From: Tubulanus polymorphus
Taxonomy: Eukaryota > Nemertea > Palaeonemertea > Tubulaniformes > Tubulanidae
Direction of reading: 5' to 3'
Assembly: GCF_964204645.1 (NCBI RefSeq)
Contig: NC_134029.1
Coordinates: forward strand, 23,206,450-23,270,449
DNA: 64,000 bases
In this document: piece by piece, positions 1 through 64,000 of the stretch
Numbering within the stretch: the first letter of the stretch is position 1
Layout of the letters: the number at the start of each line of letters is the position of its first letter
Notes under the pieces: model-generated
The model's database searches: none
What the model was told of the DNA's origin: nothing
What the model saw: the letters and a program-made list of their open reading frames with translations, nothing else
Position numbers and translations under genes: made by a program

Positions 1-211
1 GAGATGACTACATGGTTAGAATTAGATATACCGGGTCGGCTTGGGTAGAAATTCCAACTAATGGAAACATATATGTAAAGCGTTTTCTGAGCGTTCTGCA
101 TAAGCCTCATCATTATTATATACTCCAAAAATTATGTGAAATAGGAATGAAAAAATAGAATTCATTAACTAGTGAATATGATGTATGAATATGGTATTTC
201 TATATTTGCAG

Positions 212-3200
212 AATTCTCTTGCGCATATTTTGCTGATATCCTGCTGCAAGGAAGTCTGTACATCACACAAAACTGGTTCTGCTTTCATTCCAAGATCGTC
301 GGCAAGAAAAAAATCGTAAGTCGTAGCCATAGTTACACGAATTCCCGGTTTATAATTCTAGAAAAGAAAAAGAATTTTTCGACTGACATTCTAGAATTGA
401 ATAAGTCGTGTTGAGTGTTTCTAATGATGGCTGCCCAATGCCATTTATTCATTAAATGCCAGTCGCGCTTAATTCCGCTTCTCCTAGCCTGGTCGCCTTA
501 GAGATACAATCAAATCAACTATCACCAGAGAAGCAGAAGTGACTGAAATAGAAGACCCGCTCGTGATAACACAACACGCAGCGTCACAGCACGTCTCAGA
601 AAAAACATTATTTCAATGTACGAAAGAAATCCCACCCAAAGATGAAACCCATATTTCAGCTTTAGTTGCTTTCAAATGGCTCAATGCTTTAAACTTCTGC
701 GTTTAAAGCTACACTGGATCTTCAGTGTCTAGCGCATAATCATCTACTTATTCTAAAGCATAAAACGATAATTCATCGTAGCGAATCTCTTTGTGATGTT
801 GATGTTTTGTGTTTTATATTCAGATTGAAATACCGATTGAGAAAGTGGTCGACATCACACGCGAAAAAACTGCATTTATTATACCTAATGCTATAGGTGT
901 AGTCACCGATACTGACAAGGTAAGTCACGATTGGGACAATTAGAAAATTAATCACTGGCGAAACTCTTGAATATCTTAAGATACAGAAAAGAATGCTAGT
1001 ACTCAATCATCAGATGATACCGCATCATTCGAAATGATCTAAATTCATTTGAATGCATATATATATGTATATATATATAAAACTGAAACTGATAAAAGAA
1101 ATTGTTGCTCTACTTTTCAAATGGAAGCCTCTACCCCCCCCCCCCCCCCCCGGTAATCTATCAATGTTGACAACTTATGTGCGTGTGAAGTTTTTTTTTA
1201 TATTTTTCTCGTGTGGCATTAATTAATTTTATTTCCAAGAAAACCTGGGTTCATACACTGTTGTATTCGTGCTTAATGATTAAAGATGCAGTCAGAAACG
1301 CCGGGAACAATGCGTACACAACAGGAAAGAACATTTCATACACGCTGATTAGTTTATTCATTGTAATTACGAAGCGTTTTTCTCGGAAAATTGGGCTCGG
1401 TCTTAGCAGCCGTAATCAACCACAACAAACACATCCACCGACAAAACTATCATCATTTATCTCTTAGTTCGACGTGAGCAACATGCGAAATTACGAACGA
1501 AAAGTGTCGTTGCCGGGATGTTGTGCCTGATCAGTAGATTGGTTGATTAACGTAAATTCGCGTAGTCTTTCAGTAGTTGATGAAATTTTCGCAGAAAATT
1601 AGTAGTAGCTATATATAGCTATTACAAAACTATAGCCGCGATCACGCAAGCACTTTTGGGCCAACACCTGTTCACACAGGTGCCAAATCGGCCCTACCAA
1701 ATTTTGGCATGGGTCAAATCATTGTGTGTTGACTGACTCACTTTGAGTATTGTTTAATATCAATTGAGTGACTAATCAGATACGGGCTTAATTTGGCTTG
1801 GGTCTGAGCTGTGCCAATTTGGCCGAATCATCTTGTGTGATCGCGGCTAATGTAAGAACTGGTTCTATTAATGGAGGGTGTAATATCTGTGGCGATATCT
1901 AGCGATATCATTGAGTTTGAATCTGTGTTTTGTATCAGAGTCTCGCGATACTACCAGGTTTGAATCTATACGAGTGACAATGCTTTTACTGCCTGCATAT
2001 TTCCACATTCAGCCGCTCCTTGTTAAGAGATGAAAGACGCATTTAGCCGCGTATAACCGAACGTATAACCGACCGACCGGAGAGACTTTCATTGATTGCT
2101 CGAAATTGGTTTATACGCGATTCCACTTATGCGGTTTTAGCCTAGATTCACGGTTGTGTGACTTATCGCTATGAGGTTCAAGGGCGCTTGAATCACCTTG
2201 AAATAGAAAATCCCAGATTTAATTAATAAGATTAATATGTGATTTACATTTTCAGTATGTGTTCGGTTCGCTGATATCGAGAGATAGTACATTCCGTATA
2301 ATGTTGAATTTATGGCGGAAGCACAATGGATGCCAGGTACGCATTACTTCCCTCCTCCCTCCCCCTGAAATCAATCCCCAGAACCAAACAACGCAACAGT
2401 GAAAACGATATCGTTGAAGTATGCCATTAATGTATTAATGCATAGAGACATTACTCAGTGTGTAGAAGATGATAGCCGACTCTATACAAATCTAAAAAGT
2501 GAAAAATCTAATTTATTTATCAAGAATTGAAGTCAAACGCAATGTCTTGGATTCTCTGTAGAGACCATCATCCGATGCCTTAATCTTTCATTTCAATTCT
2601 TGATGGATAAATTTTGTTTTTAATCTTTCAAATGTGTATAGGAATGTATTGTGGGTTATTATCTATTCTCCACGGCTGGTCTACCAAATTGCATTATAAG
2701 TTGTTGTTTTTTCGGAAACTCAATAAAAATGTTCACAGAGCCTTTATCATATTAGAAGCTGGGCCCGGGAAAAAATTACAACTGCAATTTGTAATGAGAT
2801 ATGCCATTAGGCAGAATATTCGCTCCCGATGGATTTCCGCTGCAAAATAATTTATAAAGTGAATTATTATAAGAGGATTGACAAATTAATTTCCCCCGTT
2901 GTGTGAAAACTTGTGAAACATCGGCGCGCGTACTAATTAGTAACAAGACACATCGGGATTATTGCGACTTGGTGTTTTCCGCTCTAGAGACTGAATTGAA
3001 ATATCAGCCGCCCGCGTGAATTCGAGAGTTTGACGAACGTTTTGACGTCATTCGATAGAAAAAGCGCCATCCATTATTCGTAAAGGACGAATCTAAATTG
3101 AAATTTATGGATCGCCCACGCAATAACGTGCGTTAATTTTGATAAATCGGCGACTTTGTAGTAGACATATCGAACGAACTTGAGAACTTCAAATCTCGAG

Positions 3201-6200
3201 AAATCTGAATTCATTTCCTGAATTTGAAGAAAACCGATCAATTTTGCGTCTGCTCTAGTTGTCACACGAGCGTATTGCCGCGTGTTCACACTGTGTTATT
3301 CAGCACAGTCTAAATTCATCCGTTCCAGACAAAGCAATTTAGACCAGCTCCAGATCCAAATCTAGATCCAGATTCATTCTGAATTTCAAAACAAACTATT
3401 TCTCTGTGTGTGTCTAGTGACAGTTATTGCCTGTCAATCACAGTATTGTGTCTAGCTGGACCAGTGATAACAACTGTTTTAAAAACATGATTGATTTCGT
3501 CCATTATTTGGTCGTTTTCTCGAGTGCAAGCCATCAAACAGTAGTGTTCGAATGCTCTTGATAACCTGGGCGAACATCGGTTATCGAACATAGTCTAAAC
3601 GAAACTGAATGTCAGTTAGTCGGAACTATAGTCTGGAAGTCGTTGACCACGCGATTGGTCGCTTTAGTTCTGACCAACTTCAAGATGGCTGTCACTGTGA
3701 AATGCGTTACAACTGAGACATAGTACATTCAGTTATCAGTTCCATTACCAGTCGTCTAACTACGCAAACCGAAGTTCCCTCTAGTATAACTCCTTGTATA
3801 ACAACGCGCGCTCACTTACCAGTGCTGCATTTCAGCTACGAACGATATCGATTTATACGCCGAGACGTTTATTTTACCCACAGGAATTTGTTGTCGAATG
3901 TTTTTATTCGTTTGATTGCTTCATCCGACTTCATAAGGGACGAGATGTAGAAAACACGGAGGATTGTTTGTCGCGTAGAACCACGATAAAGGAATGAAAA
4001 TGGATTGTAAACTCGGGTAGAAGTTTACTGGGTCTGATTATGATATACAATGAAATTCAATGAATGTTAGCTTCATTAATTCACGTTCTGTCCATTCGTC
4101 TTCTCCATATTCCGCAAATATTGAAGCAATTTCTCGGAAGTCTTCTCGGGTTTCGAAAGATGAATTTGATGGAATGTTTTTATGCTCTCTCCGTATTTTA
4201 GGCCGAGAGTAAATTTGCTGATTTGGACCCCTCTCTTCTTTCTCAAGGGGTAAGCTTGTCCTCGATACATCGGCATATATTATTATTATTATTATTATTA
4301 TTAATATTATAAGTACCTTAGTCTTCTTACCTTCGTATTTTCAATAGCTCAATAGTTTTCAATAGTTTTGTTGATTCACATGGGCATTTTATAACTGTTA
4401 CATAGAATACGCCTGATATATGGTAAATGCTTTGTCCAATTCTTTAGAAATATTCGATCTTATACCGTATAAGCTAAGCAGATTTCGTAATGAGCTTATT
4501 TCAATTAAATGCCCATGTGTTTCATATGATATTGCTGTTTTTTCATTCCTATGTATTTTTTTTTCTTGTCTGAGGAATTGTAAGATTCATATTGAGCATG
4601 GTACTATTATGATAGTTTTATGTATTTTTATATCACACTCGTGTATAAGAATGATCGAGATATAAGCTTCTAGACTGTTATGCACTAGATTCACCTAAGA
4701 CAGTAAAGATGTAGCAGTTACTGGCTGTAGGAACAATATTGCTTTTAATAGTGCCTTTCATACTAGAAATTTGGATTTATGCTGTTAGCTTTTTAGGTTT
4801 AGGTACCTTTCATTTTATAGCTTATTGTTTTTACGATTTTTCATATATTTTTTTTCTGACAACTTTTCCATACAGTGTTTACATCCATTCATTCTCTTTT
4901 TTACTATTGTCCGCTTTAAAGAGTAAAAATTTTGTGATCAGTACATTTTTTCCAGCATTCATATCATCCATCAAACTGTTGGAATCAGTCGCTCGTAATC
5001 TGTGTAAATACACAGCGATGATATGATTACTTTTCAGGGTGACCACCTGGAAAACCTGGAAAACTAAGGGAACCAGAAAAAATAAAGAAAAAATCAGAGA
5101 AAATGCAGGAAATCTGACAAATTCTGCAAAAAAACCTGAAATTTTCATTAGAATTTGGAGAATGTTATTGACCACGTATTTCTTTATGAATACATGATTC
5201 ATAAACGATGAATCAATTGAAACATTTAACCAAGAAATTCTTCGGGAATTTTGTGTTATATCATGGAAAATCAAGGAAAACTTGTAAATTTGTAATTTGT
5301 AAATTTGCATAAAGTGGTCACCCTGCATTTTATAAAACAATGATTTCCTTACCTGAATGCAAAACTTTTATTCACTCGCCTCAAAACTCAATAAACAATA
5401 TTTATCATTGCAGGATATCGAATCATTTTCCGGTACTGAAAGTCTGACGTTTCTGCCCGACACATCGACGGTCACCGGTGACCTTGACATAACGACGACC
5501 GATTCAGAACTCGGCACGTGTTCAAGTTGCGATATTCTGCGCGAAACCGTGCCGAACGACGTGGCGGCGCCACCGTTCCCGACGCATCTCGTCTCGCGAA
5601 AACTGCCGCAAAAACGTAAAGAACCGAACAATAATCACATCGATATAAAACATCGACCAACTGACCAACAAATATCATATTTGAGAATATTACTGCCATA
5701 TGTATTATTTTGTAAGTACTACCACCAAACGTGATACAGATATCACCTAAAACAGGGTGGCTACTCACCTATCAGAAAGATCTAGAAAAAACCGAGAAAA
5801 CTCGGGGAATTTGACAAATTTTACCAAAAACTCAGGGAATTAGGATAATGCTGTTGACTGCGTGTTTCTTTATCAATTCATGATTCTATGAAAATGAATG
5901 AATTTTTACATTTCAAACCTAGAAATTTCTCTGATTCACTCAGGGAATTTTGTGTTATCACATGGAATACTCAGGGGATTTATAAATAAGCGGAAAGTGG
6001 CCACAGGAACAAGTTTTGACAAGAATAGACCCTCGATATTGAAGAAAAACTAGTACATTTAAGTGATGCTATGAGCCATTTTCAAAACTTTTTATTAAAA
6101 ATGTTTCAAAGCAATGAAGACGAAAATTCACTTACTCTCCTGGGTTTTTCTTCGATATTACAGACTTTCCTTCGATGGAATCACGGAGACTGTCCCTCGT

Positions 6201-7904
6201 CTACGGAAACCAAAATTATTCTGATGCGTTTTAATGTGAATTGATTCTATTTTGCAGGGTTTGATCTCAGTGGACATTATAAATCATTCTGCCGATTTCT
6301 ACTCAAGTTGCAGAGAATGCAACGAATCACATTGTTCATCACTCTGTGTATAGTTCTGTAAGTTTTTCAGTTTTTCGAACAGGTTTTTTGTCATTCACAA
6401 ACAATCACATCCTCCCTCGGCAGGGATTCGAACCTGATAGCATCGCTACACTCAGCCACGGCACGAACCCCTGCCACACTAGACCAGGTGCGCAGGTACA
6501 TGCGCAGCTTTAGCGCACGAAAACTTGCGGCACCAATCAGATTGCTTGTTGTATAATCGCTGAGATACATTTCACGGAAGAACTATAAATGGTAAAACCC
6601 GTGCTAAAATAAAACGGGATATCTGATTGGCTGATAATGATATCATCTAAGCTGCGCGTGTAGCTGCGCACCCGGTCTAGTGTGGCAGGGGTTCGTACCG
6701 TGGCAATCTCGACGCCATCAGGTTTGAATCCCTGCCAGGGGAGGATGAAACAATCATTACTCGTTTGTTAAGTAGAGAAATATTACACAAAAGCCGACCC
6801 AATCCAGTATGAGACGTGAAGTGTAAGAAATTATTGATTAAGTTCCTCGTTGTGTTGGGTTTGAGTAGGCGCTTGTCATCATACTCGATTACATCTACAC
6901 GCTTATAATTCTCTTCTGATGTTTTTTTCTTACAGCATCTTTTTCTTCGTGTTATCGGCGTCTGTGTTGGCGTACAAGGTTATGGTATTACAGGCGCAAA
7001 TCGATGGACGTATTCCCGTGCAGCAGCAACAGCAGCCGCTATCAGCCGATACAGTCGCGTCGCATACCTCTTACCTGTATCGAAATCTCTATCATCTCAA
7101 CAACGAACGACACATCGCGACTGTTGAAAAACTACACAGCGTTCTCAGCGCCAATATACAAGTTCTCGAAGATGTAAGTTCTGAGATAACTGTTTAGATT
7201 GGGTTGAATTTCTGGGCAGTTTGAATCATCGATATTGGCACCTCGATTCAATCCCGCAGTTCTAGAATGATATTCGGCTTCATACTCTAAATTAAGGCTA
7301 CCCTGAACTAGAAACCTTAGTCTACGTAAGAAATATCTACAGCTCTTCTGTTTCCTTCTAATCTCTTTCTTTGTTCTCTTACTTTCATCGGGTGCTTTAA
7401 AGGCTTTTCAAGGCAAATATAGAAAAGCGCTCTCCTCTCTAGTATTAAAGTGCATTTTTCTAGCATTTTGATTCGTTAACTTTCTACTGCTTTTATATCA
7501 AATATATGTTGAGTTGAATTGAATCGAGGACAATTTACTGAGTTTTATGAAACTGAGAAAGAATTTTGTGCTTACCGGTAATGACTTCTGTTAATATGAC
7601 GCCCATAATTGAAGAGCACCTGGAGCACTGCACTGAGATGTTCTATCACCATGTATAGGGGAACATGGATAGAGCATGGGATTTTGCCACCTGAAATACC
7701 ATCACATATTCTAAATGATTTTATTTCTTGCAGGTGCATCGATCGTTGAAGACGTTGGAGAACACACATTTATCTCAACAAAACCAATACAAAAACAACA
7801 ATAAACAACCGTACGATGCTGGACATTGTACGACGGACTCACCGCATGAAGACTGCATCAAATTCACATCTTCGAATGGCGTCGATCCTGATGTACCTCC
7901 GTGA
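212..7904 (+). CDS. GRAMD2B: GRAM domain protein, GRAMD2A/GRAMD2B-like (3' seven exons, 5' truncated)
   Basis: Exons read at 212-315, 824-919, 2256-2336, 5414-5711, 6258-6357, 6936-7173 and 7734-7904 (TGA). All introns are GT-AG and phases join without a break, giving about 362 residues. The first three exons encode most of a GRAM domain, including LLQGSLYITQNWFCFHS, KTAFIIPNAIGVVTD and FGSLISRDSTF. Exon 4 is a polar linker. Exons 5-6 encode a hydrophobic anchor (ITLFITLCIVLIFFFVL) followed by a Gln-rich and helical tail (VEKLHSVLSANIQVLED). GRAM domains bind phosphoinositides, and GRAMD2 proteins are ER-anchored at ER-plasma membrane contact sites. There is no room for the VASt sterol domain of GRAMD1/Aster proteins, so GRAMD2 is preferred. 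The start codon and N-terminus lie before the window. A skipped exon in the 3.1-kb intron 2337-5413 cannot be excluded. Which GRAMD2 paralogue is uncertain. Confidence 0.85.
1134..1151. repeat. poly-C run (18 C)
   Basis: Uninterrupted C homopolymer in an intron of the GRAMD2-like gene. Its length is likely to be unreliable in sequencing. Confidence 0.95.
1633..1849. mobile_element. MITE with TAGCCGCGATCAC terminal inverted repeats
   Basis: Left end TAGCCGCGATCACGCAAG (1633-1650) is mirrored by CTTGTGTGATCGCGGCTA (1832-1849), with one mismatch over 18 bp. The element is 217 bp, has no coding potential and lies in the GRAMD2-like intron 919-2256. The TA at the boundary would fit a Tc1/mariner-type insertion, but this is inference. 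Confidence 0.75.
2337..5034. other. intron of the GRAMD2-like gene without a recognised feature
   Basis: AT-rich intron sequence. Apart from a TTA/TAT triplet microsatellite at 4279-4303 I see no supported coding, RNA or transposon feature here. Short ORFs in this interval lack splice context or family signatures. Confidence 0.5.
4279..4303. repeat. (TAT)n microsatellite
   Basis: About eight uninterrupted TAT triplets in an intron. Confidence 0.95.
5035..5325. mobile_element. MITE with CAGGGTGACCAC terminal inverted repeats, copy 1
   Basis: The ends CAGGGTGACCAC (5035-5046) and GTGGTCACCCTG (5314-5325) are a perfect 12-bp inverted repeat. The 291-bp interior is AT-rich and non-coding. A diverged second copy lies at 5753-6007 and a fragment at 33414-33530. 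It ends 88 bp before exon 4 of the GRAMD2-like gene. Confidence 0.8.
5753..6007. mobile_element. MITE, same family as 5035-5325, copy 2
   Basis: Begins CAGGGTGG and ends GTGGCCACAGG. The interior aligns with copy 1 through shared blocks such as GGGAATTTTGTGTTAT and TTTCTTTAT. It starts 42 bp after exon 4 of the GRAMD2-like gene. Confidence 0.7.
6408..6747. mobile_element. Palindromic MITE with 9-bp target duplication (Mutator-like), family A copy 1
   Basis: A 340-bp element starting CATCCTCC and ending GGAGGATG, whose arms are long inverted repeats of each other. It is flanked by a perfect 9-bp direct repeat AAACAATCA (6399-6407 and 6748-6756). Each arm carries GATTCGAACC or its reverse complement, resembling a Pol III B-box, and a TGGCTGAGTG-like A-box. 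It lies in the GRAMD2-like intron 6358-6935. A 9-bp duplication is typical of Mutator-like elements. Confidence 0.85.
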
Positions 7905-10900
7905 AAACATAAAACCACGTAAAACACACAGCCTGACGTTGGCAGTATTAGGAGGGACTGTTTCGTATCGGAGTCAAGAGTGAAATATTTCTACTTTTTG
8001 ACGATATTGTTTTGGTGTAACAATCACGTGTGAACACTGCTATTTCATATAGTTAACTCACAGTTTGGTCTTCACAGCGAGAGACTGCTGACCACTTCTA
8101 TTACACACAGTCATGTACTTAACGAACTGTAGAAGTGATACTTTATCTAGTCAGCTGAATATTTGTGTTGTTTTGTTATTATTTTTAGATACAAATACGC
8201 TCTTTTTGTACACATCTCCTGTTTTGAAGTTAACTTCCATATATTTAAAGCCTTTTAATCGATCTTGAATACGATTTGAAATATTGCCCGGTCTTGAGAA
8301 AATCTTATTGAAAAGTTTCTTCCTGTATATGTCCAATAATATGTACTTACTTATAGTTATAGTCACCTGTTTAACTATAAAGGTATTTACATAATCATCG
8401 TTTTATCCAGTTTTATTTGTTGTCCGTCTATTTGAAAATAAGAATCTTTACGACAGTGTACGAGAATGTTTTTCTAAAGGTCTCAAAAACTGGGGCACTG
8501 AAAGTCCTCATAAGGGTAATGTTACTTGCATCATATGTTTAGTGTGGTGATACGGCAGTAAATCAGTGAATATTGATAAAAGGTTTTCTTGTAAAGCAGA
8601 CCTGAACCCCTGACTGTAAATAGTAATACTGCATGATCAGCTTCTGAGTTGAGAAAATGATCTAGCGATAATTGGTGGTACTGACAGAAATTATAGACTT
8701 ACGAGCATTTTCTGAAGTTGTTTAGAAAAATGCAGATTAGGGGTTCAAGTTTTCACAGCACTCTACATATCATGTGTTGGTGCTTTGTAAAAGAAAGAAT
8801 TTCATGAATATTGTCAATGTTAGGAATTTTGTAAGATTATGGTAGGATATGTTGTTATTTCAAGTGCTGTCTACCAGAAGAGTATTTCCTCATCGCATCC
8901 TTACACACTGGTACATGTATAAAACATCGGCCGACCAGAATGGAGATTTTCATTTAATACAAACCCTATCAAAGGTTATCCTTACTTTGTAGAACTTTCA
9001 GGGTTTTGAGTTATACATCTGAAGTGATAGTATGTTTAATGTACTACTGCGATTGATGTTATTCTGGATGTCGTATTTTGATATTTTAGTGTTCAATAAA
9101 TTGCGAGACCTGGTTTCATATTTAAGACTAATGAAGCTCTTCATTAAAAACCCTTTTGAAAAGCAGGCATTCTCGAGAGTTTTATTATGACAAATCTTTA
9201 AATGTAGACAGCATTGACATTGGCATCGCTAACCATAATCTGATAGACATATCCAAAACAGAATCAATTAGTCGTAATGACTGATATTAGGCTGTGACTT
9301 GTTTGTTTTAAAATCTGTTTTTTTAAAGTAGTGCATTTAGTTATAAGTTATTTATATGAAGTTAAGATCTGATCGAAAAGTGACGATCTCTGCAATATCG
9401 ATAAAATCATTCCCATTCGCGATGGTTCATACAATGCTGCCATCTGTGCAAAATTACTAGAACTAGATACCTAGCTACAGAGATATTCTCAAATGCTAAT
9501 CAGGTGTACTGTATCTTTGAAACTGATCGTTCAATATCGAAATTCTTGCCATTTTAGATAATTTTCGGTACTTAAAAAGTTACTCAACTGCCAAGTTTCC
9601 TTTGCGAATATCGAGTATTACATTGTATTTAGATGTTGTTATTACAGCTCATTAGGGATATTGACGTTGTATGTCTCAGATAAAGGCCACAATCGCATCG
9701 CATCGAAACTGACCTTAGTAAAAACTAGAAGCGGTTACGCCGTAGCAGGGCTATGGAATTCATAATATTTAAATGTAAAGCTGATGTACATCATCGTTAT
9801 GTTATAACCGTACATGTATATGTATATGTTTAATTGTTTCTCATATCTGTGCAAAGTACTCGTGTTGTACAGTATGTGCGTGTACATATTTCACATCGAT
9901 TATTTGTAATCTCTTCACTAACAAACTACCACAGTATTCGACATCGTTTTATTCGACGTTGAAAATCATGTGCTTCTTTGTCAATTCAGAATCGAGCGAA
10001 GCCGATGAAAGACGTTGATATTTTTGAACTGACTGCGACATCGAGATATTTCATAAAGTGTCTTACAGATTTTTCAAATTGTTTTTATGAACTATCTACG
10101 TGTAGTTGGTCCTTCCTTTAACCGATTTAAGATTTTCAAAGTTCTTGAAAGTCCTTTAAATTCTAAATACATTTTGGTCGTAATCTGGTCGGATGCATCC
10201 TTTGTTTGACTTGGAATTCTAGGCAACCTGGATAGTTTTTCGGCCTAGAAGATCAAATGAGCTTCAAGGGATGTCTTAAAGCGATTGAATTGAATTCAAG
10301 AATTTTTCATTTGAGCTTGAATTGGTAAATTCCCCAAAAAAATGTCTTACGCACCAAATCGCATACTATATGTCGTATATAAACAGTGCCTACAAACGGT
10401 CTTCGCTCAAAATATTTCGATTGTGAATCCTCTTCCACAAAGCTATGTCTTTCTGCAGGGTAAAATTTTCTTGATCTGTCGAATTCTCGTGGGGAGGAAT
10501 CGGACTTTGTAAATCCATGATGTTTGTGAAGTTTAGGAGTATATGTCAGCATTGAGTGCCAAATGATTAGTTTTGTATAATTATAGTTGAAATATTAAAA
10601 CTCTTTCCTCGAACTGCGTGGAGAAAGGGAATTTCTCTTTTTAGTTTTATCGAATGACATTTACTCCTAGACTGGACTTTTGAATAGTTAATGACATGGA
10701 TATTGTTTAGCCGAGCTCAGCCGAGTTTAATTACGACCCTGATGGTTTGAACGCAGACCCGTCGTAAGCCAAATCACAAGGATAGAACAAGCTCTAATTG
10801 CTGCGACCGATCTTAACGTTGTAGCCAATCAGCGACGAGCATTACGTCACATGTCTTTTCGACTCTGCGATGATCGAGTGCTCTTAAGATCGGTAATCGG

Positions 10901-12111
10901 TGGTCACGTTTTTACTAATGCTGTTCTTACGACATTCTGATCAGGTCGTATATAAGTCATCCTGAGCTCGGCTTTATGTTTGAAAGTGCATTAGTATGAT
11001 TGGCTTGAATGGATACATTGTAAATACTAATGAATTGTTGTAGAGTATGGACTCATCCTTTAGCTGCTTCTGTGATAGCGCCGCCATTTTTGTGCAATTT
11101 TTATTTCCGAATTCCCTTAACTATAGTAAGCGCGCATTAGAGTTACTTTATCATTCTTTGTCCTGTGACTTCTGTTTTTGGTTTTTAGCGTAAAATGTGC
11201 ATCATATTACTGCTAACATTAGTGAATATTGTGTTTGGTTTTATAGTCAAGAAGAACACGTTAGACTTTTGGCAAAAACTTGAAAAGTATAATGTGACAT
11301 TTATCGCAGATTGTTGGTCTGTAGTTTTGTCAGCTGAGTACATGCACCCCCTCACTTCATATCAGTTTGTTTGATGAAATCCATCAGATTGCCAGTGATG
11401 ATACTTATAACCTAAGAACGGATAACAGCTGCTCCGGCGGAACTAACGTTTGGTCATTAAAACTCGATTTAAACGAGTTTTTATGAGTAAATATTTTAGA
11501 GATATCCGGGTCATTTTGTGACTTTTAATTGCTTAAGAAATCGCATTATTTAAGGATGTTTAGCACTTTAATCGTAACAGTACAATTAGAATAACAGGTC
11601 AAAGAGTGCTGCGATGGTTTCATTGTTTCATTTGTAACTTGAAGCAGTGTCGATATTCATTCCGTGTTCATATTTCAACTGATACAGATCTTATACAAAT
11701 GGAATTGATATATTTCGTCGCGTTTTTGTGAAAAAGTCACCTGTTTTCACGATTTGCTTCACAGAATTTTATCTCTTTTTTTTTAGTCTGAAACGTTATC
11801 AATCCATTATCGTTTAGATTTCTACTTGCTATACGCGTTCGTTTGACAAGAACCGGTATTGTTGAAAGTTACAGCTTCAGTTGCCGACTGAATGATAATA
11901 TTCGACCCAGAATTAGTGCACTTATATATTAACGTTATTCCAGTTATAACCGATCGTTATTTGTACTTAATGTCAACTTATCAACTTCATCATAAACATA
12001 TGAAAGCCCATTAAACATTTGTGTAATACGATGAAAGCATTTATTGCAGTCCTGAATTTTAGTGGCTTTTCTAGTGGCATGAATGTAACAGTGGTGAGAC
12101 TCGTCCCTACT
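7905..12111. other. 3' UTR of the GRAMD2-like gene and intergenic DNA
   Basis: Follows the GRAMD2-like stop codon. The first plausible poly(A) signal is AATAAA at 9095-9100, giving a 3' UTR of about 1.2 kb. The remainder is AT-rich and holds no ORF with splice-site or family support and no clear terminal-repeat element. Confidence 0.55.
9095..9100 (+). promoter_or_regulatory. candidate poly(A) signal of the GRAMD2-like gene
   Basis: Canonical AATAAA about 1.2 kb after the stop codon at 7902-7904. Position and motif only; longer isoforms are possible. Confidence 0.45.
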
Positions 12112-12418
12112 CAGCCGCGGTAAATGGCTAAATTGTAACCACAGATGATTTCATTGCATATGATAAAAATCATCTTCATTTTTCTGAACGTTTTCTCAAT
12201 ATTTGGCTATGAATTCAGATCACACAAAAATGATTCAGCCCGGGTCAAACTGGCAGGGACGAGACCCCAGTCAAACCTGTCGACCCATGTCTGATTAGAG
12301 AGTGCGTGAACATGTAAATGACTCACTCGTTGCTAAAATCATCGACTCTGAAAATCTGATTTTGAGTCCATGCTAAAAATGAAATCGAAATGGTGAAAAC
12401 CTTGCGATCACGGCTTAA
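12112..12418. mobile_element. probable diverged MITE related to 1633-1849
   Basis: Begins CAGCCGCG and ends CGATCACGGCTTA, echoing the AGCCGCGATCAC ends of the element at 1633-1849. Interior similarity is limited (for example a shared GGGTCAAA block). Boundaries are approximate. Confidence 0.4.
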
Positions 12419-12995
12419 GATGATTGCATCAGTTTCTGCACTGAGTAGGGTCAATTCTCTTGCGGTTATGTGTACATTGAAACTCGAATTCCACGGGAGA
12501 TGTTTTTTTTTCTCATGATTCTGATCTCTATACGTACATTATTTGCTTTGACTATCACGTGTTTGTTGCGGCCAGAAAAAGAATAAATCAGATGCTAATT
12601 TTCAACGCAAATTTAATCCGTAAATAACTGATAATTAGAATTTTACTATCCCAGGCAAAAGTGCAGAATTATTAGGAGAATCATTCATTTGAAAAAAATC
12701 TGTTGGTTTTCTTTTTCGGGGTAAATTTTTATTAGTAAAAATAGTGTTCATGTTTTAAAAGAATTCACGCGAATATTTTGGTCGTTTTTGTTGTTATTAC
12801 CATATAACCAATAAAGCATTGTTGAAATATGATTGCGTATAATATTATTATACATATATTATATATTTTTAATTGGAAGTGATATATACATCAGATGTGG
12901 TGAGAAATAGACGACAGGTCTTAGACTCGGAATAAATATGATGAGTAAAGAATACATGCACTTTGTATTTTTGTTTTGTTTTGTTTTAGCATTCT

Positions 12996-13124
12996 GGGGC
13001 TGGTTGCATAGTCATGGCTAAGACTTAAGACCGGACTTAGACCAACTTAGTTCTATAGCCAATCTAACAATAGTCTTAAGATTTAAGTCCACTTTTGGAC
13101 TTTAGCCACGACTGTGCAACCTGG
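12996..13124. mobile_element. palindromic MITE family B (GGGGCCAGTTGCACAG), copy 1
   Basis: The left arm GGGGCTGGTTGCATAGTCAT mirrors the right arm ACTGTGCAACC. The core contains CTTAAGAC and the family block AACTTAGTTCTATAGCCAAT. Other copies are at 30280-30419, 39364-39468, 41708-41834 and a fragment at 44944-44990. Confidence 0.8.
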
Positions 13125-13822
13125 ACTTGTGAACGAATACGCGCCGTTGAATGTTACACAATTCCCTTTTTTGAATAAAAAGAAAACACCGAACTGATCA
13201 GGATTAAGCAACTCCCATCGGCTTTAGTATCGGCAGCGATCCGTACCGAAAGTTAACTTAAAAATATCGATACGTTAAAATTTATTATTAGAAATCCGAA
13301 TTTTTGGTTTTCAATTAAGAAGGAAGCATTATCAAGGAATTTGGTTCTTTATATCATCACCTTTCTCCAGTCAGTAATATCGGATATTCTGATTTTAGTC
13401 CATGTTTCGTCTATATATTCGACAGTAGTTCTGGATCCAAGAAAGACTTATTCAACGATATTTTTTTCACTGTACCAAAGACGAGCAAGACCACAACCTC
13501 CGATAATGTCTGTTCTACCCGCTGCTTAATTTACTAATTCAAGCCTTTTTCAACAGTGTCGGGATCGACTGAGTTAATTGCTAGAAAGCAAACTCTATTT
13601 CGAGTCAAATGTTAACCGTCAGTGTAAAAATCTATCTTGAAAGATGTACGCCCCATGAGAACTGGGCGTTACGCTCACCTCCATGATGATAGTATATTTC
13701 CTCAAACAACAGTAAAAAGAGGTTTGCATAAACTGGCGGCCTATTTTTAAGACGTAAAAGTATATCTAATCTAAGTGCGTCGACCTGAATCATTAAAATG
13801 CTGGGTAAAAAGCAAGTTTCGA

Positions 13823-13967
13823 GATGAAGATAGAATCCCACAATGATAACGAAAAGTCCGACAATGTTACTTTGAGCTAGTGTAGTTTATTCAACGTTTC
13901 GACTATCCTAATAGTCATCTTCAGGAATAATGTCATTTCGTTATCATTGTGGGATTCTCTCTTCATC
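13823..13967. repeat. 32-bp inverted repeat element enclosing a hammerhead-like core
   Basis: The arm 13823-13854 (containing AATCCCACAATGATAACG) is mirrored at 13936-13967 with one mismatch in 32 bp. The 81-bp spacer contains the ribozyme-like motif annotated at 13896-13924. It is a strong cruciform or hairpin former, likely a small transposon remnant, and has no coding potential. Confidence 0.85.
13896..13924 (-). ncRNA. hammerhead-ribozyme-like core, locus 1
   Basis: On the minus strand: CTGAAGA, one extra T, a 6-bp stem GACTAT/ATAGTC closed by TAGG, then CGAAAC-type closure (GAAAC). This matches the CUGANGA / stem II / GAAA plan of hammerhead ribozymes. Helix I and a cleavable NUH site could not be placed, so activity is unproven. 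A second locus with a different but paired stem is at 30701-30731. Confidence 0.4.
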
Positions 13968-14126
13968 GCTTCAACACGGAGTAAGTGTTTTATCAATCGT
14001 GAAGTTTCGAGATGACAGTTTAAAGCCTCATTGTTCCATCAAAATTTAACTTATGAATTTTGTTGAAAGAGGTCGGGGTATAGGAGATCGTTGGCGGGAT
14101 TTGTCTCGAACTGTTGACGGATATTG

Positions 14127-14790
14127 TTATATAGTAATATTGATTGTGTGACGTAAGTGTGACGTAAGAGTCACGTGATTTTGTAGAGGGAGCGTTGACG
14201 CTACAGAGAAGCGTGTTTGAGATGGAAAAATATAGATATGTTCAATCGAAGTTAATCGTTTGTCCTCTAAGGGTTTAATCCACTCGATACTCGGTACCTG
14301 AAGCAAAAGAGAGAGGAGATCAATACAACAATATATATGGCCATTCACTCATTCACTTACCAAGTAAATTCACTGTCCATTGTGCACAGAGGAGGATTCT
14401 TATTCGATAAGCAAAAGAAGTACTGAAGTCAAGTGAATAATATTCGTTTTTGCACCTTTAGGTTTTTCTTAGGACGTTTGCATTTTTAACATACGTTTGT
14501 ATAACCATTGACTGGGTCAGGTGTAGAATAAATGCTCTTTTCTAACACACGATCAATTACAAAACCCGTTTTCATTATGAATTCACCTGTTGAAGAAAGT
14601 AACTGTCTTCATCGATAATAAAAAAGTGATCAAGCGTTCCGTCAGACGATACTAAAACCTTTGATAGAATTTTGTTTGAATATTCCAACACGAGCCCGAT
14701 TATTTTTGCGCTAGTTTCGCGTATAAAATTTGTTACACGAGTCAATGATCGATCAATCACGACCAGTTGTATACGAGTGAGTGAGGACAT
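14127..14790 (-). CDS. small two-exon protein of unknown function (124 aa)
   Basis: I do not recognise this protein. The model is exon 1 at 14790-14587 (ATG, 68 codons, ends CAG before a GTGAAT donor) and exon 2 at 14297-14127 (after a pyrimidine-rich TTTTGCTTCAG acceptor, 56 codons plus stop). Both junctions are phase 0. Residues include VVIDRSLTRVTNFIRETSA, SSDGTLDHFFIIDEDSYF and IEWIKPLEDKR. No signal peptide or membrane segment is evident. It starts 418 bp from the divergent gene at 15209, which suggests a shared promoter and supports a real gene. Additional exons, or chance ORFs with fortuitous splice sites, remain possible. Confidence 0.45.
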
Positions 14791-15208
14791 TTTTTTCAAG
14801 TTTTACAAATAGTCTTCTTATACAAGTTTACAGTTCATCTCCATACTAAGCACCACTCGAGGTTAGACCAAACCAAACCGATGATAAGTTCGCTGTAAGA
14901 TAAACAGCTTTGATGGATGAAAATCGCGCGTACACTCTCAACGTAAGTTTTCATCGAAAGTAAATAGAAGGAAGGTAGATTTCTTTTTAGACCAAAAAGC
15001 TTTGACAACATTTTTCTCGTGTTCTGGGATAAAGTATGTATATACATTATATACAGCAGCAAATTGCCTACACACATAGTCAACAACTAATTGATTTATC
15101 ATTTCTAATATATGGCCTCGTACACTATATATATTTTAGTTAAACTTTTTTCTCAAGTCTATTATCTATGATTAGTCTCCAGAATTGCGGCTTCCGTCGG
15201 TCAACAAC

Positions 15209-16491
15209 ATGGGAGGACAAGAACTGGTTTCAAGAAGAAAACGTAAGGGTTTTTCATTACTTTCTTTGATTGAGGAGAAATGACTTTAGATTTGTTCGAC
15301 CGTTTGTCCGACCATTGATTGGATTGAGTGATTTAACGAATGATTCAATTTTGGCTTTTAAAGAAATGATTATCATTGGGTACTATCACCGTAATTACAC
15401 ATTTATGTATGATATTCCAATTCAAAGCAATATCGTTTGTCAAAGAAGACTGAATCTTAATAAGTTGACTTTCAATTGTTAAAACAGAAACCAAACTAGT
15501 GAGGGATTGGTGGTACCATCGTGTTGAATCTACTAGCAGCAGCAAAAAGAACAAAAGCATCACTTCAAATAAACTGCCTCAAGTCTCCAAACCAAACATT
15601 CACATTCGCAAGTTGCGTCCTTCGTTACAATGGATGGAAGCCATTTACGAGTAAGTGTTTAACCCAAAATTCCGATATTACGCATATTCTCATCTCATAA
15701 ACAGTTTCGAGAGAATAGATTATCTTTTTTTTAACATTTTGGATCAGAATGTAGGATGTGTGGATGGAATATTGATATATAACGAATCTTGTTATACATC
15801 GACGGGGGTATTTTCTAGATGGGTGAATTCTATCGACCATTTGACAGTGCACATGTACAGATGTTTCAAATCTGATTTATTAACAATTTATAAATCAAGT
15901 CAAGCACTATGAGTCGATAAAACCTTCATGTGTTATTACTACTACTGTATGTTGATCTATATAGTGGTAATAGACTCGGAATCAACTGAAATTGACGCAT
16001 CGAGGCAAATTCTTAGAAGTTACAGCATTCGTATAATATATCAGCGCAGTAGGGCGAAAGAAATAGCACCGAGGTTGACCCTCGCTTCAGACGTTTAGGC
16101 GTGGCAGCGTTTTCCCTAAGAAAGCATTTTCTTTACTTCCGGGCCCTCCACGTCCAATTTTCCTGGATCCGCCCTGATCCCCAGATTAAAATGAAATATT
16201 TCTATTGGTTTGATCTCGTTTTGTATATGACTCTCGCAGATTTTAGCGTCAATTTTCAGGCATGAAATCGAACCACGTCCGCAATACGGAAATGAAATAC
16301 AAGTGGCTACCCCGGTTATAGATGGTATTACCTGGAAACAGAGCCACGCTCATCAAACCACTGAAAACACTATGTTTATCAAAGCTAGTCGAACTGCACC
16401 GAATCGACATCATTTCATCAGTCCTGAATGGGTTTCAGAAAATGTCCTACGGAGCAGACTCGGTCGCGGCTTAGTCTATGGTTGGATATGA
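15209..16491 (+). CDS. small three-exon protein of unknown function (142 aa)
   Basis: Exons are 15209-15242 (ATG after AACAAC), 15488-15650 and 16260-16491 (TGA). The GT-AG introns have phases 1 and 2 and join exactly to a 142-residue ORF. The protein is basic and soluble, with no membrane segment. Notable parts are KLVRDWWYHR near residue 14, KLRPSLQWMEAIYE at about 55, NRHHFISPEWVSEN at about 115 and a C-terminal GLVYGWI. Short basic proteins with a WY motif near the start and a terminal YGW recall some sperm and cilium microtubule inner proteins (SPMIP1-like), but that is a weak impression, not an assignment. It is divergent from the gene at 14790. No canonical AATAAA was found close to the stop. 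Confidence 0.6.
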
Positions 16492-17143
16492 AGTGAATTA
16501 TTTGATTTTTTTCAATAATATTTGAACATATAAAACGAGTACACGCATTCTTAGATCAAGTGTCTCAGAGGTTCCACGAAAAGGATTAATACATTTTCAT
16601 TAACGTCTCGCGAGGGTTCGAATCTTTTTTGCCAAGTAGAAAACCGTCAATTATACAGTCCATGTCCAGGCGAGTGTTACCGAGTCCAGATATTCGTCAT
16701 CAATGATTCATTCAGTTATTTGTAGAGAGCCTTCTTTTTAAACCCCCACACGATTGTACGGAATTTTCTAAGAAATGAAATCCTCAGTGTGACATGCGCA
16801 AAATTCCTCGCCGAGAAAAAAATAACAAGCGTTGAATATTCGAATTTTTAATAACCAAAATACCTTTTTAATCTTTATTCATCGTTTTCATATACAGACA
16901 AATCAAAAATACGTGCTTTATAAAATCAAATAGAGATATATTAATACGTAGGTATAATGAAATATGATCAGGATCGATCTTTTTAAGGCAGTTTACTCTC
17001 GACCAAGTCGGCAAAATACTTGGTTAAAAAACATCCCGTTTTCTCGTGGACAGAATTCTTACTACAATCCTCAGACTCAACATTTCTAACCAGTGACTAA
17101 AGGTAAGACAGAATATCATTTGAGCCTTTACTATATTGCGGAC

Positions 17144-17178
<35 letters not shown>
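17144..17178. repeat. (AAT)n microsatellite
   Basis: About eleven uninterrupted AAT triplets. Confidence 0.95.
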
Positions 17179-17179
<1 letters not shown>

Positions 17180-17643
17180 GATATGAAAGTTATTTCAAAT
17201 TTTTAAAAGCCAACGTTTTTTCAACGGGTTTTTCATCAGATTACAACCGTCTGAATAAACAATTCGCGTCGACGACATCTATGAGTACGGGGGCGCCTAT
17301 TAGAAAATACACCACGTGGATGAAGAATTCATAGCACACACCGGTTTTCTTAGAACAACACCAAGTTTCAGCATTCCTCTCTTTCTCTCGCGTGAAGTTT
17401 TTAAATACTCATTCATTCATCAGAAGCGGAAGCAACACACGCTACTGAATAAATATTAGATTATAAAGTCGTTTGGAAAAACCATAACTGGCATCGTTGG
17501 ATTCAGTTTAATAGTTTTAAATCACTGACAATGCATCAACCGTAGAACTGAGACTAGGATGTTGAGAATACTATTTTCATTTGATTGTCTTATATCTGAT
17601 TAAATCGGCTCTATAACCGATACTTACGTATTCTAAGCCAATG

Positions 17644-17731
17644 TCATCTTCACCCGTCAAGGATTCAAACTCACTAAGCTAAAGCCGTTCGAGTTCGGGG
17701 GAGCGATACCGGACCCCTGGCAAGCGAGGAC
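17644..17731. mobile_element. family D MITE, internally deleted fragment
   Basis: Both ends are recognisable: the TCATCTTCACCCGTCAAGG start and the CCGGACCCCTGGCAAGCGAG end seen in full copies at 53599-53915 and 63013-63331. Most of the interior is missing. Confidence 0.65.
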
Positions 17732-20195
17732 GAGCAATTGTATTCGTGGCCATTGTATTTAATAAAATTCAACCAGTGATCGCCTTAGAAAAATAATTTC
17801 AAAAGAATATACTTAGACTAGACATGAAGGAAGATAACATTTAACGGCAAGAAATGATTTAGAAAACGAAGAGCGTTTTACGAGAATCTATGAATGAGAT
17901 ATTCTAGACTAAATAACTATAATGAAATATCCTGCATTGAACAGGTAATGAATAAACTGATGTAGGTATCAATTTGCAGCCCTAAATCGCCCCTCAGATC
18001 TTCACCAGTCCACAATCACCTCTTCAGACATTTACCAGTATTAGTGTTATATCTTGACCAGCAACAATCACGAAGTTATCGAAGTTATGACGATGAAATG
18101 CTTAACGTTAGGTTTTTGTAGTTATACAAGTCCTTAACACACATTGTCTGGACAATTATAAGAATGGTGATACAGTATTGAATGTGTGATGAGGGCAGAC
18201 AGGGCTCAGGTAGCAGATTCATACCTACAGTACTTAACTAATGACTCACGGTCCATTACATTCGATGAAAATCAATTATTGATATCAATATAGAATTGTT
18301 TCATAGCTTTATCACCTCGTTATCGCCTTATGCTATAAAACTAATCTAAGCTATTACAGCCATCATGTGTATATCAGTACCCATTTTGATATCAATCTAC
18401 ATTAAATTTACACATAAAAACACTCATGCATCTGTTTAATTCAGTAATTCGATATTGTACTGTAATATACACTCGCGTGTACTAATTTCACCCTACACAA
18501 ACGGACCCACCATAAATCAAATGCTTCCATATGACCAAATATACGCCAGTTTCAGTATCAAATGCTTTAGGAAGGGCCCTAAAAATTTATGGGATATTTG
18601 TTGAAATATATTTACTGATCCTAAATACATAGAATAAACCGTTCGACTCGGATATCACTACCAAAAAAAGATGTCACTTGAACACAGTTTGAACCCAACT
18701 TAAATTGTTGCGCATTTCCTATAGAAAGTTGCGCCAGTGTTTCACGCGGAAATCAAGTAGCCACATGTTTCGTATTAATTCAATCAATCGATCAACGATC
18801 GCAGCTTGTAACTAAACACATTAGTAATTCATAGAAAATCATGATACATCTCGTTAATGATCGATTAAATGTAACGATATCATCATATAGGCTAGAACAC
18901 ACTGTACACGGAAGTACAATAGCTTCAAATGCTCGTTAATACTGAATAGGGGCGTAATACATAATGTACTTAGGAAAACTTTGACTGGCTTTTAACCTTA
19001 TCTCCTCAATGAACGCAGTTTACATTTGAAGCAGTGGCCGATAATGGTTACGTACACACACTATGAATGGCCCCTCTATAGGGACAGGTATCGACGTGAA
19101 TTATCCAACGGTAGTTTCATCTCATGTAACACGAGCCGAAATAGGCTAAAATAACAATGAAATATTTCTCTGCGTTAATATGTACTACTTTTTTCAATCT
19201 ACCACAATCAACATCACGATTAACATCGCTAACTATTGATACATTACGGCAAGTCGGGTTCGCGTACATTTCATATTAACTTAATCGAATAGAAAACTGT
19301 CTGAAAAAACTGTCACAACAACCGCGCAGGCACTGTAGATATCTGGCAAATATTATAGCACCAATTATGAGAAACAGCAGTTACTCTGGCAAGTGAGGAT
19401 TTGACCGATCCTTTTAAACTATTAAAAGTGCATAGTTCAAGTTACTTTTCCTTCATTTGACCAAACGACGAAATGTCAAGTACTCGTCAAGTACACATTT
19501 CGGATATGAGCTAGATTCAGGTTTCAATTCGTATTACTAAGTACATTATACTTCCGTCCTCGATCATATTTATCAGTTTCTAATATTTGAGATCAACGAT
19601 TAAATATTTCACACATTCAGAGATTATCAAACATAAAACGTACTGATATTGAGCGGTATCTGAGAGTAGCGCGGATAAACGGACAATACGTCAATATTTA
19701 CTTCAATATTTACTTCACTGTCGTTTCTGTAATAAAAGAAACGTTTCAAAACCGGGACTATGGAAAATGCAAGCAGAAAAGGTTTAAGGCAGTGTTGACA
19801 TGACAGGCCTATACATGAATACAAATATGCATCCATGACATTTGGACAAATATTGTCAAGATTTTCTTTCAGATAAACACACATCAAAGAGATTAACATC
19901 GACAATAAGATACCGGCGCTCACCAGATGGTTTAAACGGGAACATTCTCTCTCACGCGTCTCCCTGGTTTTATATCATTCTTAATCAAATTTCAACTGGA
20001 TTCTTTGGAATCCTAACATCATCGAATGAGATATTACCATCAATTTATTTTTCTACTCTGTATTTCATATCATTTTCACTGAAAATTGATTTACTCGTAC
20101 ACGTTCCGTTGGTTCCATGTGGCATTACAGAAATAGAGAATGCCCCGCTTTATCCCGATCACGTTTATGAATGATCTGATCTCTGCTGGATATCA

Positions 20196-20201
20196 TTTAT
20201 T
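20196..20201 (-). promoter_or_regulatory. CHSY1: candidate poly(A) signal of CHSY1
   Basis: AATAAA on the minus strand, 354 bp past the stop codon. An alternative is at 16874-16879. Confidence 0.4.
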
Positions 20202-20298
20202 GGTCACCTTGTAAAATATGATGTTCAATCCAGATTTCTGATTAACTGGACGACTATAATTGGTCCTAAATGATTTGGCTAAAATTGGGTATTTGTTA

Positions 20299-20463
20299 TA
20301 CAGTGGAACCTCGTTACAACGAACTTCAGGGGACCAGAAAATCAGTCCGCTATAACCGATAGTTCGTTATATCTAGTATAAAATCATTGAAATCGTCCTA
20401 TTTAGAGATCGAAATTCTAAGTTCGTATTAAATGCTGAATCATTATACCGAGGTTCCGCTGTA
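20299..20463. mobile_element. pogo/Tigger-like MITE
   Basis: Ends TACAGTGGAACCTCG (from 20299) and CGAGGTTCCGCTGTA (to 20463) are inverted repeats of the CAGTGGAACCTCGTTA type typical of pogo/Tigger elements, with TA at the boundary. 165 bp, non-coding, just 3' of the CHSY1 stop on its transcript. Confidence 0.75.
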
Positions 20464-20554
20464 ATAGATATTGTAATACATCATGGTTCAATACTTTCTG
20501 AAAGACAGCGCAAAATCTTGTGATAATACGTAACGACACTAAAGACTACTCGTA

Positions 20555-23500
20555 TCATCTTTTGTCTTCTTCTTGATCGATCATTCTTATCAAATCTGCC
20601 ACTGACGCGAGACTGGCTGTTTTCGACCCGATACACATGTCGTGCTGACTTTTCGACAAGTTTTTATCACAGAAAACTGGATGGAAGATGTGAATCATGC
20701 CGGGGTCCGGCGCCCGGAATACTCGCAAACTACTCAACAATGTCCGGTCGAATATATCGACGTCTTCGAGTCCCCAACCTTTAATCGACGTGTTGAATCC
20801 GCCGACGAGCGTCAAATCGCTTTTATAAATACTCGCGATGCCGTAGCCGAATATTCTCCAGTAGCCGCGCCACGACGCGAAGTTAAACGGATCGTCGGAA
20901 CAATCGCGCGATTTACAAACGATTTCCGGATCGTACTGACTGAATACGATCGGGTAATAAACCTGTTTCGTTCGTATCGTGTGTTGACGAACTCGCGTCA
21001 ACGCGTCGCGCGATAAATAGATGTCGACGTCGACGAAAAATAACAGATCGGAATCGCGACGTTTCCTGGCGCCGGCTTCGAGCGCGATCGATCGCGAGAA
21101 CACTCCGTCCATTCGATGAACGACGATCTCCGCCGACGGATATTCCGACCTCGCGCGATCAACCAAATCGATTATCCGCGACGCTTCCGACGAGCCGTTG
21201 GTCGTCCGCTGAAACAGCATCACCGAAAGCGTCACCGGTTGGTCGCCTGGAGACGATAGGAACGTCGTCGCGAAATTGCGCAAGAAACGCGAGAACGTCT
21301 CCACGCGACCTTGAATCGGAAGTATCAAATGCACGGTAGCCGCTCTCGTGGAACTCGAGCAAACTTGAACGTGTTTTCGTTTCGATGCCGGGTTTCTTAA
21401 CTTTCCTTTTCGAATACGACTCGGTTTGTTGTTGTTCTCAGCGTTTTCGCGACCGCCGCGACGAGAAGCGTCGTATTCGTCGACTGCGCGGAATGAAATC
21501 TCCAGATCGGCGAACGTCTGATGTACGTACGTATGTCGACGTACGTCCAACTTCTTACGATTTCCGGTGAACTTTTTATACAGCAACAACAAATCGAATA
21601 TATAATCGACTCCGTGGACCGGGTCGACGCGGTGGTATCCGTATAGGATATCTTTATAATCGATCGTGCGTCCTTTCTGTTGAGAATTACCGTTGATCAA
21701 TTTCATCACCTGAATGATCACTTTATGTAACGCGTTATGAAATGATTTATCGACACCGCGACGCGGGTTTAAATCGGTCGCCGAATAGTAATGCCGGTGC
21801 AGGAAATTCCACGTCAGGACTTCGTCGGCGCTGCGAGGTTTGAATTTTCGTAATGAAATGGCTAGATTGGAATCGGTCTCGCCGACGGGACGCTCGTTTA
21901 AATACCACTGCATTCGATTGATATCTCGTCGCAGTAGCTTCAAGTCGTGTCGTCGATCAGTGTTTTCTAACGATAAGAAATGATTATACATGCGATAAAG
22001 ATGTCGGTGATCTTTCACCGGGTGCATCGTGATCGCTTTGTACATTTCGTGTAGTTTCCCGACGCGACCGAACGAACCCTGAGGATCCTCGTGATTCTGA
22101 TAGAATAATGACTGCATCTGAAAATAAAAATAAAGATATAAAACTGGTTATTTTCGTGTGAAAGAAAATGTTTCAATGGCCAGATGCTGAAAGGCTGTTC
22201 ATAGTGATCTAGTGAATTACTGCTGTGAAACTGCATAGTTTCTCTGGTATTTATCAGGACTCAGTTGCTCAAAAAGAGGGTCCGATCTAAGGAATGAAAG
22301 CCACTTGCCCGGGGGGGAGGGGGGGGGCAAGCATATCTGAAATTTTGCTTCCCCCTCCAAGAGCTACTTGTCCTACAGAGACAGTCTAATTGGTGGCACT
22401 ATGATTCCTTTTCTGAAAAATCTTCCATTTTAACGCGAAAACGAAATGCGTTAAGAAATCCGTTGTATCGAATGGGAAAAAAAGCTTTGTGACATAAAAT
22501 TGCACTAGCCCGGGGGACAAGTGATAATGATAACCTACTTGCCCTGATGAGAATATACTTGTCCCGGGCAATCAGACAAGTGCTTAGATCGGACCCTGCA
22601 AAAGTTGGTTAAAGTTGTTGGACAAATACCATCTTCATAGTCACTATTTCTAATATCCAATATTTTTCTAACTTTAACCAACTTTTGAGAGAATGTACCC
22701 AGGTCCTGGACACAGTTCTAAGATTTAATTCTGGTGGTGGTAAAACATCACAAAAAAATCATAGAAGGTCTTGAGGAGGCGGGCGGGTATGTCCTACCAG
22801 ATACAAAGTGTCAACGATGGATAAGACAAATCTGAGAAGTGATAAGTAGTGTTAATAATTGGCCATATTTTCTAACCGACCATGAGCAGAAATTTAAGAA
22901 TGGGCCAAGGCCAGGTAAAAGTTGAAATGTTGCCTAGTAGAAGCATTTTGACACAAATTCGAGTTGAAAAGGGCAGTTTAGCACAGTTTGCAGCTGATAT
23001 CTACATTTACTGTGGGAACAGCTGAATCAGTTTATATAAACAGAATAGCCAGGTCAGGTAAAGTCTGCAGTGTTACCCGTTTTCCCTGTTATACTAAACT
23101 AAAACTACTACTAAAACGAATACAAGGTTTGAGAGCACTGAACAACACTCAACCCCAGCAGCATTATCAATCAGCTGAAACAGTTAGAATAAATACATTC
23201 TGACTCTATAAACAAAACCTACTCAAAGTAACTACTTGTACATATAAGGGTGAATAAAAAGTTCTAAATTCCCAAGAAAAGGAAAAGAAAGGATTCTGTA
23301 GAATCCGGGGGGGGGGGGGGGGGCTTAGCAAGCCCCTCAAAACTTCCAAGTGTCTTTAAAGGTACTTTTTTCAAAGAGGACATAATTTTTTTTTTTTTTT
23401 TTAAAGTAATTTCCGTAAACAAAGGCGCAATTTTGTCAGAAATTCTTCGAAACTGCCAGAGTACTTTTTTCTTGATAATTAGCCCTAATATTACTATCAG

Positions 23501-24374
23501 ATCCATGCCCGGACACCCGCAAATTTCCGTAACTCACCTCAAACGCCCACGGACACTGAACCCCGGCAAACTTGCGAACGCATCTCCCGATTTCCACATC
23601 TTCGTGTTTCGTGTACAAATGTTTCAAACAATAGTTAATATGAGGAACGATTCGTTTGAGGGTCTCGCGACTGAAAACGATCGCCGTGCCGCCCATACAA
23701 TAATTCTCATCGTAACGCAACACGAGATTCTTCCCGCCGACGCCTTTACCGGCCTGTCCGATATACAACGGCTTCGAACTATTCAACGACCGTAAAAACG
23801 TCGCCAGTCGTTTACCGTGAATAAAAACGTCGTCGTCGCTGCGTACGAACCATTCGAATCGATCGATGTAATTATCGTGCAAATATTTCAACATCAAAAA
23901 TGATTTTTTCTGCGGCGGGTACGTGTCGTCGACCCCTCGTAGATTAATCACCGGGGGTAGACCGGACGTCGCTGACCCGTTACCCGTATCGGCGCTCGAA
24001 AAAAACTTCACCTCGCCGTCGATTGTTTTCGCCCACGTGTTCTGAACGGCGACCGCGCGAGTTCCCAGGTATTTATTCGCGGTCATCACGCCGACTAAAA
24101 TAAATTTCTCATCGTTTTTTTTTCTCGCCGCCGCCGTCAACGTGGTTTCCGCGGAGTCGGTAGTTGTCCTAATTACCGATGACGATGATGATGACACGCG
24201 TGGATCGAATTTATCTTTTTTATAAACGCACCGCGGTGGATATTTGCCGGCGTTGTGGTATCTTTTTACAAGGAAATAACCGATGAAAATACCGACTAGC
24301 AACAAAACAATCGACCTGTATCTCGACCAGCTGTACCTCGACCATTTACGCAAATTGTGTCCTATTTTTCTCAT
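20555..24374 (-). CDS. CHSY1: Chondroitin sulfate synthase 1 (bifunctional glycosyltransferase)
   Basis: Two exons: 24374-23538 (279 codons, donor GAG|GTGAGT) and 22117-20555 (520 codons, acceptor TTTTCAG), joined in phase 0. The 799 residues compare with about 802 in vertebrate CHSY1. It polymerises chondroitin by adding GlcA and GalNAc alternately in the Golgi lumen. Residues 21-36 form the type II membrane anchor (SIVLLLVGIFIGYFLV). The N-terminal beta-3 transferase domain carries the metal-binding DDD at 180-182 (VRSDDDVF). The C-terminal CHGN/beta-4 GalNAc-transferase domain carries DVD at about 642-644 and the GWGLEDVD motif. The exon junction (PWAFE|MQSLFYQN) matches the family at the same place. 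CHPF-type pseudo-enzymes are less likely because both acidic motifs are intact. The second exon has more CG-rich third positions than its surroundings. Confidence 0.96.
22278..22596. mobile_element. MITE with GGGTCCGATCTAAG terminal inverted repeats
   Basis: Perfect 14-bp inverted repeats at 22278-22291 and 22583-22596 bound a 319-bp non-coding element inside the CHSY1 intron. It contains G/C homopolymer tracts and repeated CTTGTC/GACAAG words. Confidence 0.8.
22599..22687. repeat. foldback: perfect 18-bp inverted repeat
   Basis: CAAAAGTTGGTTAAAGTT (22599-22616) is exactly mirrored by AACTTTAACCAACTTTTG (22670-22687), with a 53-bp loop, directly beside the MITE in the CHSY1 intron. Confidence 0.9.
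23307..23323. repeat. poly-G run (17 G)
   Basis: Homopolymer in the CHSY1 intron, with a 17-18 nt T run about 70 bp further on. Both lengths may be unreliable. Confidence 0.95.
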
Positions 24375-26974
24375 ATTCCGTGTTTTTATTCAGAGCACTA
24401 AAACAGCTCTCTCTCAACCACTCACTGTATCTATTACAACGCTAACTCTTCGTGCAGTTCATAAATTTTCAGACTTTTTTTGTTCTTCTTCATTTGAACG
24501 ATGAATGAATCATTGAGCGAACAATTTCATTACTCCGACTAACACCGCTGTCTCCCATTTAACGAGAATCCACAAATTTTTCTGATGAAATTCTTTAACA
24601 TGTGAAACTGAAATAAGTGAATTTTTCAGTTTTTCTTTTGCACAATAATTTCTCGGGTCACATTCAGTCGTCGAAGCTTCAACAACGTTAACAGTCAACA
24701 ATATCTGCAGCTTAAAGTCACGCACACTCACACAGTTCTGCGAGCTGATTATCCATTCATGATTGTCGTCAGTCAAAGATTAACTCCAAATACTATCCTA
24801 CAATCGCCCGATCCATCGGCCTTTCTCTTCAGCGAAACCATCAGGCTTAATCATCAGGTTGAAAAGGCCAGCCTATACTAACTCTTCACTTTCTTCGACT
24901 TCGCAGGTTTCCTCAGTTTGAATGTTCACTTAGATGTCATTGCGGTTTAACACAGACGCGCGCGCGCCGCTCGCCACGTATTTCAAACAGTTCTGTCACT
25001 TCTCACGCTTCATTAACCGCGACACATGGAGTCCATGTGAACTTTAAAACTTCTCTATTCTTCACTTCACTTCCGCGTTCATTGACTACAGGAAGTGACG
25101 TAACGAGACAGACTGGGGCTCCAGAGAAAATACAATACGGGTAAAAATGGTTTGGGTTGACTCCGGATTGGTCCGCCGCTGAACACACGAGAGATACTGA
25201 AGATATTCTGATCACGGCCCGGATTTCACCCAGTCCTGTAGTGTGGCTAACTCCACAATGATCTCCGTCGCTCTACAATCCTAGTGTACATCAGACAGTC
25301 ACACTAAGGTTCTTGGTGAAGGCCGGGATGTGAGAATGATATTCTGATCATCGGGATAATTCCCGGCTCACATCGGAAGTCACTTAATCCCGCACAGAGA
25401 ATGAAAAATCGGAACTGCTCAGATCTAATCCTCACTAGTCCTCATGACTTTGAGACATAATTTACATTTTGAAGTATTCCTGAAAATGACCATTATTATT
25501 GAAATTATAAATACACACAGTAATTATTTCCGGCGGGGTTGTAATGTCAGCTCTCGGGTGAGCGCAGGCCAGTACGCATGCAACTTCGATCAGGTCCACG
25601 GTCGGTAATACGGTTATATAAGCTTACTGAGGACACTGCAAGCAGGGCCCAGGGACCCGTAGTTGAAGTTTGGGGGATGAATAGGCAGTAAAATGAAATC
25701 TTTTTATACAGAGTTGCTAGGATATCGGATGACGTTAAGCTATCCCCAAACTGGTTGAACGTAGGGCACGTCTACCGGTCGCAAAAATCACGTGCCCTTT
25801 TTTATTGTTTTCATCCTCAAAGTAGAAAAGGGTACGAGAGGAGAAAATTACAAACAAAACGGCGCATTCAGTTGTCCCAATCCTGGAACACAAAAAAAAC
25901 AACAAAAATGGCCTATCGTCGTCTCTATTCATCCCAAAAGTAGAAAAGGGCACCTACAAGTCATGCCAGGCTCTTTCAGTTGTCCATCAATTCGGAAAAA
26001 AGTGCAGGTAAGTCAATTTTCTAGAAAGCACTTTGCACCAGTGACTTCATTTTCATTGGTTGGAAATTGCACCAAAAAGCGGTAAATTATCATAAATTTT
26101 GGTGGTAGGGCCTGACCGTTTGTGGATTAAACCATAGAACTATTATTCCGTTATAGTTCTATGATTAAACCCGTAGTTCCGCTACCCTCCCAGGGCTAGC
26201 GGTCCCTGGAGTTCACCCCGGCGTGACTCATCTCTAAAACAGCGGCGCCGCAGCGCAATTAAGTTGTCGAGACTCATCTAACTTAGTCTTCATGTCTCAC
26301 GTTTAGTTCTTTTAGTTTTTTCTTGCGGATTTGCTATGAGAAAAACGCCATAAGTCGGTGAAAAATTATCCCGCAAAGAAGACTAAAAAAGATGTTTCTA
26401 ATAGTATGTCCCCATGGCAGAGAGAGAAAAGACGATCGATAAAGTTAAAAGTTATTTTTCCAAAAATATCCGACAAAATATGTAAAATATGAACCCAGCA
26501 GGCATTTATTACTGATATGATATGATTTCAATGGTTAAAATCGATATGGAATAAATAAATATGTTATATTTAATTTCATCTCGGTTGATCTCGGTTCATC
26601 TCGGTAAAATACATCATATCGGTAATAAGGATGACCGTCGAGTAAACTGCGGCACGCGAGAGTTTCTTCGTCTTCTCTATTTCCGCTTATCGCGTGTCGC
26701 AGTTACCCCATAAACATGGCGGACGGCCTGACAATGTTTTAGATCAAATTTTCCCGAGCTTTTTCAGCGGAATACTCGATCGTACGTGGATAATGTGCAT
26801 AAACAATCCTGTAATCTGTTAAAGAGATAATCGAAGAATGTATTGATCAATATATTTGACGACCAGTTTCGTTAATTCGTAAGGAATTCCGTGAAAACAT
26901 AGCTTTCTCGACCGGGCCATTTTGGACTGGTTGTCGGTGTATATCTCCCTGTACTGAGAAACGACGATCTCGTC
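24375..26974. other. divergent intergenic region between CHSY1 and RPRD2
   Basis: 2.6 kb between the two start codons, transcribed outward on both sides, so it holds both promoters and 5' UTRs. It contains a CG-rich patch (GCGCGCGCGCCG near 24958), a diverged tandem duplication (25810-25985) ending near a CAG|GTAAGT donor-like site at 26005-26013, a 10-bp stem ATAGAACTAT/ATAGTTCTAT at about 26133-26162, and three short ATCTCGGTT repeats near 26578. No supported coding region; an untranslated first exon is possible. Confidence 0.5.
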
Positions 26975-29900
26975 ATGTCGTCGAAATCAAAACCCCTGGA
27001 AGACGGTGTCGTGCTGAAGAAGTTTCAGTCAATAGCCCCGACCCAGGAAGGTATTCAAACTCTATCGAAGTGGATGATTCATTATAAAGCTCACGCCAGT
27101 AAACTGGTCGTACTCTGGATGAATGTGATGAAAAACGGTAATTATGACCAATGGGGTACCCGCGAAACCAGCTATCCCACCAGATGGCGCAACAAGCAGT
27201 AGGTCGTTCGTTGTCAAAATTAGTTCATTTTCAATGACATTTGAACTGGATTTTTGAACTCCTCAATCCATATACTATCACAGCACCTACCAGTATACAA
27301 TACTTTCATTCTTCTAATCGGATGTTGGTAAAGTTTCCAAAAATGATTCATTCATTTAAGAGAAAAGTTAATTTAGGTTTAATTGAAATGTAGACGAAAT
27401 CGAACGTGGACGACCAACTATCTACTAGCGACACCTGGCGGATCCTCGCCTGCCATACGTGGAATCCTCGATTGCCACAGTAGCACTGCGGGTACCCCAT
27501 TACGCGACTTTTCTGAAATTCTTTTTCATTTTCTTGATAATCTGGCTATAGTCGGATAAAGATCGAAAACAAGAAGTGATCGTTTTGCTGAAATGGTATA
27601 ATTCCTGAATCTAGTCGCTTTCTGATCTGCTGATCGACAACTGAGGTGTTGAAAATCGAAGAAAGCATCGAAGAGAAATTAATGGATTTGAAACCATTGC
27701 CTACTTACTATGGTCTAGTGCAGTATTCTACCACTAGATCGTTACTTCTGCCCCTAAACCTAACCCCTACTCGTAATTTGCAAAATATCCACTCCTTAAA
27801 GGGCACGGATGTGAAGCTGGAGGGGTTAGGTGACATTTTGATCGATCATCTGACTCCGGCCAATGATTCCTTCTTTTAGATATCTAATCGATATTTTGTA
27901 AAATATATTTTCAGCTAAACCTGCGCAGCGTTTGACGCTGTTTTATTTGTGTAACGACGTCGTTCAGAATTGTAAACGAAAAAACGCCGTCATTTTTCAA
28001 ACGCTTTTTAAAACCGTATTGAAAGACGCCGTTTTATTGGTCAGGTATGTCGCATTCTTACCTAGGTTACAACTTGATTCCTTTGAAAACTCCTCTGAAT
28101 TGAAGAATTAATTAATTTACGAGGACCTTAAATCTCCTAAATTGCACCAAACTCCTTGAATTTTCTGATTGCTATGCACTATCTTGTGATATCATGTCCG
28201 GTACATTTACCGCTGTAAACCTTTTTCATTTTTAATATTTTTCCTTTTGAATGAATACTCCTCTAATGAACCCAATTGCTTCGTTGTCTTTAAGTTAAAC
28301 GTTGAAATGATTGAATTTCTTAACCCTTTCAGTGCTGGCTAATTAATACCCTATAGTGCTGAAGATAATTTGAAAATTCTGAAAAATTCCACCCTAGTGT
28401 GTTTAATAACAGGAATACCACTATAGTGCGTCTACACCGCGGTGCAATGTATCGTTAGTTACTAATATTTCACTATGTTTGACAGGTGCTGCCATCTTTC
28501 AAGAGAGATAATTAGTAATTACTAATTTAATCAATACGACGCAGTGCGGTGTACTAGCAAAATCCATCACTGATTCTTACACCGCACTGCGGATTATGAA
28601 AGGGTTAAACAGTATTTTTATTTTCGTTGCAGAGATGAAAGTATACGTAAAAATATCGAACGGATATTAAAAATCTGGACGGAACGAAATGTTTATCACA
28701 CAGATTTTATCGATCAGCTACAGTCAACTTTAAGTAAGTTTGTTTCGTTCATTGAAGATTTGATTCAGTTGATCCGGTTCTCCGGAGCTCGACCCTCTCG
28801 GGTTGAGGTTGCCTCGATCGTTTATCAAAATCTCTTCATTTCTTTTCAAAATTCAACTGATTCGGATCCGGTTTCTGGGTCAAGTTTCACAAACGTGATT
28901 CACTCTTGATTCATGAAGAAATTGAATTGAAATGAGATTTTTTTAAAAGAATTTTAAACTGGTCCAAAAGCCATATTTAACGGAGAAGTCTAGTTCCACA
29001 CTTACTGTTACTCTTGAGTGAAAATGAGTAAATTAAGAATATGTGACTTAAGTCCAGAACTGTGGAACTGGGTCCTACATATTATATCTTTATTAGAGTC
29101 AACTTTCAACTGATCCGTAAAATTGTTGTCTTTTGACCTGTTTTTAGTGCAAGACATTCCAACAGAACCAGAACCAGAACCAATACCTGATATCGAACCC
29201 GATTATCCCGAGGAAATACCATTAGTTGAACCAGAAGCTGCGCCTCCCCCGAAGAAAAAGAAAACTATCGATCCTAAACTTTTACAAGATTTTCAGGTAA
29301 TTGTTTTGAGTCCGGTGCAGATATTACAAAAAATAATGGCACACAAAATCAGGTGTATAACAGGTAGGGGCCGTTAAGTGTGTATTTGAAATTCAGCTGA
29401 TATTCAACCAAACCTCCATGTACACAATTAACATACATTTTTAGTCACTCGCTTTAATTACTAACAAGTATCTGTGGCACACTGACGTTCATTGTGATTT
29501 AAAAAAATCATCTTTTCTTCGACTGCAGCCGAAAGAAATGGCTGAAAAGATGGTGAATTTCATCGCTACAATTAAAGAGGCCGAAATGAAAGAATTGAAT
29601 GCATCTCGATTACGTTTTGACATCAACACAGTTGAAGAAGTTAAAAGATTGAAAGGTATGAATGAATTCACCTCAATGCAGGGTTCTGACGGATCTGGGA
29701 TTTGTTTTTCCCGGCGCAGAAATCATGGAAAACTGACGTTGCATTTTTGACGGTGTCTTGTTCTTGTTGGACTGCAATTGACTTAAACCCACGGGCTAAT
29801 GTAATTGAAAGAGTTAGCCCGGGTTAAAGTTATTTTCAGTCAATAAAACTGGCCCCAGGGATTTTTTGGTCAAGGGTCAGGGAAAATATGGTAATTTATG

Positions 29901-32900
29901 ATTCCCTGATCTGTAAGAAACTTTTTGATGATAATCTAAGCTTTCTGCGTAGATCAGATTGAATGTTCGATGAATACGATATTTCAGATCGAAGTCACGG
30001 ATATGATTTCGCTCGTCAGTTCGAAGAGTCGTGTAATAAACTGGAGGATTACGTGAAATATTTAGAGAAGGTCGCCGGTGATCGGGAATCGTTGTTACTA
30101 ATGCTCGATACTAGTGAGATGTACTACGACGCTCAATACGGAGAAGCTAAAGTTGTCGCAAATGTAAGTTCAGTGGTTAGATTCTAAGATAAGTGAATTT
30201 GTCATCTAGATGTAGCGGTAAAGAAATGGAATACTCAGTAGTAAACCTTCATTTCAACTCTGACACTCATTAGCGCTCAGGGGCCAGTTGCACAGTCATG
30301 ACTTAAGACCAAAAGTGGTCTTCAATCTTAAGACTGGTCTTAAGTTGTTAGATTGGCTATAGAACTAAGTTGGTCTTAGACTGGTCTTAAGTCTAAGCCA
30401 TGACTATGCAACCGACCCCAGGAATTTCGCTGTTTATTTCTTACCAGAAAATTCAAGGGAAAAGCCACATTTGGGCTTGAGTGCTAATAGGTTAATAAAC
30501 TTAGTTATTTCATCATCATCTACAATACAACAGATTATCTGTAATGTTGATTCTATGCTGTATTGTACTAGTTCAATTTGACTCGATATTAAATGTTGTT
30601 ATTAAGATAAAAACCCACTTTAAATCTACAAATTAAAAGCATTTAAAAACAAGAAATTTATTTAATATTCGAACAATCTAAAATATATGAAATACACGAT
30701 GTTTCGATCTCACACTAGAGATCATCGTCAGGTGTGAGATATAGACTAAAAACAGGGGTACATATACAGGTTAATTGAGTAAATTGGTGAGTGAGACAAA
30801 ATCCTCTTTTGATTAAATATAGTTTGTTTGTGTTGTAGGCGTATAGAAATTTCGGTTCGCGGATCAATAGACAACGGAAGCATTTAGACGAAACGCGACG
30901 TAAACTGCCAGAACCGAAACCTCAGTCGGTTTATACTGATTCTAGTAATACTGATGTCATCGATATGGAATTAGACGAACAGCAGGATAGCATGTATAAA
31001 CGTAAGTACGACTAGAATTTCGTGAACTCGTTTTGACTAATTTCTTTTTGCAAACGTTAATATTCAATCGTCATTATTTTCGAACTGGTTTCTGCATCGG
31101 CCAAGAATTCACCGTGATGTGGATCGCCGAAGTCCACTAAAAAGGTTAATTGAAAATATAGAAATATTTCTGATGAGCTATCACCCTTCATCGTCAGTGG
31201 AGGCAATATATTTCGGTATTTTTGATGAACCCTTTAGCTAATTTTGGGACTTTCCATCACGGCTATTGCGATTTAAAGTTATATAACATGTATTAGGCAC
31301 TTAGTTATCTAACCCTAGTCAAATTCTAACTGAAAACACAAGTATAACTGGCTTCAATCCAACAAATGATTTAAAAACCTTTTTTGATTGTGCTGATTTT
31401 CAATCTCCTATCAATCTGCAGTCTGTACCCACCCCCTTCAGAATCAGACTTTTGCCATCCTTCTTACAAAAACTGATGGTCTTCACAAGATCTCCTGTCT
31501 CGATCATTGGCATCTCTATTCGAGAATAAATGACAGTTTATCCCGGGCCCCTCGCAGACATTTCGTCGCAGTACATTGAAAATTAGATCATTCAGACTTA
31601 ACGCTTCAAAACGCTATTGTCTGATGGGTGCGGGTAGGGACAACAGATTCATTCAGGGATTAGATTGATGTGAAAAATGCATGTCTGCTGGAAAACAAAA
31701 ATATGAAAAATTCGATACCACATCTGATATTTTCATGTTCCTGTTTTTGTTGTGAAAAAATGTGGAGAAAAGCCAATAGTGCGAGGATGAAATAGAATTC
31801 AGTGATCACTGATATGTTTATCTCGTGGTATTGAATAGAATTACGCTGTGTGTGTTGGACTATAGCGTGTATATTGTTGTGGTTTTCAGCTGTTTACGGA
31901 CCGGGGTCCAACACGTCCACAACCGATTCGCTTCACTGTCGTCCTATATCCAGTGTTCCGACTATTGCGGCCGAAGGTACTGCCATTTTGTATCCTTGCA
32001 ATTCGAATATCGTTTTCGATTGCAAGGGCGGATCCGGAAACGTTTTATTAAAAACAGGGTCGTACGGACTAGCGATCGGAATAGATTATCATACAGTAAA
32101 CCATGCGTCGTCGGTGGGATGAAGGCTCGCGGGAAAATGTTTCATCCTGTTTTATATTTCTCTTTTTCAAGTCAAATTAAACACTGAACAAATAGATCAA
32201 TGATTTTATTTTGAGAGGTTGCTTTAGTAGTCAGACTACAGAAGCAACCTCTCATGAATGATGAGTCGATACAAGGAACAAACGTCGAGCTCTGTTTCTA
32301 TTGTTAGACGTAGTTTTCATTCAAAATCTTGATAATTTTTCTCAAGTCTAGGAAAAAACCTTCCTGTCAGAAAACATTCGACCTACGCGTGGTTTACTGT
32401 ACCCTCTTTTTAATACGAACGTACCGTAAATAGAAAAGAAAAAACTAATACACTTTACTAAAAAAACAGTTTTTCTATTCAAGCTGCGATGAGTTTTAAA
32501 CAGCGTTCGATTGTGGATCCGCCCTTCGTGATTGATCAACCAGTCTGTTGTGTCGAGTGAAATTTCAGGGCTCTCATTGGCGAACGAAAATCGAATTATC
32601 TTTCATCCCCAAAAATTATTTATATTCATCATTATTATTTTGATTGCAGGCGAAAGCAAAGTAGTTACCACGGCTTTGAACACGTTATATAAACTAATAT
32701 TCTGCGCACTCGACGTATCGAAACAGTCACCATCCCTTTTGATTTTTTCGATGTATTCATTTGAAACCGTTCAGAAATTTTGAGCCCTGAAACAAACGTC
32801 GTTTAGTCGTAAACCTAGAATATGATAGACTTATATTTTTAAGATTTTTAGTTCACGAATTGTGTTATAATTTCTTTTCGAATTATTACGTATTGCGTTT

Positions 32901-35449
32901 AATAAAGTATCAAATAATATCATATCATATCATTATTTACCATCAAAAAAGGCCATAGGCCTATGTACAGACAGCCTCATAATAACACTCTAGTATTTAT
33001 GCAAATGAATATGAAGCTCGTAAGAGTAAAAGAATTCATGAACTTACGATAGAAACTCTTGGTCACATTCTTTCGCATATATTTCATAAGTTTCAGTTGG
33101 TTAAAGTTAACTAGTATTAATGTCAACCGGGATGGTGACTACCCCCAACCCCTCCTCATGATCCAATAATTCGGTGATGATTGAAAAATGAATCGTTTCA
33201 ATTTTTTCAGAAATCAAAACTGATGACGATGCTTATTCGATTAGTTCAGAAATATCGGCACCATCGCCGGAGGGATCGCCGTTTGAACTACAACTGTCTC
33301 CTATAGACGAAACTAAAAAGAAAGATTTCAATATCGTTAAAGGCAAGTACCGGTTGAGAGAAAGAGAGAACATGGACTTATTAAGGCATAGATAATATGG
33401 AAAATATAGTAAACAGGGTGGCCTCTTACTAACCTGGAAATCAGAGAAAAGTTTGGGAATTTAATTTCTTTAAAAAGGTCGGGAATAGTCAAGAGAATTC
33501 TGTAAAAAAGCTAAAAATCAGCAGGAAGTCGGTGAAGTTTGTTGAGATTGTGTAGATCGTGTGTAATAATCAAACAATATCTGTTTTCTATATCAGGAAT
33601 CGGTGATGGTTTGGAAAGTCGATTAGCTTCGATGCAATCAGCCGTTTATAACCCGAAAGAAGCCTTAAAACCGAAGAAATCGGGCGTTCACGAGATTATT
33701 CAACACGCGCGACTGTCGGCTGGAATCATGAACGCCGATGGCGGCAGCGGTGATTCTACTCCGGTTAAAGACGAGCCGTTCGGAGGAACCGGAGACGGAG
33801 ATACGACTCCGACCCAGGACGAGATGTTCGACCAGCAACAGTCGTCGTCGTCGTCGCAGAATTCATCGTCGATTTCGAAATCGGTGGAATTACTCGATCA
33901 GTTGATCAGTCAAACGAAACAAACCGATCCGACGTTGTTACAGAATCTCGCGATGCTCCGCGACCAAGTTCAAAAACAAGTTCTACTCGACAAAGAGAAA
34001 ACGCCGCCCGCGAAGAAAGGACCCGATAACTGGACGGCTTGGAAAGCTCAGAAAGAAGGCGCGAAATCGACGTCTGGTCAGGATGATGAAGAATCTCCTC
34101 CACCACCTCCCCCTCCACCCCCTCCAGCTCCCCTCATCAATAACGTACCCCCGTTTAATCTACCGATGGTTCTGCCTCAAATGATGCAGCCTCCTCCCGC
34201 GCCGATGGGTCTCGCGTTACCCCCACCACCCCCTCCACCCCAGCTACAGTCATCGATCATGTTACGACCTCCATCAGGCGTAACTCCTCCCCCGCTCGTA
34301 CAGACTCCGCCCTCTTCGATGCAGATGTCACTCACTCCTCCGATAATGACGCCGTCTGCGTCGACTGCGATGTTGAGTCCGCATCAGCAACAATCGATGG
34401 CTTCGAACCCGATGATGAATCTTCCGCCGTTCATGCCGCCTCCTAATTTACCTCCCCCGCCTCCTCCGCCTCCCGCGCTGTCTCAGAGTCAGGATTATCC
34501 CGTAATCGATCATCGTCGTCACACGGTGCAATCGATTCAAACGATATCGAGCAACGGAGGATTCGACGCGGCGTCCGACGTCGTCGTCGAGATGAATCAC
34601 CTCGCAGCAGGAGGAGGACGAGGAGGAGGAACATATCATCATCATCAACATCATCATCATCAGCAGCATCATCATCAAACGTCGATGTACGACGATGGAA
34701 ACGACGAACAGAGGACGATACCGACGATCGGCGGTACGAGGAATAAACCGGTTCTACGTCCGGCTGGTCCGCCGCCGCTGATGCCCAACAAATCAAACCA
34801 CGGCGACGGCGAAGAACAACAAGACGAATTCATACAAAAACTCAAACAGAAAAGCAACAACATTTCGAATATCGTTTCGGTGAATACGGGCGGCGGTCGT
34901 TATCGCTCGTTTTCCGGTAGTAGTTTACGTAATCTGGTGTCAGTTAGTCAAACGGATAGTTACAACGCCGGCGCCGCCGATAGTTCGTTAGTTAATAGCA
35001 GCTCTCAGCAGGCGGTCGCCACGTCGGAATTAGAACCGGTGACGAGTATGGCCGCAGGAGGTGGAGCGCCTGATAAAGATGTAACGCAGTCGGCTATGGA
35101 GTTAGATTCGGATGAAGGAGGTAGCGACCAGCAGCACCAGCAGCAGCAGCAGCAGCTACAGACCGGTCGTATTAACGAACATCAAACTGATTCACAGCAA
35201 ACTACGAAAGAAATGGAACGATTCAATCCGGCTCCACTCCTCGATCATCATCGCGACCAGTTTTACGAGGATGATTTCAGTTTTCAGAGTCACGACGGGC
35301 CGCACCAGCCGCAGCAGCTACGACCGATGCTACATTTCGATCATTTTCGAGGAGGAAGGCCGCCGATGTATCGTCCTCGGCACCAGCACAGCCCTAGACG
35401 TCGCGGGCCGCACCCGGGCTCGTACGGTTTTTACCGACCCAGATACTGA
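26975..35449 (+). CDS. RPRD2: Regulation of nuclear pre-mRNA domain-containing protein 2 (CID protein)
   Basis: Nine exons: 26975-27137, 27915-28044, 28633-28733, 29148-29296, 29529-29655, 29988-30163, 30839-31001, 33211-33342 and 33597-35449 (TGA); all phases agree, total 997 residues. Residues 1-131 form the CTD-interacting domain ([47 protein letters not shown]), which binds phosphorylated RNA polymerase II CTD. About 180-330 is the RPRD-type helical region ([36 protein letters not shown]). The C-terminal 600 residues are low complexity: Ser, poly-Pro (from about 545), His-rich (about 730) and Gln-rich (about 890). The long disordered tail makes RPRD2 fit better than RPRD1. Intron 8 uses a GC donor (AAAG|GCAAGT). 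Introns carry family B and TTAA-type MITEs. Confidence 0.93.
28320..28608. mobile_element. TTAA-flanked MITE (piggyBac-like), copy 1
   Basis: TTAA then CCCTTTCAGTGC at the left, GAAAGGG then TTAA at the right; TTAA duplications and CCCTTT ends are hallmarks of piggyBac elements. The interior has blocks such as ACCGCACTGC and CACTATAGTGCGTCTACACC. It lies in RPRD2 intron 2. A close, left-truncated copy lies in UPF1 intron 2 (46158-46393). Confidence 0.82.
30280..30419. mobile_element. palindromic MITE family B, copy 2
   Basis: Best preserved copy: GGGGCCAGTTGCACAGTCAT at the left, ATGACTATGCAACCGACCCC at the right, with a CTTAAGACTGGTCTTAAG palindromic core. It lies in RPRD2 intron 6. Confidence 0.85.
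30701..30731 (-). ncRNA. hammerhead-ribozyme-like core, locus 2
   Basis: On the minus strand: CTGACGA, extra T, 6-bp stem GATCTC/GAGATC with loop TAGTGT, then GAAAC. It is followed by ACATCGTGTA, which can form a 3-bp helix III and leave a GUA cleavage triplet. Helix I pairing is not evident. It lies in RPRD2 intron 6, antisense to the gene. Same layout as 13896-13924 with compensatory stem changes. Confidence 0.4.
31890..31976 (+). other. candidate cassette exon of RPRD2 (87 bp)
   Basis: Preceded by TGGTTTTCAG and followed by GTACTG. It would enter and leave in phase 1, matching the flanking exons 30839-31001 and 33211-33342, and it is open in that frame, adding 29 residues. It is not needed for the constitutive frame and its donor is weak. 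Confidence 0.3.
32213..32253. repeat. near-perfect 41-nt hairpin
   Basis: GAGAGGTTGCTT and AAGCAACCTCTC form a 12-bp stem. The inside continues with GTAGTC-A-GACTAC, giving about 19 pairs overall. In RPRD2 intron 7. Confidence 0.85.
33414..33530. mobile_element. fragment of the CAGGGTGACCAC MITE family
   Basis: Starts CAGGGTGGCCTCTTACTAAC and continues with CCTGGAAATCAGAGAAAA, like the elements at 5035 and 5753. The right end is not found. In RPRD2 intron 8, just downstream of the GC donor. Confidence 0.55.
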
Positions 35450-36078
35450 TATACTTTCATACTCGTATTGAATGGTAATTGCATTTAACTCCCACTGATT
35501 TCTATCTATCTTTCTTTCACCGAATCAAGTTACATATATTTAATGAAAACCATTCATTTAGTTCAGTTCTCGTCACATTATGAAATTGATGAAGTTTACG
35601 ACATAGATGAAATATTTAAATGTCCAAAAATGTGATTATTTTTTAAGTTCACCGAGCTTGGCCTAATTCATATTTCTCGAAAGCCATCGCGGGGACCACT
35701 GTTCGATTCTTAGTTTTTGCTGCCCGATCACCGAGTTCTCTAATTGTTTACAGTTTTGTATACGCGTAAATAGAGGTGAAATTGCTTCAAAAGCTTTCAT
35801 AATTTGTTGGTTAAAGAGTTGTATATAGAATGTGTATATTGATGTGTTCTGTAAGATACAATTAAAATTGGTTGTATTTGTGTACGATGTGTAAATAGAA
35901 ATTTATGTAATGTATGTAAATAGCGGCTGCTGTAATGAATGTTTCTATCGAAAAGGTTTTAAAAGCGACCAGAATTTAAATCTAGTTTATAATCGTCACT
36001 AATGTGTGAGATCATGATGTTGAATAGATTCTCCTGGAGAATATGCATTAGGAGAAAAATCGTTTTAACTGAGATGAA

Positions 36079-36084
36079 AATAAA
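36079..36084 (+). promoter_or_regulatory. RPRD2: candidate poly(A) signal of RPRD2
   Basis: AATAAA about 630 bp past the RPRD2 stop; a second one is at 36545-36550. Confidence 0.4.
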
Positions 36085-36584
36085 ATCAGCACATTATTTT
36101 CTAATTAATTCATCAGCTCTTTTACTTCTTATGTTTCTTTTTCTGTTTGTTAAAGAATATATGGATAACTATTGGTATCCCTTCACTTCATCCAGATGTG
36201 TCAGTCGGTAAAAATGCTGGGTCCTTTGGATGTTTAGCTCGGCCATGCATGGATATCATGAACACTCTGCAACTGTCCCAGCTATGCCAGTTGCAGCTCA
36301 AGCCCAGTACACTTGTCCTACTTACCATCAGTCAGTCGCTATCACAGGGATTGGATCCAGTAACAATGACAATATAGGCTACCACTATCTCTAGTTAGCT
36401 ACCTAAGTTATTGCTAGTGGTAAGTCACAAGTTGACCTTCAACTACCCTTCAGTTCTAACCAGAGGGAATAGGGTAATGACATCTTACTGGTGGATCCTG
36501 GCCTCTTATGTTCCAGTAATCTCAAGATGCAAAGATCTACAAATAATAAATTCATGAACAACTCGAAAATTAAGTGCACAAGAC

Positions 36585-36590
36585 TTTATT
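36585..36590 (-). promoter_or_regulatory. UPF1: candidate poly(A) signal of UPF1
   Basis: AATAAA on the minus strand, about 1.9 kb past the UPF1 stop. Confidence 0.35.
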
Positions 36591-38506
36591 GTTCCAACCC
36601 AAAGAATGATTTTCACGGGGCACACATTTCAACCCTTCCATAAGCAGAATATTATCACATACTGGATAGAATTTTCAAACGTAAACAATGTAGTACGTAA
36701 CTGAAAGGGAAATTCCTGATCAATGATCTTCACAGTGTTTCTAAAACTTCATTCAATTCGCATTATCACTATACTCGGTACAATCTCAACATTGGTGAGG
36801 AGCTAATAATTCTCGAAACTTCGGGGTAAAAATGTATAAAATTTTGATAAGCGACGAAGGATCTAAGCGACTGAAACAACAATAACAATGGAAGAATAAT
36901 GAAATTAATTGATGCTTAGATTCGTTTTAAAGAAGGTTGTACGTTTTTTTTTTTTACTGATAGTTTCTTTACCCACAGCCATAGTTTACACAAATAACCG
37001 GAAACTAACACCGTTCAAGATAAATAAAACAGCTCGGTCTCAAATAGGTAAAACATTAGAATGTCGATGTCTCATTAGCTGTCATGCATAGCAAAGCTTA
37101 AAATATCCACAAAATCAATTGTTTACTAACTCAAGATATGAGCGCAAAATTATCTATTATGATGAATAAGCGGCATTTTCACAGATGTTACAGTAAGCAA
37201 TAATGATTTCGTACATGTACGTACACGTATATGTATATGCAGTATATATATATTGAATAATGGTAATTTCCAAGTTCGTAGGATAAATAATTCTTGTCCG
37301 ATAAATTAGCGCAAGTAGAATGAAACTAAGGATAAAATTAATGGTTGTTCGTCCTATAATCAGAAAAACTGAACACATGTCAAGTGCTTTTTGAGTGTAA
37401 AATTCTAGTCAACTTTCAACTCATCATAGCTGTTTCGAAAAGATGAGCAATTGTTCTATCATTAAATCAAGAAGCCAAGCGGATATTTTCGAATAACGAA
37501 AAAAAAAAAACCACAGACTTAGTTTTCGAAAATAGGTCTGGCTCGAGAATCTATGACATGCAATAACGGTGATATCTTAAAATGGTTGATTAATAAAACA
37601 AGACATTACAGCGTTCCTATAACTAAATAAACACGATTTATATATATATACGAACAGTCCGCTATCAAAGAGATAGAACACTGGGAACGCTTCATCGTTA
37701 AAAACGTCTCCTACCAGGTGAATTATAATAATTCAATTCTTGAATTAACGTATCGTAAGATTAACCCACAGAATACCAGCACGACGACTCGCGACTAGGC
37801 CCACTCGAACATCGTTTAGCCACGGAACTTTCAGAATATTTCGGAAATTCTTGCCCAACGATTATTGAGCGGCTGGCGTCGCTTTGTCGCGAGGTACTCG
37901 CTTCCAGAATATGTTGTTGGTTGTAGTTGTACACAGACACATGTTACACCAGTATTTAATGCAGCAGTAGCAGCGGAGACTACTTTCGTTTGACGTCGAG
38001 TCTTTATTTTTGTTATTTTTTCATCGGAGGACCGATCATTGATTAATGAACCTAACAACCATAACCCGCGCTCGAATCATCGAGCGCTCATTCCCGGTCT
38101 CTTGTGCGCGTGTCAGTCAATATCCCTCCCTTATTTCGATTTCAATGATGATGATGATGATAATAGTAACGATATTATCATCATTTCGATACATCGGTAT
38201 AACGACTCAATAGACGCAGGCTCCCACCCGGTCGGTCGGCAGCGTGAAATGCGGTTGGTGCATTCAGCTCTTTCATCGCGTATTCGGGCTTCGATTGTCT
38301 GGTCGTCGTTTGTATGCGCGGGTAAGAATCGTAGGGAGGTATTTTTGACACCGTCGGTCGGTCAGTCGGTCGGTCAGTCGTTAGGATGAGGTGGTCACTC
38401 ACGATCGCGTGATCATCACAACTTCTCTTCTTCAGCTTCGAGCTTGAATTTAAACAGCGGCCACACGTCGCGTGGTGTACGTCACAGTCTCAGCCGATCG
38501 AACGTT

Positions 38507-47418
<8,912 letters not shown>

Positions 47419-48760
47419 TCTCTCAGATTATCTAGTCCAGCATCTAGTTCGCGTTTCCTTAAAGAAAACGCTCAAATGTTCGAGTGTTCGTCGCGAGAAA
47501 CGAGTTCAATAGCTCGGAATATGTCTCTACTCGAGCTAAGTTTGACACGCCATGGTATCCTCGTGCTGATGACGTCACTATGAACCCTGGGTCAATACGC
47601 TTAGATCGATGACGTAGGCATTAATGGTACCTATTCAAATTCAAATTCAAATTTATTCAACAATTTCTATTTTCGATGACTTACGTTTATTTAAAATTTT
47701 GCGATGTTCTGGTCATGAGATGAAATAAAAATTATCCGAAATTTTTCAATTTTTTTCATCAAAGCAACAATTGTTCAGACGGCCACAAAACTCGCCAAAA
47801 GTGTACCGGGCCTAATTAAGACATTTGCGTGGACCCGGCCGTGTCGTGAGTCAGATGTGATTTTTCAAATCTACACCATGAGAAATTTATTTTCGTCTGA
47901 GAAAAATGCGTAGGCCTAGCTAGAATAAACTTCGTAAAATAAAGATCGAATTTCTTAGGAAAGGAACTGCATGTTGCGCCTATTTTTATTGTGCGTGATG
48001 CGACAGACAGGTACAGACTAGTGTGTGGGCATACCTGAGAATTACTGTACGACCTGGTAATTCGATTTCTTTATGCGACAAGATTGGCCCGGGCCATAAT
48101 TTGCACGACTCAACTTGCGCTTGACCTGTTGTCAATGTTCAAAAACGTGACAGTTAAGTTACCCGGTCTACTGCGCATACAATTAGGGACGTTTAGCGAT
48201 GGTTTCTTGGACGACGCTTTTTGACGTCCCTATGGTAGTTCAATGAAAATGTAGCCCTATCAGTATTGAATAGAAGATTTGTATAGGCCTATATATTATT
48301 TGGAAATAAAGACAAATACTCATTAAATATCTATTCAACTTCAAAGAAGAAAACTGGTATCCGGAGCAGTATTCCGGCCACAGAAAAAATGTACAGGTGT
48401 GATCAGCTGACTTTTTAAAAGATTTTTAGATCGATCAGCTGTTATACACAAGCTGTTATACACAAGACCAAAACAAGTCTAAGATTTGTATGGTTCATGT
48501 CTAGTAGGAATGCTAGTCTTCACAAAATTAAGTACTGCGTATGATTTTAGATATCTTGCTTTTGTTCGCGTTCTAAGAACATGCAGTCAGTGTATATTAT
48601 ATATATATTTGTTTATGTATGGGTCAGTGTAATGTGAAACGCTGTCAACGTGATATGTGAACTCGTTTCAACATATCTAGCCTACTTTGTAAGATATGTG
48701 AAAGCATTTTGAATTGCGACGTCTGGGCGAGGAGAGGTCACTTAACAATCTTTAGCCAGT
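47419..48760. other. divergent intergenic region UPF1 / ZIP transporter
   Basis: 1.34 kb between two outward-facing start codons, so it contains both promoters. Near 47637 a run of TTCAAA repeats (three AAATTC units) resembles a retroposon tail. A TA-rich stretch lies near 48595-48610. No coding region seen. Confidence 0.5.
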
Positions 48761-49786
48761 ATGGAAGTACTAGTAGCGAAAATTGCCGCTTTGGCGTTAA
48801 TGTGGTTTGTGACACTGACTTTCGGAACAGTACCAATTTTAGTTGATATCTTTGTCCGCCGTTATGGCACTGATAAACACAAGAGGTACGTGACTGCCGT
48901 GCTGGGACTGCTAACATTCGTAGCTGGTGGGGTTTTCTTGGGCACGATCACATTGGACTTAATACCAGATGTAGTGGAGGAGTTCGTAGAGGCGAAGGTC
49001 AAAACTGAATTCCCGCTTGCGTATCTAGTTGTAGCGATTGGACTGCTGATGTTTCTAGTTCTGGAGCATTTCATTTTGTTTTGCTTGGACCGATCAGTAG
49101 TAGGCGCTGACTCTAAGTCACGACATGTGGTTGCAGTCTTGGAAGCTCACGACGGCATACACGACGAATCCGAATGTGGCCTTCTACACCACAGCCACGA
49201 CGAGCATTCGTACGGTAGCTTCTCGCCTAAAACCGACGAACACGAAGTACCTAACGAACACGATCACAATCAAGATGCCGAAAAGTCAGCAGAAATGAAA
49301 AAACAGGAAGTAGATTTTACGCTGGCTTTACGTTCGTACGCGATAGTCGTTGCGTTGTCGCTGCACTCGGTTTTTGACGGAATGGTTGTCGGATTTCAGA
49401 AAACAGATGTCAGCGTCTGGGAGCTCTTCTTCACGCTTCTGTTCCACAAAATCCTCGTCGCATTCAGTCTTGGTTCTAAGCTCCACAAACTGAAACACAT
49501 ACTCAGTCTCAAGCATATCGTGGGTATGGTCATTCTATTTTCGACGATGTCACCATTAGGTGGGATCATATCGACGGCGCTCTCCGAAACGGTCACCGAA
49601 TCACACCTGACCGAAGCGATTCTTGTCGGATTTGCAACCGGCAGCTTTTTGTACGTGACATTTTTTGAAATGTTGAAATTCGATGGAACGAAATTGGGCA
49701 ACATAATAAACTGTTTAATGGTGATCATCGGATTCGGCATCATAGCGCTCGAACAGTACATTACAAAATCAGTAATAGGGAAATAA
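48761..49786 (+). CDS. SLC39A1: ZIP-family zinc/divalent metal transporter (SLC39A1/2/3 group)
   Basis: One uninterrupted 341-residue ORF. ZIP proteins move zinc and related metals into the cytosol across plasma or vesicle membranes. Eight hydrophobic segments are visible: about 5-28, 44-66, 84-108, 187-211, 219-238, 250-271, 284-304 and 313-333. Between segments 3 and 4 is a His/Asp/Glu-rich cytosolic loop (LLHHSHDEHS, NEHDHNQD at about 141-171), a usual metal-sensing loop. Segment 4 has LHSVFDGMVVGFQ (H202, D206) and segment 5 LFHKILVAFSLG (H229), matching the transport-site signature of ZIP1/2/3, except that Asp replaces the usual Glu. SPLG follows in segment 6. The lack of introns suggests either an intronless family member or a retrocopy; it is open and looks functional. 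The exact paralogue is uncertain. Confidence 0.9.
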   Translation: MEVLVAKIAALALMWFVTLTFGTVPILVDIFVRRYGTDKHKRYVTAVLGLLTFVAGGVFLGTITLDLIPDVVEEFVEAKVKTEFPLAYLVVAIGLLMFLVLEHFILFCLDRSVVGADSKSRHVVAVLEAHDGIHDESECGLLHHSHDEHSYGSFSPKTDEHEVPNEHDHNQDAEKSAEMKKQEVDFTLALRSYAIVVALSLHSVFDGMVVGFQKTDVSVWELFFTLLFHKILVAFSLGSKLHKLKHILSLKHIVGMVILFSTMSPLGGIISTALSETVTESHLTEAILVGFATGSFLYVTFFEMLKFDGTKLGNIINCLMVIIGFGIIALEQYITKSVIGK

Positions 49787-51726
49787 AACTGCGGCGATGG
49801 AACTTTTACGAGAATGGACTTGGCGATGAAATATGTAAACTAAACAATTTATCATTGTACATAAATTTGATATTACTTGTTGCCTAAGTGACGAAAGGTC
49901 GTTTAACGATATAAGTCTATTTTGTTGCAAGACATTATTTCGGTTGAAAGCCAGAAACTATACAAAAATACTTATGGTTTACTGTTAAGATTCTGTTCGG
50001 GGGTCGTTTGGTAGAGAGTTAATAGGTTTAATATATATCGTACGTACATGTTTGTAATTATTATAAGTGATCTCGTTTGATTCAGGGAATCCGTACGTTT
50101 TTTGGTTTTTGTTGCATCTTAGATATGCAGAACTGACATTAAGAAAGATAATAAATATAATATTTTTAAGAAAATTTCAATCTATACAAAACGTTTTGTC
50201 TTTGGTCTGGACAGATGCCCTCTAGGAATCATTCAAAGCATGTAATGACCGCTTAAAGTTTACAATACACGGCATATTCCAGACACAAATTTATTTCAAA
50301 AGGATTTGTTTATTCATCGGAAGATTGCACATTCCATGTGTGCAAGAAAATTGCAGTACTGAAAAAATGGCAGAAGGTTTTATCAGGGAAGTGTGACACT
50401 TCCCTGGTTTTATATACTCAAGTACAAATATAACCCATTCAAAAATTGTCAGGACTCACATGTTGTAGGGAAGGATAGGGTCGATTCAGGGAAGGATGCA
50501 ACCCCAAAATAGGGCACGCATCATATGATTTAGAAAGGAAACCCGAAAAAAAATCATCGGAAAACTTTGGAAATACGAGGACAAGCGAATTTTAACTTTT
50601 TTAGGTATCGGTTTAATATCTTTAATTTTCCCGTGAAATTTCACGGCAACTTGAATATTCTAGGGGGTGCGTACCTCCTGCAATCTCCCTTGGATCCATC
50701 CCTGCAATAAATTTGTTAATTTGCATAAATATTGGCGCCAAAGGCTTGAAAAATAACTTGTGATTTGCTTTTTTATGTTGGAAAAAAACTATTTTTCTTT
50801 ACCAGTGCTAGACAAAATAAACCGATTAAAATCTTTCGAAATCATAATAAATAACCCCTTATATGACTCTTATCTATCTTTTGATACGTTGTAACAAACT
50901 TGTCAAACCCGCTTTTTAATCATTAAGATATAGATAACACTGGGCAAAGTACAAAAGCTTATCACGGCGCTTTTGACTAATATCCAATTTTTCGTAATTT
51001 TCCGACCCGAAAGCAACACCTTAAAAAAAAATTCACCGGTGTCATTCATGTCTTAGAGAAGATTATGCGTTTAACCGAATAGAAATTGTATTTATTTGAT
51101 CAAATAACCTCCCCCCACCCGGCTCGGCGTTCATACTCTCATGGCGCTGCATAACGTTAGGTGGCGAAAATGCGTTGACATGCATTCACCATGGAAAATT
51201 AGAGCGCTTTAGATTATTTTTCAAATATATAAAATCGGTTTAAGGTAAATCTCAAGTTAATTGAGCTGATACTAAACACAGAGTTAACTATGACTTACGA
51301 CGTGGAACCGGGTCCACAGTTCCCGTAATTCATGAATTCTTTTTGATGATCGCAGCGGGTAGAATGATGGATAAACCTCCCTAAACGCCGTGGTCATTAC
51401 GTACGTACTACACGTATAGGTTGTAAACCTCTAAATTTAGATTCACCCAGTCCTAGACGTGGATCGTACACCTAAACATGTACTATAAGACGAATATATC
51501 GTTTTATAGTCCGTGGCCTAATAATAATGTTCGACCTTTGGTATAGAACAAGACTTTCCTATATACTGAGGGCGACTCAGTTCAACCACTCCTAATGTAT
51601 CCACTCAGGTTTTAACGACAACTAACAGAACAAATACTCGTCGCTGGATGGCCACAGAAAGAACCTCACTTCCCAGAACATTCGAAGTTGAAAAATCATT
51701 TAAAAGCTAATCCACAGGATTTCTTT
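49787..51726. other. 3' UTR of the ZIP gene and intergenic DNA
   Basis: The first poly(A) signal AATAAA is at 50150-50155, giving a UTR of about 0.37 kb. Beyond it I see AT-rich DNA with no supported gene or clear repeat. Confidence 0.5.
50150..50155 (+). promoter_or_regulatory. candidate poly(A) signal of the ZIP gene
   Basis: AATAAA about 360 bp after the stop, followed by a T-rich tract. Confidence 0.6.
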
Positions 51727-52321
51727 TTAACCCTTTCACGACCGCACTATATGTTCTCTAATGGCCCGGGCATTTTTTCCAAAACCTTCAAAACCCCAAA
51801 ATACGCAGAATAGGGCTTATATCATGTTTATAACGCATGCACGTAATGTCTCTAGTGTTAGTCTTTCGATTCTGATCAGTTTTGGCCAAAATTTTAAGGG
51901 TCCAAAAGACCAAAAATTAGGGTCAAGGTCACATGCCTGGAGGACCCCCTTGCCGATTTTTTATGACCGTAAAAACCATCAAAATATATTTAGAACATAT
52001 CTAGCTCGTGTCTAATTGACTATTCATTCATATGCAAATTTTGTTATCATTTCTAACGCCAGGGGGAGCTTAGGAGGTCTTTCAGGCCTGGTCCAGGCCT
52101 GGCAATTTGACCCCCAAACGGCCCACAACATCCCTTTAGAATGAAATCACCATTGTACTTTTGCTTCACTGGATGCTGCTGTTGATATGAACGACAGTAC
52201 GACAACTTCCATAAGTTTATCTACTCTGCTGTGAAAGAAAATGCCATCCGGTATGTCATACCGGACTGGGCTATTCCGTGATTTCTGTATCCGGTATGTC
52301 ATACCGGATAGGTCGTGAAAG
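51727..52321. mobile_element. probable non-autonomous DNA transposon (TTAA / CCCTTTCACGACC)
   Basis: TTAACCCTTTCACGACC at the left has an inverted partner GGTCGTGAAAG at 52311-52321. The left end resembles the CCCTTTCA end of the TTAA-type MITEs at 28320 and 46158. No right TTAA is visible, so the right boundary is uncertain. Confidence 0.45.
52247..52309. repeat. duplicated palindrome TCCGGTATGTCATACCGGA
   Basis: The 19-bp palindrome (one central base unpaired) occurs at 52247-52265 and 52290-52308. Each copy has a GTGAAAGA(A/G)AAT-like word on its outer side. Confidence 0.9.
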
Positions 52322-52325
52322 AGAA

Positions 52326-53340
52326 TAAGATCATTTTTAGGCTCGAAAAGAGCCTTAACAGATCGTATGTGCCGTAGTGTAGGGAGCGACTAGTATTATT
52401 AGATACTAGCTAAATACCCGTCCAATGGACGGCTTTGTCGTTGAGCGCATGGGTGTATTGGTCGTGAGCACACCACCTCGGCGCATAAATCCTGCATCCT
52501 GCATTTTGCTTATGAAATACATTCATTTTAATCGGTCGGGAAATGAATCTAAATGCTTCAAATGTTCAGAGTTCTTGGAACCAACCCCACACCAGCTCCC
52601 CTACCCGTCTGACCTGTCTGTGGTACAAAACCATTTGTTCAAATAACTAACCGTAAATTCTCGGCCCCAACAGTTTTTAGGCCCCCTGCTTCTTGTTCGA
52701 GCATTTACTATATTGACCACACCACCCGTACGTTCATTGAAAAAGCCCCTCCATTCAACCAACGAATTGCATGATATCATGCTTAAAGTGTGGGACTGCC
52801 ATTCATTGAAAAAATACCAACGTAGTCGCTCGACGATGATAATTAGGATTCTGTATTTTGTATCACTATTTGACATTATTTCTTTTATATCTCTCGTATA
52901 TACATACATTTTGCAAGAGAGCTCCTGTCAGAAAAGTACGTACATTTTTCTTTGACCCCCTCCCCGTACAAAGTTACTACCGGTACATTATTTGTTACCC
53001 CTCCCCAAAAACCGTATGTACTATTTGAACGCTTTTTTATAAAATCTACCACCATCGCACGCATCGGCAGCCCCCAGAGCCATTGCGAGAGGCTGGGTTT
53101 GGGCCTCCCTACTGCCAGTAACCTGTCTGTGGTATGGAACCATTCTGAAAAACTACGCAATGGGCCTGTCCCCCTCTAAGATGCTGCATATGGGTGGGCA
53201 ACACGGTCAGAACATATCGCTAAAAATTCCAATCATATTAATTTTGATCCAAAGATTACGTGAATGAATGTCTTAACCAATGTTTTAAACACCCGAAATT
53301 CACAACTGAGGCAGTGTTGAGAGAACTGTGTCATGCACTG
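52326..53340. other. repeat-derived DNA without recognised coding capacity
   Basis: Contains two copies of a diverged direct repeat around ACCTGTCTGTGGTA (about 52613 and 53119), followed by similar AACCATT(T/C)TG words. No family assigned. Confidence 0.4.
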
Positions 53341-53355
53341 TTCTGATGCTGCGTT

Positions 53356-53595
53356 GTGTATCTGTGCAAAAATGGACTGGGGGCATCTATTATGCAAGAT
53401 GGCCGCCCATGTGCCTATGCAAGTCGTGCATTAACAGAGACGGAGCAGCGTTACGCTCAGATCGAGAAAGAAGCATTGGCCATCGTTTATGGCCTTGAGA
53501 AATTTCATCATTATGTCTATGCTCGTCAAGTAAAAGTTGAAAATGATCACAAGCCAATAGAGGCAATCGTACAAAAACCTCTATCGGTCCACTGA
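53356..53595 (+). pseudogene. Ty3/Gypsy-type pol fragment (RNase H domain)
   Basis: About 79 residues with the RNase H pattern of Ty3/Gypsy polyproteins: CKNGLGASIMQDGRP, YASRALTETEQRYAQIEKEA, FHHYVYARQVKVENDHKP. The upstream Asp-containing strand is disrupted by a stop or frame change. The fragment ends a few codons after the KPLS-like word, where family A and D MITE sequence begins. No reverse transcriptase, integrase or LTR adjoins it. Decayed retrotransposon remnant. Confidence 0.85.
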
Positions 53596-53598
53596 TGC

Positions 53599-53915
53599 CA
53601 TCTTCACCTGTCAAGAGATTCGAACCCACTCTGCTAAAGCCGTTCTCCGAACCCCTTGACCTCACGAGTCGTTGGAGTCGTTACTAGCCGACCAGAATCA
53701 GGTCGAGCCAAACACAGCGCTTGTTACAAACGACATTAGGCATCTATGGAATTTCCCGGTAAATGGACCAATCAGCGAACACGTAGCGAACGCGGAAGTA
53801 TTGTCGCGTGTTGATATATGACGTCATGCGCAACAGCGCCAGTAATGAAATCACGCTTCGCCAGGCCAGGGGGCTGGTGGAAGCGAGTTCGGGAGCGATA
53901 CCGCAAGCGAGGATG
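53599..53915. mobile_element. Mutator-like MITE family D, copy 1 (nested in family A)
   Basis: 317 bp from CATCTTCACCTGTC to GCAAGCGAGGATG. The ends are imperfect inverted repeats. Flanked by ACTGATGC at 53591-53598 and 53916-53923. The flanking sequence is itself family A, so the insertion is nested. Confidence 0.8.
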
Positions 53916-53987
53916 ACTGATGCAGGAGTTCGTGCCGTGGCTGAGTGTAGCGATGCCATCAGGTTCGAGTCCATGCAGAGGGAGGAT
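53916..53987. mobile_element. family A MITE arm
   Basis: Contains GTGCCGTGGCTGAGTGTAGC and GGTTCGAGTCC and ends AGGGAGGAT, matching an arm of the elements at 6408 and 41361. Its other half lies left of the family D insertion. Confidence 0.75.
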
Positions 53988-55068
53988 GGTAAAAGTGGCG
54001 ATGCGCGGTATGGTGAATGGCGCCATTGATTGTTTCGGTTCAAAATAACCGAGTTGACGATCATCGCCGCCAGGGCCACCTTCGGTTATCTGAGTTAGTC
54101 GACTATAGTCGAACTAAACGAAACCGAATGTCCGTTAGTCGGAACGATATTCCGGAAATAGTTCGAAAATCAAGTGCATTCGGTTATTAGTTCCGACCAC
54201 TAGTCGACTAGATACGAAAACCGAATTTGGCCCTGGGAGCAGGTGCGCGAAGGCGGACTCCTCACGTGAATCTTCTTTTATCTTGTGGTGGGTTTTGATG
54301 GTTCATTGATCCAAAATGTGGATTCCGACTCCCGGGATACGATTTAGAATACTGTCCAGTTACATGAACAAAATGTTTCAAGCAGGTAGGTATTTTAATT
54401 CTTGCTTTTAATCAAAATTTAACCTTTCGCTACGAAAAGCCGCTGTAGAGATTTACTGACTGGGAGCGGTTCAGGAAAATCGTCACATTAGGGATTTCAG
54501 GATGTGTCCTATGTGTAGTTCTAATAGCTTAAAATGAAGAAGGGGATAGTATAAGCATACAGCACTTTACAGATTCAAAATTGGTCAAGCGGTTTAAAAG
54601 TTAGAAGCAATGAAAGGGTGGAAATTTTGGGTATCTTTGTCATTCGATTGCGCAATACACTTGTCTTTAGTTCATTTCCAACAGGAAGTGTCTAGGTTTT
54701 GCTGCTTTTTAGCCAGATAAATGAATTAAATTCAACATTAAAACCAAAATAACTCCCAGAATTTTTATCCGTTTAAAACCAAACTTGGTCAGTATGTTGT
54801 CTATAGTTTTTTTTTCTCGTTCTTTTTTAAATTTGTTTAGCTTTCTTATGATTTGATTGTTCTGCTTTTCCGTGAAATAAATATTGAATTGAATTGAATA
54901 TACAAAGTTGGTTTGGATTCATGTAAGTAATAAAGAAGTTTCCAGTTTCTAGGCGCCATTTTGTGGCGGTCCTTCGAGGTCCCCATTGTTGCGATGATTT
55001 GCGCTCATTTTTAAAACATAAGTTTAGATTGAATATCATATAGTTCTGGAGCCCCTCGCTCGACGAAA
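53988..55068. other. repeat-rich DNA with a non-LTR retrotransposon 3' tail
   Basis: Mostly unassigned. At 54790-54902 the plus strand reads like a LINE 3' end: AAATAAATATTGAATTGAATTGAATA. The matching tail in the opposite orientation is at 60547-60575. Confidence 0.4.
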
Positions 55069-55623
55069 TCAATTTATACACCATTTTAAAGGAAATGAAA
55101 TGCAGATATTTGCTGGCGATTCTTGGAATTTTTGAAAGCAACAATTGAGAACAGTGACGATGTGAAACCAAGGACCGCATATGAGTAATATATTCATTAA
55201 TATAACGATAATCGGTGACGCATTTACTAAACTTTCAGCTTGCAAATCATCAATACCTGGAGCTTTTCCAGTTTTAATTGACTTTATTGCACGATCCACG
55301 TCGTGGGGCGAAATCACGAGGTGGTCATCTAAACTAGAAGAGAGCAATTCCTCTACATCTGATCTATTTCTATCATTAGTAACGGAGTTAAACAATTTCT
55401 GATAATGATCTCTCCATAATTCGGTTATTTCCTTATCACCAGTAGCGTGATCGATAGACGTTGATACAGGTGCGCACTTATTATTGAAACATTTAACTTT
55501 GTTCCAGAATTGACACGGGTCCTTGGCGTATAGGCTATTTGCTAAAGAATCGGATTTAAAAGTTTCCTCCTGTTTCCTACATTTTCGCAACGCCAGCTTG
55601 AAACGCGATCTCAGTAAGCGCAT
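55069..55623 (-). pseudogene. non-LTR retrotransposon ORF2 fragment (between endonuclease and RT)
   Basis: 184 residues with the linker typical of CR1/Jockey-like ORF2 proteins: KDPCQFWNKVKCFNNK, ELWRDHYQKLFNSV, DVDRAIKSIKTGKAPGIDDL. The frame then diverges from the expected RT core. No endonuclease or YADD motif is present in this piece. Confidence 0.85.
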
Positions 55624-55689
55624 GCGTTGGTATTCATAGCCTTTTTTTGGACTACCGACTGTACAGGCTATTAGGAAACAGTATCAATG

Positions 55690-55865
55690 ATAGGTCGCCC
55701 AAATGGCTCAGCAGTTATCTCTGAACGAAAACTTGTAGCCAAAATCAACGGAACGCCTCATCTTGGAATGAGACGGTCTAACTAGTGGAGTCACACAAGG
55801 TAGTATCCTAAGTCGTCTTCTGTTTAATGTCCTGACAAATGACATACACAGTAATCCAAAATATA
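55690..55865 (+). pseudogene. non-LTR retrotransposon reverse transcriptase fragment
   Basis: Plus-strand residues SPKWLSSYL, an in-frame stop, ERKLVAKINGTPHL, then after a frame change SGVTQGSILSRLLFNVLTND, corresponding to the mid RT domain of CR1/L2/Jockey elements. It lies opposite the neighbouring minus-strand fragment, so it is a separate insertion. Confidence 0.75.
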
Positions 55866-55902
55866 CCAGACCGAGTAAATTTCCAAAACGACCTTAACAC
55901 GC

Positions 55903-56412
55903 TGTTCGACCAAAAAACTTAATGTTCCGACAAGAAAATCTTGTTCGAATGAAAACAATTCTGTTTGATCGAGCAATACACTTTTTGTTTGACCCAAAAT
56001 TTTCTTCATTATGACAAAAAATGTGTTCGAATAAAAAGCTATGTTATTGTTGAAATGAAAAACTTTTTGTCCGGGCATAAAAATTTGGTTGAACGAAAAC
56101 AATTTTTTCGAACGAATGTTTGAATGAAAACAATTCTGCTCGATGAACGATTGTGAAACTTTTTACAATATACTTGTTCGAACGAAAAACTTAATGTTCT
56201 GACAAGAAAATTCTTTTCAAATTAAAACGATTCTGTTCAATTGAATGATTGTTCGAACGAAAAACCTTTCGTTTCGACAAAAAAGTTTGTTCAACTTTGT
56301 TCTAACGATTTTTTCAAATTGGTTCAATCGAGCAGAATATTATTGGTTTGAACGAAATAAATTTTGTTCTGACGAAAGAATTTTCAAGCGAAAGGTCTTT
56401 CGAACGAAAAAA
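55903..56412. repeat. degenerate TTCGAACGAAA-rich array
   Basis: About 500 bp composed of variants of GTTCGAACGAAAAAC, TGTTCCGACAAGAAAAT and GAATGAAAACAATTCTG, repeated at roughly 30-60-bp intervals. Units are too diverged for an exact period. Non-coding. Confidence 0.8.
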
Positions 56413-56436
56413 AAGATATTTCTAGGGCTCCGCAGT

Positions 56437-56771
56437 AACTTAAAGCCGGACGTAGGTCGGTCTTGAGACACAATGCGTTTCGCGTTGCATCGCAAGTTTC
56501 GCTGCAAGTGGGTTGCGATACAATTGTCAGCGACTGTGTGCGACTAGTTTCTGCCAGTCACAAGGGGGCGTAGGTCGGATGTGACAGTCGTGTCGCTTCG
56601 CAGAAAGTAGAACACGTGCGACTCCTTGTTACTTGCGATGCTGACAGTCGCAACCCGTCGCAAGGGAGCGTAGGTCGATGAGTCGTTGCGACACAATCGT
56701 CGCTGCAATCGCAGGGAATGGCGTCGCAGTGAGTCACAAGCCGTCGCAATGCCGACCTACGCCCGGCTTAA
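56437..56771. mobile_element. MITE with TTAAAGCCGGACGTAGGTCGG ends
   Basis: Left TTAAAGCCGGACGTAGGTCG and right CCGACCTACGCCCGGCTTAA are inverted repeats of about 20 bp with a single-base offset. The interior is CG-rich and repeats GGCGTAGGTCG twice. TTA/TAA at the edge would fit a PIF/Harbinger-type target, which is inference. Confidence 0.8.
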
Positions 56772-56991
56772 GTCATTAGGAATTAATGAAATACCAGTTT
56801 CATTTATGATGAAAAAACTCAAATGAAAAGTGCTTATAAAGCTGACTGCTCAGACGAAATCTTCATTTTTGGCAATAAGATTGATAATTGTGATTAATCG
56901 TTGCAAGTCACAACCAGTTAATCACTAATTAACATGGATTTTAATAAATCTGATTCCTCCTTTACAGTGAATTTAGCTTTAACAGTTGTGC

Positions 56992-57771
56992 TTAACAGTT
57001 GTCTTTAACACTTGCAGTTTGATAAAATGGTGACCTTATTCCACTTATTTCTGGTTTATCTTCCTTGTTGGAAGATTCTTCAATAGAAAATATTTCCTTA
57101 CCCGTATTACTATACTGTGGTAGGAAATAACCTAATGTGGTTCCTTTACGTATAATTACATCCTCGTCATTTACATTCATTAATCGAACCGGTATATAAA
57201 GTTCATTAACAGTTCCTAATGTTTGACCACATAATATTTTATATTTTGCTGGTAAATTATAATCAGAATTTACTATCCCTTGAGTGCCATTTGATATAGG
57301 TGCTTGAACACTACCCATAATAAAAATTTCAGAATTTGCTGGTATTTTCTCACTTTGTCTTGCTGCAATTTTACTACTTCCGTCTAAACTAACTTGACCA
57401 ACAAGTGGTGCTACCACTCCTATTTTTGTTAAAGTCAATAATCTATTCTCAAAATCAATAAATGCTTTATATTTTTCTAGATAATCGCTTCCCAAAATAA
57501 CATCATGAATAAGATTATCAACTCTGTAAAAATCATGAGTGGTTGTATCGTCGTATATATCCAAATTAATCGAGGTCAATCCTAATAATTTGAAATTACT
57601 TCCCTGTACTGAAATTGCTCTTTCAAAACTTCCCTTTTTAAATGCGGGCTTTTCATTTAAACTATTGTATACTTTCAAGCTCAAAACCGAAATTCCAGCA
57701 CCCGTATCAATAAGGCATTCAACTGATTGGCCATTAATTTTAGCGTTTATTGTCATCGCTAACGATGTCAT
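56992..57771 (-). pseudogene. Ty3/Gypsy-type aspartic protease region
   Basis: 259 residues beginning with a retropepsin: VECLIDTGAGISVLS carries the catalytic DTG, and DVILGSDYLEKY matches the flap/ILG region. The remainder resembles the protease-to-RT linker. The ORF ends at 56992 before any RT, RNase H or integrase. It follows the gag/zinc-knuckle fragment in the same orientation, so both belong to one truncated element. No LTR or primer-binding site is visible. Confidence 0.85.
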
Positions 57772-58015
57772 AAATGGACGTGGGGGTAATTTAGTTGCAT
57801 TGATGTTTACACGATTGTTTGACTCTTTTGAATTAAATGTTGTTTTGCTCGAAATAATGGGTGAACTTCGCTTGCAGAGGTAACCGGTTTTTTGACAAAT
57901 GTGATTAGATTTTTTAGAATTACTTTTTGTAATTATATTTTTATCAGAGTTCGTGTATTCATCATTTTTTCTAAGCTAATTGTCGGGATTGTATTCACTC
58001 TGTTAGACCTAGAGT

Positions 58016-58976
58016 CTACCCCTTGAACCCAGGCCTGTTTTGGTTTTCCGAGTTCGAATTTGACCTGTCATTTTGACGTGGATTATTTCTATTATACTGG
58101 TAATTATTGTTAGGATTCTGATAGCACGTGCGCTCATGGTGCCCAGTTTTACCACAACGCTGACAAATGATTCGGCCTTGATAGTTTCTTTGGTCTCTTG
58201 TAGGCAAATTTTTATGCATTCTTTCAGTTTGAATTTTGAGACGCAATAATTCTCTCTGAAAACTATCCATCTGTTTGGTTAAGAGTTTTGTTATTTCCTT
58301 CATTTCCGAAACAACTTGCGAAACAGTGTTTAATTTAGAATCAGAAGGTGAAGATATTCCCGCAATCGGAACTGTGTTTTGAAGTGAATTGACAGATTCA
58401 TAAAGGCGTGAAAAACATGGTTGATGGACCATTAGCGATAACGAACATCTTCATGCCATTTTGCATACCCGAAATAAATGGCATTAATCGTTCACTTGAA
58501 GTTTTTCCCAAGGATGAGCAAATGGCATGAATGTCTGTTATGTAATCATCTAAACTTTCTCCAATACGATGATGGAGTGCACTTAATTTTTGTTCTTTTA
58601 ACCATCTCGTCTGTTTAGAATCAAATTTTTCCAAAAAATCAGTTTTCAAATCTGCCAAATTCTTCCATTTTGGTGCATTTCTGATTAAGACAACCTCACC
58701 GTCTTCATTCCCATATTCTGCTTCCCCTAAATAATTATTCCAATACCACTCGGATGCTAGGCCCTTCACATACAAAGGGAATGCTTTCAATTTTTTTTCC
58801 TCAGCCCAATTTGCAAAAAGTGCATATTGCTCGAATTTTGTAAACCAAGTTCTAGCATCTTCGTGTGTTCTACCCGCAAAAGTACATGGTTTAAAACAAG
58901 CCGACTCTTTGTTTTCTAATTTATTTCTAACCATATGAATCTGGTTTATTAACTCTTCTTGAGATATTTTTGCCAT
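58016..58976 (-). pseudogene. Ty3/Gypsy-type gag with zinc knuckle, frameshifted
   Basis: From an ATG at 58976, one frame runs to 58398 (capsid-like: WFTKFEQYALFANW, KAFPLYVKGLASEWYW, LDDYITDIHAICSSLG). The second frame, 58432-58016, holds the zinc knuckle CQRCGKTGHHERTC (CX2CX4HX4C) in a basic, Asn-rich tail. The two frames overlap near 58400-58432, consistent with a small indel. Stops separate it from the protease ORF. Structural protein remnant of a retrotransposon. Confidence 0.85.
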
Positions 58977-59007
58977 TTTCAATGTATTTCCTAACAATTC
59001 CAATGTT

Positions 59008-60393
59008 GGTGTCAAACAAGGTTGTGTACTAAGTCCTATCCTGTTTAATTTATTTATAAGTGATCTTCCCCTTATCTTTGACAAATGTGACCCAGTTTCC
59101 TTATATGATGTAGACATAAACTGCTTACTTTATGCCGACGACCTTGTCATTATTAGCAAATCCCACTCTGGTTTACAGTGTGCCCTTAATAAACTGGCCC
59201 GTTATTGTAATACGTGGGGTCTATCTGTTAACCTTGCCAAAACTAAAATAATTATATTCAATAAGGGGGGTCGGATCATCAGCAAACTTTCTTTCTTCTA
59301 TTCAGGTTCTCCAATTGAAATTGTCAACAGCTATTGTTATCTAGGTATCACGTTCACTCCTTCTGGTAAATTCAATAATGCATGTGACCTCCTGCTTGAA
59401 CGTGCTTCTAAAGCCCTATTTAAATTAAAAACTATTAACATCAGGGATTGTGTCCCTACTGCATATTTTCTCTTTAACGGCCTAATCCGTCCCATCATCG
59501 GTTATTGTACTGAGGTCTGGTGTTCCTTCTTTGTTTCCAAGCTGAAACCCTCTAATTTTTATAACACCTGTAACTCCCTGCCCTGCGAAAAGCTTTATCT
59601 GAACTTTGGCAAATACCTACTTGGTGTCAACAAAAGGTCCGTTAATGCGGCTGTTCGCAGTGACTCAGGCCAGTTCCCCTTGCTTATATCATTTATTCCC
59701 CTGATGGTTAAATTTTGGTTTCGCCTCTGTAAATTGAATCCCGCCTCATTAGTGTATAAATCCTATCTGGACTGTGTGCAACGTATGGACACACTCCCAA
59801 ATTGGTGTTCGGGCATTTTCTCAATACTAAAATAATTTGATCTTCATGGTGTTTGGTCTAGCTGGTCTAACCATGGCTCCAACCACCCCAATAAAATTAT
59901 CAAGCTGCTCCAGTCTAAAATGTATCTTTTATATTCTTCCTCGTGGCTATTTCAAATCAACGACAGTAATTCCAACCCCAAATTAAGAACTTATAAACTT
60001 TTTAAAAAACGCTTTGAACTAGAAAAATATATAATTTCGAACTCTTTCCTTAAAAGACGCGAATTTTCCAAACTGCGTCTCGGTTCCCATCGGCTTAAAA
60101 TCAAGACAGGGCGTCACTGTCGTCCATTTTTACCAGCCAATGAGAGATTTTGCCTCTACTGTACTGTAAATAAAGTCGTTGAGGACGAATCCCACTTTTT
60201 ACTCGAGTGTCCCTCGCTTCATCCTGCCAGAGTTTCCATTTTATCCTCACTTGTATGTTTCACTGAGTTTGAGTCTTTTTGTGTTTTCGATAAATTCTTA
60301 TTTTTGATGTCTTATAACAACGGAGACCATGAAATTGCCAGCCTTGTATGTAACCTAGTTAACTCTTTATTTGCCCTCCGTTCAACACTTTGA
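59008..60393 (+). pseudogene. non-LTR retrotransposon ORF2, RT C-terminal half to zinc-finger end
   Basis: Open in one frame except a single TAA at 59833-59835. It starts abruptly at RT motif GVKQGCVLSPILFN and includes the catalytic LLYADDLVII, the thumb region (GLSVNLAKTKIIIFN, YLGITF) and a C-terminal Cys-rich motif (FCLYCTVNKVVEDESHFLLE). The endonuclease and first RT motifs are absent. The left edge abuts the minus-strand gag fragment. It belongs to the CR1/I/Jockey-like group. Recently inserted judging by the near-intact frame. Confidence 0.88.
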
Positions 60394-60546
60394 TTCTTTT
60401 TATATTCTATTCACTTGATTGTATCGCCACCTAGTTTCCTTGCAGTGACGGTCGCGGCAGAGCGGGTACTTCTAGGGCGTACTCTTTTATGACCTCCGAA
60501 GTCTCCGTCCGAAATCTCCGGTTCGCTCCACACAAAATCCGAATCA

Positions 60547-61274
60547 CACCAATTCAATTCAATTCAATAACTTTATTGATCCTTGATGTTACATAACATT
60601 ATCGGTAGCAGAAGTACAATAAAGCAATACACAGTACAAAATATAGAAAGTGTAATACAAAAAACAAACAAACAAAAAAACGAGCACAAGAAGAGACCGG
60701 TAGGGTATACATACAATACAATTGCCTCATCCTCGCTTGCCAGGGTCCGACGACCTAGCCGAATCAATGAATGAGCTTCGGCGGGAGAGACGGTCAGGCG
60801 AGGATGAGAGGTTACCGCAGCATACAGTATACGATACAGTCATTTACATCATACAATCCAAACAGACAAAAAAAAAAACCGAACAGAGCAAGAAACAGCC
60901 GAATGATACAATCGAATTGATAGACCCGAGAGTCTACAAGGATTTCAAAATACAATCCCGTTCCGAAATAAAAGAATTTACTAGATCACAAACTATGTTC
61001 CCTATTTCGCTGTCGTTTGAATTATATGACGACAGGAAGCAAAATTGTTGCGCAGATGAGAGAGCGTCGAAATCAACGAACTCTCGGATTTTACCCAAAC
61101 AAAGAACTCAGTAAACAGTAAACAAATTCTATTTGCCACAGGGATTTTGGGACGTGCATATCTGTCTGATTCAATTTGGAGGTGGTGAGAACTGATTCTG
61201 AATTTGGTAAATTCTTTCCTCTTAACAACCACCACCTCGACAGAAAGGAGGTTTCGGAGACTCCAAAAAGTCAC
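60547..61274 (-). pseudogene. non-LTR retrotransposon 3' end, minus strand, decayed
   Basis: Residues KRKEFTKFRISSHHL and RYARPKIPVANRICLL parallel the C-terminal part of the element at 59008-60393. The 3' end at about 60547 has AATAAAG followed by ATTGAATTGAATTGAATT on the minus strand. Frameshifts and stops break the rest. A small hairpin element (60728-60806) interrupts the tail. Confidence 0.7.
60728..60806. repeat. mini inverted-repeat element with CATCCTCGC ends
   Basis: CATCCTCGCTTGCCAGGG at the left and GGCGAGGATG at the right; the left end equals the reverse complement of the family D right end. 79 bp. Confidence 0.6.
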
Positions 61275-61335
61275 GTGACCAATAAAAGAGTACGATTGGA
61301 GGCAAACGGATTCTCCGATCTGATAAAAGAGTTCG

Positions 61336-61500
61336 CCCCTAAAGTACGAAACTACGAAATTAAGAAATATGCAACGAAATTACGTAATGCAAAACGAAAT
61401 AAAGAAATGCTAAAGTACGAAACGAAATGCTCATTTTTTTCGCGGGTCCTGCTAAAGTATAAAATGTAATACGAAACGAAAATTTTGTAATTTTTTGCGC
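61336..61500. repeat. ACGAAATTACG-type array, orientation 1
   Basis: Starts CTAAAGTACGAAACTACGAA and repeats ACGAAA, ACGAAATTACG and CTAAAGTA words. The same words run in the opposite orientation at 62626-62745. Confidence 0.75.
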
Positions 61501-61529
61501 TATAGCAGCGGATTCGTGGAGCTGGCTTA

Positions 61530-61600
61530 AACATGCGCACCCGGTCTAGTGTGGCAGGGTTCCGTGCCGCGACTGAGTTTAGCGATGCCATCAGGGAGAA
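61530..61600. mobile_element. family A MITE fragment
   Basis: Contains CACCCGGTCTAGTGTGGCAG and TTTAGCGATGCCATCAGG of family A; both ends are lost. Confidence 0.65.
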
Positions 61601-62625
61601 TGATCTGCGCATGCTCATATACAACTGGAAGGTAGCGATTAATAAATTACGGGTTAGAGAACGAAGTGTGCCTTAAAATATATCCTTTAGTGTTTAGGCT
61701 AAGAAATTGATACCTCGTTTCTCCTCTGCTGAGGAGCTTAAAAGTTGACCCGACCGGCCGCTAATTTACCCTGCACATTAATTTTTTCTGAGCTAAATGA
61801 TCGATACTAGACAGGTTCAGATATGTCGGCCGGTGTCCAAGAACGGGATAATCCTATCGCGGTTACAAGCTCGGTGTCGCGTGAAGCGCTTGCCTTTCCT
61901 TTCTGCTACAGTCAACCCCGCATAAGTAGTCATCGAATTAGTCGTATCATCACATCTCTCGTATAATTATTTTGGTCCCGATTTTTTTCTTCTTTAAACC
62001 TTATAAAATAATGCTTATAACTCGTACTTTATAAGTCGTATTTTCACGTAAGTCGTATCAATTATAAATTCCAAATCTTCTGATTTCATCCAAAATACCT
62101 CGCGTAAGTCGTAGCCCGATATGCCAATGATGTTTCCCCCGTCTGTTATGTTAATAATTGATACATGTGGTCAGCAGTATCGCACTGTATCATTTATTTT
62201 CCATTATCAAAATGAAATAAACTAAGATCTTTACCCTGTCTGGATTTTGCAAGGGATGCGGATTCGAAAAGAAAATTCACGGCCGGAATTTTTTTCAAAT
62301 TGCTCTTCACTACGCTGTTAAGCGGTAAAAAGATCGTCATGTAGTCCATGTGTAGGGCCTATCATTTCACTATGCTTTACCGCGTCTGAGTTCGTGGAAA
62401 TGGCGCAGCGTATTCATTATTTGTTTTTGAGAACATCCTACAAGTTTCTACTAATTGTAGACGTTCTTAAAACCTTCCAGTTTGAGAAAATAAATTCTTG
62501 AATATAGTACTTTCAAAAGATCATTTACATGCACCGCCGAGATTTTTACAGTCCCGTAGCGTTATAACGAGCTTTGACCATAGTATGGGCGTTTGTTTGA
62601 AATGTGACCATTTCGGTTCGTATTT
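61601..62625. other. unassigned DNA with a possible pogo-like left end
   Basis: CTACAGTCAACCCCGCATAA at about 61907 followed by AAGTCGTA/GTCGTATCA repeats recalls a pogo/Tigger-type end, but no right end was found. Otherwise no feature seen. Confidence 0.35.
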
Positions 62626-62745
62626 TAGCACTACTGGCTAAAAAAATTTCCATTTCGTAATTTCGTTTCGTTTCGTAATTTCGCTCCATATTTCGTAATT
62701 TCGTTTCATATTTCGTAATTTCGTAGTTTCGTACTTTAGCAGGAC
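62626..62745. repeat. CGTAATTTCGTTTC array, orientation 2
   Basis: About four units of ATTTCGTAATTTCGTTTC type, ending GTAGTTTCGTACTTTAGCAG, which is the reverse complement of the start of the array at 61336. Confidence 0.8.
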
Positions 62746-63012
62746 CCCGGCAGAGCTCACCTCGTATTAGATTTCGATCCTTGTTGGTTTGTATTCCGAG
62801 TACCTGGTAAATTATCAGCGGATTTATCTGATACTTGCAGCAATTAATGTCTTTCCGTTCATTGTAAAGGGCAATTTTGATATCGCTCGAAGCTAAGCAA
62901 ATTCGCAGAGACGCCATCTTAACCAGGAAGTAACTTGCTACTTTACATGTTTGACATTATTCGACATGCGTCGAAAATGTAAAATGGAGGATGGGCACAA
63001 CCGGTCTCTACT

Positions 63013-63331
63013 CATCTTCACCCGTCAAGGGATTCGAACGCTAAAGCTGTTCCCCGAACCCCTTGACCTCACGAGTCGTTGGAGTCGCTACTAGCCGACC
63101 AGAATCCGGTCGTACCAATCACAGCGCTTGTAACAAGCGACTTTAGGCTTCTATAAGTTTTCCCGTTAAATGGACCAATCAGCGAACGTTTTACTGAACA
63201 AGGAAGTATTTCGCAAATCGATATATGACGTCATTCGCAACAGCGCCAGTAATGAAATCACGCTTCGTGAGGCCAGGGGGCTGGTGGAAGCGAGTTCGGA
63301 AGTGATACCGGACCCCTGGCAAGCGAGGCTG
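63013..63331. mobile_element. Mutator-like MITE family D, copy 2
   Basis: 319 bp from CATCTTCACCCGTCAAGG to GGCAAGCGAGGCTG, flanked by a perfect 9-bp duplication GTCTCTACT (63004-63012 and 63332-63340). Closely matches 53599-53915, including GCAACAGCGCCAGTAATGAA. Confidence 0.85.
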
Positions 63332-63369
63332 GTCTCTACTTGAAGATAGAGACCGGTAACCAGTCTAGG

Positions 63370-63637
63370 TTATTACAGCTATTACAGCTTATTACACCTC
63401 GATTAAAGCGAATTTTACATTGAATTACAGATTTATGCCAAATATTACTAGGTTTTATCTGGTTATTACAGCTATTACAGCTTATTGCACATTAATTACA
63501 GCGATTTACATTGAATTACAGATTTATGCCAAATATTACATATGTTTTATCTGGTTATTACAGCTATTACAGCTTATTACACTTTAATTACAGCGAATTA
63601 CATTGAATTACATATTTATGCCAAATATTACTAGGTA
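63370..63637. repeat. 92-93-bp tandem repeat, 2.9 copies
   Basis: Units start with TTATTACAGCTATTACAGC at 63370, 63463 and 63555 and end with TTTATGCCAAATATTAC. Units are about 90% alike. Each unit holds TTACAG sub-repeats. Confidence 0.9.
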
Positions 63638-64000
63638 GTTTACATCAAGATCTTTATGTATTTTTGATATCATGTATATAGGGCTGTATCATGAATTGAG
63701 GCTAAATGAAGCCAGGGACTTTATTACAAATTACATGTAATATGGAAAAAACTTTAATTTTGGGACCCCATTTTGAGCCTTATATAATGAATTATGTTTA
63801 CGACCTTTTCCGAGTGATACAGGGCCTACCAAAACTTGCACGCACTGACATGCTCTACATGAAACATGTTCTTAAAATATTCTGAGGTCAAATATCCAGC
63901 CAATCAGCAGCAGGCTCGCGGATTTGACCCAAAAAATTGCATGCGTTTTTCACGTGTTTGAAAAATGCATGAACAAACATGGCCGCCATCTTGTTTCCTA
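63638..64000. other. no feature seen
   Basis: AT-rich DNA to the window edge; nothing recognised. Confidence 0.4.

Follow-up and report, generated by a model that had tools for sequence, protein, structure and literature searches.

The window, a 64-kb stretch of Tubulanus polymorphus DNA, carries two short motifs on its minus strand, which by direct reading are CTGAAGA-T-GACTAT-TAGG-ATAGTC-GAAAC (13924..13896, locus 1) and CTGACGA-T-GATCTC-TAGTGT-GAGATC-GAAAC (30731..30701, locus 2). The sequences and coordinates given for both in a first-pass annotation are exact. Around them, the window holds ORFs for a chondroitin N-acetylgalactosaminyltransferase/synthase (CHGN and Fringe domains; 20555-22117 and 23436-24374, both minus strand), apparently exons of one gene, and for a ZIP zinc transporter (48761-49786, plus strand). 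Fragments of an LTR-type retrotransposon occupy 56992-59117 on the minus strand, where an ORF with a CCHC zinc-knuckle-like stretch lies between a gag-like ORF (Retrotrans_gag) and one for a retroviral-type aspartyl protease; two further ORFs (55069-55623, minus; 59920-60393, plus) resemble pieces of LINE-type retrotransposon polyproteins by eye and have no Pfam match.

Mobile-element insertions at the two loci

The two motifs belong to different families of Penelope-like element (PLE). At locus 1, the family A insertion has its arms arranged head to head, with a direct pLTR arm that includes the hammerhead motif (13932..13827), an inverted pLTR tail arm from 13941 upward, and a one-sided tail; blastn with the family A pLTR of locus L075 gives 87.8% identity over 13932..13820 (minus) and 87.1% over 13941-14002 (plus). 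The 13-mer CATCTCGAAACTT that flanks this insertion as a target-site duplication occurs only twice in the window. Locus 2 is a 3′ remnant of a family B element and comprises the end of the ORF region, a promoter-like stretch, the hammerhead and the pLTR tail; it matches locus L016, in which the GIY-YIG end of a PLE ORF makes up the reading frame. A target duplication was looked for at locus 2 and not found, and locus 1 has no promoter upstream of the ribozyme. We infer that both window copies are dead insertion products. Beside locus 2, a dispersed repeat (window 30300-30422) is ~81-95% identical to stretches of loci L005, L029 and L040 and is apparently unrelated to the pLTR. The features of both loci and the members of each family are collected in Table 1.

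Table 1. Features of the two window loci and membership of the four motif families
Feature	Position	Strand	Detail or basis
Locus 1 target-site duplication, copy 2	13814..13826	.	CATCTCGAAACTT, 13-mer
Locus 1 family A insertion	13827..14001	-	175 bp; blastn against family A pLTR of L075
Locus 1 hammerhead	13887..13930	-	direct reading; model R1 64.5 bits, E 7e-17; MFE fold
Locus 1 helix I	13930..13925 / 13892..13887	-	5′ strand UUAUUC / 3′ strand GAAUAA
Locus 1 core	13924..13918; 13917; 13900..13896	-	CUGAAGA; extra U; GAAAC
Locus 1 helix II	13916..13911 / 13906..13901	-	GACUAU / loop UAGG / AUAGUC
Locus 1 triplet	13895..13893	-	GUU; cleavage would be expected after 13893
Locus 1 target-site duplication, copy 1	14002..14014	.	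CATCTCGAAACTT, 13-mer
Locus 2 family B PLE 3′ remnant	30600..30795	-	blastn to family B pLTR, 77.8% over 30795..30600
Locus 2 hammerhead	30694..30735	-	direct reading; R1 56.5 bits, E 2e-14; MFE fold
Locus 2 helix I	30735..30732 / 30697..30694	-	ACAC / GUGU
Locus 2 core	30731..30725; 30724; 30705..30701	-	CUGACGA; extra U; GAAAC
Locus 2 helix II	30723..30718 / 30711..30706	-	GAUCUC / loop UAGUGU / GAGAUC
Locus 2 triplet	30700..30698	-	AUC; GUC usual in family B
TATA-like box	30759..30766	-	TATATGTA; distance 35 nt to C3 downstream, 31 nt to the initiator-like A (30735, within TCA)
Family A			loci L075, L076; 833-aa ORF
Family B			loci L077, L078, L080, L081, L083
Family C			loci L009, L010, L079
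Family D			locus L011

Ribozyme architecture and covariation

Representative copies share a common plan that runs from the helix I 5′ strand through CUGANGA, one extra base, helix II and GAAAC to an NUH triplet and the helix I 3′ strand. Helix II has ~6-8 bp and a short AG-containing loop, and the triplet, GUU or GUC (AUC at locus 2), lies directly 3′ of GAAAC. The core CUGANGA ... GAAA is invariant between families with the exception of N7, and helices I and II stand in type I order. Both motifs are type I hammerhead-type ribozyme sequences of the minimal PLE variant, with cleavage activity predicted from sequence. As the triplet directly follows GAAAC, no nucleotides are left for a helix III within one copy, and the motifs are for that reason filed under the published minimal variant and not the canonical form; the helix III with a GUA triplet previously proposed for locus 2 is absent. 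An AACGUU palindrome (positions 15.1-16.1 = ACGU) could pair between two copies; two-strand folding gave no clear helix III dimer, a topology that the nearest-neighbor model handles poorly.

Among 13 representative sequences of several families, 86% of cells are paired (helix I, 76.9%; helix II, 93.6%), with two-sided changes in 10 of the 11 pairs; compensated cells number 40 against 12.1 in shuffles (0/500), and slid structures are only 27-41% paired. RNAalifold, unprompted, recovers both helices and extends helix II at its base by a U-G pair. The hammerhead core with a covarying stem II that the first-pass annotation had recognized is borne out by this invariance and these two-sided changes. 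It had also described helix I as not evident, yet this helix is present at both loci (TTATTC/GAATAA at locus 1, ACAC/GTGT at locus 2), covaries and forms in both MFE folds. The difference between the two window stems, taken earlier as covariation at unlinked sites, does keep the pairing but reflects two transposon families rather than independent host sites. The helix II loop AG (alignment A1, columns 32-33) is invariant in the 13 sequences; no partner was identified, and a tertiary contact is possible.

The native-strand MFE fold consists of helix I and helix II at both window loci; the centroid at locus 2 differs, and the fold z-scores of individual sequences, from -1.0 to -3.0, are modest. 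The monomer MFE structure of families B, C and D contains extra pairing of the core with the GUU/GUC strand, which would oppose cleavage of the monomer. A covariance model (R1) built from the representative sequences detects the two motifs as the sole notable matches in the window; both loci are part of its training alignment, so that its scores there are not independent. The Rfam hammerhead models, a search proposed earlier as the check on these motifs, returned no match at the gathering threshold or with the E limit relaxed to 10, the search listing unrelated low-score matches only. This outcome is expected from the absence of helix III, and it is still counted as a failed test. Rfam plant miRNA-precursor models match the long inverted repeat of locus 1, which we read as an effect of its head-to-head arms.

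Genome-wide copies and their Penelope-like carriers

Within the 64-kb window, the pattern CTGANGAN{10,28}CGAAAC matches twice, where shuffles average 0.19 matches and 1/100 reached 2. Across the 268-Mb genome, in which the window lies on contig C5, CTGANGATN6TAGN9GAAAC is found in 3,452 exact copies and its reversed pattern in 0; the looser CTGANGAN{10,28}CGAAACGT, which fixes the invariant core and leaves the stems and the extra base free, has 3,821 against 12 for its reversed-pattern control. Of the two outcomes that the first-pass annotation named as refuting its reading, the missing Rfam match is observed; the other, an absence of genome-wide copies that keep stem II pairing, is not, as thousands of copies keep it. 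Between A9 and G10.1 the extra base is T in 96% of copies, as only 134 remain with T excluded compared with 3,821 when the base is free, and many of these non-T exceptions resemble point changes within the same families (e.g., CTGAAGACGACTATT). Exactly one base is inserted in all 37 fetched copies with a helix II of at least 5 bp, some of them fetched by the T-requiring pattern and others by the free one. Divergent copies with an extra A, not U, before a different helix II occur at C6:5022101-5022134 (minus) and C1:5931927-5931960 (plus); an example of an extra-A copy is CTGACGA-A-GGGTGGAAGGATTCCACCC-GAAAC, and these possibly belong to further PLE families.

The plus-strand hammerhead of Chrysanthemum chlorotic mottle viroid (CChMVd) likewise has one extra base between A9 and G10.1 (PMC3705267), although this is an A in a viroid RNA and the PLE copies here carry U. 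Changing the viroid A to U raised trans-cleavage 3-4 fold, and C and G were detrimental (PMC3705267); in known hammerhead alignments, insertions that separate CUGAnGA from the stems do not exceed one or two nucleotides (PMC10085705). Given this precedent and this insertion range, the extra base is unusual but within known limits. The first-pass annotation was right to call it unusual; its presence in 96% of copies and the viroid precedent at the same position mean that it is not the sign of a look-alike.

The motif copies form four families (A-D; Table 1), each adjoining its own divergent PLE ORF; pairs of motifs led to the full elements. RVT_1 and GIY-YIG domains were found together on single ORFs, as in PLEs, of 713 and 817 aa (L011: RVT_1 4e-12, GIY-YIG 5.5e-6; L009: RVT_1 2e-9, GIY-YIG 5.1e-5), and within the PLE pLTRs (L009-L011, L075-L083) the hammerhead is type I and lacks helix III. 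The Penelope-like carrier suggested earlier therefore holds, in that every one of the motif families is linked to a separate element with reverse transcriptase and GIY-YIG. These elements have the structural marks of PLEs, namely direct and inverted pLTRs, partial tandems, 5′ truncation and short target-site duplications; a direct unit repeats every 2,856-2,857 bp in L075 and L076, around intact 833-aa ORFs, and L007 has a 14-bp target duplication, CTGTGCACTGGTTG, read by eye rather than computed. Neighbors under 5 kb apart are mostly head-to-head pairs (family A, 35/37; family B, 24/26; together 59/63), and the few head-to-tail pairs have PLE-scale spacing only, more than 1 kb. The genome contains several near-identical, uninterrupted PLE ORFs, which is consistent with recent activity.

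Elements of this kind are already known: these are PLE hammerheads, with thousands of copies seeded across the genome. The minimal type I hammerheads of PLEs (Cervera & de la Pena 2014; Lunse, Weinberg & Breaker 2017), as portrayed in PMC7761336 and PMC6155905, share the type I order, the core, the pLTR location, the absent or minimal helix III, the thousands of dispersed copies per genome and the expectation of action as dimers; compared with the 2014/2017 consensus as given in these later descriptions, the copies here differ in the extra U between A9 and G10.1, present in nearly all of them. Poseidon of Anolis carolinensis (PAc; PMC11167929) is likewise a PLE with reverse transcriptase, GIY-YIG and a pLTR hammerhead. 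Its ORF starts at stem II, whereas the long frames of families A and D open downstream of the ribozyme; a start codon at A9-U-G10.1, which PAc suggested, was rejected in families A and D, where an in-frame stop follows after five codons. Penelope of Adineta vaga (PMC3846280) similarly combines direct pLTRs with an inverted, head-to-head pLTR and a one-sided tail; it too has short target-site duplications (8-10 bp there, 13 and 14 bp in the two insertions inspected here), and in its pLTR an Inr-like TCA follows TATATATA at a distance of about 20 bp. Taken as a whole, the best explanation is that both window loci are remnants of PLEs whose pLTR carries a minimal type I hammerhead, to which we assign a probability of about 0.9.

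Insertion ends and the possible role of the hammerhead

To avoid selection on the core, 80 insertions were sampled by means of exact strings that lie past the ribozyme, at 75-84 nt downstream of C3; the sample consists of the family A and B members that carry these strings, and an insertion was informative (62 in total) when its 5′ break fell inside the stretch read. Breaks lie within 2 nt of the initiator A in 30 of the 62, and within 3 nt of the ribozyme cut site in 1. By family, 11/26 breaks fall near A-7 in family A (binomial p 3e-12) and 19/36 near A-4 in family B (p 6e-23), against about 0.6-0.8 per family under a simple uniform null that ignores any sequence preference of truncation; the initiator A was picked as the center of the test window after the cluster was seen, so that these p-values measure how large the cluster is and do not test a promoter blindly. 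The flanks differ in 29/30 clustered insertions, some flanks being the inverted arm of the same element. Copies selected on the core behave similarly, their 5′ homology mostly ending within 9 nt upstream of C3. The reference copies of families A-D each have a TCA with its A at -7 (families A, C and D) or -4 (family B), preceded at 29-31 nt by a TATA-like box.

The simplest reading is that the insertion 5′ ends represent the 5′ ends of RNAs from a TATA/initiator promoter, which would place the ribozyme in the first ~50 nt of the RNA. As the ends cluster at the start of helix I and not at the cut site, the templates would mostly have been uncut RNAs. Arrest of the reverse transcriptase at the folded ribozyme was considered and rejected; arrest is expected on its 3′ side, and the copies run through it and stop at its 5′ edge. 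The genomic pattern fits results for PAc in vitro, where cleavage-dead ribozyme mutants insert normally, RNA ends at the cut site were not observed, and cutting and extension take place on both DNA strands (Frangieh et al. 2024, PMC11167929).

Insertions derived from RNAs with the motif intact would also be expected of a conserved PLE hairpin in RNA or DNA, such as an element for reverse-transcriptase binding or a downstream promoter, that resembles a hammerhead and does not cut; the normal insertion of the PAc mutants, and the observation that PAc RNA alone did not cut (PMC11167929), are in keeping with such a hairpin. Against it, what stays constant between families is the hammerhead core, in which N7 alone varies, and helix I covaries although a plain hairpin has no need of it; moreover, PLE hammerhead cleavage is abolished by C3G or G8C and partly restored in the double mutant (PMC11167929). 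We consider a non-cutting hairpin improbable. The short copies could otherwise be metazoan retrozymes, non-autonomous tandem hammerhead repeats that spread as small circular RNAs, which their size (~150-350 bp), type I hammerhead, low GC and a PLE reverse transcriptase in the same genome would match (as in PMC7229834 and PMC7761336). However, retrozymes are head-to-tail tandems, and here close neighbors stand head to head and head-to-tail pairs occur only at PLE scale, with hammerhead tandems of 150-400 bp not found; a cut RNA would have its 5′ end at the cleavage site, but the insertions begin at the start site instead, and their tails match the PLE pLTRs themselves, all of which makes retrozymes very improbable. 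A chance look-alike or degenerate motif, which the first-pass annotation had allowed for and which the weakness of two window matches on their own and the missing Rfam match might suggest, is scarcely credible given thousands of copies against control counts of 0-12, the covariation and the carriers with intact ORFs.

For PLEs that carry a minimal hammerhead, we propose that a Pol II promoter in the pLTR would start the RNA at helix I, so that its 5′-terminal ~50 nt would be the ribozyme. Pairing through the AACGUU palindrome, between two copies or two RNAs, may complete helix III and permit cutting after GUU/GUC; templates for reverse transcription would be mostly uncut RNAs. Priming on both strands of a staggered target could then produce two cDNAs that meet close to the 5′ end of the RNA and so give rise to the head-to-head hairpins. 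In Adineta vaga the head-to-head form is explained by self-priming (PMC3846280), whereas both-strand target priming is proposed here and the ends would mark a probable RNA start. The breakpoint data argue only against a ribozyme that defines the 5′ ends of templates. Tentatively, the hammerhead may be a 5′-terminal domain of the transcript, which would start at the first base of helix I, that stays intact in most RNAs that become insertions and has a function other than the production of template ends; this could be the role of a dimer-dependent switch, which would bring two element RNAs together for target priming on both strands, or the removal of a capped leader from RNAs not destined for insertion.

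With many insertions per genome, template ends made by a ribozyme should be readable from sequence, as insertions should then begin at the cut site. The insertion starts at helix I in families A and B agree with the one PLE system studied in vitro, and point away from the 5′-processing role proposed for the HDV-like ribozymes of other retrotransposons.
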